Assembly (NCBI GenBank): GCA_009746045.1
Contig: RPFO01000312.1
Coordinates: 3,856,002 to 3,920,001 of the forward strand
Direction: 5' to 3'
DNA length: 64,000 nucleotides
Source: Mesostigma viride
Lineage: Eukaryota; Streptophyta; Mesostigmatophyceae; Mesostigmatales; Mesostigmataceae
A program made the translations under genes and the position numbers. Within the stretch, counting starts at the first letter, position 1. Every line of letters begins with the position of its first letter. The notes under the pieces are model-generated. The model did not search any database. It was not told the DNA's origin and saw only the letters and a program-made list of their open reading frames with translations. Of this stretch, positions 1 through 64,000 are shown in pieces.

Positions 1-618
1 AAGACTGGGGGGCAAACAGTCCAGGGCCAACTCTACCATACCCTCAGGTACGAGTTCACCCTCCTCCACCACTGTCTGGTCGAGGGCCTTCATGGCGGTG
101 TACAAGGATTTACACCACTCGCACTGTTCAGGAACACATTTACGGTGGTCCAAGTACTGCTCCACCTGTTTTGTTGGGACAACAGACCTGGGCAAGTGTA
201 CCACCACCTTAGGGGGTGGAGGAGCCTCCGTAGAGGAGGGAACTGAGGCCACCATGGTGGGGATAGCCTCCTGAGCTACCTGAGCCTCAGAGGCTGCAGG
301 CACAGCAGAACCCACAAGTGGAAGGTGCCCAGCCCTCAAGTGTTCTGCCAATGATCTGAGTAACCAAACCCTCCACATGAGCCAACCTTGATATAAGGGC
401 CCCGTGTCGCTGCTCGTGCCGCTGCTGATCATGTACCATACGCTGGAACAGGTTGAGAAAATGGGCTTCCATGAAGGCATGAACCCAGCGTCTTCCTGGA
501 GCGAAGTACCTGTGGCTCTGGGGCCAGCGTAGTCGTGCTGAAAGACATACGTCGCCCTCACGTCCTCTTGAAGTTGGGCAGGTGGCCTGGGTGTCCCCTC
601 AGTATGGGAGTCTGCCAT
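1..618 (-). CDS. Unrecognised ORF downstream of the chromodomain, runs off the window
   Basis: After the chromodomain stop the minus strand is open from a Met at 618 to base 1, 206 codons without a stop. The distal part contains KVVVHLPRSVVPTKQVEQYL and a Cys-rich CVPEQCEWCKS. A second frame overlapping 287-530 is also open and looks like a coiled coil (EAHFLNLFQRMVHDQQRHEQ), so the true product may switch frame or this copy may be mutated. An extra ORF between integrase and the 3' LTR is known in some gypsy lineages. I do not recognise this one. Confidence 0.45.
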   Translation of the reverse strand, partial: MADSHTEGTPRPPAQLQEDVRATYVFQHDYAGPRATGTSLQEDAGFMPSWKPIFSTCSSVWYMISSGTSSDTGPLYQGWLMWRVWLLRSLAEHLRAGHLPLVGSAVPAASEAQVAQEAIPTMVASVPSSTEAPPPPKVVVHLPRSVVPTKQVEQYLDHRKCVPEQCEWCKSLYTAMKALDQTVVEEGELVPEGMVELALDCLPPSL

Positions 619-666
619 GGCTGGCAACCACAGACACACAGCACCAAAAAGGGGCGTTAGCAGTGC

Positions 667-1977
667 TCACTGGGAGCTATGAAGGGGAGCACACCGCTCA
701 GAGCCCATGACATACCACTCAGGCAAGGTGATCCCATGACGCTGACAATAATCTAGTACAGCAGAGTGACTGTTGGTGAGATCAGACAACCACAGCCACG
801 TAGCAGTCACCTCTAGCTCTCCCTTCCAGTGTACCTTAAACTGCAGCTGTTTAGTACGACCTTTCCCCTTCACCCTGTGAGCCAACAACCGCTCCACTTC
901 ATAGATCTTCTCCCCCTCAGAATCCAACTCATAAGGCAAAGGGGCAGACAATCTGCCTGGCAAGGTGTTACGCCTGTACAGCTTCAGCTGTGCTAGGTGA
1001 AAAATATTATTCCTGAGCTTCCAGTGAGAAGGCACCTGGACCTGGACCACGGTACCATAGTGAAAGGTGGCCAACACTGGGTAAGGACCCAACCAGAGTG
1101 GTTGCAGTTTCCTGCATTGCTCCTTCTCAGGCAGCACTCTGTTGGCTTCCAACAACACCAAGTCCCCGGGAGCTACAAAGGAATGACTGGCCACCGTTTG
1201 CTGCCAGGCGTGAGTCAGGTACTTGTCCTGTGTCCTCAACAGCTGGGTAGCCACAATGCTGTGAGCCTCCTGGAAGGAAGCCAACAACTGCTGGACTGAA
1301 CCAAGACGTCGCTGGAAAGGGCCTTCAGCGTCTCTGTCAGGCAGTTCCAAGTCGAATGGTGTCAAGGGACACTGGCCATTGCAGATCACGAAGGGGGACA
1401 TCTGGTGAGGAGCCAGGGGAGAGTTGTTGATTGCGAACTCTATGAAAGGTAGCTTCTTGTCCCAGTCCTTGTTGTCGTGGGTACAATAGTGCTTTTGACA
1501 CTCCCTGACAATTCTGTTCATCCTCTCCACCGCCCCAGTACTGGCACACCTGTATGCCACACCGAAGGCCAGCTTAGTGTCTAGGATGTCAAAGAATGAC
1601 TTCCAAAACCCTGACAACCAAAGGGGGTCCTGATCAGTGATGATCACTCTAGGCATGCCGTGCAGACGGTAGATCTCCTTCATAAACAAATCCACACACT
1701 GTGCAGCGGTGAGATGAGTATTGCAAGGAATCAGATGGCACATCCTGGAAAGTCTGTCCATGACCACAAGGATCCTGTCATTGCATGCCACCATCTGACA
1801 TGGGTAGACCACAGATAAAATCCATAGTCACACTGATCCAAGGGCGCAGGGGAATGGGCATAGCCATGGGAAAGATGGGCGTGGCTTGGTTCCTGACCTT
1901 TAATTTCTCTGGCAGGAGTCACAGGAATCCACGTAGGCCTTAACATCCTGATAAAGGCCAGGCCACCAAAACCTCAC
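667..1977 (-). pseudogene. pol: gypsy integrase core and chromodomain
   Basis: From 1977 the minus strand gives FWWPGLYQDVKAYVDSCDSC (end of the zinc site), then, after frameshifts near 1915 and 1815, the catalytic core. The three acidic residues are visible in VTMDFICGLP, VIITDQDPLW and STGAVERMNRI, so D,D,E is complete. A GPY/F-like segment, LQPLWLGPYPVL, and a C-terminal chromodomain (YEVERLLAHRV, QFKVHWKG, ATWLWLSDLTN) follow. The chromodomain makes this a chromovirus, a group known to target heterochromatin. The longest intact frame is 667-1812 (381 codons). Confidence 0.92.
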
Positions 1978-2654
1978 TATACTTTTCGTCCGAGGGTAGT
2001 AAAAATGATCCGAGGCGTAAATTACGAGGTCTTATCTTACTACCTAGATACGAGGCGTGAGATCCAACGCCGTAATTTTCCGGGTAAATGGGTATTTTTA
2101 TTAACCAATAGGAATATCATTAGGTGAAGAGGTACCACGTATCGACCAGCTGGTTACCCTCTGAGGGTAGTGTGATAGGTGAAAGGTTTAGAAAGGAGCA
2201 TTGTGTGACCAGGGGAGCCAAGTGACGCGCGAAGATCCAACGCCGTAATCATTACTACCTATCATCCTACGTAGTAATTTTACTAGCCGTAAGTAAGAGT
2301 AACGTTACGACTGCACATCTTTGGTAGTACATTACCGACAGAGTAAATTACCGCGACGGGTCTTGGTTGGTAATCTACCACCTGTAGATTAGGTGCCAGT
2401 GATCCGATGCTGTAAGATACGTTTCAGTAAGTTACTTCGGGGATCTTTGCCTGTACACGGCCAGATGGATAATTATATTGTAATGGAGAAGTGGGAGAAC
2501 GTGCGTGTCTATTAGCAAATGCAGCGAAATATAAAAATGTAGTTATCAGCCTTTTTCGCCTATTCAGCAGTTGTCGTTGTCGGCCGTTGTCAGTAAGCGG
2601 CTATAGATTATGTGTGCTGGGGCCGGTGAAAAGACGCTAGCAAAGTTCGTCTGA

Positions 2655-4680
2655 ATGGCGTCCAATAGAGGGGATTTTATTCTTAGTGGATTGTTGGACG
2701 AGGAGAAGGCGAGGTTGCTGGCGGAGAATGCGAAAGAGCAGAGGGAAGCAGCGGAAGCCGTGCGTGGAAGATGAGGTAACGGGATGGAGTGTGGGCCCTG
2801 GCTTCTGGTTATGAAATGATGGCGGTTGCAGGCCAGCCGTGCTCGCTGGTAATGGGTGCGTGGTGTTGAAATCCAAGTTCTGCGCGTATTCTGTTTTTTG
2901 GTCAATGATTGAAGGGATGTCGCCTTGTTTTATTTTTGTGCATCTGCGTCCCGTCGTGACTGCCTCGTCATGGACGCCCAGGGGTAGAAGTTCGAACGAG
3001 GGAATGATTTTTCAAACGCCTGGATATGTTATGATAGTACGAATAAATGGTAATGGGTAGAGGCGGCCAAAATTTTGTTGGAAGTGTGCCAACGCCGCAC
3101 ATACGACTTGAACAACCCTAGGTATCTTAGGAAAAGGAAACACGGATACGTCGGATTGGAGGAAGAGGAAGACGATGACGATGGTGAAGACGGAGAGGTT
3201 TACAATGGAGGCCTTGAGAATGGGGAGACATTGAAGCAGGAGAGCAGGGTAGCGGTGAGTGGCCCGTCATGAATTACATTGTGGTTGCAGTTGTTAGCGA
3301 GGCGTGTTGATTGCTTCTTGCCGTGGGTAATCGCTAGCGTGCATAACCTTCTTTTTTCAACAGGTGTTCTGGTGCATTGACTGCCGCAAAGCAATTAATG
3401 GGACTGATTATGTGCCTATCATGCCGTTTGGGAATCATACATTGCCAACATTTCGTGTTTAGAAGGCGCGCCTTCAGAAGCATATTCAGCACCGCACGAG
3501 CCAGGTGCTGAAGGCGTGCTTGGAGAGGAAGGGGTATAAAGTGCGCATGACCGCATCGAAGAAGAAGAAGCAGCAGGAATCGGGCAAGACCATGATAACC
3601 GAGCCAGGATTGGCTTTCGTGCATGCAGTACATGGTGCGGCGCAGGCAGTGAATGCTGCATCGATTGCAGCGGTGCAGCCTGTGGCCATGGCGGTGCAGG
3701 GCGCGGGTCCTGAAGTGTGGGCGTTGGCGAAGCAGATTCACGATGCTGTCATGGCCACGTTGTGAAGCCAAGGAATGGGTGTTGGTTCCAGTCAGGTGCC
3801 TCGCCCGGAGGAAGCTTTTCTGCTGTAAGCAGAGGTGCGGCATCAAGCATTTGCAATCGTCATGAGAGCAGTGGAGATGTCAGCGGCATGAAGCATTTGC
3901 AATCGCCATGAGAGCAGTGGAGATGTCTGCGGCATTGGGAGATCTGCAGACAATTGCAGGAGGACATTGTGCGGTACGCTTGTAGGGTGTATGCTGTGTT
4001 GTTCCGCTCGCTAATGGACATGTGCCCCTGTAACCTCTTCCAGGCTAGTATCTGCTATCCACCTCCTCAGGCTTGAAAAGTAAATTGCTGTACGGTTCAC
4101 AATTGGCATGGCTTGACATGCACGCGTCCTTGACTGTGGTCTGCATGGGTTTGGGGTTTAGCGGTTTACATCAGACTCTGCTGTGTGTCTGCTTAATCAG
4201 CCGACGTGTCACATGGGGACAGCAACGGCGCTGGGATGCAGCCCGGTGTGAATGCGAGTAAGGTACGCGCTGTCATGCATGGCGGATGGGGCGTGGAAGC
4301 CACGACCCACGTTTTTGTGTGTGCACGGGGGGCTAGGGGGCAAGTCGTTGTGTTGCTGCCATCCATATGGCCATGGATATGCGGGAAGCTTTCCCTGTAC
4401 CCATACTTAATGATGCATGGACTGGTTGTGACAGCCAAGGGTTTAGCTGTCGTGGGTTTGCTGAGTGATCATGGCAGTCTGCTAGGCTGGTGCTAGAACA
4501 GCAATAGCGCGGTTACTGCTATGTCTTGCCCGTGCTAACTGATGCTGCAGCCATGCGTGGAGCGCGAATCGTCCCGAGAGGAGAAGGAGGAGGCGGGGCC
4601 GGTGCACCCATGGGCAGGGCCGGAGAAGAAGGACGCGGAGCACCTAGTGTGGGAGAAGGAGAAGGCGGGGAAGCACTGAA
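2655..4680 (+). pseudogene. Unrecognised gene in the 10.7-kb transposon, zinc-finger-like, with a stop codon
   Basis: Exon-like pieces share one orientation. 2655-2768 encodes a charged N-terminus (MASNRGDFILSGLLDEEKAR). 3062-3254 follows an AG, ends at GTGAGT, and encodes KILLEVCQRRTYDLNNPRYL plus an acidic run. 3364-3764 opens VFWCIDCRKAINGTDY; after one in-frame TAG it gives KARLQKHIQHRTSQVLKACL, then a Lys-rich and an Ala/Val-rich helix. The CxxC plus HxxxH spacing resembles a BED or TTF zinc finger. 4553-4680 may be a charged last exon. Zinc fingers of this kind are common in transposon proteins. The joins are my inference. Confidence 0.4.
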
Positions 4681-4959
4681 GCTCCACCCCATGTCAGGCC
4701 TCTAGTATAGGTGCCAGTTAACTAAACCCATGCACGTGCAGGTTGTAGCTCAGAATGTATTTAAAATCATATGCCCCTTTTCAGGTATATGTGTAACAGT
4801 GACTCCCAACGGATATATGTTCCTAATTTATTAAATTCTTACTGAATAATTGTTGTCTTTATGAACCCATGAAGAGCAAAGCCCGGTGGGGAGTACATGT
4901 AACGCATAACCACGAGAAGGGGTCCCCACACCGCATTTCTTCGCTCTCTGTTCCTATGC

Positions 4960-5082
4960 AGAACAAGAAGAGGTGGAAGACCAATGTCCCGGCTCACACG
5001 CCAGCCCATGTGGGTAAGCCCCCTCCCCCAAAGCGGAAGGGGCGCTTTGGGGAGAAGTGTAGTGAGGATTTTGTAGACTAGA
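4960..5082 (+). other. Basic C-terminal peptide, first of two related copies
   Basis: The frame encodes QNKKRWKTNVPAHT, HVGKPPPPKRKGRFGE and a stop. A diverged copy is on the minus strand at 29065-29170 (NKKRWQKIAKAHT, GKPPPPKRRRRF). Similar sequence continues past the stop (aggatttt-tagactagatag). GKPPPPKRK looks like a nuclear localisation signal. It is probably the last exon of a transposon protein. Confidence 0.5.
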
Positions 5083-5316
5083 TAGCACTAACTTACTTAC
5101 ACCAGACCTGGCAATAAACAAGCATTGATGGGATGGACCCATCGATACATAATGGGCGTGCATGCGTAAAAAATATACACTATGCATGGCCCAATGGGCA
5201 TGCATTCAAATAATTACAAATGAAGGCCGCCATGAGAGCACTGAAGCTAAACCAGACCGGGCCACAATTAACCCTCCAGCACCAAAGTTCCACTGCATCA
5301 TGTAAGACAAGCCTGA

Positions 5317-6015
5317 CATCCATCCATCCATCCATCCATCCATCCATCCATCCATCCATCCATCCATCCATCCATCCATCCATCCATCCATCCATCCATC
5401 CATCCATCCATCCATCCATCCATCCATCCATCCATCCATCCATCCATCCATCCATCCATCCATCCATCCATCCATCCATCCATCCATCCATCCATCCATC
5501 CATCCATCCATCCATCCATCCATCCATCCATCCATCCATCCATCCATCCATCCATCCATCCATCCATCCATCCATCCATCCATCCATCCATCCATCCATC
5601 CATCCATCCATCCATCCATCCATCCATCCATCCATCCATCCATCCATCCATCCATCCATCCATCCATCCATCCATCCATCCATCCATCCATCCATCCATC
5701 CATCCATCCATCCATCCATCCATCCATCCATCCATCCATCCATCCATCCATCCATCCATCCATCCATCCATCCATCCATCCATCCATCCATCCATCCATC
5801 CATCCATCCATCCATCCATCCATCCATCCATCCATCCATCCATCCATCCATCCATCCATCCATCCATCCATCCATCCATCCATCCATCCATCCATCCATC
5901 CATCCATCCATCCATCCATCCATCCATCCATCCATCCATCCATCCATCCATCCATCCATCCATCCATCCATCCATCCATCCATCCATCCATCCATCCATC
6001 CATCCATCCATCCAT
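5317..6015. repeat. (ATCC)n tetranucleotide tract, about 174 units
   Basis: About 699 bases of uninterrupted CATC/ATCC repeat. No reading frame meets a stop, so long ORFs such as IHPS or MDGW repeats arise on both strands. They are artefacts of the repeat. Confidence 0.98.
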
Positions 6016-6454
6016 GATCGGGGTATAGTCCTAGTACAGCCATGCTACGTCCTGGCTATGATGAGATTACTTGCCCACGCTCCTAGTGTTATGCCATGCT
6101 CACATGGGTCTTATTGCACCCACAGATTGCCGGATCGTTAGCGTGTCCGTTTAGCTAGCGTTCCCGAATGCAGCTGTGGCATGCCTTAGGCATGAAGGAG
6201 ACTGGGGGTCTCTGCCCTTTCTCCTGTTGTGCACACACAGGGATTAAAAGCACTTCGGTGCTCCGTGACTCCCCAACAGGAGCACGTGTTTAATTAATTA
6301 ATTAATTAATTAATCGGGGTTAGCTAATGCTCCTTGACTCCCTAATGGGGGCATGAGTTTAATAAATGAATTAAGTAGTTAGTTAATTAATCAGGTTGAT
6401 TCAGATGAGGTCTGTGCTGGTTCCTTGTGGACTGGCCAGCCAGGGAGATATCTT

Positions 6455-6487
6455 CTTACATGGTCAGGCCCTTGCCGACCATGTAAG
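6455..6487. repeat. Short perfect hairpin
   Basis: CTTACATGGTC and GACCATGTAAG are 11-bp perfect arms around an 11-base loop, just ahead of the 322-bp block that is repeated at 28181. Confidence 0.7.
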
Positions 6488-6530
6488 AACCTGTTAGGCG
6501 ACGCAGTGGCCAACATTGGACATACCGCCA

Positions 6531-6852
6531 TATCAAAGAGACAACCAACGCAGGCCAGAAATCGGGAGAATCCGGACCATGGTAGCTCGAGCCTGCCGTT
6601 ATCTTTTCCGCGTTTTCGAGTCGTTCAGGATGATGAAGATGAATGGTGATGGAAATGTGTATCCTTGTGCATTGAAATTATGGCTGGCTTACGTGTGGAG
6701 CGACTAGATGACCTAGACGGTGGGGCCGGAAACAGCATGCTTGATCAGGGCGTGTGTTTCTAGCCTAACTGGCCGGGAGTGTCTAGTGGTGAGCACCATT
6801 GCTGCGATCGCTCTCCCACCATTTACGAGGAAATACCCGCAAATGGAAAACC
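6531..6852. repeat. 322-bp direct repeat, copy 1
   Basis: Nearly identical to 28181-28502; I see one difference (A/G in accaAcgcagg). A 63-codon frame beginning MDIPPYQRDNQRRPEIGRIR lies in it. This copy is inside the 10.7-kb transposon and the other is 21.65 kb away in transposon debris, so the block probably belongs to a transposon family. Confidence 0.9.
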
Positions 6853-8053
6853 ACTGAAAAGGTCTAGCTAGTCAGTCATCACGTTAGCCATGCCGTGATT
6901 CCAAACGTCCAAGAACTGCACACGGTGCAAAGGCAAAAAGCCGGAGGACAGCACTTTCAAATGTGCGGCGGGAACCAAAAGCCCGCGGATGCCAGAAAAC
7001 ATCGTGTTGCGGCAGCGACGCGACGATGTGGACAACGAATCCAGTGCCAAGCTCGGAACGGCCGCAAAGGAGATCTGGCATCACATATGTTTGTCTCCGC
7101 GATATGATTTTAGCTGACATGCAGAGCACAGACACTGTTGGCGTCATCCGCTCAACCCCTCTTATTCAGACATGGGACCTCGGATGTGTAGGATTAGTAG
7201 CGTTGCCCAGGCGGACATTGTCAAAGACTACGACCCCCCAGTTGTGGGTCCTAGGAAATTTAACAAGCATGATTGTCTCCTTGTTGATAGGCATTAATTA
7301 ATCCTTGATGATAGGCATTGCTTGCGTGCAAGATTAGCTCGAGGCCCATATTTTAGACTACTAGCTGAGCTGTGGACATACATGTTGTTATTGACGTCTT
7401 GACGGATATTGACGTCTTGGGGTGACTTCCACTATATCTTCTTTGGGGAATTCAGAGATCCCGGTCCCCCAACATGGACATGAGACTAATTAAAATCAAT
7501 TAATCAATGTCATGAATAGAGCGCGTTCATGACGTTCAGTCATGAACAGAGCCCTAACCTTAAACACATAAGAAAACAATTATGGCGGGCCATGTGACCA
7601 ATGTAAGAAGCTTAGCCCCCAAACATATTGTTGTCTCACGTAATGAATCACTTGCTGATCAACAAATCGATGGTTATCTCATAGGCACAATGTACCTCTG
7701 ACCATCATTGCTGGCCCATGCATGCATGCACCAATGGCAGCCTACATGACACATACATCGCTTATTTGCCATGTAAAAAATGCGACAAAGTGTCCATATA
7801 GGTACTCATAGATTAGCACAAATTCCTTAGCACGATGTGGACAACTTTACTTAACGGTGAAAGCCTGTCTCGCCCTTATTGCCTTGAGGGTTCCCGGCGA
7901 TAGGTCCTGTCTGTTGGTCGACATTTTTCTTTTGCAGCTGGCCATCGTCGGTAGGTATGAATGATCTCGATGCTAGCAATTACGATGATGATACCCGAGG
8001 TAGTCTATACCTAGGATCGAGAGCTTCTTCTTGTATGGCAATGCCGGCAGTTA
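6853..8053. other. No gene recognised
   Basis: Interior of the 10.7-kb transposon. Only short ORFs without recognisable motifs. Several short TTAA and CATGCATG runs. Confidence 0.5.
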
Positions 8054-8482
8054 ACTATTACTCCGAATAAAGAGTTAAGAGGTTGGCCCTCGGCAGTCGG
8101 CATGGCGATCACGGAGCGATGACGGGGCGATGACGGGGCGATGACGGGGCGTTGACGCGCGTGATGAATAGGATCTGTTTGACAGGCGGCGGCTATTGGT
8201 AATATAGATTGTTGATTAAGAGAAGAGTTTAGATGTTGGCCCGTCGAGGGCGATGACGGTGACGACCGTCACCGTCATCGCCCTCGACGGGCCCGATGAA
8301 AAACCGATGTTTGATATGCGGCAGCTATTGGTAGTATAGGTCGTTGACTATCACTCCGAATAAACAGTTAACAGGTTAAGGCCCTCGGCCGGGCGATGAC
8401 GGGGCGATGACGGGGCGTTGACGCTCGTGATGAATAGGACCTGTTTAATAGGCGGCGGCTATCGCTAATATATAGGTCGGAT
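8054..8482. repeat. Diverged duplication around a 26-bp perfect palindrome
   Basis: 8054-8220 and 8320-8482 are diverged copies sharing actccgaataaa, GATGACGGGGCGATGACGGG and ggcggctat-taatata. Between them 8238-8263 and 8268-8293 are perfect 26-bp inverted arms (CGTCGAGGGCGATGACGG and its mirror) with the four-base spacer GACC. Confidence 0.85.
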
Positions 8483-8485
8483 ATT

Positions 8486-8940
8486 TGTGTAGCACCCCCC
8501 TCCTTCCCACGGCAGGTACGCAGCGACTCGCTGTTGTGCTGGCTGCAGTTGTGTACCACCTGTACGGTTTTTGTGTACCACCTCCCTCCTTCCCACGGCA
8601 GGTACGCAGCGACTCGCTGTTGTGCTGGCTGCAGTTGTGTACCACCTGTACGGTATTTGTGTACCACCCCCTCCTTCCCACGGCAGGTACGCAGCGACTC
8701 GCTGTTGTGCTGGCTGCAGTTGTGTACCACCTGTACGGTTTTTGTGTACCACCTCCCTCCTTCCCACGGCAGGTACGCAGCGACTCGCTGTTGTGCTGGC
8801 TGCAGTTGTGTACCACCTGTACGGTATTTGTGTACCACCCCCCTCCTTCCCACGGCAGGTACGCAGCGCCCGGCTGTTGTCCTGGCTGCAGTTGTGTATG
8901 GTACCACCTGTACGGTATTTGTGTACCACCACCCTCCATG
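8486..8940. repeat. Minisatellite, about 86-bp unit, five copies
   Basis: The unit begins tgtgtaccacc, continues ccttcccacggcaggtacgc and ends with cacctgtacggt. Starts are at 8486, 8572, 8659, 8743, 8829 and a partial unit at 8920. The 170-290-codon frames here are repeat artefacts. Confidence 0.93.
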
Positions 8941-9933
8941 GCCCATGCAGCCCGGCCCGGCATCGTGCCGTCGCCGACCCGACAACGTTTTCTCGAACAA
9001 CACGAATTTGAATTTTAGGGACTGGAGCGGCTGGCACGCTAGCGGCACGACCAACGGAACAAGAGAACCGAGAAACTGTGGCCGCCAGGAGGATAAAGGT
9101 TTCAAGGCGCATGCGTTTGAGGCTAGCCAGAACCGAATGCGAGGTTTTACTTTATCAAACCGATGTATATCAATGTGGCCAGAATTCTTTTCCAGTTGCG
9201 GGGTCGTGTGTCGCCAATTTGTTGTTGGGCCGGGCACTTTAATCGTGATTGCAAGAAGTCAGTTCACGACGCCGTTAGCGTGGCATTTATGTACAGCAAT
9301 TCATCGTTCGGCTTCTTTATCCTATCGGCAACTCCTCACGACGTGTGAGCGTGAGTCGGTTGTCGTGTGAATGGACACTTTCTGGGAAAGTAAGTCACTA
9401 GAGTGCCAATTTCACCGATCGCAAAACATTTACCCAGTTTGGGCAGATAGACCTGGCTAAATACGAGGGCGAGCGGAAGTAATTGTTGATGCATAGCCAT
9501 CTGCTTCCTGCGCTTTGTAATTGTAATGAGTTGTTCGCAAATTGGCGTCTCTAGCGGTTACTCCTCTGTGCACAGCTGGCGACCAAGAAGACTTCATTGG
9601 CAGCCGGACTGCGGATGCGCGTCGTTGGAATATTAGCAACGTTAACATGTTTGCTGCGTTTTTTGTGAAGCTTGTCTAGCCGACTGCATTTGGGAGACTT
9701 GGCAAGGTTGCCTCCAATCGTTGAAGTCACAACCTGGGTGTCAATTCACGTTTACTAGCCACGGTCATAGTAACATTCTAATGGCATTTGTCCCAGTTTC
9801 AACATGGGTTTTCACTCTGATCTGATGGAGTGAAGGGCCTAGCTCCGTGGTTTTGTGTCATTGTAGCAGTTTAGTCGCCTGCTAACGTAGTGAATCTTCC
9901 ATCCCACCTCTCCCACCCCCACCCGCACTTCTC

Positions 9934-10064
<131 letters not shown>

Positions 10065-10794
10065 CCTTCCCACCCCCGCTCTCTTGTCCCTCCCGCACCC
10101 CTCCTCTCTCTTTCCCTTTTCCTTGGCTGTTGAGAAGGACTGGGGTGAAAACTCCAGACCGTTGGTGGCTGCCTTCAAGCAGGAAGTTTCAAGGATCAAC
10201 AAGTTTTTGTGAGCTGTCTGATATGGTCACTGCTGCGACAAAGGTGAGTTATCTTGTTTTTCATGTAATTTTTTTGCTGTAGCTAGGTAAGCCGGCCATT
10301 TTGTACTCCCCTTTCTTTTGCTCTCACGATTTATTCTTGTTGTGGTTTATATGGTCCCGTTAAGTGGCATGCATTATCATTATCCACATTAGTGTGAGAA
10401 ACCATCCGCAGTGTTGTAGCTTGCATCTATAACAACAGTTTTTGCTGCCGCCGCCACTGCTATTACCAACATTAAGTCATTCTTGCTTTCTAAGCACTCT
10501 TTTTCCTCTTAGGCTGTTGGTTGGGATACCAGCCACCCTTGCACGCATAAATTCAAGCACCGGGTGCATGTGAAAACACAACCAAGGCAAGAATGTCCCC
10601 CTCTCGCAATATCCCACCCACGCAACGCACCCAATGCAGCAAGAATGGGACCACCTTGTTGCCATGAGCTCTAGCACCGTTGCCACCCCTAGCTTTCTAC
10701 TGTTCCCGTCCATCCTTATTTACACTGGCTGCTTTGCTTGCATTTCTGGCTCAGTGCCAGTTTGCACTTGCTAGCTTGCTAAGACAATAATGCA

Positions 10795-11190
10795 GCTTGC
10801 AAACGGCAAGGGCAAGCACCCGGGTAAGAGCAAAGGCAACCGCACGAGCAAAGGAAAGGGAAACTGGAAGAGCAAGCACAAGGCCAAGGAAAGGACAAAG
10901 GCACTTGTGCTTGCCAAAAGGGCAGGCTCAAGGGAAATGACAAGGGCAAGGGCAGGGGCAGGCACAAGGGAAGCGGATAAGGGCAAGGGCAGGCGCAAGG
11001 GAAAGAGATTAGGACAAGTCAAGCACGAGGGAACGGACAAGGGCAAGGGCAGGCACAAGGGAAAAGATGAAGACAAGGGCAGGCACTAGGGAAAGGATGA
11101 GGGCAACGGCAAACACTGGGGATCAAAGGATAGGGGCAAGGGCAGATGCTAGGGTAACAGTTAGGGCAAAGGCAGGCACAAGAGAAGAAT
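10795..11190. repeat. Purine-rich degenerate repeat
   Basis: Irregular repeats of aagggcaagggcaggcacaa. The Lys/Gly-rich plus-strand frame is best read as a by-product. Confidence 0.8.
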
Positions 11191-11442
11191 AAGGGGCCGT
11201 GAAGTATAAGTGGAAATGCGGGTGGCGACATGGGGTTCGATCGGGCCTGCTGATGCAAATGCAGATTTCAACTGCAGTGACAAACACAAGCGTAGACATA
11301 GGCAACGACAAATTCCTTGCATGCGTGCCTTGCTCTTCACCGGCTGGCTCGTTTGCTAGTTGTCTAACAGTTTCTACCGATAAACATCACTTGCCATTGT
11401 AAGGTCTGCCTTGCTGCCGTGCTAGTGGGTAGCTGGGTGATC

Positions 11443-11655
11443 GTGCTTGTTCCTTGTCAAGGGAGGGATGCATGTGGAGTAGGTGGGTGGGTGTGCTTGT
11501 TCCTTGCCAAGGAAGGGATGCACAAAGGTTAGATAGGTGCACGTGCTTGTTTCTTGTCAAGGGAGGGACGCACAAAGGGTAGGTGGGGGCACATGGTTGT
11601 GCCTCGTCAAGGGCGGGATGCACGAAGGGTAGGTGGGGGCATGTGGTTGGTCCTT
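11443..11655. repeat. Minisatellite, about 51-bp unit, four copies
   Basis: Repeats of gtgcttgttccttgtcaagg with gggatgcacaaagggtaggt, starting near 11443, 11493, 11542 and 11594. Confidence 0.85.
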
Positions 11656-12375
11656 GTCTTTTCACCGCCCAAGCGATGGCGATGTAGCATGCATTATACA
11701 TTTATTCGTGCATTAAAAATCACTTTCCTTACAAGCGGCCTTAGCCGACTCCATCTGCCGTTGCCATTTCTCCGTATTGCATTGTCCGGACACGGTTTTT
11801 GTGTCGCAGGTCTTCCCCCGTAAAGGCACAAGCTGCCTGCGCGCGGAATTATGTGCAGACACCTCGGTTTCCAACACGACGGCTTCCCGCACATATCGAG
11901 CTCTGGATGTACAACATCTTCCCCCGGCGCACTTGCTCCCGGATGGAGCTTCTGTGCGGTGCCGACATCCCCGGAGCTGTCCTAAGCACCGCATGGAAAC
12001 AGTATTTCAAGCCACGAAGAGAAGCCACGAATTTGATATTGACTTGATATTGTCGTCAGAAGACTTGATATGCTATTTTCTGTGAAGGCGTTGGATTTTT
12101 GTGCATGACATGTAATCCTGCATTTAATAATGAAATTTTTTATGAAATAGGAACTCGTCTTGCATGAGCCTTGCTGCAAATGCCATTCATTTTTTTCCCC
12201 CGGGTAAATGGGTGTTAGGGGTTAGGTTGACCGAAATGATAAGTGAAATCAAAGTGAAATTCTGATAAGTGACATGCGTACTGCAATTCAGAACGACATA
12301 GCGACATGATTGTAGTACCGGTAGTGTACGCGAGAAGCATACGACGTCGTAACCTACGGGACCGAGTACCGGGAT

Positions 12376-12540
12376 CGTAAATTACCAACTCGTAAATTAC
12401 TACCTCGCAAATTACTACCTCGTACCTTACTACCTCGTAAATTACTACCTCGTAAATTACTACCTCGTAAATTACTACCTCGTAAATTACTACCTCGTAA
12501 ATTACTACCTCGTAAATTACTACCTCGTAAATTACGACGT
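12376..12540. repeat. Subterminal 15-bp tandem repeat of the 10.7-kb transposon
   Basis: About eleven units of CGTAAATTACTACCT. Related words (taattttactag, cattactacctat) occur near the other end at 2040-2290. Subterminal repeats are commonly transposase-binding sites; that role here is inferred. Confidence 0.9.
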
Positions 12541-12682
12541 CGGATCTTACCTCGGATCTAACTCGTAGCTTACGAGAAAGATCCGAACTCTTATACAAAC
12601 GGTATACGTAGTCTGTGCCGTAAATTACCACCTCGTAATTTACGCCTCGGATCATTTTTACTACCCTCGGACGAAAAGTATA

Positions 12683-12830
12683 GTGCTCTGCTGCACCTCA
12701 TGAAGTAGCTTAGCATAACCAGGATGACACGCAGTCACATCGTCATGGAAACAATGTAACACTGTGGGAATGGCCATCTCAGGCACATACACTTTTCTAG
12801 TCACCGTGTGCTCTGCATCGATCATGAGTG
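12683..12830 (-). pseudogene. pol: gypsy integrase, zinc-binding domain, first half
   Basis: On the minus strand one frame reads VLHCFHDDVTACHPGYAKLL, the histidine half of the integrase HHCC zinc site. It runs to the 10.7-kb transposon. The cysteine half, SCDSCQ, is on the far side near 1925. Joining across the TATA target site keeps the frame. Confidence 0.75.
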
Positions 12831-13549
12831 TGCACATACAGGACGCCCTCCCAGTATTCTACAGGTCTATTGCCAAAGTTGCCCCTCTGGATAGCTGCAG
12901 TAGCCATGTCCTCCGTCTTGGTGAAGGCCTTGATGACGTCCAGCAGGGAAATATTTAAAGGATTAGGCAACACCAGGTCCTTGTCAGGTCCCAGGGGCTG
13001 CATCTGCATCTCCTCTTCCTGCCCAGGGCTAGCCACCAACTGCTTGGATGAGACAGTAGTAGCTATAGGCCCTTTTGGCCTTGCCATCACCTGAGAGGCC
13101 AACACCTTGGACCGGCCTACCAACGCAGGGTCCATGACCCACTTCCTGGGCCTACCTCTGCTGCGCCTAGCAGGGTCTCCCTCACCTGGCTGCACTGTGG
13201 GAGTGGGCACCACACCGTCAGGACTTCTCCTAAGACTGTCAGACAGTGACTGGACACCCTCCTGGACGCCTGTCAACTCTGGGACAGAGCCCTGGTCGAT
13301 GAGCATCACGGGACCACCGTTATTCCCTACAGGTGGTGTCAACAGTTGAGAAGCCTTCTGGTTGTTGGCCTGAGCTCTAGTCAAGGCTCCACACTCTACC
13401 ACAGAAATCAGGGCAGCACAGATGTCCAAGTCCTCATGAAAACTTCCCATCAAATCCCTCCTCCTGGACAGGGCGTCAGGCACCACATTCTGCGTACCAG
13501 GAATGTACCTCACAGAGAAAGGTCCAACCCCCCCAGGAACTCCATCCAT
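12797..13549 (-). pseudogene. pol: gypsy pol: end of RNase H and linker to integrase
   Basis: The frame resumes pol after the slip at 13530 with SVRYIPGTQNVVPDALSRR, the standard end of gypsy RNase H. A 180-residue Pro/Ser/Gln-rich linker with RRSRGRPRKW, an AT-hook-like basic patch, leads towards integrase. It ends on a stop near 12797. The integrase zinc-binding domain starts in a third frame from about 12830, so there is a second frameshift here. Confidence 0.8.
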
Positions 13550-15726
13550 CCAGCCATCCTCTTACTCATCCGGGTCTGTTCCAACACATGTACCAAGGGC
13601 CTGTGGTCAGTCATCAGGGTAATAGACTCGTTGCCCTGTCCATCCTTGGCGCTGCTGGCCACAGAAAACTGAGCCCCCTTCAGTAGGTGTTCCCACTTGT
13701 GACAGGCCACCACCAATCCCAGCAGCTCCTGCTCATGAACAGGGTAGTTACGTTCTGCAGACGTCATACTCCTGGACATGTATTCCACTGGTTGAGGGCC
13801 CTTACCATGATCTTGCATTAGTACTGCACCAATAGCACCCTGTGAGGCATCAGACCTAACCTGGTATGGCAAGTCTGGGTTGGGGCCCACCAACAAGGGA
13901 GCAGTGGTAAGCTTCTGCTTCAACACATCAAAAGCTTGCTGGCATGCTGCAGTCCACTCAAAGGGAACATCCTTCTTGAGCAGGGCTAACAGGGGACCAG
14001 AGATGGCCGCCATGTCAGGGATGAACCGTCGGTACCAGCCCACCAGGCCCAGAAAGGATCTGACATCATGAGCTGACTTCAACACAGGCCACTCCAAAAC
14101 AGCAGAGACCTTGCTGGCCTCAGGAGTCATACCTGCAGCGCTCAGCTGGTAGCCCAGAAACTTCACCTCTTGGCCCCACTCCACCTTGGACCTCTTCACC
14201 GACAGATGATACTGATGGATCACCTTAAGGACCTCCTCCACGTTCTCCAGATGCTCCCTGAAGGTACGAGAGTGTACCAGAATGTCGTCCAGGTAGACGA
14301 CCACACAAGTCCTGAAGACCACCCTGGTAGTGTCACACAAGTGGGCAATGTCTTTGAACCTGGGGTTGCGAAGATCAGGTGAGATCTGGGGCAGGGCATT
14401 TCCAGTCAGGTGGCCAAAGATGGCATTGACAAACATCTGCATAGTGGCAGGACTGTTAGAGGCACCCATGGGCATTACTGTCCACTGGAACTGTCCCCAT
14501 GGAGTAGAAAAGGCCGTCTTGGGGATGTCCTCAGTAGCCACCCTGATCTGCCAGAAAGCATGCCTGAGGTCAAACTTGGTAAAGAAGGCAGCTCCTGCAG
14601 TCCTCTCCAGCAACTCATCAATTCTGGGCAGAGGGTACCTGGACTTGACAGTCACCTTGTTCAGTCCCCTCAGGTCAATGCACAACCTCCACCCCCCATC
14701 ATGCTTGGGTACAAGCAAACACCCAGAACTGAAAGGACTGTTAGCTGGGAGGATCAGACCAGCCTCCAACAGGCCAATAAGTATGGTCTTCAGCTCTGCC
14801 ATCTCTGCAGGGCCCATCCTGTACATAGGCACAAAAGGAGGACGAGCACCCTCTACCAACTTGATGACATGTGTGATGGGTCCCTCAGGAGGATACTGGG
14901 GCATCTTGTCCTCAAAGATGGCTCCATACCTGTCCAACAAGGCATCATGCTGCTGTTGTTGCTCAGTGGTGACAGTAGAACTGACAGCATTGACAGAATG
15001 ACCACTAGCAGACTCAGGTTCATTAGGCACCAAATGCAGGAAAAAGATGTGTTCCACTGGATAGGTGGCCAAATAAGACAGAGTATGCTTGGCAGACCAC
15101 ACATGCTTCAGTAGGGCAGCCCGTTTCTCCTCCAAAGTCGGCTCTTGATCCACCCCTTTCGCACCTGCTTCCCCTCCCTTGCCATCATTGACAGCTGTCT
15201 GTGTGGAACAGCACTCAGTGGCTGTTCTTCTCCCCCCTGGCAACACACAGGTAGCATCCCACACTGTCCCATCCTTGAACTGGACCACCCTGTCAGGCCA
15301 AGAAATAGCAGGATTGGTGTCAGACAACCATGGGATCCCCAAAATCACATCTGCTGCCGTGAGGGGAATGACATCTGCTGTCACTTCCAAAGTCTGGGAT
15401 GAACAAACTTGGAAGATGAGCTGCACGTAGCCAGGTGAGCAGCTTCTCCTGCCATCAGAATACTGCACCATGACAGGTGTGGGGTGGGTAAACACAGGCA
15501 ACTTCAACTCCTGCACCAAGGATGCAGCAATATAATTACTGCCAGCACCAGAATCAATCATAAACAAGCAAGCTGGCTGAGCCAAGGGGACTGGCACGTT
15601 GAGGAGCCTAGCCTGAAACTTGAGTAAGTGACCTGGTACAGGGGGACCCACAGGGACAGCAGGGTCAGAAGCACCCACAGTGTTCACTGGCCTAACGTCA
15701 ACAGCAGGCAGGTCAGACCTGGCCAT
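13510..15726 (-). pseudogene. pol: gypsy pol: protease, reverse transcriptase, RNase H
   Basis: The frame has 738 codons. The protease motif FMIDSGAGSNYI lies near residue 55. The reverse transcriptase follows, with KHDGGWRLCIDLRGLNKVT, FFTKFDLRHAFWQI and the catalytic box VVYLDDILVHS, a YLDD variant of the usual YVDD. RNase H has VRSDASQGAIGAVLMQ and later LMTDHRPL. The frame breaks after GWMEFLGG at a seven-base G run (minus strand, near 13530); the family's next motif continues in another frame. That single-base slip could be a real mutation or an assembly error. Confidence 0.93.
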
Positions 15727-15752
15727 GACAGAAGGATGACCTGGGGACCCAA

Positions 15753-16409
15753 CTAGTTTTTTGACTCAGGTGGGTCTGGGGTTGCTCCACTGCCTGATGG
15801 TGGAAGCTGCTCAGGTGGTGCTGGAGGCTCATCCTCGTCCCCCCCATCCTCCTCATCTGCCAGCAGCTGCATGAGAGCGTTCACCATCCTACGCTTATCC
15901 TGTCTGCTGAAGGGCCGAGCGCGGGACTGGAACCTCCCAGAGGGCTGGAAGTTGGGCTGGAACCCTGGCTGCATCCGGTGATCGCCAGCAGGAACGCCAG
16001 GAGGAAGGTTGGGTGGCCTGAGAGATGGCAGGGCGCCAAAAGGTCCTCTCGTGGCAGGGGGAAACTGGTCCCGTCTAGGGCAGTCCCGTGCAAAGTGACC
16101 TGGCTGGTTGCAGATAAAACAGTTACCCTGGGTGGGATCCAAGGCATTGAGCTCCCCCAGGAGGTCATCCAGCTGGTTCAGGGACTTCTTGATGGGTGGC
16201 ACTGGCGTGGCCACAGGCTCCCACTTGACAGAAAAAGCAGGCACACGACAGAGGGTGAGCACATAAGACAACACCTTGTCCCATTGCCAGTCCACGTAGT
16301 CGAACTGGGAGAAGTGCTTGTCCACATCCAGTCGCACGTGTGGAGCCATGCCATGCAGTAGTCTGTGAAGCGCCTCTGCGTCAGAGCATTGGGGAATCTT
16401 AGCCCTCAC
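15753..16409 (-). pseudogene. gag: gypsy gag, C-terminal part with zinc knuckle
   Basis: This 218-codon frame continues the capsid domain (SDAEALHRLLHGMAPHVRL) and carries one CCHC zinc knuckle, CFICNQPGHFARDC, about residues 97-110, which binds RNA. An Arg/Pro-rich tail and an acidic Pro-rich end follow. The frame opens on GTG because the N-terminal half lies beyond the inserted transposon. The stop is 27 bases before the first Met of pol, which is in another frame, so pol needs reinitiation or frameshifting. Confidence 0.88.
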
Positions 16410-19400
16410 ATCACCTAAAATCGGTCCGTCCGGTTACATGAGATCCTGGGAATTTTGGCGCGAACGCGTCGCGTTGAGGACGACGGGACCAGAAAAATTC
16501 CACCTCGCATGGCTGTCGACCCTATGTCCGCCGGAATATCAGTCAAAAGTCAATTATGCATGTTAAGTCGCTGCGATGGATGCAAACGACGCGTAAACTC
16601 TCCTGCTTTGCGATGATGCATGGTAGATATTATTCGCGTATGTTCATGCGTCAAAATAATTCGCAAACTGAGACGCTGATTTTTTGTGTCGGCCAGATCT
16701 GGAATTGGCAGCGAAAATGCATGTTTATTAATTGTGGGGGAAACTTTTTTGTTGGAAGCTCACAATTCCCAAAAGGTGGAATCCGAATGGGCTTCAAGTC
16801 TACTTTCACGAGCGCTAATCAGTTTTTCGAGAAACGAATCACATTTTCCAGGCTGTCGCATTACCTGCCGGCAGGTCAGATTTTGCTGTTTTCAGAGACG
16901 TTTACGACCGTCCTTGCTTGATGCGTTTCTTCCTTTTTTTCGGCTCACGGCATGGCGGGGCTTGTTCCAACATGCCTGCGGAGGTGTAAGCTGTGTAGCC
17001 ATGATTTAAAAGTCACATATTGCTCTCGCGCCACCATCTGTTACTGCTCGACACTGCAAGAAACACTGGTTGCCTGCTCGCAACGCAAGCACCAGCACGA
17101 CAACGGTGCCCTAATCCACATCCAGGCGTGTATTTCCGAGAAAAGCTTCAGGCTTTTGTCGCGGCATACCTTCGGTGTTCCAAGCCGTTCACCGCTCCCC
17201 GAAATAGTCTTATGACTCGCTTTTATAGCATTGTGGGTTCGCGTCCGCCATCTCCGCCGGGTGCTGACACGAGATGTTCGCGCTGAACCTGGACTGCAAG
17301 GTCGCCCGCTACCGGCTAGCTGTACGTATTTAGCAAGCTCTGGATGATATTGTCATGGTTTTGGTGCAGGAAGGTGCTGTGGGGGGGTCTATCTCACCTC
17401 TTTACCTAGCTTTCCTCCTCCTCGCTTGACAGCTAAGTTTGCATCAGGAAGTCATGCTTGTTGACAAAGCTCGATGGATATAAACCTTGGGATGTGCTGT
17501 GAAGGTGTTAGCATGCTTGCTTGAAGAATTGAATGCGTATTTGTGCAAGCCATGGACATTTTTTATTAAGGGCAGTAGGTGCAGCCACGTTCTTATTCAA
17601 TTGTGTCAGGACGTCTATGTTGCCTTTACTGCACTCTGTCCTAGAGGAGTTTGATGCCACTGTAGATGACTATGACCAGTGGGGTGGTGAGGATGGGCCG
17701 GTGTGCTGGGGTGAGCCTGAAGGGCACCTTGGATCACGTGACCCTTAGGCAATCATGCGAGGCTGTGCAGTTTATGGCTTGTGATGTATGGATGCAGCGG
17801 GTGAGGCAGGTTGTCGTTGCCGTGGCCTGTGTTAGTGAACTCTATCATCTTTTAACTTACCCAAAGCCCCCCTAGACCTAAACTGCCTCGCCTTCTTTGA
17901 GGGGTTGCCTTCTTTGAGGAGTGCCATGTCTTGAAAGGTTTGTTGGGGCCCTGGCATTTCAGAGTAGGTTGAGGTGGAGAGGGGTGGCACACTGCTAGGT
18001 GATGGCAGGGCCATCCATGTGATGCACCTTACGTTGGGATGGGGACCATGCATTTGTTCTTGTTGCTAGCATGGGCAGGGTGAGCGGCTGGGAGTAAGGT
18101 GTAAGTGCTACTTGCGCCACTGTCCGAAAGGGGAGCTCCATGCGGTGGGCAAACAGCGTTGCAAGCGTACACTTAACACAAATGTGGTCTGATGCACTCA
18201 GCTGACCTGCCATTTCTCTTGATGCACCAAACCACACTAAAGGCTTGATATAGCCGGTAGGAAATGCATGTGCATGCAGTGTCAAAAGCAGAGAGGGACA
18301 CTGTTAGCACATGAGTGTGATTGTAAACCGATGAGTGTGAGCCTCCCCGTGCCATCCCATGCATTTTACACCTATTTTTGGCAAGCCCCCATCATGCCGC
18401 AGTTATGCACCGCCTATGCAAGGGGGATGAATAGACAGTTATAGGTGTGTTGAGGGATGAGATAAGGGTAAACATGAGGAGCCATGCAGGCTAAAACGGA
18501 AGGGCGATGTCAACAGTGTGTTTGCCCAGATTTTGATGTCAGGAGGGGCTGAAAGATCAGTGGCCACGATAAACCTAGGTGGATTACATGAGAGATGACA
18601 CGACCATGAGAGGGTGGTAGATGAGTTCAACTGAGAAGAGCTAGCATTACATGCACAGATTCTTAATGACCTATGGACTGTCCAAGGGTTGGAGTTCAGT
18701 GCACGTTCCAAAGACTATGATGAGCATGACGATGATGGCAAGGGGGCGGGGGGGCGCAATTAGGACAGGCACTGATGCAGAATTATGTTGTACAGCAGCT
18801 AGGTGCTGAGCTCAATTGAATAGCAGCCCAAGCCACTGCTGTCCTTGATTGCGCTTTGTATTTCCATGTAGCAGAGAGGCACCTGGCAGATATATATTTG
18901 GATTAGCTGCTATAAGACACGCACAGCAGGGGTGCCCAGCAGAGTGGGCCAAGTACTGCAAAGGAGATTGTGTGTGCTGCCGAGCGGGGCCCGTTTAGAA
19001 AAGAGACTGGTCAGCCGACAGGCACGACTGGTCAGCCAAGCTCCCCTTCTTGAGGCTTGTAGGCACTATGGTGCTTGTTCCGAATGCCAGCATCTACTGT
19101 GATTGATGGTGATTGTATCCCTTGATGATCGCTTTTTTAGTCTGTGTTGGCTAATGTATCCAGCCCCAGTGGCATGTATATGAATCCCATGACAGCCATG
19201 ACGATAATTGAGTGAAGAATGAAAAGTTTTCCAAGACAATGGCGCAGAATATGGAGTATTTTTGCAAAAATCGCTCTATTTCTGCTTGCATCCGTCACTT
19301 TTAGTGGGCCGGCAGTGGTCCTAATATGTCCAACTTGTGTTCTAGTGTAAATTCAAGTATTGTGCTATTAATGTGACGAATTCTGGCATGATTGGGCCGC

Positions 19401-19803
19401 ATATGTGCTGGCAGGGGCTTCATAAGTTTGAAAATAATGCACTAAAACGGTGTTTTGGCTCATGTATGCCAGAATTATAGCACATAGTTTGGTCCTACAT
19501 TGCATACTTAAGGGCGGTTTTTGTCTTTGGATATAAATTAATAAGCATGACCATTTCCAGCTGAATTGGACTACATTTACTGCTTGTGTGTGGCTGCTAT
19601 GCCTCCTTATGCCTGGAAAACATCGTTTTTTGCACTTTTCCACGTCACGGTTTGATGCTAAAAATAGGTCAGTTGGCCCCCCAATTTATGTGATGTGAAC
19701 AGGGTCCTAGGGGGACCTTAAGTCCAGAAAGGCACCCCGATCTGACTATATGTGTGGGAGATATGACCCCATGTAACAAAAAAGGCCGTTTTTAGGTGAT
19801 GTG
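16407..19803. mobile_element. 3.4-kb TIR DNA transposon inserted in gypsy gag
   Basis: The two ends are imperfect inverted repeats. The left begins CACATCACCTAAAATCGG and the right, read on the minus strand, begins CACATCACCTAAAAACGG; both then share GTTACATG. The flanks are the two halves of one gag reading frame, which proves insertion. I see no clear target duplication. The interior has no recognisable transposase; one exon-like acidic stretch lies at 17640-17735. CAC...GTG ends hint at the CACTA superfamily, but this is weak. Confidence 0.7.
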
Positions 19804-19804
19804 T

Positions 19805-20902
19805 AAGGTTGGTGAATTGCTCCACGAACTGTGGCAGCGTCAACCCAGCCTGCGTACAGTTAGCCAGTGCGTCCCGATCCATGCGAAGCTGATCCTGGGG
19901 TAACAGAAACCGGCGAAAGCCCAATAGGAGAGAGGGGAGGTCGGTACACGCACGTCCAGCCACAGAACGCAAAAACTCATCAAAACGGTCGCTGGCACTG
20001 TCGCTCATCCGCTGCCTAACCATTCTCTTCTGGATGTCCATCGTGAGACGTTCCTCTGCCTTGGGCCCGTAGTTGGCGAAGTGGATAGCGAAGACATCCT
20101 GAAACTTGGTGGAGAAATGGTCGAAGCTGCGATGGGTAAGGTTGGTCAGCGATAGCTTGTCTACCGACTCCACCTTGGGAAAAGGAACAGTACGAGGATA
20201 CAAAGACGTGAGCTCCATCACTGGGGCGGGTGGTGCATTCTGACTCTCCGGCATTGTCGCAGCCACCGAGAGCCGTGGAGGCTCATGCCCCTGTGCATCT
20301 GTCCCTTCATCAACAAAAGGAGCGTCAACCGCATATACCCTTCGTACACCCAGTGTTGGAGACGGTTGATCCACGAAAACAGACTCTCCATCGCCCGCCT
20401 GCCCTTGCGACTCAAGTTGCTGCACACGCGCAATAGTCCTACCCACACTCTTCTCCAGCGCTTCCGCCACACTTCTAGCTCTCGCAGCTTCCTCACGTTC
20501 ATGTTGTAATCGAATTTTCTCCGCTGTCAGCTCGTCAGCCGCTAGCCGAGTGCCGTCTCGCCCCGGCACCGTGTTGTAGCCAAAACGAATAGCCGAACCG
20601 TATTCGGGTGCTGGCGAACGCGTGTCCTCCACGTTGGAGAACCGTGGTTCACCTCTACCAGTGCCACGCAAGGAGGGCTCGCCTGGTTGCACACCGAGGG
20701 GCAAGATGGAGAACTTTGGGCCGACCGACAGCGAATATCTGCGGGAAGCAGACATTAAGGTGGTATCTCCAAATAGTTGACGTCTGGGAGTAGATGATGA
20801 AACCCTTTCATCACCGGTCGTCCGTTGAGCTGCTAAAGATGTGGTTGCATCTTCAACTCTCTTACTTGATAACGGTGGTTGTGTCTCCGGGTTACTCATC
20901 AC
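19805..20902 (-). pseudogene. gag: gypsy gag, N-terminal part
   Basis: This is an open frame of about 366 codons starting with Met 220 bases inside the LTR edge. Residues 1-130 are polar and low in complexity. A charged helical segment follows, then a capsid-like helical region that includes LPQFVEQFTNLT. There the frame enters the 3.4-kb transposon and ends on a stop inside it. The capsid domain continues in phase at 16406 with VRAKIPQCSDAEAL, so the two parts are one broken gene. Gag should form the particle that packages element RNA. Confidence 0.85.
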
Positions 20903-21108
20903 TCCATGGGTCGCGCATGCCGGACTGGGGAAACGTTAGAGACTTGTAAGCTCAAAGCAGCTCTCAGAGCAAGACTGTCACATAAGGATGAGTCACACTC
21001 TAAAAACTGTCCGAACACACAGCATAACGTACCCTCTCTGGGTCGGGCAAGAATTCCATTGTTAACCGTGAACTAATACTATCAAGACAACCAACACCGA
21101 GGTAGAAA

Positions 21109-21120
21109 CCTCCGATACCA
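21109..21120 (-). other. Primer-binding site, initiator tRNA-Met type
   Basis: The minus strand reads TGGTATCGGAGG one base after the LTR end. This matches the usual TGGTATCAGAG primer site, complementary to the 3' end of initiator tRNA-Met, with one change. It fixes the element's orientation and the inner LTR edge. Confidence 0.75.
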
Positions 21121-21121
21121 A

Positions 21122-23521
21122 TGTAACGACTAAAAATGTTGTGTTTGCAACAGCCTCAGTTTCAACATTGATGTGAAAAGATCTTTATACCTGGGTTGGA
21201 GTCGCGACAGATAACTTCACGTCCAGAGAAGCAATGAAGATGGATCTTCAACAGTTAACCCCTAAATGGTCTGAGATCCTGCCGATAAATCGGCTGGATC
21301 TTCACAATTTTGCAAACCAGATGCCATCCAACCTACCCATATCCAATGGCTGTCCTTGGGGGCCAAGCATGTCCATGAGTTGCCCTTCGGGTTGGTATAT
21401 CACAACCTCACATATATGCAGGGTAGGCCATATATAACTGCCGTCAAAGTCAGGGGGGTCAAGACGAGCGTTTTCATTTTTGGTAGAATGTGCATTTTGA
21501 ATTATGTTATAAGACCTAGGCACCTACCACTTCAGGGATGATAAACAATTAGTTGCTGAACAGTTTGAGCCATTGGGGTCATAATTTGGGTGGGTATACC
21601 AGCAGTTACACCCAGTACAGCCCTTAGGGGTACCGTTGGTAAAAAGCAACCAAGGGGGTAGGGGTGGGCATACTACCTACTAATATGGCCACCAACCATG
21701 CCAAACAATACATTTCCCTTCCACAATGATGGGAAAACATAACTGCATCATCACACTGCCCTTACATGGCACCTATGTGCAGGTGCTACCTTGTCCATGC
21801 ACGTAGGTAACGTGGTACGGATACCCTACGCAAGGCATGCATTCTAGGAGGCAGCCACCAACAAACTAGTGATGTTGAGCCTATTTCAGCCTGCCCAAGC
21901 AAGGATAAACTAGGCCTAAGCTGCTATAGCTTGCCAGGTGATGGCCAGCACACCTGGTGGCACATGCTGTCAATGGGAAGCTTTTACTCACCAGTTACGT
22001 GCTTGATGATGCCACAGAGACCAGCCAACTGCCTCACACTCATGCAATATGTGTATGGGAAATGTATAACAAACATATATGGAGGTATTCAAACCCATAC
22101 AGCCTCTAAAACTTATCACCATCACCCTGTGGCAGGTCAACTGACTGAGGGAAGCATCTAAGAAGGGTGTTTTAGAAAGGGGCCAGGCCAGGGTCAAGAA
22201 AGAGCATGAATAATGCAAAAAGAATGTGCTACACAAGCTAGAACGTACATATAAACGTACGTCAAACATCGATAGGAAAACGATGCTTAAGCTTTACCAG
22301 GCATGGATGGCGTTACCTTGGCCCAGGCGGTGGCCGCAAAATGGCGCATTTCGGCACACCAAAGTTGTGCAGCATGGTCGCTGGATTCGGCGATTTCTGG
22401 CCACCCTTGCACGTTTACGACTACTATGTATCATAAAAAGTACAAAGAAACCGATATATCCTTTAAAATACGCCGGAAAGTTATTGCTGTCAACGTTTCT
22501 ATCGTCCGGCCTGATCGCAGTTTTTTCCAGCAAGAACGCTGCCGACACCTATCAAATGGCATTCCCGCGAACCAAAAATTGGCCTGTATGATCTTTAGGA
22601 CGTATACAATCAATATCCTAAGTTTGGTCAGAAAATTCGAACGAAAACGTAAATGCCATGCGTGGGCGCAAGCCGCCATGGCCAGGTCGTCGTTTTCCGG
22701 AATGCACGTTGTACGTGAAAAAGTACCCTGACCCCTTGTACTTTGACCGGCCAGAACACCTCTATAACTTTGTCAGAAGTATGCAAACCCATATACCATG
22801 CTGTGAAGAAACTTATAAACTTTCGATCTTCTCAGCTAAACTTTTCCTAATTCTCAATAGATTTCGCGGCATCTGGTCCCCCGAGAAGGGGCCGATGCAT
22901 CGGCTGGAACTCGATTTTTGGCGGAAAATCGGCAGCAAGACCATTTAGGGGTTAAGGGAATGAGTCCCCACCCTTGTTAGACACAACAGACAATGTTATA
23001 TCCAAGTCGACTATCTGTTGAAGTTATAGTTGACTTTTAGCGAGGGTTGTTTGATTGATGAAACAAGGAAACCCTTGAATTACACCATAGCTTTAGCTTT
23101 CTTACACGCACACGTTCACAGCCGCCACAAACAGGATAAAAGTCATCGTGCACGCAGGGTCGGCTCAGCCCTAACCCGGAAGGACCAATCAAAAGTGAGG
23201 ATCACTCAAGATAAGATCTTAGCTTCCGAATCCTCAACACAACACAAAGCCAGCACATACGGAATCTCCATGACCTGGAACCAGATCCACCAGGTACAAC
23301 GGTATTAAAGAGAATCTATGACTGACTGAACAAAACCATGCAAAGTACCCTACGTGGATCAGGCCACGACCAATGAGGGTAGAACAATAAATTCTGCAGA
23401 TCTCAGCAGGCCCAATATCCATCAGACGTCGAAGCCTCCTAACTTCCCAAATAATTGTCCTAAAGAACTCATAATAAGATCAACAGTAGGAAAACTTTGG
23501 ATGTAACATTTGGTTGTTACA
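21122..23521 (-). repeat. 5' LTR of the gypsy element, split by a piggyBac-type insertion
   Basis: The plus-strand ends are TGTAACGAC at 21122 and TTGTTACA at 23521. They form the TG...CA termini of an LTR and an imperfect inverted repeat. The inner end lies one base from the primer-binding site. Removing the 1.7-kb insertion and one TTAA copy leaves an LTR of about 700 bp. The partner LTR is not in the window, so the outer boundary rests on the terminal inverted repeat only. Confidence 0.78.
21259..22951. mobile_element. piggyBac-type non-autonomous transposon in the gypsy LTR
   Basis: The ends are TTAA|CCCCTAAATGGTCT at 21255 and its mirror AGACCATTTAGGGG|TTAA ending at 22955. The first 14 bases of the inverted repeats are perfect; a shared TGCCGAT lies a few bases further in. 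A TTAA target duplication followed by CCC is diagnostic for the piggyBac superfamily. The 1693-bp interior has only short ORFs and I see no transposase, so it should depend on one encoded elsewhere. Confidence 0.85.
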
Positions 23522-23706
23522 ATGGTATTGCAGTGTCTCCGCACATCTGAACCCACGAGCCACGAGCCACGAGATAGCCATGGCTGACGGCGGAGCTCAT
23601 AACTTTCACGTTTGAGCACCGAATTTAGCCGTGAATATCACAATCGACGCGTCTTTCTACGACGCACATGCTGATATAATTTCCCGCAGCTATTACGCAA
23701 TATACG
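23522..23706. other. Gap between the gypsy LTR and ORF1-like debris
   Basis: I see no gene here. Confidence 0.4.
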
Positions 23707-24625
23707 ATGAGCAAACGCCTCTCGACGCAACGCAGCCTGGCGGCTGCGCTCGGCAATGAAAATACGTCTGCAGCCCCGGCTGCAGCTACGCCCACCGGCC
23801 CAGAAGGCAGCGGCGCCACTACAATAGCCAAGCTCTAGTGGTCGTCCAGCTCCCTGCTGAGCCCGCCTCGCCAGCAGCGTCGCCTGAACCCAAGCGCAGT
23901 CGCCCTGCCGAGCCGAGCTGGGTAGAGCTCGACTTTGTCGCCGAAGCCATGCAGCCAGCCCGGCTTCCTTGACGCGTTTACCGGCTGAGGAACGCATCCT
24001 GGCCTGCGTGTTTTTTGGATCGCACGCCTCGCTTCTTGAACTGTGCAAGCAGCTCTTCATCCAAGGTCGCCTCTTTGATCCTCGCCAGAGGCGTGCCTCC
24101 ACTTTCGACCCCTTCCCCAGCCTCCGCCGCCCCCAACTCCAGCTAGCAATTCGCTCTCTTTTCCCTCCTTGGACGCTCCATCGGGGAGCTTTGGCCCCCC
24201 AAGCCCCTCACCACCACCTTAACCGAATCCTCCATCCGCTCACTCCTCAAGGAGGCCCTCGAGCAGCACGTGGCCCCCATCGCTGCAGATGTGGCGGCCA
24301 TGGGCGGCACGCTGACTGCCGAGCTCCCCCTCCTCTCCACCATTTCAACCGCCACCTCCACCCTCCTCGCCTCCTCCACCGCCACCATCCCCTCCTCCGA
24401 CGGCGCCATCACTGCCCAGCTCCGCGACATCGACCAGCTGAGCGCCTCAAGGATAATGCAATCGCTATATCGAGGTCCTGCAGAACACCGCCGGCCTCAC
24501 CGCCCAGGCAGTGAAGGACATTGCCGCCAAGCCAGCCCCTGCTGGCCTGGCCGGCGATGCTCCTCCCATCATGACCTGGGCGGACATGCTTAAGGGGAGG
24601 TGGCACCCCAAAACCCAAAAAATCT
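23707..24625 (+). pseudogene. ORF1/gag-like retroelement fragment, N-terminal part, frameshifted
   Basis: Coding-like sequence in three frames: MSKRLSTQRSLAAALGNENT, then EPKRSRPAEPSWVELDFVAE, then SIRSLLKEALEQHVAPIAAD with a Ser/Thr/Ala-rich stretch, ending MTWADMLKGRWHPKTQK and a stop. Stops and frame changes break it near 23840, 23970 and 24460. A helical, Ala-rich protein ending in TWADML resembles the N-terminal part of LINE ORF1 or gag-like proteins. The C-terminal counterpart may be 27128-27780. Confidence 0.45.
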
Positions 24626-27127
24626 GACATATGCTAATATCACTTGAAATTCATTTGCACAATGCTGAATTATGATTGGGGGCACTAAATAACATCTCTA
24701 GTGAGTTGTCCATGCACTTGTTGGGGGTACTACCCCCATATATACGCCAATAATGCGCTATAAATAGCAAAAGACGCTAATTAGGGCTGAGTATGCCCCA
24801 GCCAATGCACTTATTTGTTGGCTACCAAAAATCAAGGTCATATAGTTCCCTGAGTTTGTAGCTTGCTGAGCTATTTACATCATGGAAATGGCAAAACCTT
24901 GAACAGTTATTAATTTTCCCGCAAAACAGGTCATTTTTTACCGGACATTGGGAATAAACATATCATAAACACTTCCGATAAGGCCACAAAATCAACAAAA
25001 ATTCCGGCTAACAGGGGGACAGCAGTGTTCCAAGTCCCAGGTCATTCCGACAAGTCTAGCTCAAGTTATTGCGTCAGACGTGTTTTAAAAAAAATGCCCG
25101 CTAAAACAGAAAATGTCACTATATCAGCCCTTGTAAGCATCCTGCACAAGGCAGGCAGGGCAAAACCAATCCCCCTTGGGCTCCTTAGTCAACGGGGGGT
25201 CAGCGCAGCACCCATGCAGTCCTCCCTTGCACCCGAATGTGCTGCACAGCAGGAAAGGGACACCGTCAATTTCATCCGGGGAAGCACATGCAAGGCAAGG
25301 AATATTATCAACATCATTCTCATCATCACTACTACCTTCCCCATCGTCCCCCTGCCCCTCCCTTTGCATCACGTCGTGGCAGCCACCCTTAACACAGGTC
25401 ATTCCGACAAGTCTTGCTCAAGTAATAAGGTTATGCGTGCTAAAACCTGAACATAAGCTTAAGGGGGGTTTCTTTGTATATGGCCACTTAGGCATGCTGT
25501 TTTCCATCCAAAAAGCCAGAAAGCATGCCCCACTCGATCACAAAACATAAGCAAACGGCTAGGCACCACATCTTCCCTCACCTGCCCTCGGCATGGCCAA
25601 CCTTGCCAGCGCAAGCATAGCAACACGATCGCTAGGCATACATGCCAAGAGAGCATACACTATACTCTACCCAAGGTTACCTTGTAAACTTCATGCCAAG
25701 AACTCAGCAAATCTATGATCAAAAGCACATATAATTAACTCTAGCACACTGATGACGACACATGCTCAAGGTTGGGGGTCACTGTGGCACGCACTGATGG
25801 GTTTCCTAGACGACCACTCACTACCTGACAAGGCGCTAAGGACCACTCAGAAAGCAAGTAAACACAATCACACTTTACATGCCATCAACATGGATCAAAT
25901 CCATGCTGAATATGTTGTGAAGTACAAAGGGGTGGCCACGCACCTCATACTCCTTCACCGTCCCTCGAGCATGGCCAGACTTATAAGTACGTGAATAGCA
26001 ATAATGATTATGGCACTAACATGCATTACCAGCATTTTCTATGTTTCTCCCAGGTTAGATTGTAAGGGTTATGCCAACCAAGCTTACCAACACAGCAACA
26101 ACTCCTTAACTGCACTACCCGACATGGGCAACAAACTGGAACTATGGAGGGCAAGGAACCAAGGAGATCATGGCATACAAAGCTTGTATGCAGTCAACCA
26201 TGTCAACCATGGTTGGCTCAGCAACATTGCTGTCTTGTCACATCATCATAACAAGGAAAGCTCAAATAAACCAATGATGGCAGCTATCTACATGCAGTCA
26301 CACAAATGCAATATCTCCAACATGATCGTCGATTTAAAAAATTCCTTCCCTGCACGATAAAATGCAAAGAAACCAGTGGCGGCCGTTCAGCTTCTGACCG
26401 CTGTGATGCCGCTGCGAGGAAAGGGTGCGTCACTATCACACAACAAGAAGCGTCCATACGCACAACATCCTTGCCAGAACACGTGCTATGAAATCCCTTA
26501 CGCCTTCCCTAGGATCTATCGGCTGAGACTGAAGCGGATTTGATCAAGACATCAACGAAAACAAGCTAAAGCTGCCAGGTATTCGTCAACACGACGGCAA
26601 GCAACGGAGAGTTAACTGGCGGAAACTGACCAAAACGAACGCAAAAAACTTCGAACGATGAGCTCTTCGAAGAAAGAACTGATAGTAGATAACAGTCGCC
26701 ACAAATCTATACCTTGCCCTCGTAGATCCCTCGCCCAGGCGCGCAACAACGGCCGTTCTTCCATGGAAGGTTCCGACATGCACTGCGCAGGCCTGAAAAA
26801 ATACTTACAGAGAATGGCCGAAAATGTAGCAAAAAGCACCCGTTCGGTTTAGAATTCGATGCTACCGATATGAATGCATCCTTCACGGTCAAAAAGACCC
26901 CCAAAACTGAGAATTTACTGCCGCAATCACGAATTCTATTTTATTCCGCGCGACCAAAAAATGCAGATTACCCCCCATGCCGATGGCAGTAAAAGAAAGC
27001 AGCGATATTGTAAACCAGCCACTTGCCGCCGCAATCCAACATCATTAAATCATCGTCTTCGACATCCAAGCATTTTTTTGGCATTTCTCTAGCCCTACAT
27101 TGCTAGTTTCGCCTAAACGCAGTCGCC
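24626..27127. other. Spacer with no gene recognised apart from the PHD finger
   Basis: AT-richer DNA with short ORFs only, between the two ORF1-like fragments. It could be an insertion that split them, but I found no matching inverted ends. Confidence 0.4.
25124..25402 (-). CDS. Orphan PHD finger
   Basis: A 92-codon frame carries a full C4HC3 zinc site: CLAC, then LLCSTFGC, GLHGCC and WFCPAC, after an acidic linker (DDGEGSSDDENDVD). PHD fingers read histone H3 tails, and some retroelement ORF1 proteins also carry them. No other domain is seen on this strand nearby. It is flanked by near-identical direct repeats (aggtcattccgacaagtct) at about 25040 and 25397. It may be a stray exon or part of a transposon protein. 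Confidence 0.6.
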   Translation of the reverse strand: MTCVKGGCHDVMQREGQGDDGEGSSDDENDVDNIPCLACASPDEIDGVPFLLCSTFGCKGGLHGCCADPPLTKEPKGDWFCPACLVQDAYKG

Positions 27128-27780
27128 ATGGCCACTTCCGCTAGTGGTGCGCGCACGGAGCACCCACTTTTCACGGTACGGCCGGTGCCGCGAATTTTTT
27201 CGCGCGGAAAATATTCGGCGCGCCACGTCCCCTTAAGCAACATACATACCACCTCCACCACCTCCGCCGTCGCAGCCCAGCTCCAACGGCAGACGCTTGA
27301 CCTCCGCGAGGAGGCCGAGCTCGCCAAGCGCAGCCTCAACGCCATACTCAAGAACTTCGACATGGAGGAAGGTGAGAATTCCGAGAAGCTTGCACGTGCG
27401 TTTGAGTCTTTGAGAGCAAAATCCTTGCACGCATGGGCCTCCTTGGTGAGATTAAGCTGACCGCCCACCGCCTCCCCCGCGCGCGGGGTAAGGCCGGGGC
27501 GCCCCCGCTTCTTCTCATCTTTGAGAGCCCAGCGGACAAGATTTCGTTTCTCAGACGCCGCAAGCGGCTCGAGAAGACTCACTTCACCCTTGACGACGAC
27601 TTGACCCCGGCGCAGCAACAACGGCGACGGGAGCTATGGCCGACCGACCTCCAGCTCTGGCAGACCAAGGCGGGCCAGCCGGTGTACTGGAAGGGGGCGG
27701 CCATCTACGTCGGCCACAAGCCCTGGCACGCGACCCCCTCGACCACCGCGGCCCCGGTGACTCCAGAAGCCCCAGCCTAG
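27128..27780 (+). pseudogene. ORF1-like retroelement fragment, C-terminal part
   Basis: 27128-27460 encodes a charged helical segment (AVAAQLQRQTLDLREEAELA). After a frame change near 27430 a 115-codon frame gives MGLLGEIKLTAHRLPRARGK, then FESPADKISFLRRRKRLEKT, DDDLTPAQQQRRRELWPTDL and VYWKGAAIYVG. A 'RKRL-x-DDDLTP-x-RR' pattern followed by a predicted RNA-binding fold resembles the C-terminal domain of L1-type ORF1, an RNA chaperone. No reverse transcriptase follows. One frameshift is visible. Confidence 0.5.
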
Positions 27781-28180
27781 GGGAATACAGCAGTAGTAGT
27801 GTAGAATAGATAGACCGTGGCCATGTACATGTACGCTTCCTACAGGCACTATACTAGCTAAGCCACGCGCTTTATTTAACCATGTACATGCGTGCTGATG
27901 ATGTGCCACACTCCAGATGATGCCTAGCTTTATTTAGTCATGCTGTGCCCATGCAGAGAGCTGCTCTCTGCTGAGATGTCACGCTCTAGCTTTTGTATAG
28001 CTATGATGATCTTCCCCCCCATGACAGGCTCCCCCTTAGCTGGGCATAGCTTGATAGATCATGGGGATGCAGGTGCCCTGGTGCACCTAGAGCAAGTGTT
28101 GTTTACATTCCCACTCTTGCAGGAAGTAGCTTAGAATGTATTATAGGCTCATATGCCCCTTCTCTGGGCTATGTGCTACA

Positions 28181-28502
28181 TATCAAAGAGACAACCAGCG
28201 CAGGCCAGAAATCGGGAGAATCCGGACCATGGTAGCTCGAGCCTGCCGTTATCTTTTCCGCGTTTTCGAGTCGTTCAGGATGATGAAGATGAATGGTGAT
28301 GGAAATGTGTATCCTTGTGCATTGAAATTATGGCTGGCTTACGTGTGGAGCGACTAGATGACCTAGACGGTGGGGCCGGAAACAGCATGCTTGATCAGGG
28401 CGTGTGTTTCTAGCCTAACTGGCCGGGAGTGTCTAGTGGTGAGCACCATTGCTGCGATCGCTCTCCCACCATTTACGAGGAAATACCCGCAAATGGAAAA
28501 CC
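28181..28502. repeat. 322-bp direct repeat, copy 2
   Basis: Nearly identical to 6531-6852. Here the upstream sequence differs and resembles the 4741 region (gaatgtatt, atatgcccctt); downstream, tcccaacgga-tatgttcctaat also recalls 4805-4830. The surrounding 27.8-29.2 kb thus mirrors parts of the 10.7-kb transposon. Confidence 0.9.
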
Positions 28503-28547
28503 CATTTACGAGGAAATACCCGCATATACTCCCAACGGAGTTATGTT

Positions 28548-28604
28548 CCTAATTAATTAATTAATTAATTAATTAATTAATTAATTAATTAATTAATTAA
28601 TTAA
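28548..28604. repeat. (AATT)n tract
   Basis: About 14 units of AATT/TTAA. A shorter tract of the same kind is at 6291-6314. Confidence 0.95.
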
Positions 28605-29064
28605 TGGTATTGCATGCATGTGCACATAGTTCTAGTGTATATTACATGCACCCACGGTGTTGTACCCCGGCATCATGCTGCGGTGAGAGCACTCTGTACG
28701 TAGATGCCCATTTCGTGGCAGTGAGAGATCGAAGCCGTAGGGCGCCCTCCCTCCTCGTTGTGTGTAAGGGTTAAAGGGTCCTTTACTCTGTATTGGCACC
28801 CATGTGACGCAGGCAGTCAGCTGCTTATTAATTGATTATTTAATTAATTAACGCCTCTTTCCAGCTCTGACTCCAACTCCGAACTTGGAGCCATTTTTTC
28901 ACCGGCTCCCTTTTGCGATTAAATTAAAATTAAATTAAATTATAACATGCCTCCGTTGGGAGATCATGTAGCACATATTCCTTGATGGATGGTGGAGTGG
29001 AGGGAGCCGCGTAATCGAACTAACATAACGCAAATCTATCTAGTCTAGAAAAATCCTAACTACA

Positions 29065-29385
29065 CTACTCATCAAAACGCCTCCTCCTCTTGGGGGGAGG
29101 TGGCTTGCCCACAGGGTCGGGCGTGTGAGCCTTGGCAATCTTCTGCCACCGCTTCTTGTTCTGCACCTTGTCCTTTTGCGATGTTCCTACCTTGCTCTTT
29201 ATGCTTTGGGAACACGATGTCTGACTTGGCCACTGGAGCAAAAAGTAATGGGCTAAGGAGCACATACACGGCAGCAGCCGTCCTTCAAGCGTGGATGGTC
29301 TGAAAAAGATATGATCCCTATCCAAACTGCCCAGTTGCACCAACAGCAGAAGGTGACCCGGCTTGCTTCCATATTTTCCCCACAC
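29065..29385 (-). pseudogene. Basic C-terminal peptide, second copy, minus strand
   Basis: The last 33 codons (NKKRWQKIAKAHT, VGKPPPPKRRRRF) match the peptide at 4960-5082 and end on a stop, followed by matching untranslated sequence. The upstream part of the 106-codon frame is not recognised. It is part of a related, inverted transposon copy. Confidence 0.5.
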
Positions 29386-29579
29386 GCACTAACCCCGCGG
29401 TATTACCCCGCGGATCAAGATTTCCTAGATGCATGCCATCCCCTTCTAATGCCACTACCCCGGCTGCGCATGGGGGGCATGGTCACAGAGCGCTGGCCAC
29501 CTATGGTACACATGTATGAAAGCATGCCGCCGCCGGCATCTCTGTACCGGTGCACGCCTTTGCATGCGGGCACACTTTC

Positions 29580-29700
29580 TCTACTTGCTGGTTTGCTTCC
29601 CTACTTGCCGGCGCACTTCCCCAGTTCCTGCTCCACAGCTCCACTTGCCGGTCCACTTGCCCTACTTGCCGGCACATTCCCCCTCGCACTTCTTCAGCAC
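29580..29700. repeat. Short repeats at the 3' end of the HAD gene
   Basis: Imperfect units of ctacttgccggtccactt overlap the last codons and the start of the 3' UTR. Confidence 0.6.
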
Positions 29701-32317
29701 AATTTCCGCCACGTCCTTGAAGGACGAGACGTCCTGCTTGAACAGCAGCGCTCGGACACCCGCCAGCTGTCCTCCCTCCACGTCCGCCACTAGGTCGTCC
29801 CCAACATGCAGCGCGCGGGTGGGGGGCACCCCTAGCCGCTCGCAGCACGCAAGGAAGATCTGGGGCGCAGGCTTCTCGTGGCCGACCTCGGCGGAGACGA
29901 CCACCTCGTCGAACCAGTCGATGCAGCCCAAGTTGCGCAGCAGCGGCTTGAGGCTACGGAGAGGGAGAAGGGAGGGGGCGACAGGAGGCAGGGTTGGATG
30001 AGGCAGGGTAGGATGAGGCAGGGTGCAATGAGAGCTGATCACTGAATGGCTTTGTTTCCCTAGATAATGACCGCATGAAGGCGTGCACGCTGCATGTTTG
30101 CTTTAGCTGGATCTAGTGACCTCAACTACTACTACTTTACCCATGCATGCCCTCACCCATGCATGCCCTCACCCATGCAGGCCCTCAACCATGCAGGCCC
30201 TCAACCATGCATGCCCTCACCCATGCATGCCCTCACCCATGCATGCCCTCACCCATGCATGCCCTCACCCATGCATGCCCTCACCCATGCATGCCGGAGG
30301 TACAGGTCGCCCTCACACATACACGTTGCGCTCATCACCACGGTGGAGGGAGAGCCTCCCTTTCTCCCGCACCGCTCACCTTTTCTGCAAAATGCCTCTC
30401 CCATACTTCTTCCCCAGCCCGGAAATGCCATACAAAAACACGTTACTAGCAAATGCGGCTAAATGCCGGCATTCTTTCGCTCTCTGATGCGCAGCATTCC
30501 TCCAACATCCCGCCTTAAAGCACCCCACCCACCCGCATGAGGCCGCGCCCACGCCACCCACCCGCATGAGGCCGCGCCCACGCCACCCACCCGCATGAGC
30601 CCGCCCCCACCCCACCCACCTACATTAGACCGCGCACATGCCACCCACCCGCATGAGGCCGCGCCCACGCCACCCACCCGCATGAGGCCGCCCCCACCCC
30701 ACCCACCTACATTAGACCGCGCACATGCCACCCACCCGCATGAGGCCGCGCACACCCCACCCACCCACATTAGACCGCACACATGCCGCCCACCCGCATG
30801 AAACCTGCCCACCCCACCCACCCGCATGAGGCCGCGCCCACCCCACCCACCCGCATTAGACCGCACACCACCACCCACCCACATTAGACCTCGCGCGTGC
30901 CACCCACCCGCATTTAACCGCGCACACCCCACCCACCGCGTGTCAAAGTTGCTGCAGATGCACAGCTTGACGCCAGACTGCCGCAACCGGGTGAGCGCCT
31001 CCTCCGCCCCCTCGGCCACCTGCCACACGTCTGGGCTCTTGTAGTACTCGTACAGCTCCTCGAAGATGGCGGGGTTGCAGCTGCCAGTAGCGTTTTCCAC
31101 AATGTGGCGCCAGAACGGCTTGCCTGTGAGGTACAATAGGGCGGGATGGGAAGTAAAGGAAAACACATGTAAAAGTATAGTAAAAGTCAGCACAGGAAGT
31201 TGTGGCGGGAAGGCATGGCGAGTCATGGGGCAACGGCATGGCAAATTGTGGGGAAAAGCGTTGCGGGCCGTGGGCACGGTAGGCGTAACAAGTTCTGGCA
31301 AGAAGGCGTGGTGGGTGGCAGACGTGGTACACGTGGGTGAGGATATGGCAAAGTGTGGGCAGATGGGGGGATTCAGGGGTGAATCTGAGTGTGGATGAGA
31401 GTGCAGCATGGGGGTGTCAGCTACCATGAGCACTACGCTAAATATATTTATGATAACTTTGATAATGATATTGATTGCTATCATTGATTCTCATGACATG
31501 TACAGTAGGCACACTCGATGATCCCGTACGTGATGTACTGTAGGCACATAGAAGAGGCATGCGGCATGGTCGCTAGAGGCCGTGGATGAGACCGGGAGTT
31601 GCACAGCAGCGGCCGTTTGATAAGGAATGCAAACGCTCGATAAGGATTGCAAAACGGAGCTTTTTATGGCGGTAGCCGTGTATTTGCAAGATGCTGGCTA
31701 GATTCACCGTGGCATGGCCAATGCAGCACGTCGCAAGAACATGTACCTTGGGGGAAGACGTAAAGCCATTTTCAAACACATGGATGAACCTCTATGCTTG
31801 CGCAGGTTTCAGCAGGCATGCACGCACCATCTCCAACGTATTGTATCTTCGAGCCGTCGTCACGACTGCCGAGGCCCGCCATCCAGCTGGCCACGCCCTG
31901 CCTGATGCCCTGACGCAACTCCGCGATGGAAACGTCGATTCCGTGCTTGCGGGCGACCCTCTGGTACACTACATCCACAGGCTCCTTTACGTCGAGAAGC
32001 GTTCCTCCCACATCCACTAGTAGCGCGTCGTATTTTCGGCCTGGGCAGGTCGCCAGGCATCCGCTGCCAAAATCAGCAGAACTGGAAAGAACATTTGCGT
32101 GTTTCGCAAGCCGCTTGTTGCCTTTTCGTACAATCAACCCGCAGACAACGTGCAATGGCTGAATCTTCTTGGCACGACAGTTCGCGGGGAGAAATGTGTC
32201 GAAAACTTTCCGGTGGGGTCTGCAATAAACATCCTTGGCTACAATCCGACCGACATGAACCGTAGGACAAGAAAGATGCGCCCCATAAAGTCGTGCAGCG
32301 GCCATTTCTGGGAGCAA
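29662..32317 (-). CDS. HAD-superfamily hydrolase, plant HDHD3-like, three exons
   Basis: The exons are 32317-31828, 31123-30937 and 29953-29662; phases close to 322 residues. The introns start GTGCGT and GTGGGT and end CAG and TAG. Motif I is LLVDVGGTLLDV (Asp102; the second Asp of the usual DxD is Gly). Exon 2 spans GKPFWRHIVENATG to motif II, CICSNFDTR. Exon 3 holds VSAEVGHEKPAPQIF (motif III Lys) and ALHVGDDLVADVEGG (motif IV). This order matches the plant HAD family related to HDHD3, presumed small-metabolite phosphatases of unknown substrate. The first 95 residues are basic and hydroxylated and could be an organelle presequence. The Met at 32305 is an alternative start. Both introns contain minisatellites. 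Confidence 0.88.
30140..30300. repeat. 16-bp minisatellite in HAD intron 2
   Basis: About ten units of ccctcacccatgcatg with caggccctcaacc variants. Confidence 0.93.
30515..30940. repeat. 29-bp minisatellite in HAD intron 2, reaching the splice donor
   Basis: About 15 units of ccacccacccgcatgaggcc followed by gcgcccacg, with variants. On the minus strand it begins right at the GTGGGTGGGGTG donor of exon 2. Confidence 0.92.
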
Positions 32318-33517
32318 AGAAACGCCTTATCAGCGGTTTACGCTATTGCGGTAATTTTCTTTCAGTCATTAGCACCGGCCTGCTTGCTGCCATGTGGTCC
32401 CCCTAATTGAAACTAATGTTGAATGGGCGTGACATCTGTTCCAGGGCCCTGCCCAGCTACTTGGCTATGGCCGCCATTCAGGCATTCGTGCAGAATACGG
32501 CGTCGTGGAAATAGACAATGGCAGAGCTCTCGTTCCCACAATTTGGTTATTACGCGAATGTTATCACCATCACTAGAGAGCGCAGGACGTGACAGAGTCA
32601 ACATTCAGAAATCGGGACTGCCATATATTCCACGTCGACTTATTACTTATTTAGATCCTTGGCTGCACTGGACATATGGTTCAGCCTGCTCACAGCGCTG
32701 TAATTGAAGATGAGGGGCACGCGCGCGTGCGCTGTCTTGCAGGCGTCCCCGTAGCTGATGCTGACACACCATTGCCTGCGTGGCACGCTGTGCCACCTAA
32801 GCCTTCCACCACTAATAACAAGTGGACGGAAAACCGCATACGGACCATTTACATATGCTTCAAGTTGCGTGACCTGGATCGACTGGCTGGGGAAAAGCGG
32901 TGCACGTGACTTGGATGAGGGGAAGGGGAAGCATACACCCACCCACGTCGAACAGACATGACCCCACCCACTCACCACTCATCAGTCATCACCAGTCACA
33001 GTCACCACACCACCATGCCAGCAACAGTCGCATGCATGGACAAAAGGGGCGTTGTTATGCCGGGTTACAGTCAATTCTAGATTGAGGACCCTACCGCGTA
33101 CGCATACGCTGGGAGGCGGCCACTGCCGTAACATCTTTGAAATCGTCCATGTGTGGACGTGACAGGCGGGCGGGCTTTGTCGTCTCGGCGAAATATTGCG
33201 TGCTCGATTGCGAACATGGGAGGCCTGGGGTGTATGAGAACCAAGTACGTGGCTCTCGGCACGACTGGAAAAGGCGCTATATGTTTAAAATTTTTGCGCA
33301 TCTTTCGAGCAAAAAGCGCTTCTGGGATATTATATTTCTTGGATTGCGGCTAGGATGAACCTTGGTCTCTTGTGAACGACCGTTAATATGGGTTCTTATT
33401 TGGCGACGAAATAGGTACGAGAGTTCACGTTACGAAATTACCAGAATTCAAACTCTTTTTGGCAAGCACTTCACGGGCCGTGACGCGAGGATCGAATCCC
33501 CGTTCCGCCTGACCCCC
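32318..33517. promoter_or_regulatory. Divergent intergenic region between the HAD and COBRA-like genes
   Basis: The 1.2 kb separates two start codons that point away from each other, so both promoters should lie here. I see no clear TATA box or conserved element and no further gene. Confidence 0.5.
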
Positions 33518-33886
33518 ATGGCGAGGCCAATTTTCGCAGTGTTCCTCTTGTTAGCAGGTATGATATTGTGTTCCAAATGTGGAAATGCAAGGCCTTACGT
33601 GACAATAGTAACAGCTCCCCAACATGCGTGCAAGCCTTCTACAGGGCGCCGGGGTTTTGCGTGAATGTATGGGCTCACGTTGCTCCGGCCTTCCCGCACT
33701 GTGCAATTTTTTGGTACCGTTGTATTAATGCCACATGCAGGCACGATTACAGTGGTTGCGGCCCAAGGCACGGCCGACCTGTTCCCGCCCCCATCCCCGC
33801 CTCCACCGAACGCGTTGGAAGAGGCGTACTGGACAGACTGGATCAATAACGACCGGCCAGGCGGCCTGGGGGACTGGGAGCTACTG
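33518..33886 (+). other. COBRA-like gene exons 1-2: signal peptide and start of WxxW 1
   Basis: MARPIFAVFLLLAG from exon 1 joins TITVVAAQG from exon 2 across a split Gly codon; VVA-AQG is a good signal-peptidase site. A run FPPPSPPPPN precedes YWTDWINNDRPGGLGDWELL, the start of the first WxxW domain. Confidence 0.85.
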
Positions 33887-36800
33887 GTATGTTATGGGAG
33901 TCTGGGACCTATTTGGTTTTTGCGGAAGGCTGCAGGGGCCGGGGAATTCAATGTTTGTTATGGGAGTCTGAGAATTCCTGGCATGATGTGATGAGCAAAG
34001 GTCGTTTGTGCCACCACCCAGCACAGTAATTAGAATTATTTGGTGATAGGCATCGCATGCAGCAATACCCTTCCCCCCCTTGCACCGCTTGGTAATGATG
34101 TGGTGGGCCATCTCATGCGGCACCTAGCCTGCACTTGCTGACTTCTTGCACAAGTCCCTCATGCAGCTGCAAGTAACTATGCTTGTTCGTGAACCAGTCG
34201 CACATGTGCACACACGATGCTCTTTCCCTTCTCCCTCAATCCTGTGAAACCCCCACCCACCCACCCACCCACCCACCCACCCACCCACCCACCCACCCAC
34301 CCACTGTGCATGCATCGGTCCCCAGGGTGCAATGACAGCTGGCCAGTCATGCCCTGAACGCAAGGCCCCCACTGGCATCCAGTGCCGCCGCGTGAGGGAC
34401 CGCATGGACTGGAGCGTGACGGAGGAGTTCCAAGACTCGTACATATGCGACCCGCGCGTAGGGGGGCGGTGCTCCAACGACGCGCAAGCCGACGCGTGTG
34501 AGGACTTTGAAATCCGCCTGCGCTGCGGGGGCGTGTACGACCCGGACTTCAGCGGGGTGCTGCCTGAGCTGGTGTACAGGGACCTGCCAGGGTTCCAGTG
34601 CTGGGACGGCGTGGCGGTGCAGGTGAGTGCGTGTGCACGTGGCTGCGGACAATAATAGTGTGCAGAGATTATTAGTGTGCATTATTTGTGCGGCACCACA
34701 GGTAGTTTCTTAATAAAGCCTTGTTCCCAATGTGCTGAGAGAATAAAGGGATTTTTCCCCCACCCGCCACAGCACTTGGTTGTACCCGGGTATAACTAAG
34801 GCTTTTGGATGGGCACAATCCCTTGCCTTGCATTCTTGCATTACACCCCTCCATAATGTTATGAAATATTTAACCCGAGATGGTTGCGCTCCCTTGATCT
34901 CTTTTGTACGCAAAAACAATCTTTGATTGCTTACGATTGTCTTGTGCCCAACTCAGTCCCTAAACGGGCACACTGGACACGCAAGTGCTTACGTTCTGTC
35001 CAACCGGCTGGCCCCTGGAGAGAACTTCACGTCAATGCATGTGAAGTGGATGCCACTCTTAAGAGCACTTTGCTCTTTTCAGCACTCGCCACCTCACCTG
35101 ATGTGGAATAACCCAATGACACGTGGCGACATCGGGGCTTGGGGTGGCATGGGGACATGAACCGTTCAGACCATCAATAAGCACAGGACTGCTTCACAGT
35201 TCAGACCATGTACAGCATCCTCATCCTTGGTTATCCGAAAGCTCCTGCCATCGCTGCTCACCCTTCTACTCCTGGCTGCCCCCCCAGGTACCCTGGCCTG
35301 TGTTTACCTCTTTGACATTGATTGTCATTGCTGTTGTCATTGGCGGAAAACGATGGAAGAATACGCCTCCCATGACCGCGAGTACTCTCCTTCTCTATTC
35401 CGATCCTTGTCCAATCTTTCCTGACATCTGACTTGCTACTCTGCGCGGAATATCGTACTAATTGGTATCTGGTGACAAACGGCGGCAGTACCTCTTCCAC
35501 CGCGAGTACTCCCGCCAGCGGTTCCCCAACGGTGACTATAGGGACTACGAGTGCGGCACGTGGGCGAACCTGCCCTGCGAGTTCTCTGCCGCCGTGATCG
35601 TGACCAACACGGGCACCCGCGCGCTGCGGGATTGGAAGGCGCAGGTGACGTTTGGCAGCTACAACGAGAGCGTCACGGCGGTGTTCAACGGGAAAGCAAC
35701 GCCCACCCCGCCCACAACAGGTACGCCAAGGTTTGAAACCCAAGTAGCACAATGGACCTTGTACCGAATGTTTCTTGGGGGAATGCCGGTGAGCTGTTCT
35801 GGGCTGTTACATCAAGTGAAAGCAACACTATAACCAGTAAAGCCATTTACTGGTGTCATAGCTATCTGGTAAGCTATGAGATATGTTGAAGAGGAAGAGA
35901 TTTATCGTCCTGGTAATAATGCCCACCCACCCACCCAACCAAAGAAATAATGGAGCATTATCATCCTGCGCATATCCAAGCCGGAGATACCGCTCTGAAC
36001 GCGACCGCTTCCTGTGACGTAGAAACGTTCACCCTCGGACACCCATCGACATCATTTGTCAGACGCATGTGAAACTGAGGCGTCCCGACAAGATCTTTTG
36101 TCAGACGTCGGCCTTTCGTCTTCTTGATTCACTGTTCCATGAGCCGTGGAAGTCAAGGCTAACCAGACTCTATATAGAAACAATATAATCAACTACGAAA
36201 GGCAGGCCATATCCCAGCCGCATATGCTCATGGGAACACTTATTGCTTGTCGAAACACTATAACGACCTTAACTCAACCACCACCACCACCCCGGACCCC
36301 CACATGTGTGTGCTCTCCCTGGTCTTTCTGCATCCATCCCCCAGGGTCTCGCGTTCTCTTCTCCCCTTTGTGGCGCGACAGCCTGCAAAGCTACACGGAA
36401 GCTGGCGCGCAGCTGCGCAACTTCCAAGAGTACATCGTGCTGCAAGGCATCAAGAAGCCGTTCAAAGGGAGCAACCCGTACGACAGCCTGCCCTCGTGGG
36501 TGGAGCTGCAGACGGTAGACCACCTCTGCCCCGGCCAGATCCTAGGTAGGTGCACGACAGGGGAGGTTATTATATTGACTAGAGGCGGTGCCAGATCCAT
36601 GAAATGTGCACAACGGGGGGTAATTATACTGATCAAACACCGGGCCAGATCTTTAGCAGGTGCACAGCAAGGGGTGTGATCCTAAATATGGTCTAAAAAT
36701 GGTACCAAGTCTTAGGTATGCACAGGGGCGGTTTTGCGGCCTATCCAGTAAGTCTTTTCCCTTGAAAAGGACGCAACCTTTTCAGTGCACTTGCCAAGAA

Positions 36801-39800
36801 TCAGGGGAGCATTTGTGGGAACTCTTTTTTTTTTTTAATGGCGGGGCATGTTCTGCGATGCTTATCAAAAGGGTATTGGTGCTGCTTATGCATTTGGTGG
36901 AGATGCAACTCATTTCGTCCCCGTGCCTAGTTGTGAACCCCCTCCCCGTGCGTCTCTCTATAATACTGTACTCTTCACCCCCCCCTTCATTCTCCCCCCC
37001 CCCTCCATCACTGCACTAAAGCGCTCTCCATCCCTTGCGTGTCATTGTACTTATGTATTTCACGACTCCAGCGCAATCAGACGAGGACTCGTGGACACCC
37101 TGGATCAACGTGGACAACCCGAGCGGGCTCGGCGACTGGGAACTGCTGTCATCCGCGGTTCTTCCCCGTTCCACAGACATTGCAGGCTCCACCACCACCG
37201 GCACCCCTCAGCCCGTGTGCCTAGGGGAGACCCCTACGCGCATCCAGTGCCGGCGCGTGCGGGACGGCGCCCACTGGCACACCCTCGCCGCGTTCAACGG
37301 CACGTACGTGTGCAGCACCGAGGTGGGCGGCCGGTGCGACAACGCCGCGCAGGTCACGCCGTGTGAGGACTTTGAGATCCGCGTGCAGTGCCCGCCGCTG
37401 CGGGGCACGGGCGATCAGCTCTTCACGCGTGAGTGTGCGGATGGGGGGATGGTTGATGGGTACATGCGTACGGGTAAGTGTGGAAACACATGGGTAAGTG
37501 TGTGCGAAGGCTGTTTATGGATACGGGACTAGAGCCTCGCGTGGAAGTGGGGGGTTGAATGGGTTGACCTAGCTTGGGGGAAACCAATAATTGGCTGGGG
37601 AAGAAGTGCCCATGCTTAATTACGGGGTACATGGGTAGGCATTGGGACAAGTAATAAGCATTGGGACAAGTAATGAGCATGGGAAAAGTGGGTAGGCGTG
37701 TCCAGCCGTTTGCGGCTGAGCGTGGGCACATGCGGTTCCGACCTCGGTGGGGGTGGGGACTAGGCGATGTATGGTTGAGCGTGGGGACAACTTGGTGCGC
37801 GTTCACGCTTGCCTATTTGTGCTATGAAAGTGCTGGGGAAAACAGATCATGCGCAAGCGTTGCAAACACAGGAAAGAGACGCTGCCTAAGGGTTCCCGGC
37901 CTGGCATGTAGTAGGTTAGGGGGTCATGTGGCGACGAAGAGCCAGGGAATGCCGCGCCCCTGACGCGTTGGCATGGAGATTTCTAGGTTTGGCTGGACAG
38001 TGGGCGGGAGCCTTATGCAGGCAACGTCACTAGCTCCCACTTACATGAGAAGGTCAGGCCTTGATATCTGCTGCAGAAGGCCTTGATATCTGCCGCATAG
38101 ACCTTAAAATGCAGCATAAGGCCCTGATTTCTGAAGCATAAGGCCTCGAAATGCAGCATTAGGCCTTGATATTTGCCGCATAAGGCCTTGAAATGCAGCA
38201 TAAGGCCTTGACATCTTCCGCATGGTAGAGGCCTTCGCGGAGACGGCCCTGTGGATGTTCTATATATGCAGTGCCCCCCTCTCTCAGGCACCTGGTCTTG
38301 CCTCACCATGATAGCCGCGCATGTGTGCCTGTGTCAAGCATGTGTGCCTGTGTCTAGCATGTGTGCCTGTGTCTAGCATGTGTGCGTGTGTCAGGCATGT
38401 GTGCCTGTGTCTAGCATGTGTGCGTGTGTCAGGCATGTGTGCCTGTGTCAAGCATGTGTGCCTGTGTCAAGCATGTGTGCCTGTGTCAAGCATGTGTGCC
38501 TGTGTCAAGCATGTGTGCCTGTGTCAAGCATGTGTGCGTGTGTCAAGCATGTGTGCCTGTGTCAAGCATGTGTGCGTGTGTCAAGCATGTGTGCCTGTGT
38601 CAAGCATGTGTGCGTGTGTCAGGCATGTGTGCCTGTGTCAAGCATGTGTGCCTGTGTCTAGCATGTGTGCCTGTGTCAAGCATGTGTGCGTGTGTCAAGC
38701 ATGTGTGCCTGTGTCAAGCATGTGTGCGTGTGTCAGGCATGTGTGCCTGTGTCAAGCATGTGTGCGTGTGTCAGGCATGTGTGCCTGTGTCAAGCATGTG
38801 TGCCTGTGTCAAAGCATGTGTGCGTGTGTCAAGCATGTGTGCGTGTGTCAAGCACGTGTGCGTGTGTCAAGCATGTGTGCGTGTGTCAAGCACGTGTGCC
38901 TGTGTCAAAGCATGTGTGCGTGTGTCAAGCATGTGTGCGTGTGTCAAGCATGTGTGCCTGTGTCAGGCATGTGTGCGTGTGTCAGGCATGTGTGCCTGTG
39001 TCAAGCATGTGTGCGTGTGTCAGGCATGTGTGCCTGTGTCAAGCATGTGTGCCTGTGTCAAGCATGTGTGCCTGTGTCAAAGCATGTGTGCGTGTGTCAA
39101 GCACGTGTGCCTGTGTCTAGCATGTGTGCGTGTGTCAGGCATGTGTGCGTGTGTCAGGCATGTGTGCGTGTGTCAAGCATGTGTGCGTGTGTCAAGCACG
39201 TGTGCCTGTGTCAAGCATGTGTGCGTGTGTCAGGCATGTCTGCCCCCCATTCCCGAGGCTTCGCAAGAGGGCCCCCCTTTGGAACTGACTCTGTGGTAAA
39301 ATCTGGTCAGTACGCTCACCACGTCTGCCGTGCCTCCTGTGCTCCAACCGTGTGCATCGGTGTTCCGTGGTCCGAGCAGCGGACGGCATCGCGGTGTGCT
39401 GCCAAGAAGTGCCGTTGTCGCAGATACCAAGCCCCCCACCGCCCCCTCCGGCCGTCCCAGGTGCATAACTGTGAACCTATGCCTCGCTTTTGCAGTGTTT
39501 AGTGTCCCTTTGTCATAATCGTTTTTTCAATAGCTGGGAGAAGCTCGCCTTGAAAGCGTGTTCCATACGAACGCTTGTTCCATAGGAAAACTTGCTCCAT
39601 AGGAAAACTTGCTCCACAGGAACGCTTGTTCCACAGGAAAGCTTGCTCCACAGGAAAGCTTGCTCCACAGGAAAGCTTGCTCCACAGGAAAGCTTGTTCC
39701 ACAGGAAAACTTGCTCCACAGGAAAGCTTGCTCCACAGGAAAACTTGCTCCATTAATAGGAAAACTTGCTCCACAGGAAAGCTTGTTCCACAGGAAAGCT

Positions 39801-42800
39801 TGCTCCATAGGAAAACTTGCTCCACATGAAAGCTTGCTCCACAGGAAAGCTTGCTCCACAAGAAGGCTTGTTCCAAAGGAAAGCTTGCTCCATAGGAAAG
39901 CTTGCTCCATAATAGGAAAGCTTGCTCCACAGGAAAGCTTCCTCCACAGGAAAGCTTGCTCCACAGGAAAACTTGTTCCACAGGAAAGCATGTTCCACAG
40001 GAAAGCTTGCTCCACAGGAAAGCTTGCTCCATAGGAAAACTTGCTCCACAAAAAAGCTTGTTCCACAGGAAAGCTTGCTCCATAGGAAAGCTTGCTCCAC
40101 AGGAAAGCTTGCTCCACAGGAAAGCTTGAGCATCCATAGGAAAGCTTGCTCCACAGGAAAGCTTGTTCCACAGGAAAGCTTGCTCCATAGGAAAGCTTGC
40201 TCCACAGGAAAGCTTGTTCCACAGGAAAGCATGTTCCACAGGAAAGCATGTTCCACAGGAAAACTTGTTCCACAGGAAAGCTTGCTCCACAGGAAAGCTT
40301 GCTCCACAGGAAAGCTTGCTCCACAGGAAAGCTTGCTCCACAGGAAAACTTGCTCCACAAGAAAGCTTGCTCCACAGGAAAGCTTGCTCCACAGGAAGGC
40401 TTGTTCCATAGGAAAGCTTGCTCCATAATAGGAAAGCTTGCTCCATAGGAAAGCTTGCTCCACAATAATAGGAAAGCTTGCTCCACAGGAAAATCTTGCT
40501 CCACAGGAAAGCTTGTTCCACAGGAAAACTTGCTCCACAGGAAAACTTGTTCCACAGGAAAACTTGCTCCACAGGAAAGCTTGCTTTACAGGAAAGCATG
40601 TTCCACAGGAAAGCTTGCTCCACAGGAAAACTTGATCCACAGGAAAGCTTGCTCCACAGGAAAGCTTGCTCCACAGGAAGGCTTGTTCCACAGGAAAGCT
40701 TGCTCCATAGGAAAGCTTGCTCCATAGGAAAGCTTGCTCCATAATAGGAAAGCTTGCTCCACAGGAAAGCTTGCTCCACAGGAAAGCTTGCTCCATAGGA
40801 AAACTTGCTCCACAGGAAAGCTTGTTCCACAGGAAAGCTTGTTCCACAGGAAAGCTTGTTCCACAGGAAAGCTTGCTCCACAGGAAAGCTTGTTCCACAG
40901 GAAAACTTGTTCCATAGGAAAGCATGTTCCACAGGAAAGCTTGCTCCATAATAGGAAAGCTTGCTCCACAGGAAAGCTTGCTCCACAGGAAAGCTTGCTC
41001 CACAGGAAAGCTTGTTCCACAGGAAAGCTTGTTCCACAGGAAAGCTTGTTCCACATGAAAACTTGCTCCACAGGAAAGCTTGCTCCACAGGAAAGCTTGT
41101 TCCATAGGAAAGCTTGCTCCATAGGAATAACTTGTTCCACAGGAAAGCTTGTTCCACAGGAAAGCTTGTTCCACAGGAAAGCTTGCTCCACAGGAAAGCT
41201 TGCTCCACAGGAAAGCTTGCTCCACAGGAAAGCTTGTTCCACAGGAAAGCTTGTTCCACAGGAAAGCTTGTTCCACAGGAAAGCTTGCTCCACATGAAAG
41301 CTTGCTCCACAGGAAAGCTTGCTCCACAGGAAAACTTGTTCCACACGAACGCTTGTTCCACAGGAAAGCTTGCTCCACAGGAAAGCTTGCACCACAGGAA
41401 AACTTGTTCCACAGGAAAGCTTGTTCCATAGGAAAGCATGTTCCACAGGAAAGCTTGCTCCATAGGAAAGCATGTTCCACAGGAAAGCTTGCTCCACAGG
41501 AAAACTTGATCCACAGGAAAGCTTGCTCCACAAGAAAGCTTGCTCCACAGGAAAGCTTGCACCACAGGAAAACTTGTTCCACAGGAAAGCTTGTTCCACA
41601 GGAAAGCTTGCTCCACAGGAAAGCTTGCTCCACAGGAAAGCTTGCTCCACAGGAAAGCTTGTTCCACAGGAAAGCTTGTTCCACAGGAAAGCTTGTTCCA
41701 CAGGAAAGCTTGCTCCACATGAAAGCTTGCTCCACTGGAAAGCTTGCTCCACAGGAAAACTTGTTCCACACGAACGCTTGTTCCACAGGAAAGCTTGCTC
41801 CACAGGAAAGCTTGCACCACAGGAAAACTTGTTCCACAGGAAAACTTGTTCCATAGGAAAACTTGCTCCATAGGAAAGCTTGCTCCATACGAAAGCATGT
41901 TCCACAGGAAAGCTTGCTCCATAATAGGAAAGCTTGCTCCACAGGAAAGCTTGCTCCACAGGAAAGCTTGCTCCACAGGAAAGCTTGCACCACAGGAAAA
42001 CTTGTTCCACAGGAAAACTTGTTCCATAGGAAAGCATGTTCCACAGGAAAGCTTGCTCCATAATAGGAAAGCTTGCTCCACAGGAAAGCTTGCTCCACAG
42101 GAAAGCTTGCTCCACAGGAAAACTTGTTCCACAGGAAAACTTGTTCCATAGGAAAGCTTGCTCCACAGGAAAGCTTGCTCCACAGGAAAGCTTGCTCCAT
42201 AGGAAAGCTTGCTCCACAGGAAAGGTTGCTCCACAGGAAAGCTTGTTCCACTGGAAAACTTGTTCCACAGGAAAGCTTGCTCCATAGGAAAGCTTGCTCC
42301 ACAGGAAAGCTTGTTCCACAGGAAAGCTTGTTCCATCCATAGGAAAGCTTGCTCCATAGGAAAACTTGTTCCACAGGAAAGCTTGTTCCACAGGAAAGCT
42401 TGCTCCACAGGAAAGCTTGCTCCACAGGAAAGCTTCCTCCACAGGAAAGCTTGCTCCACATGAAGGCTTGTTCAACAGGAAAGCTTGCTCCACAGGAAAG
42501 CTTGTTCCACAGGAAAGCTTGCTCCACAGGAAAGCTTGTTCCACAGGAAAGCTTGTTCCATAGGAAAACTTGCTCCATAGGAAAGCTTGCTCCACAGGAA
42601 AGCTTGCTCCACAGGAAAGCTTGCTCCACAGGAAAACTTGTTCCACAGGAACGCTTGTTCCACAGGAAAGCTTGCTCCACAGGAAAGCTTGCGCCACAGG
42701 AAAACTTGTTCCACAGGAAAACTTGTTCCATAGGAAAGCATGTTCCACAGGAAAGCTTGTTCCATAGGAAAACTTGCTCCATAATAGGAAAGCTTGCACC

Positions 42801-45800
42801 ACAGGAAAGCTTGCTCCACAGGAAAGCTTGCTCCATAGGAAAACTTGCTCCACAGGAAAACTTGTTCCACAGGAAAACTTGCTCCACAGGAAAGCTTGCT
42901 CCACAAGAAGGCTTGTTCCACAGGAGCACTTGTTCCACAGGAAAGCTTGCTCCACAGGAAAGCTTGTTCCATAGGAAAGCTGGTTCCACGGGAAGCCTTG
43001 TTCCACAGGAAAGCTTGCTCCATAGGAAAACTTGCTTCATAGGAAAACTTGCTCCATAGGAAAGCTTGCTCCATAGGAAAGCTTGCTCCATAATAGGAAA
43101 GCTTGCTCCACAGGAAAGCTTGCTCCACAGGAAAGCTTGCTCCACAGGAAAGCTTGTTCCACAGGAAAACTTGCTCCACAGGAAAGCTTGCTCCATACGA
43201 ACGCTTGCTCCATAGGAAAGCTCGCTCCATAATAGGAAAGCTTGCTCCACAGGAAAACTTTCTCCACAGGAAAGCTTGTTCCACATGAAAGCTTGCTCCA
43301 CAGGAAAGCTTGCTCCACAGGAAAACTTGCTCCACAGGAAAGCTTGCTCCACAGGAAAACTTGTTCCACAGGAAAACTTGTTCCACAGGAAAGCTTGTTC
43401 CACAGGAAAGCTTGCTCCATAATAGGAAAGCTTGCTCCACAGGAAAGCTTGCTCCACAGGAAAACTTGTTCCACAGGAAAGCTTGCTCCACAGGAAAACT
43501 TGTTCCATAGGAGCACTTGTTCCACAGGAAGGCTTGTTCCACAGGAAAGGTTGCTCCACAGGAAAGCTTGCTCCACAGGAAAGCTTGTTCCACAGGAAAA
43601 CTTGTTCCACAGGAAAACTTGTTCCATAGGAAAACTTGTTCCAGACGAACGCTTGTTCGATGGGAAAGCTTGGTCCATAGGAAAGCTTGCTCCACAGGAA
43701 AGCTTGCTCCACAGGAAAGCTTGTTCCACAGGAAAACTTGCTCCACAGGAAAGCTTGCTCCATAATAGGAAAGCTTGCTCCACAGGAAAGCTTGCTCCAT
43801 AGGAAAGCTTGCTCCATAGGAAAGCTTGCTCCATAGGAAAGCTTGCTCCACAGGAAAACTTGCTCCACAGGAAAGCTTGTTTCACAGGAAAGCTTGTTCC
43901 ACAGGAAAACCTGCTCCATAGGAAAGCTTGTTCCACAGGAAAGCTTGCTCCACAGGAAAGCTTGTTCCACAGGAAAGCTTGTTCCATAGGAAAACTTGCT
44001 CCATAGGAAAGCTTGTTCCATAGGAAAACTTGCTCCATAATAGGAAAGCTTGCTCCACAGGAAAACTTGCTCCACAGGAAAGCTGGTTCCGCAGGAAAAC
44101 TTGTTCCATAGGAAAACTTGTTCCATACGAACGCTTGTTCGATAGGAAAGCTTTCTCCATAGGAAAGCTTGCTCCATAGAAAACTTGCTCCACAGGAAAG
44201 CTTGTTCCACAGGAAAGCTTGTTCCATAGGAAAACTTGCTCCACAGGAAAGCTTGCTCCATAGGAAAGCTTGCTCCATAATAGGAAAGCTTGCTCCACAG
44301 GAAAACTTGCTCCACAGGAAGGCTTTTTCCACAGGAAAACTTGCTCCATAGGAAAGCTTGCTCCATAGGAAAACTTGCTCCATAATAGGAAAGCTTGCTC
44401 CACAGGAAAACTTGCTCCATAGGAAAGCTTGCTCCACAGGAAAACTTGTTCCATAGGAAAACTTGTTCCATACGAACGCTTGTTCCATAGGAAAGCTTGC
44501 TCCATAGGAAAACTTGCTCCATAGGAAAACTTGTTCCACAGGAAAGCATGTTCCACAGGAAAACTTTCCGGGCCTGTCTCGTTTGGATCAAGATTGCTGC
44601 GTGAGCTCCCAACAAGTTCTCTTAGGGCCCTGATAAGCGTAAGTGATAAAACACCACGCAGCAGTCATATTCCAGACAAACCTTGAAGGTTTCACGAACC
44701 TGTTGTATTATGAAGACTTCTTACATTACACGTTATAAGCAGCATATGGTACCACGGATACACATGCGCTGGTTGTTCATGTGTATGAGCGCTGGGGGCA
44801 AGGCGTGGAGAGAAGGGAGGTGGCTAATGACATTGCATGCAGATAATAAATTACTCTTCTTCGAGGGAAATTTTTTTTCCCACAAGAATGTCATCTGGAC
44901 GCAGGGGCCATGTTTGACATCGATACTCTTCCCTTGTTGCGCCTGGCAATCAAGCCGCAGATGATATCGCGGTTCATTCTTTTCCTTTGCACTATCGTCT
45001 ACTAATGATGCTTCTAACTCTACTCCATGTTCCTGTGCTGGTCAGATGACGATGACAGCAACACGTGTGAGCTGTCGGTGGAGTTCGACGTGGTGGAGGA
45101 GTGGGTGGGCGGCTACGTGCTTGATTTCGCCATCGTCAACAGACAGAAGTATCTGGACGTTAGCAGCCCTGCGTGGGCGCTGGACTGGACGTTCACCAAG
45201 TCAGAGTATGTGTCAGTCAGACCACTATGGTCATAGTTGCAGCATATTGCACATATGAACACCTCATGGCATCTTATAGGCACCACTGTAAGTAAGTAAT
45301 TAAGTAATTGCGTGTCATGCGCATGGGCATGCCTTAGAGTACTATGCTAATCTCATTAGAAAAAATAATTACACGAAACTTACAAACATCGCCTGCATCA
45401 TCCCCCAACCATATAGTCACTAAGGCACCACTGGGTACGCCTGCCAATAAACCATACGCCACTCCATGCTGCAGGGGGGCACATGGGCAAGATAGGAGAG
45501 GATCTGGTGTTAGAAAGAGCTCCCAGCGGGTGTGAGCTCTTGGTCCTTCACAACACGGCTTAGCCAATGTTGCAAGGCAGCAACCTTAAATCTGTGCACC
45601 AGGCCACGACCACGGTGGGCACTTCCACGACCAAGGTGGCACCCACGGTTCGTGCTTGCCGAGATAGCTGGTCATCCCCCATGACCAAGCTATATCCTTT
45701 GTGTTGTTCCTCGTTCTCATCGGCGTGACGAGGCACGTGCAGGCGTGCAAGCAAATCCTCAACGTCCACTGGCATCAGTGCAGAGCCAGGACGAACTGGA

Positions 45801-48800
45801 TTTGCCTAGGCTCTGCAACCTAGGAAGTACAGGACCTGTCACAGGCCTGCAAGGCCTAGTATCCTTGCAGCCCTGTGCTAGTTCCAGTACCCCACCAGTC
45901 ACAGGCTGCTGCTCCTCCTGGTCTACGTGGACCACAGTCACGTGATAGACAGGCTAAGCCTGTGCAGGGACGTCCTGCCACGTGTCCTGTCCACTATACC
46001 AGAGGACTGCACCCTAGTCGGCCACGGATGGCTAGGACTTCGGGACTTCATATCTTTCTTGTCCCTTGTCTGTTTCAGGCGGTCAGCACGGCATTGGAAA
46101 GGTCTTTCCAAACTGTATCCACTTAGCATATTGGTTGCCCAAAATGCTAACTCCAACCCTTTCTTCTTTTGGAGCTGGACCAGCTTGAAACAAGCCTAAC
46201 CTTGCTTGTGCCCACTCGGCCACAGACCACTTGGTCCCTTGGGGTTGATCAGACCTGATAGGGCCCAGGGTCCTGCCTCCTTTTGGGTAACAACATATAT
46301 GCCCTTGGACCAGGCTGGGCGTACTGGCCAGTGAATCAGAGGTCACCCCAGGTTATCCCCTGACCCCTTGGTCAGCTCCCAACCTTTCCTTGGGAACTTG
46401 GTGCTAGAATAAAGTCAAGGCACATTACCTAGTCCAATGGCTGGGATTAAAGGATGCCAAGAACGTATTATTGTGAGCTCCTGATCTTTCACAGTTATCA
46501 CAGGCGCCCGTTCTTATGGCGCCCGCCTTGGCCAACCTTTCCCTTCTGTTTTAGAATTCTCAGGTACCTGGCCTTTATCTCTGCTCTCCATACAGCAGGT
46601 ACAGTCACAAAGAAAGGAGGGATATCTCTCCAAGTCTGCCTAGCCTGATCCTGGTCACCCTTGAGAAAAGCCCTCTTGAAATCAATCAGCACAGAGCTAT
46701 AGGGCACACCCTTAACCAGAAAAGACAGAAATATACACAGCAGAATCCTCCACGTGTCATGCAGCATCCCTGGAGTATAGAGTTCCTCATCTAACAACTG
46801 GCCAGTGCCATGATACTCGGTTACAAATGGTCTGACATGTGGCACCTGGACACCATCTACCTCCTTGAGCTTGAGGACAAACATCAATCTGAGCAGCTGG
46901 TGAACTTCTGGCAGCTCATCCACAGGTTCTGCACAGTTGGAAACTATCCACTCATGCCCAGAAGCAACAAAGCCAAGAGTCCATGCCTTAGCCATCTTCA
47001 TGTCCAACGTGCCGACGGAGCGGGCCATAGAGCCTTCGCAAAGCCAAAGCTCGCAGCCGCAGCTTCGGGTGGCAGGCCCGGAGCGAACACGACCTTTTCA
47101 TCCTTACGCTCATCCGAGCACCGCATCGACCTTCGTCCAGGCGGCGTACCTGGCGAGGGGGTTGGCGAAGAAAGGTTGGGTAGCGGTTTGTGGAACCGCA
47201 GCGGGGCCGGCAGCGAGCGACCCCATAGTGATGCAAATTGAGACATCGAAAGCTCCCGGCGAATTGTCGCGAGAAGCCGTCGAAAAGTTTGTGTCGCTGA
47301 GGGACGAGCTTTCCTCGACGATTTACGGTTTGGAGGTGGCTCACCAGGGCGGGCACGTGACCGTGCAGCAGCTGGATTTGGCGCGGTAGGCACTGGGCCA
47401 GATAGTGGCCATTGGATTGGGGGCAGCGCGGCTGTTCAACCATCAGGTGGCGACTTCTGTGCTGGGCGCGGGAGTTGAGGTCCCGGACGTGATCAGACAA
47501 GCGCAGGCGCGCGAGGTCGACAACCCCTGGTCGACGGCAGAGGTGGTTTCCCAGACGTGCGAACACCTTGTGAACATTCTTTTGCAGGAGTCACGAGGCA
47601 ACGCCGATCGGTGGGTTATAACCACTCGGCCATTTGGGATTTGGTCAACACTCGACACACCGCGGGCGGCGGAACCAGAAGCTCACGATCCAGTGGTCGA
47701 GGTAATCACGGGTCGAGAGGTCACGCCAGAAGATTTCCACTACCAGTTCGTTGATCAACCAGAGGGGATCATCGAACGTTCATCTCAGCAGATAGACGAG
47801 GGCGACGGTACCGTAGAAGGGTACGCTGCACGACGTCGTGCTGAGCTGCACGTCCCGCAAGAGCCCGAGCACGATTACGGTGGTCGTGGGGCCTGCAACG
47901 ACAAGCGGGGTGGTGGGACGCGGTGGGTGAGAAACATCGAGTGGGATCGCAAGGCGAGCGAGCCCCAGATTCCAGTGGAGAAGTCTGCAGACGGGCGACC
48001 CGTTAGCAGAGTGCTAGGACCTTACGCCGACGGGGAGGACGCCGCTGGCAGCGACGAGGAGCGGCCAGAGACGCCCATCGCGACCACAGCTCAAGAACGG
48101 GAGCTTGAGGCAGCGAATCAAGCAGGTGCTGAGTCGGTAGCTGGGACGGTGCCCACGGCGTCCTCCAGCAATACCAGCACTTGAGTCAGTTCTTCCTTTT
48201 TCCTTCGCCTTTATTGTTGTGTCCACGACTCAGCACCTGCTTGATTCGCTGCCTCAAGCTCCCGTTCTTGAGCTGTGGCCGCGATGGGCGTCTCTGGCCG
48301 CTCCTCGTCGCTGCCAGCGGCGTCCTCCCCGTCGGCGTAAGGTCCTAGCACTCTGCTAACGGGTCGCCCGTCTGCAGACTTCTCCACTGGAATCTGGGGC
48401 TCGCTCGCCTTGCGATCCCACTCGATGTTTCTCACCCACCGCGTCCCACCACCCCGCTTGTCGTTGCAGGCCCCACGACCACCGTAATCGTGCTCGGGCT
48501 CTTGCGGGACGTGCAGCTCAGCACGACGTCGTGCAGCGTACCCTTCTACGGTACCGTCGCCCTCGTCTATCTGCTGAGATGAACGTTCGATGATCCCCTC
48601 TGGTTGATCAACGAACTGGTAGTGGAAATCTTCTGGCGTGACCTCTCGACCCGTGATTACCTCGACCACTGGATCGTGAGCTTCTGGTTCCGCCGCCCGC
48701 GGTGTGTCGAGTGTTGACCAAATCCCAAATGGCCGAGTGGTTATAACCCACCGATCGGCGTTGCCTCGTGACTCCTGCAAAAGAATGTTCACAAGGTGTT

Positions 48801-51800
48801 CGCACGTCTGGGAAACCACCTCTGCCGTCGACCAGGGGTTGTCGACCTCGCGCGCCTGCGCTTGTCTGATCACGTCCGGGACCTCAACTCCCGCGCCCAG
48901 CACAGAAGTCGCCACCTGATGGTTGAACAGCCGCGCTGCCCCCAATCCAATGGCCACTATCTGGCCCAGTGCCTCCCGCGCCAAATCCAGCTGCTGCACG
49001 GTCACGTGCCCGCCTTGGTGAGCCACCTCCAGACCGTAAATCGTCGAGGAAAGCTCGTCCCTCAGCGACACAAACTTTTCGACGGCTTCTCGCGACAATT
49101 CGCCGGGAGCTGTCGATGTCTCAATTTGCATCACTATGGGGTCGCTCGCTGCCGGCCCCGCTGCGGTTCCACAAACCGCTACCCATCCTTTCTTCGCCAA
49201 CCCCCTCGCCAGGTACGCCGCCTGGACGAAGGTCGATGCGGTGCTCGGATGAGCGTAAGGATGAAAAGGTCGTGTTCGCTCCGGGCCTGCCACCCGAAGC
49301 TGCGGCTGCGAGCTTTGGCTTTGCGAAGGCTCTATGGCCCGCTCCGTCGGCACGTTGGACATGAAGATGGAAAGGAGACAATAATACGAGTTAGAAAGAG
49401 CTCCCAGCGGGTGTGAGCTCTTGGTCCTTCACAGCACGGCTTAGCCAATGTTGCAAGGCAGCAACCTTAAATCTGTGCACCAGGCCACGACCACGGTGGG
49501 CACTTCCACGACCAAGGTGGCACCCACGGTTCGTGCTTGCCGAGATAGCTGGTCATCCCCCATGACCAAGCTATATCCTTTGTGTTGTTCCTCGTTCCCA
49601 TCGGCGTGACGAGGCACGTGCAGGCGTGCAAGCAAATCCTCAACGTCCACTGGCATCAGTGCAGAGCCAGGACGAACTGGATTTGCCTAGGCTCTGCAAC
49701 CTGGGAAGTACAGGACCTGTCACAGGCCTGCAAGGCCTAGTATCCTTGCAGCCCTGTGCTAGTTCCAGTACCCCACCAGTCACAGGCTGCTGCTCCTCCT
49801 GGTCTACGTGGACCACAGTCACGTGATAGACAGGCTAAGCCTGTGCAGGGACGTCCTGCCACGTGTCCTGTCCACTATACCAGAGGACTGCACCCTAGTC
49901 GGCCACGGATGGCTAGGACTTCGGGACTTCATATCTTTCTTGTCCCTTGTCTGTTTCAGGCGGTCAGCAGGCGTTGGAAAGGTCTTTCCAAACTGTATCC
50001 ACTTAGCATATTGGTTGCCCAAAATGCTAGCTGCTGGGGGGGGGGGGGGGGGGGCAGCTGGGAAGGGCGGGCTGGCGACCAGGCCAGTTGGGTGGCGGGG
50101 CCGGGGAGCAGGTGGGCGAGCCGACGGGCAAAATGACGACAGGTGTTCAAGCTGCCCCATGATTCCCGAGGCCCTGAAATATCACCACCACCAACCATCG
50201 TTGCTGCAAGTCCACTACCGGCCTTGCATGTCATGTGCCGTCTACCGTGAATGGCCGTGTACAATCATTGGATCTTTCCTAGGGTAGTCACAGAAGCAAA
50301 AGTAAAGGCATCGTGTTTATTGGGTAAATTATAGTTAATGCTTTGTAGGCGACGAACACAGATCCTCTGTCACATCTTGTCGATGGCATGGTGACATGCT
50401 TAATGCAAGAATGGAGTTAGTAAGTGCTTATCCTAATTGGTTTTAGTAAAGCAGATGTACGATATCTGCCATTGCTAAATTGAATATTACTATGCGTTAG
50501 TCATACTGACTTCAAGTCTTATTGAGTACAGCACCTTTGGCCCTTGTTCTCCCATGCCCAGTTAACATGAGGGTGTAGATCTCTGCAGCTTTGTACATTT
50601 CTACCCTAACACATATGCTCCCTGTGCCCTGCTTCTTCTGCTGCCTGCAACCATGGACCCGGACCAGGTGGATCTGGGCCATGTGGAGCGTCTTTGATGC
50701 CAGGGCGCCCTCAGGTGGGTATCGCTACCTTCATGCTGCTTGCTGAGTTTTTAGATAATCTAGCTCCGCGGTATAGGGCCACCCACGCACGTTGTTTTAA
50801 TGATGAACCAGGGCCAACAAACCGCTAGCAGACACCACCACAGGAGACCCCAGGGACGAGGCGACAAGAACAAAGATTTTTTCAATACCTTGTATGTTCG
50901 AGTCAGCGATGCTTGCTGCAGAGACCGGCGCGACGGGCAGGGCATGCCAGAAAGCAGATGGCGCCTATCTCGCACGTCACCCTTACAGGAGGTTGCGTTT
51001 GAGGAAGCCATGCATCTAGCCAGGAAGCAGTGCCCCAGTAGGCTGGGAACCCCAGGCACTTGGCATGGTACTTTGTTGGGGCAAGGTGCTGCGGGTAACT
51101 GAATGGTTACCATGGGAGTAACCATGGGTTACCATGGGTGGGCAGCCGCTACGAGATGGCCTGAACAGGAACGTTCTCATCTCATCCAAGGCATCTCAAA
51201 ACATTCAGCATTCGCTTACACTTACCACAAACCCGAACATCCTTGCCCCGGCTCCTTTGTTACCGCACACCTTTACGCCTGCAGCCGACTGCCGCTCCAA
51301 CCATGCCTGCCCCAGTTTGTACTTCTTCGCTTACACTTTCCTTCCGGTGCATATCCTTTCGTCCCGCAGCCAACTGCAGCGCCAACCCGGGCCAGTACAT
51401 GGACAAGATTGATCTGACACGCAAGGCGCAAAGCTGCAGCATTCAGCCGCTAGTGCGGGACAAGCTGTGAGTGCGGGGGGTGATGTGAGCCATGAATGGG
51501 CGGAGGTGACAAGCTGTGAGGGGGGGGGGGTGATGTGAGCCATGAATGGGCGGAGGTGACAAGCTGTGAGGGGGGGGGGAAACTGACATGCCGTGAGGGG
51601 GGGACTCAGGTGCACTGTCGCAGCCAGATGGTATCTTACATCGCTACACTGCGGCGGCCGGTCACGCGTAGGCATGATTCAATCATCTGATCCCGTGAAT
51701 TCAAGGCACGATTCAGTCATTTTCCTTGCCTCAATGGAATACACTGCAAGCTCAAGACAAGCAGCTACGCAGGCAGTAAGGGGATGAGTGAGCGATCGTA

Positions 51801-54177
51801 GGGTCCCTATTCATTTTTGTGCATGTCGGGACCCTGCCCGTTTGCGCCGCGATGACTGTCCAACATACTGTGATGCCACATGCGCCCGTGTGCCCTTGCA
51901 CTCGGGCAGGCCTCATTCCTTATTTTCCCTGATTTCCCCTGATATTTCCTAGTTTTCATCATACTAATTTTCTGGAGCTACACCGCTGCCGTAAGGGCTT
52001 GTACTTCAGACTGCACGGTCACGCCAGGAGGCCCGGAACTGTTGGGGGGCGCACCCGAAGATGAACCATCCATGCGCTGGCTGTCCTGTGTTCCCATCAC
52101 ACGCATGCCTCCCCACGCAAGGATTCAGCTGGCGTGGCACATTGACACACAGCCCGGGATGATGCGGGCTATTTTGATTGTCTAATGCGTGTGCATGTGC
52201 GTGTGTGCGCGTGTGTGCGCCACTCTCTGTATGCAATCACTCCTCCTGGGCCCACAGAAACGGCGGCTACATCCCGCCCGCCATTGAAGCGCCCAACAAC
52301 CGCGCAACCTTTGGCATGAACGTGGGCAAGCCCCAGCTCACCGCGGCCGACTACGCCCCCCAGCCTCTGGTGAACATCTCCTTGCAGATGCCAAGCGTGT
52401 GGTGCGAGAAACCGGTGCCGGCGGCAGTCAAGCGCTCCGCCCGCATGTACGACGACGACGGAAACCCGACGGGAAACTGGCGCGTGGCAGCAGGTCAGAA
52501 TGCGCTGCGCGCATGTCTGTCCGATTCCTTGTTTCAAGCCCACCCCCTTGGTGTTGTCATGAAGCTGATGGCGTCTTACAGGGCCGTGACGATGTCCTGC
52601 TGCCATCCATGTGAGCCTTGTGTATACAAGCCTCCCTTACAAGGACCGTCTGCAACTGAGGACCCGTGCTTCCCTAGTTGTCTTCATCTCTGAGAGGCCT
52701 CAGGCCCGGACACAGGCATAAGCAACGTTGCCGCTGTGGTTGTTCTACACCGCTCATGCACTGTACTGCAAGGCCATGCACAAGTGTCTCATTGGCAATC
52801 GCCGATCGTTTCTAACAAAAGAACCTACGGCGTCACTGGACTTCCTTTCCGCACTGACTGCTCTGTCGAGGACACCTGGCTCATGTATGGCTACTGGACT
52901 GCGTCACTGTTTTACATCATGCATGGGTTCATCATTGCCGTCCCTTGGTTGCAGAGTCCTACAACCAGTGCTGCCACATGTCCAAGGTCGTCAATACCGC
53001 ATCGCCCACCTGCTGCGTGGCGGTATCCGGTGCGTATCATGCATGGCCTATGAGACTTGGCCATGTACAGGCACATAAGTTCATCTATATTATATACATG
53101 TTGGTCAGGCCATGCAGAGCTGCCATTGGGCCTTGTCAGGTGCCCCTTTTGTTCCACAGAGCTCCATGGATGAAGCTGCCAGGTGCAGTGACAAACCAAC
53201 ATATACCTTAGCAGGTTCAAGCCAGGTTAATAATACTTCGCAGTAGCTGGGGTCGGTGCTGTCAGCTGATGGGAAGGCCTTCTTGGGAATCATCATGCAA
53301 AGCTGGGATAGCTGTACAGTTCTGATATCGCACGGCCGGTCACTTACTGGCTGTCTACAGCAATATGTAGTGCTGTACGTAGACTTCATGTTCAAAACGT
53401 CATAGTCTACCCTCCCTGCTTCTCCATCTAACTGCTTTAACATGTCCACCATGTACACATGCCTTGCTGCCCGCAGCGCACTACGTCACTGATCCCCCGC
53501 GCTGTCGATCGTGTCCGTGTGGGGGCAACTGCACGCGCGTTGACGCTACCACGCTCAACCTGGAGCCTGAGGAGCGCGCGCGAAACTGCGGCGCGCGCGT
53601 GCTTTTATATTTCCTGGACGAGTGGAGCAACGGGTACCGCGCAACCATATCCATCATCAACCAGGACGCCAGCGCGCCGATAGCCCACTGGAGTCTCGCG
53701 TGGGCGTTTGGCGACGAGGAGCGACTGTTGAACGTCACAGGGGCTGACGCGCTGGACGACGACGCCGAGGACGTGGTGTTTGTGCCGATGGCGTACATGC
53801 GGCACCGGGGGGAGGCGGTGCTGGCACCACTTGGCACGGTCACATTTGAGGTGGTCGTGATGACACGCGCGGGGGTGCTCCCCAAGGCCCCCCGCCGGGT
53901 CCTATTGGGGGGGTTCGAGTGTGCAGCGCCGGGGCAGATGCCGCTGCGACCGCGTTTCCCTGAGACGTCGGCTGCCGTCTCGTTGGTGAATGCAGGGCTG
54001 TATGGGCAGGTCACGCGGGGATATCGATCTTTCTTTGGACCTACAATTATGTCATCGAAGCTGTTCTCTCCAGTAGCCTCCTTCACGGATGCACTGGTCA
54101 TCCTGCTGCAAGTGGGCGCATGGTGGCCTTGGCTGCCGTTGGCATGCGCCGTGGCCCTGTTTGCATTTCTTGTTTAA
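33518..54177 (+). CDS. Secreted COBRA-like protein with two mucin-type WxxW domains, ten exons
   Basis: Exons: 33518-33557, 33741-33886, 34326-34622, 35489-35720, 36345-36545, 37072-37428, 45046-45205, 51380-51466, 52258-52493, 53477-54177. All junctions are GT-AG and phases close to 818 residues. Order: signal peptide (1-21), Pro-rich linker, WxxW domain 1 (43-129), a domain like the N-terminal region of plant COBL7 (162-305), WxxW domain 2 (312-412), COBRA domain (425 to about 740), hydrophobic C-terminus (790-818) suiting a GPI-anchor signal. COBRA proteins are GPI-anchored wall proteins that affect cellulose assembly. WxxW domains are Cys-rich extracellular modules known from animal mucins. 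The role in wall or matrix is inferred. Introns 6 and 7 are 7.6 and 6.2 kb. Confidence 0.88.
34255..34304. repeat. (CCCA)n tract before the exon 3 acceptor
   Basis: Twelve CCCA units end about 20 bases before the CAG acceptor. Confidence 0.9.
34326..34622 (+). other. COBRA-like gene exon 3: rest of WxxW domain 1
   Basis: APTGIQCRRVRDRMDW, YICDPRVGGRCSNDAQ and CEDFEIRLRC carry the conserved Cys pattern of the family, ending at Cys129. The exon then adds a 30-residue acidic link. Confidence 0.88.
35489..36545 (+). other. COBRA-like gene exons 4-5: COBL7-type N-terminal domain
   Basis: CEFSAAVIVTNTGTRALRDW and AQVTFGSYNESVTAVFNG in exon 4, and YTEAGAQLRNFQEYIVLQGI with LQTVDHLCPGQIL in exon 5, follow the pattern of the 170-residue region before the COBRA domain in plant COBL7-type proteins (a beta-rich, CBM-like fold). 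The comparison is from memory. Confidence 0.72.
37072..37428 (+). other. COBRA-like gene exon 6: WxxW domain 2
   Basis: SWTPWINVDNPSGLGDWELL, TRIQCRRVRDGAHW, YVCSTEVGGRCDNAAQ and CEDFEIRVQC repeat domain 1 almost residue for residue, with a Ser/Thr-rich loop of about 20 residues inserted. The two domains look like an internal duplication. Confidence 0.9.
38055..38228. repeat. Irregular 20/40-bp repeat in intron 6
   Basis: Seven aggccttgatatct- or gcataaggcc-type units. Confidence 0.8.
38320..39240. repeat. 19-bp minisatellite, about 48 copies, in intron 6
   Basis: The unit is ATGTGTGCCTGTGTCAAGC, with variable CC/CG and AAG/TAG/AGG positions. All plus frames lack stops, giving frames of up to 393 codons (CACVKHV repeats) that are artefacts of a stop-free 19-mer. 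Confidence 0.96.
39558..44568. repeat. 17-bp minisatellite, about 295 copies, in intron 6
   Basis: The unit is TTGCTCCACAGGAAAGC with frequent T/C (tTcc), C/T (caTagg) and G/A (gaaaAc) changes and occasional ATAATAGG spacers. Larger blocks recur, for example 41330-41440 and 41750-41860, so there is higher-order structure. Seventeen is not a multiple of three and the unit has no stop, so all minus frames stay open for up to 1620 codons (EQAFLWSKLSCGASFPV). I treat these as repeat artefacts. Confidence 0.97.
45046..45205 (+). other. COBRA-like gene exon 7: start of the COBRA domain
   Basis: CELSVEFDVVEEWVGGYVLD and APAWALDWTF-like text (SPAWALDWTFTKS) match the opening of the COBRA domain, where plants have a 'W..GYVA.V...NYQ.YRHI..PGW.LGW.W' pattern. 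In rice BC1 this region binds cellulose. Confidence 0.85.
45509..46149 (+). repeat. Left LTR-like direct repeat
   Basis: Begins at TGTTAGAAAG and ends aaaatgcta; pairs with 49390-50029 with only a few differences. Confidence 0.85.
46498..47028 (-). CDS. Unrecognised 176-codon ORF in the LTR-type element
   Basis: An open frame with protein-like composition (LPEVHQLLRLMFVLKLKEVD, MLHDTWRILLCIFLSFLVKG) lies between the left repeat and the palindrome, and its first codons overlap the palindrome arm. I do not recognise it and it may be chance. Confidence 0.25.
   Translation of the reverse strand: MARSVGTLDMKMAKAWTLGFVASGHEWIVSNCAEPVDELPEVHQLLRLMFVLKLKEVDGVQVPHVRPFVTEYHGTGQLLDEELYTPGMLHDTWRILLCIFLSFLVKGVPYSSVLIDFKRAFLKGDQDQARQTWRDIPPFFVTVPAVWRAEIKARYLRILKQKGKVGQGGRHKNGRL
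47000..48184 (+). pseudogene. Gag-like gene, plus-strand copy, one nonsense codon
   Basis: The same protein as the minus-strand copy, but codon Glu after QQLDLAR is lost to a TAG at 47387-47389, splitting it into two frames (to 47389 and from 47405). The C-terminus differs beyond the palindrome arm, ending SVAGTVPTASSSNTST. Confidence 0.7.
48211..49362 (-). CDS. Gag-like gene, intact minus-strand copy
   Basis: 383 codons. The N-terminus is Ser/Gln/Pro-rich (MSNVPTERAIEPSQSQSSQP). A helical region follows (SREAVEKFVSLRDELSSTIY, QQLDLAREALGQIVAIGLGA, VVSQTCEHLVNILLQESRGN), then an acidic, charged C-terminal half (DGEDAAGSDEERPETP). Position inside an LTR-type element and overall make-up suggest a gag-like protein, but I see no zinc knuckle or other named motif. 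The start chosen is the first Met after the purine tract. Confidence 0.5.
   Translation of the reverse strand: MSNVPTERAIEPSQSQSSQPQLRVAGPERTRPFHPYAHPSTASTFVQAAYLARGLAKKGWVAVCGTAAGPAASDPIVMQIETSTAPGELSREAVEKFVSLRDELSSTIYGLEVAHQGGHVTVQQLDLAREALGQIVAIGLGAARLFNHQVATSVLGAGVEVPDVIRQAQAREVDNPWSTAEVVSQTCEHLVNILLQESRGNADRWVITTRPFGIWSTLDTPRAAEPEAHDPVVEVITGREVTPEDFHYQFVDQPEGIIERSSQQIDEGDGTVEGYAARRRAELHVPQEPEHDYGGRGACNDKRGGGTRWVRNIEWDRKASEPQIPVEKSADGRPVSRVLGPYADGEDAAGSDEERPETPIAATAQERELEAANQAGAESWTQQ
49390..50029 (+). repeat. Right LTR-like direct repeat
   Basis: Copy of 45509-46149. A 19-base G run (50036-50054) follows at once. Confidence 0.85.
50055..51379. other. Rest of intron 7, nothing recognised
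   Basis: Short ORFs only. Confidence 0.4.
51380..51466 (+). other. COBRA-like gene exon 8, small
   Basis: The acceptor is the second of two nearby CAGs; only this one keeps the phase with exon 7. It encodes NPGQYMDKIDLTRKAQSCSI and a short basic end, the position of the Cys-containing 'P..VDL...C' segment of COBRA domains. It is the least certain exon. Confidence 0.6.
51459..51600. repeat. About 50-bp tandem repeat copying the exon 8 splice donor
   Basis: GACAAGCTGTGAG occurs at 51459, 51508 and 51558, each followed by a G run and tgatgtgagccatgaatggg. Confidence 0.85.
52258..52493 (+). other. COBRA-like gene exon 9
   Basis: NGGYIPPAIEAPNNRATFGM and VNISLQMPSVWCEKPVPAAV correspond to the plant 'KGG...W.....A..SFQV.VG' and 'YTC..A' segments. 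The donor is GTCAGA, a weaker site that is required by phase. Confidence 0.75.
53477..54177 (+). other. COBRA-like gene exon 10: rest of COBRA domain and GPI signal
   Basis: CRSCPCGGNC corresponds to the plant CP-CSCGC segment. GARVLLYFLDEWSNGYRATI, SIINQDASAPIAHWSLAW and VVFVPMAYM continue the domain; FECAAPGQMPLRPRFP ends it. The plant CCVS motif is absent. A 28-residue hydrophobic tail (WWPWLPLACAVALFAFLV) ends the protein. Confidence 0.88.
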
Positions 54178-54263
54178 TATGCATGCATGTCCGGCGATCG
54201 ATAGAGGCAGTATATGGCCCGCTGGTGCAGAGAGAAGCTAGCTCTAGGCAAAGTTCTTGACTT

Positions 54264-54268
54264 TGTAA
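54264..54268 (+). terminator. Putative TGTAA polyadenylation signal of the COBRA-like gene
   Basis: TGTAA lies 87 bases after the stop. This is the usual signal in chlorophyte algae. Confidence 0.55.
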
Positions 54269-54775
54269 AGGGCACGCCTTTCTCTGATCGATTGAAAAGC
54301 TGCTCACTTCATTCATGCATTAATTAATTAATAGACATGTGACTGCGTCACGTGAGCATAAGTCCTCAGTGGGAGGGGAACATGGGATGGCCGGAATGGA
54401 TGGTGTAAGCTATCTAGGTCCTAGTTACAGGGTTGTGGGCCGGCACCACGGCCCGAATCGCTACGAATGCCATACGCGCGGTCACACGCAGAGCCCCCAC
54501 AGACTTGGGGGTGGTCTCCTTCATCACTACTTGCCATCTATCATTGCGTACCATCTGCCTCCATATTACAGACGAACCAGGAGGCTGCCCGGGTGCACAC
54601 TTCATTGTCGCGGCCCTTCGTTACTGTTGTAGTATAGTATATAACATTCTCAGATGGGTTAACTAGCCCAGATTTTAAGCCCCTCCTGGTGCTGTGCGGT
54701 ATTATCTTAAATGTAGGAAGCTGCCCAGGTCAAGTCACAAAAACATGAATAGGTGAATCCAAGGCGCTTGCCTTA

Positions 54776-55102
54776 CAGTCATTACCGCGTTAAGTTGCGA
54801 TCGCCGCCTAAAACTTGGCGTCGCAACTTAACGCGGTAACGCAACTTAACGCGGGTACGTAACCTTGAAGTAGAATTAGGCTAGCAGCCCACCCCCTCCT
54901 CCTCTGACGGACTTCTATACGGCAATCGACAGCTCTCAACGAGCCAGATCCAGCTGCAGCATCAAGTCGCCCAAAGTATATTTTTCCGGCCAGATATTTA
55001 CCGAAAGGTGGGCGGTGAGGTATACGGCGCCCAACTTACCGGCGTCGCAACTTAACGCGGTAAAGCAACCTTAAGAAACGCAACTTAACGCGGTAATGAC
55101 TG
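54776..55102. mobile_element. Tc1/mariner-type MITE, 327 bp
   Basis: TA|CAGTCATTACCGCGTTAAG at the left and its mirror, ending GACTG|TA, at the right; 24-bp perfect inverted repeats and a TA duplication. The inner core repeats cgcaacttaacgcggtaa. A TA target and CAGT ends fit Tc1/mariner. No coding. Confidence 0.85.
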
Positions 55103-55522
55103 TATTTGAAACCAACAATTGAAATGTGAAAAATGTCTTAATTAAAATTTTCAAACTTTGGAAATCAAAATGCAGTGGCCAAGCAGTCGACCAGGACAGT
55201 TCAAAAGGGCTTGCTAAGGTTGCAGTTTACACTGAGATTTACGTTAAGAGTATCCATATCCTGTACAATTTCAAAACATCATTAAGGTCTCCTGAAAAAT
55301 GGCCTCCCACATTGGCCACATACTTGAGGTCATCTATTACAAAGGTTTGCGATTGCAGAGAGGCCCGGTAGCAGCAAAGCTAGTCGTGTAGGCACGGCGG
55401 AGTTATAAACAGTTGGGAGTTGGGGCGCCTTCCAGCAGGCTCGATATTAGACAATCCTCAGCCAAAGGGGTTCTTGTCGGCAAGAGCCTGGACGTAGCAA
55501 AAAAGCAAGTGGGTAACAAGCA

Positions 55523-58500
55523 TTACAGAGTGAAGCAGCACAGGCGGCAGCAATTAAGAATCAGCAAAATGTGAGCAATAAGCAAAAGGCAACAACGCTG
55601 AAGAATCTTAGAGCAACCCTGGGAAAGCATTCGAAAAACCTGGCTGCAATATATGCGCAGTTGTATCCTTACCTTTTTGATGGCCTCCACATACTTGCGC
55701 ACCTGTTGCCAGGAACATGACAACGTGCAGCATGCATACACATGCAGAATCAGGGGATAGGAAACACCATGGCAGGCAGAAGCCTGCTGTGTGGTTACCA
55801 TACCCAGCAAATAGAACTATAACAGAACAGCAAATCGCTCCACATGCCAACGCTGTCCAAATGCCGAAACCTGGACCATGAAAAACCAAGAGCTGCCAAG
55901 CTTTTGCACAATTCATCGCAAATCAATGCACGCTTGGGGTGTCTCACAGAGTGCTAGCACCTCCACCAAGCCTAGAAGCCTTTAGGTACGCAATCCCGAG
56001 GCCATGACACTAGCACCCCTTATAGGTACTCGCGAGGCACAGGCTAGAGGTAATTTCTGGCACACGTGCCTGCACGAATCTGCACATGCACCAAACGGAT
56101 CAACTGATTACATCCTAGTGCAGGTACAATGCTCCATTTGCAGGACATCAGCCAACGCCGGAAGGCAGCATGAGCTGCAGACACACTTTGGGTGGACGCG
56201 CAAGCTCACACAGGAAAAAGGTGCAACGCGTACCGATCCCAGGTTTGGGTTGATGGCGAGTGCGCGCTCAAACCACTCGACTGACTCCTCTAGTTGGTGT
56301 AGGCCCAGGTAGTTGAGCGCCATCCCTGGGCAAGAACCAAGCGCACGTGGGCAAGGGCATGAGGGCGGGGGCATGTGGGCAAGGGCATGCGGGCAAGGGC
56401 ATGTGGGCAAGGGCATGAGGGCAAGGGCATGTGGGCAAGGGCATGTGGGCAAGGGCATGAGGGCAAGGGCATGTGGGCAAGGGCATGAGGGCAAGGGCAT
56501 GTGGGCAAGGGCATGTGGGCAAGGGCATGAGGGCAAGGGCATGTGGGCAAGGGCATGCGGGCAAGGGCATGTGGGCAAGGGCATGTGGGCAAGGGCATGT
56601 GGGCAAGGGCATGAGGGCAAGGGCATGTGGGCAAGGGATGGTGGCTAGGCACACACGGGTGAATAGGCGAGACAGCACACCCATTCTCAAGCTCGTCGGT
56701 GGGTGCTGCGATGCTGAATGGAAATCAACTACTGGGCCTAGAGATGCCGAAATTAGTGAACTTCAAACACTTCGTCTGTAGCAGGCATCTAGTGCTCACC
56801 ACATGCTTTGTGCCCTCCCCTAGTTAGCCCGCCCAGCCCAGACGTTGGGCCAACCAATGCACAGCAACAGATAGGGCAACCCGTAGGGGATCTCCGTAGA
56901 CCTTGCGCTACAGTCATTCACGCCTTAAGTTGGGTTCGTGGTTTTTGAGGGGTCAACCCAACTTAAGGCGTGAACCCAACTTAAGGCGTGAATGACTGTA
57001 CCTGCTTCCCTCATACAGTGCTTGGCAGCAAGATTGCTTGCGCCTGTCCCTCAAGGAGGGAAATGGAATGGCTGCCAGGTAGGAAAGAAAGGCATAGCAG
57101 GGAAGGCGCCGTGTTCCATGAATGAACACATGCATGCACACACACGTGCAAAATATGCGCTGACCAAGACAAGGAGTGGGTTTTGAAGTTGTTTTGTGAC
57201 CAGAGCACGCCCCCGTTCTTTATGTAAGGCGGCTCACCGCTGAGGGCGCCGAAATGGTAGGGGTTTTGCCGGACCACCTCCTTACAATCCTCGATCGAAC
57301 GCATGTAGTCCTGCGGGGTACGGCACACGAAACAGGCCCACCGTAACAATACACACAAACGGGGCCCACACATCGTATGTAACAATAAGCCCGCTGGTGT
57401 CTGCCTGAGCAGAGCTTGGGTAAACAACCCACCCCTTCCTGCCTTTCTTAAGGCAGTAATCGGCATGCACAGACCCAGCACACACGCCATGCCAGTTGGC
57501 TCGCGCACTTCCAGCAATCACTGTATCCGTCTCTCTGCCCACTCTTTCACGGTCACTGTATGCGCCGAGTGGTCACTGTACCCACCTTCCTGAGGTACCG
57601 CACGGTGGCCCGCTTGTTGTAGCCCTCGGTGAAGCTCGGGTCTAGCGCGATCAGCTGAGCAGCACATCCATTTACAAGCACATGCATGATCCACACAGCC
57701 ACAAGAGGTAAGAGCCACTACAGGTAAGGGCCGCGAGAGGTGACCACTAGCGTCATGCCACCACTGCAACCGCCGTGCCATGCAGAACGTGAGTGCAACA
57801 CCGCTGCCCCACGAATGGCTGGCTGTTGTTGGAAGCAAGCAGGGAGAGGTTTTAGTGCGAGAAGGGCGCAAGCAGGAGGAGCAAGAGGGTGCAAGCGCTC
57901 CATGCCAGAGCTTCCAGCTCGCCACTCCCTGGCTGCTCGCTGTCGACAGCTTGACTATCGTCGTAGGACACGCTTGATGGTGTGATCGGCTGAGTTTGCC
58001 GACTGGCATCAGCAACGGATGCCGCATACTTGGGTGCCCTCATCGTGTGTGGCCGCGTTCCCCCCTTGTCCTGTAGTGTCCCCACGGCGTCCTACAGTGT
58101 CCTACAGTGTCCTCGTTTTGTCCTACAGTGTCCTCAACTCCTTACAGTGTCCCCACCTTGTCGAATATCTGCTCCGCTCGAGGGAGCTGGTCCTTTTGTA
58201 GCAACACGGCCAAGCCCTCCTGCCGTCACACAAGGACAACAGGCAGGGTGGACACACCGTCAGGTGCACCAATGGATCAAAGTTCCTGAGGAAAATATTT
58301 GGTGGTTTGTCATTTAGTGACAAAAAGACATGACGGAATTTGCCGCCGTACATCAGCGCATGCTGCTGTGCACAACAGGAAGGGCCTAAAACAAGATTCA
58401 GGAGCGTCACTATTATATTCACTATGATCCTATACACTATTATATACACTATGATCCTATACACTATTAAATACACTATGATCGTATACACTATTATATA

Positions 58501-61500
58501 CACTATGATCGTATACACTATTATATACACTATGATCGTATTCACTATTATAAACACTACGATCGTATACACTATTATATACACTATGATCGTATACACT
58601 ATTATATACACTATGATCGTATTTGGTTACTGTTCGTGTGGCAGGACCTGGAACAGTCTGCCCCACCTCATCTAGTTACAGATGCGAGTACCGTGATCCC
58701 GTCATGCATGGCTGTACCAGATAGAGCTGCTCCACCTCTTCTAGGTACGGATGCAAGTACCGCGATCACGCAATGCGTGCACGTACCTGAAAGAGCTGCT
58801 CCACCTCGTCCGATTTGCCGCGGCTGAAGATGCCCCACATGCACTGTTGGGGGGGGCAGCGGGGGAGCGGGGGGCAACAGGATGGGGGATGACCGCATGC
58901 ATGCTAGAAGCAGTGCTTTTAGTGAAGGTTTTTGGCACGTGTCGGGCTCTGGTGCAAGCAGCATGCATCATGATACTACACGCACTGTCTGAAGCAGTGG
59001 CATGCGCATGAGAACCGTTGGGGCAGCAAACGCCATGGACATGCCCTGGAACTAGTATATGGCAACCTCCCGGGGTCTCGCAGACATCGCACGTCTGCCC
59101 CTGCTAACGGATGCTTGAAGTACCGCATGCTCTACAACCACCACAAAGGCTGGCAGCAGTAAGTCATGATGTGTCTCCGAAAATGCTGAGTGACTCACGC
59201 CCCCTTCATCACAATAACTATTTCCTGTCCACGGCGCAATAGTGCGCACAGCCATGTGTGCACTGTGTGATGCTTATAGCCCCCGAGCCACCACAAATTG
59301 GACGCTACGTAACGTGGATGCCGCCGGTGCCCACCTCGCGCAGTAAGATCACCACCACGCACGCATTGTCTGCGAATGCCACCCCGCCTCACCTTGTCTG
59401 CTAATGCCACCACCCGCATGTTTTTGGAGTTCAAGGCCTCGATGAGGTGGGGGAAACAGCGCGCATCTCCAAACCGGCAGAGCGTCTGCGGTGGGCGCCA
59501 AGACGAGAGCGCAAGAAAGGGAGTGAAAAGGGGCCAAATTACGGTTGAGAGAGGAGAGGGCGTCAAGTGGCAAGGTGGGGGGAGAGGGGAATCTGAGAGG
59601 TTGCATTTGAGAGGGGGGATACGATAATGACCTGCACGCAAGTCGCCGGGACCATATGAGCATGGAAGACAAGGCGATGGGGGCCAAGGGGGAATGGGCC
59701 CCAACACGGGATGGGCCCCAACAGGGGATGGGGCCTGACAGGGGATGGGGCCCAACAGGGGATGGGTGAAACTTGACGACCCCCCTGCACGCCAAGGTTG
59801 GCTATTCACCGGCACGCAGCAAACAAGGGAGACCGATGGAAACCTGCTAGAACATCTCACACCTGAGAAAAAACACGCATGACAGGGACACCAAACCGTG
59901 TGACGGGCGCTGCTGCTCCATATGCCCGGCCCTTCCTAGAGACCGTCAGTTGGCCGCTGCCTGTCAGTCCATAGGCTTCGCCCTTTCTTGCAGGCATTGC
60001 ATTACCTCCGTGGCCGACAGGGACGTTGCAGGGTCTTCACTCCACAGGTCCTCCAGCTTCTTGGACATGAGCTGGCGGCGGTGGTGTCAGGAGACGAGCA
60101 AGGACCCGCATGCAGCATGCACAGATTACGAAGTGGAAGGTTAGCAGGCACTCCACAACATTATCTATATATATAGGGTTACCTTGCGAAGCCGTAGCAG
60201 CTCCTTGAACATAATCTGGTAGAGGTGGAGTGAGGGAAGAGAAGAAGAGTGGGGGGGGATGGGATGCGCAGAGTTGAATGTGCAAGGCAGATGGCTGGAG
60301 GGTTTGTGACATTGCAGTCACACCTCTCCCGCTTGCTGTTCTTGCTACTGGTACCCCTTGCCACCATTTGCCACCATTTGCCACCATTTGCCACCATTTG
60401 CCACCATTTGCCACCATTTGCCACCACTTGCCACCATTTGCCACCACTTGCCACCACTTGCCACCACTTGCCACCGTTTGCCACCGTTTGCCACCACTTG
60501 CCACCACTTGCCACCGTTTGCCACCACTTGCCACCACTTGCCACCACTTGCCACCACTTGCCACCACTTGCTACCATTTGCCACCATTTGCCACCATTTG
60601 CCACCATTTGCCACCATTTGCCACCATTTGCAACCATTTGCCACTTTTTGCCACCATTTGCCAACATTTGCCACCATGTGCCACCATTGCCACCGTTTGC
60701 CACCATTTGCCACCGCTTGCCACCATTTGCCACCATTGCCACCGCTCGCTACCCCCACGCTACATAGTGACACCTCTGGCCACATGCTGGAGAACTCGTT
60801 AGCTGCCGCATGCATCTTTGTATGCCCCCATGAGCCAGTGCCAATGCGTGACATGACACATGCATGTGTGCGCGATTAAGGGTCGAGGGCAGGTAACTTT
60901 GTAGGCAATTGCGTGCATTTATTGCTGTACATGGTCAAAAGGTGGGCGCCTGGGCGGGTTTTTGGGATCACAGAGGCCACAGTCGCCTGCGCTCGCGTGC
61001 AGGTGTGTATGCGCCACCAACGCGGTGTGTGGGGAAGCCGTCCTGTGCCGTCCGCACCAGAATCAGTACGATGCGCAGGGGCGTCCAATGGTTTCCGCCC
61101 GTCTCACGGATCTGGGGGCATGGATCTGGGGTCGTGCCCCCCCCCCCACGTGCTGATGACTAGGCCATGCCACGATGTGCACGTGGCAATGAATTTTGGG
61201 TGCTCAGTCCGCGGCCGCACGAAGAAGAAAACAATGCGGCGTAGATGACGTGACGGCACCCAGCAGGCGCTAGTTGGGGTTTGGAATTAGGCGTTCCGGA
61301 TGGTGGGAAACTGTCTGCTGCCCGCTGATGCCCAGCCACCGAGTACCGAGTACCACACAAGGGGACGCTAGCTTTAACAAGACGTTCCGTGCCCGCCCTA
61401 CCTGCCCTTCCGGCGATATGCTGTCCGACACCTCTCTCGCTTGGTCCCGCAACCTGTGCATGAAAAGAGGGTGGAGGCGCGCACAACAGCGCGTGTTTGC

Positions 61501-63632
61501 TTGCGTATTTCGGCGGCATCAACAGAGATTACTCACTCGGAGATGCCACGGGCTATGACAGTGACACTTGGCACCTTACCCAAGCGCAGGTCATAAGAAG
61601 GCCAGACAGCGCTCCACTCATTGCCTCATTGCCTAATTGCACAGACCACCACATCTCCATAATGCTTGCGCATGCCCTTGTTGCCTTCGTGGGCTCGCAC
61701 ATGCGTCCGCCGCTACACTCCACTTGGCCACACAGCAAATACACCAGCACGTTACGTCCGCACTCTATAACTACCTCTGCTCAAGAGACTGCAAACAATC
61801 AATCGGAGAATCGGAGAACCCACATTTTACGAAAAACGCGGCCCTTGCAACCAAGCCGCACGCCCGACGCATATCCCATGGCTCCTTGCAACCCCTCCAG
61901 CCAATCCCTCGACCGCTCTCAAATAATTGCGGTGACTCTGCATGCCTTTTCTTGTCATAAGCTCCGACTCAAAGCGCCTCCCCCACCTGCTGGACTGCCA
62001 GGTGGCGGTGGCCCTGCCCCGCTCCCCACCAGCCCAAACCTTGTCGATGAGAAGCTTGCGTCCTTCCGCGTTCCAACCCCAACAGCCAAGCGAACATCCT
62101 GCTTCCGCAATCATGTGCGGCTTGAGTGCAACATCGGGCCCTGACCACTAGGGCAACCAAGCCAGGGGGTCACGCCCACCCAGGGGCGCAGGGCCTTCAA
62201 TTATCGGATGGCACGGCATGGCATGGCATGGTGTGGCGTGGCGTGGCATGGCTTTGCGTTGCGTTGCGTTGCGTTGCGTTGCGTTGCGTTGCGTTGCGTT
62301 GCGTTGCGTTGCGTTGCGTTGCGTTGCGTTGCGTTGCGTGGCGTGGCGTGGCGTGGCGTGGCGTGGCATAGCATGGGCATCACACCCCACACCCGATATA
62401 CGTACCGAGCGGCTGTCTCGAAGTTTTCTTCTGCGATGGCGACCTCTAGCTGCCTGGTATGGGTGTGGGGCGGATGACAGCACAAATTCAGCGGTTGTGA
62501 GGGGCACAATCACAGCGGGATGTTGGGGCGGGCGGTTGATAGCAACCAACAAATGGGTTACAACATAACGAGCAACTACAGAACGGCACCACCCAAGAAT
62601 CAAGGGAAACATCCAGCGACTGAAGAGAGTGGCTGAAAGTGATAAGGATGTTTGTGTGGCTGTCCTTGAGGAGAAACAGGACCGAGGCCCCACGGGGCGA
62701 CCCCAAGGTACATGCTCGTGTGTACTTGGCGGGTGCATGCAAAGACTCAATAAGAAAAGAACGGGAAAGCACATAGAAGCGCGTGTGGGAAGCGCTCGAA
62801 TATTCACCTGACAACACTGCCCCTTAGCCCGGCAACACGTCTGCCTCAGAGACATCCAGGTCCTGACCGAGTTTGAGTAAACTATCGTGGTAATTCACCA
62901 ACAACGCCCAGAATTGATATTGCCACCTCCGATTGTCAAGTATTTCAGACGGGATTTTTTTACCAGTGAAAGGAGTAAAGCGGGTGAAGATCCAATGGAC
63001 GAAGCAAAAGGGGAGCTAGCCCTCAGCAGTCCGTGCAGAAAACAACCCGAGATGCTTTGGGAATCTGGCATCCACATGCCACCGCACGATTTTCAGTCAC
63101 CGATGTCACCAATAGTTTGCCATCCAATCTGCCATCCCTTGCGTGGTGTTCTGGCACGCATCAGGCAGCTGGTTGGTGCTGGGTGCCAAGATCACCGGGG
63201 GGGGGGGGGGGGCTGCTGCGTGCCGGGGAAGCAGGTACCCAGTGAATGGCGCATGGTGCAATCAAAGCCCTGCATGGGTGCTGGGATCAGGTAGGGAGTT
63301 CGAGAAAGGGAGAATCTACGAGGGGTTATCTGGCGAGGCGGTCGTGCGTACCGGCGCAGCAGAGCGAGCCGCTCCCATTTGGGGATGTCGCTGAAACGTT
63401 CGCCCAGGTCACGGGCCGCGGCCAGGCTGGCACTAGCCTGGGGGCTGCTCTTGCCCCCGGAGCTGCCACCCTGGGGCACCGCACATTTTATCTGGATTAA
63501 GGTGACGTTTCGGGGGACGGAGGCAGAGGCATGGGAAGCAAAGGATGACATTCGAGTGAAGACACTTTCATCGCAAAGCTCTCCAATCAAACGGATGGCT
63601 GCGATGAGCTTGTGTGCTGCGCGCAACCTCAT
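55523..63632 (-). CDS. Probable plastid UVR-HEAT-TPR protein, at least 13 exons
   Basis: Exons: 63632-63352, 62881-62839, 62449-62406, 61453-61402, 60215-60183, 60071-60006, 59485-59393, 58843-58787, 58219-58157, 57654-57586, 57310-57238, 56325-56234, then from 55702. Phases agree throughout. The N-terminus is Ser/Ala/Arg-rich, like a transit peptide. A UVR motif spans exons 3-4 (LEVAIAEENFETAAR, LRDQAREVSDSI). HEAT-like text is in exon 7 (CRFGDARCFPHLIEALNSKN). Exons 9-13 encode TPRs (LPRAEQIFDK, IALDPSFTEGYNKRATVRYL, YMRSIEDCKEVVRQNPYHFG, GMALNYLGLHQLEESVEWFE, AINPNLGS, VRKYVEAIKK). TPRs bind proteins; UVR motifs mediate Uvr or Clp contacts. The 3' end is unsure: read-through stops at 55523, a splice to 55608 needs a 29-base intron. 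Start may be 63632 or 63551. Confidence 0.78.
56344..56640. repeat. 14-bp minisatellite, about 21 copies, next to the exon 12 acceptor
   Basis: Units of TGGGCAAGGGCATG with T/A/C at the first base. It begins about 18 bases upstream of the acceptor on the gene's strand. The frames MPLPTCPCPHALA are artefacts. Confidence 0.95.
56911..56998. mobile_element. Tc1/mariner-type MITE, 88 bp, in an intron
   Basis: TA|CAGTCATTCACGCCTTAAG and its mirror form 27-bp perfect inverted repeats with a TA duplication. The ends match those of 54776-55102 (CAGTCATT, CGC, TTAAGTTG), so the two are one family. Confidence 0.85.
58030..58150. repeat. Short repeat of tgtcctacag
   Basis: Seven or so units of tacagtgtcct with variants, just downstream (gene sense) of the exon 9 donor. 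Confidence 0.75.
58405..58625. repeat. 27-bp AT-rich minisatellite, about 8 copies
   Basis: Units of cactatgatcgtatacacta followed by ttatata, in intron 8. Confidence 0.93.
58650..58815. repeat. Partial tandem copies of the exon 8 splice junction
   Basis: The exon 8 end and donor (gagctgctccacctcgtcc on the plus strand) recurs, diverged, near 58715 and 58655, at about 65-75-base steps, each followed by acggatgcaagtaccg-like text. Confidence 0.7.
59695..59770. repeat. 17-bp repeat of ggatggggcccaacagg
   Basis: About four imperfect units in intron 6 of the UVR-HEAT-TPR gene. Confidence 0.85.
60357..60745. repeat. 10-bp minisatellite, about 39 copies, in an intron
   Basis: Units of TTGCCACCAT with C/T and A/G variants. 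It lies 140 bases from exon 5. Frames such as NGGKWWQMVA are artefacts. Confidence 0.96.
62210..62372. repeat. Pentanucleotide tract GCGTT/GCGTG
   Basis: GCGTT repeats about 17 times (62253-62338), flanked by GGCGTG and GGCATG units; it ends about 33 bases from exon 3. Confidence 0.96.
62406..62881 (-). other. Exons 2-3 of the UVR-HEAT-TPR gene
   Basis: Exon 2 (62881-62839) encodes LLKLGQDLDVSEAD after a Thr-rich splice AG, with a weak GTGTTG donor; exon 3 (62449-62406) opens the UVR motif. Exon 2 is supported mainly by phase. Confidence 0.6.
63197..63212. repeat. (G)16 run
   Basis: Homopolymer in intron 1 of the UVR-HEAT-TPR gene. Confidence 0.95.
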
Positions 63633-63660
63633 TCCTAAACAACCAACCAGGAAATTCCTC

Positions 63661-63993
63661 TTAGGCGAGGTGTTTCGACGATACTATCAGCAACCCCTCT
63701 ATGCGCGCAAACGCCAATCTTTCGCTGCCAGGTGACGAAATTGTAACCAATTGCCGGTCAATCCAACTTTTTGATGCCATACAACGCCAAAAGCTGCAGC
63801 TTAGAGCACGTACCACACGGCCAGACGTCTTTTTCCCGTAATGCCGAGGTGTATGAAATCTAACGCAGGGAGAAATTAATGAACGTTTTGAATACGTCGA
63901 CTTTGTCGTCGCTGAGAAACCCATGCGACGCGCGCTTATGGGACTAGTCAAGGTGGTGCAAAGGCGCACAGGTTGAGCCGCTAACGTCGTCAT
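63661..63993 (-). CDS. Possible upstream ORF or alternative first exon, 110 codons
   Basis: A frame opening MTTLAAQPVRLCTTLTSPIS is rich in Ser/Thr/Arg and ends just upstream of the UVR-HEAT-TPR start. It looks like a transit peptide but has its own stop. On the plus strand 63875-63975 an alternative frame reads RFEYVDFVVAEKPMRRALMG. Neither is recognised. Confidence 0.25.
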   Translation of the reverse strand: MTTLAAQPVRLCTTLTSPISARRMGFSATTKSTYSKRSLISPCVRFHTPRHYGKKTSGRVVRALSCSFWRCMASKSWIDRQLVTISSPGSERLAFARIEGLLIVSSKHLA

Positions 63994-64000
63994 GTTGAAA

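Follow-up and report, generated by a model that had tools for sequence, protein, structure and literature searches.

Could a single gene join a module best known from animal mucus with modules of the type that bind cellulose in plant walls? The question is raised by a locus in the 64,000-nucleotide stretch of DNA analysed here (the window), in which an earlier note had described a ten-exon gene for a COBRA-like protein carrying two mucin-type WxxW domains. We judge it evenly balanced whether positions 33518–54177 hold, as a whole, one plus-strand gene of ten or eleven exons that encodes a secreted, cell-surface-held protein of about 814–868 residues with the linker role proposed below. That exon 1 and the last exon belong to the same gene is the firmer part of this reading, and we think it likely. 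As read from the sequence, the predicted protein has a signal-peptide-like start, WxxW domain 1, module 1, WxxW domain 2, modules 2 and 3, and a hydrophobic tail, in this order.

Gene Model and Coding Evidence

Rebuilding the ten-exon model from the sequence gave reading phases that all close and a protein of 818 residues, and all nine of its introns are of the GT-AG type. To that extent, the model holds. On the other hand, it lacks an 87-nt exon within intron 7, and one of its donors, at 52518, is weak. The model variants, when translated, gave 814, 818, 847 and 868 residues. The features are listed in Table 1.

Table 1. Features of the proposed gene. The last column gives the fraction of intronic controls that reached the score of the exon in the codon test.
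Feature	Positions	Strand	Content	Codon test
Exon 1	33518–33557	+	Start codon; signal-peptide hydrophobic core (hydropathy)	735/2000
Exon 2	33753–33886	+	Last part of the signal peptide, then a proline-rich stretch; WxxW domain 1 starts at 33830	0/2000
Exon 3	34326–34622	+	WxxW domain 1 continued (ends at 34526), then linker	0/2000
Exon 4	35489–35720	+	CBM2-like module 1, first half	0/2000
Exon 5	36345–36545	+	CBM2-like module 1, second half; phase closes	0/2000
Exon 6	37072–37473	+	WxxW domain 2 (37092–37391) and linker; PF13330 44.3 bits (ORF)	0/765
Intron 6	37474–45045	+	7572 nt, mostly two satellites	
Exon 7	45046–45205	+	CBM2/COBRA-like module 2, first strands	0/2000
Added exon	51380–51466	+	87 nt; phase 2 at both junctions; central part of module 2	0/2000
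Exon at the end of module 2	52258–52493	+	End of module 2; longer form, to 52518, in the earlier note	0/2000 (longer form)
Doubtful small exon	52582–52610	+	Cys-Cys pair; exon 9 in the earlier note	977/2000
Last exon	53477–54177	+	Cys-rich stretch, module 3 (~53587–53934), hydrophobic tail (~54088–54174), stop	

Coding potential was evaluated by a leave-one-out codon test, in which each exon received a score from a codon table of the remaining exons, to be compared with stop-free intronic stretches of equal length drawn at random. Exons 2–7, the longer form 52258–52518 and the added exon 51380–51466 were reached by none of their controls, a result that is partly dependent and somewhat flattering to the exons because the 5310 selected non-satellite intronic bases that furnished the controls also supplied the background table. 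Exon 1 and the small exon 52582–52610 were indistinguishable from intron by this test. The last exon was left without controls because no stop-free intronic stretch as long as this was found; its frame is open throughout, and its family match is that of module 3 to CBM_2 (25.7 bits). Furthermore, in the earlier model, the GC content at third codon positions ranged from 0.62 to 0.88 in the exons, compared with a GC content of 0.48–0.56 in the introns.

The 7-kb intron 7 was scanned for candidate exons that fit its phase. The leading candidate outside the repeat element that lies in this intron was 51380–51466, with a codon score of 9.6 compared with 6.3 for the runner-up outside the element; the candidates that scored higher were all within it. 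In the codon test, this exon scored 9.4, above the control maximum of 8.6, and its donor, GTGAGTGC, agrees with the consensus at 6 of 9 positions. Including it brought no gain in Pfam score (COBRA 19.8 bits without it and 19.5 bits with it). A likeness between its PLVRDKL and the PLWRDSL of exon 5 proved unconvincing, as it was reached by 81 of 2000 shuffles and by 135 of 2076 intronic windows. The support for this exon is therefore its codon use and its splice sites. A tandem 50-bp repeat (51459–51579) sets in at the exon's end and duplicates the final bases together with the donor.

Where does the exon that completes module 2 end? The donor at 52493 agrees with the consensus at 7 of 9 positions, is of phase 1 and joins the acceptor at 53477 directly, whereas the donor at 52518 agrees at only 3 of 9. 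For comparison, of the 1154 GT dinucleotides in 33600–53400, 34 reach at least 7 and 346 do not exceed 3. It was only through the weak donor at 52518 that the earlier model reached the small exon 52582–52610. On the other hand, the direct join from 52493 to 53477 removes the Cys-Cys pair, which we assume would sit at the CCVS position of plant COBRA proteins. Splice-site quality favours 52493 and the position of the Cys-Cys pair favours 52518/52582, so that either junction may be the true one. Reading through 52519–52581 as coding sequence is disfavoured, with a codon score of −6.8 over 20 codons. Exon 6, too, has two donors that close in phase, and it may truly end at 37428 instead of 37473; the codons between the two score −2.0 over 14.

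Both ends of the predicted protein are hydrophobic. The N-terminus encoded by the spliced exons 1 and 2 has a 16-residue hydropathy mean of 2.32 at residue 1; exon 1 alone has 2.09 over 12 residues, and 3.29 when spliced to exon 2. The C-terminal tail is hydrophobic to the last residue, with a 19-residue mean of 1.83, and is a putative GPI signal or membrane span. By hydropathy, a signal-peptide-like start and a hydrophobic tail are both present; of the GPI-type tail described in the earlier note, it is the hydrophobicity that is seen. Single-sequence structure prediction of the last exon gave a mean pLDDT of 37.9, too low to use for the fold, in which only the tail was confident, as two helices.

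WxxW Domains

Each of the two WxxW domains, when searched alone, exceeds the Pfam Mucin2_WxxW (PF13330) cut-off of 22.4 bits, with 53.4 and 47.0 bits, respectively, and each covers all 88 profile columns, so that both of the domains originally proposed are real members of this family. Exon 3 taken as an ORF by itself scores 29.7 bits against PF13330, and its donor agrees with the consensus at 9 of 9 positions. The two domains are 53% identical to each other, and both begin with W-x-x-W (WTDW at residue 40 and WTPW at residue 309).

A profile built from the two domains matched chains of known structure from MUC2, 8ck2 and 6tm6, at E-values of 7e-6 and 1.1e-5; weaker matches were another MUC2 chain (0.014), MUC5B (0.037) and MUC5AC (0.24). 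WxxW domain 2 alone reached an E-value of 0.027 in the same kind of search. Its single-sequence structure prediction, with a mean pLDDT of 46.3, was unusable for the fold.

The WxxW and module profiles revealed no copies outside this gene among the 1856 ORFs of at least 20 residues in the window, at E-values up to 10. Pattern scans of viral contigs returned 12 matching stretches for WxxW domain 2, 32 for the WxxW profile, 11 for the last exon and 7 for the module profile, and a scan of bacterial and archaeal genomes returned 31 for the WxxW profile; none is a confirmed relative, and the scans say little about relatives because each used 1–6 short patterns and the genome collection was bacterial and archaeal.

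In mucins, the corresponding CysD domains are described as adhesion mediators in mucin assembly (excerpts of PMC11765562 and PMC9169620). Their contacts vary, since CysD1 of MUC5AC behaves as an exception (PMC11912381, excerpt). In the WxxW literature, tandem amplification is mentioned together with mucin-5AC (PMC8831618, excerpt), and the first appearance of CysD domains is placed in the Bilateria (PMC9169620, in its excerpted text).

CBM2/COBRA-like Modules

Are the remaining modules those of a COBRA protein? The whole protein matched CBM_2 (PF00553) with 49.8 bits (E 4.6e-13; cut-off 24) over three stretches, the best of which spans columns 8–51 of 101, or roughly half the profile from its start. 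Its match to COBRA (PF04833) was marginal, at 28.2 bits over two stretches (cut-off 27), with further values of 27.7, 32.0 and 32.2 bits. The best COBRA stretch covers only columns 1–44 of 169, and pieces or single modules alone scored 16–20 bits, under the cut-off. The comparison with both families that had been suggested as a check of the architecture therefore gave a significant match to each, to COBRA narrowly.

Taken alone, module 3 passes the CBM_2 cut-off (25.7 bits) and stays under that of COBRA (17.1 bits), and module 2 is under both (COBRA 19.5 bits, CBM_2 13.0 bits), as is the ORF of exon 7 (COBRA 16.1 bits, CBM_2 17 bits). Module 1 matches CBM_2 with 20.8 bits, under the 24-bit cut-off, and no other family; the ORF of exon 4 behaves similarly (21 bits, E 4.3e-4, again under the cut-off), and exon 5 has no Pfam match of its own. 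The COBL7-type label that module 1 had been given is thus not borne out. Proteins of the COBL7 group are distinguished by an N-terminal extension of about 170 residues (excerpts of PMC9306554 and PMC7830662).

The COBRA C-terminal domain (COB_C, PF25079) reached only 10.4 bits in the protein (E 0.65; cut-off 27) and 8.8 bits in the ORF. CCVS, a named motif of the COBRA family (PMC10143436, excerpt), occurs in none of the model variants; CCHP is present only in those that include the doubtful exon 52582–52610. Because CBM_2 is the stronger match, COBRA is marginal, COB_C is under its cut-off and CCVS is missing, we use the label CBM2/COBRA-like and do not call this a canonical COBRA protein. 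What stands of the COBRA domain first described here is a narrow pass of the family cut-off; canonical membership is not supported.

A profile of the modules also led, with weak E-values of 0.0037–0.0092, to three cellulase or cellulose-binding chains (6f7e, 6qfs and 1exg), which we take to be CBM2 domains. Modules 2 and 3 have Gly-Tyr and W-x-L-x-W in common; in our reading of the alignment, module 1 is without the Tyr and keeps one of the two Trp. We infer that these residues of modules 2 and 3 correspond to Tyr46 and Trp72 of rice BC1, which are important for cellulose binding (PMC3749933, excerpt).

Repeats and Neighbourhood

Introns 6 and 7 contain repeats. The satellites of intron 6 have a 19-bp unit (38319–39244) and a 17-bp unit (39552–44566; about 5 kb, about 291 copies); on the minus strand, a frame of 1622 codons stays open across most of the 17-bp satellite. 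Intron 7 holds a 4.5-kb repeat element (45509–50029) in which two 641-bp direct repeats, 99.2% identical and starting with GTTAG, surround a 1145-bp inverted repeat (99%; arms 46992–48136 and 48226–49370). A 375-residue frame in this element has no Pfam match at E-values up to 0.01.

Upstream, on the minus strand and divergent from the main gene, lies a gene for a HAD-family hydrolase (29680–32326), of which 29680–29955 and 30918–31133 are above the Hydrolase cut-off and 31772–32326 is below it (17.2 bits; cut-off 26.4). Downstream, also on the minus strand, a weak TPR-like piece (56108–56644), under the cut-off, overlaps a 14-bp tandem repeat (56338–56637). Elsewhere in the window, a minus-strand frame at 15828–16337 contains a CCHC zinc knuckle (31 bits; cut-off 20.8) and is probably a retroelement gag, and 5317–6015 is a perfect (CATC)n repeat, about 700 bp long.

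One Gene or Two

Family matches, coding statistics and reading phase all support the core of the earlier proposal, namely that WxxW domains and COBRA/CBM2-like modules stand in one coding unit. The joins across introns 6 and 7 rest on phase and content, as intron 6 is mostly satellite and intron 7 holds the repeat element. Could the two halves then be neighbours that were falsely joined, with exons 1–6 encoding a secreted WxxW-CBM2-WxxW protein and exon 7 starting a separate COBRA-like protein? The gap between them (7.6 kb) is mostly made up of the two satellites, and the frame of the first half stays open until a stop at 37530, but the run-on after exon 6 has a negative codon score (−5.5 over 18 codons). 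Moreover, the first half would be without a hydrophobic tail and the second without a signal peptide. The non-satellite part of intron 6 was scanned for signal peptides in unspliced ATG frames only, and of its 26 ATG frames, 16 have a phase-1 donor, none of which reaches a hydropathy of 2.0. Four frames at 44910–45008, shortly before exon 7, match exon 1 alone in hydrophobicity (2.28–2.33, compared with 2.09), so that a second gene with a signal peptide split over two exons is conceivable; these four, the most hydrophobic of all, have no phase-1 donor, however. The donors of exon 6 at 37428 and 37473 are both of phase 1, the phase of exon 7, which argues weakly against two genes, since about one in three donors would agree. 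Similarly, TGTAA, which we take to be the chlorophyte poly(A) motif, is found 87 and 227 nt past the final stop and is absent from the 845 nt that open the gap, although by our estimate chance alone would give about 0.7–0.8 occurrences in each of the two stretches. Taken together, we regard two falsely joined genes as unlikely.

The repeats bear on another reading, in which the locus results from misassembly or is a gene in decay, its pieces joined or broken by them. Both the satellites of intron 6 and the repeat element of intron 7 would fit it, as would the junction 52493–52582, where no good splice preserves the frame of the Cys-Cys pair. However, the supported exons are stop-free, codon bias is strong on either side of each repeat, and the phases close across both, which makes such an origin highly improbable. 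A less remote but still rather doubtful alternative concerns the second half alone: its modules might be bacterial-type CBM2 modules that are not related to COBRA, the COBRA matches arising through a common beta-sandwich start. The higher whole-protein score of CBM_2 (49.8 compared with 28.2 bits), the restriction of the best COBRA stretch to the beginning of its profile, the low COB_C score and the missing CCVS all point this way, and the top PDB matches are bacterial-type glycanase or cellulose-binding chains. Nonetheless, COBRA scores above its curated cut-off, with 27.7–32.2 bits. The layout of the second half, with two modules flanking a Cys-rich stretch, a hydrophobic tail after these, and an end near the residues GFEC, also speaks against this alternative, as it resembles that of plant COBRA proteins.

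Possible Function and Significance

What might such a protein do? We propose a surface-anchored linker with its CBM2-like modules on glucan and its WxxW domains on matrix proteins, in which every binding step is a proposal made by analogy. The Tyr and Trp of modules 2 and 3, of the kind used by COBRA and CBM2 cellulose binders, would grip the glucan in a wall, theca or scale. The compact WxxW domains, whose disulfide bonding is presumed from mucin CysD, would associate with one another or with glycoproteins of the matrix. Glucan-gripping modules and protein-contacting domains, held together at the cell surface, would in this way give a role as a linker from gel to polysaccharide, in which the protein ties a gel or a glycoprotein coat on the surface to a layer of polysaccharide close to the membrane. 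In the rice COBRA-like protein BC1, the carbohydrate-binding module binds crystalline cellulose via aromatic residues, the GPI anchor is required, and cellulose crystallinity is altered by the protein (PMC3749933, excerpt).

We suggest tentatively, and as a possibility that we would not yet favour, that the CysD/WxxW module, inherited from far back or acquired by gene transfer, also exists in a green-lineage protist and is joined there to cellulose-binding modules of the COBRA type as a linker from mucus to wall. COBRA-like modules and the TGTAA past the final stop are compatible with a green alga but fall short of proof. If true, a plant-type and an animal-type matrix system would meet in one molecule. 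If the locus is one gene and comes from an alga, an animal-mucus module would occur in a cellulose-associated surface protein outside animals, and the origin of CysD would be pushed back or complicated, so that the Bilateria-first statement in the excerpted text of PMC9169620 would need revising. Under the same condition, the protein would be a candidate for attaching surface gels or scales to polysaccharide walls, and the WxxW domain, as a partner of COBRA-like modules, would hint at how COBRA-like proteins contact matrix proteins.

In the open-licence literature, we found nothing that joins COBRA, WxxW and mucin; Mucin2_WxxW turned up there only in salmon mucins and beetles, and COBRA together with prasinophyte apparently only in the metabolic-modelling sense of COBRA. 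Within their excerpted texts, the main text of a green-algal matrix review (PMC10762512) and the Cymbomonas genome paper (PMC5741210) mention neither COBRA nor mucin, and in a review of the macroalgal matrix, COBRA appears a single time, within a figure legend (PMC8307928, excerpt).

Comparison with Known Systems

The WxxW domains resemble the CysD domains of MUC2, MUC5AC and MUC5B in their W-x-x-W start and in the cysteines that are conserved with MUC2 in the alignments. Unlike the CysD of gel-forming mucins, with its ten cysteines and, according to PMC11912381 (excerpt), five disulfides in this fold family, each domain here has 6 cysteines. Furthermore, unlike the gel-forming mucins themselves, the protein has no VWD among its Pfam matches up to an E-value of 10 and no long Pro/Thr/Ser region, the only such feature seen by eye being the short proline stretch at residues 25–32. 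With the family 2 carbohydrate-binding modules of bacterial cellulases (PF00553), it shares the CBM_2 match over three stretches; it differs from these cellulases in that a catalytic domain is absent among its Pfam matches. Compared with the plant COBRA proteins (the Arabidopsis COB and COBL7 groups and rice BC1), it has three modules, the extra WxxW domains, no CCVS and a COB_C match that is under the cut-off. On the other hand, it is like them in combining a signal-peptide-like start, CBM2-type modules, a Cys-rich stretch and a hydrophobic tail.
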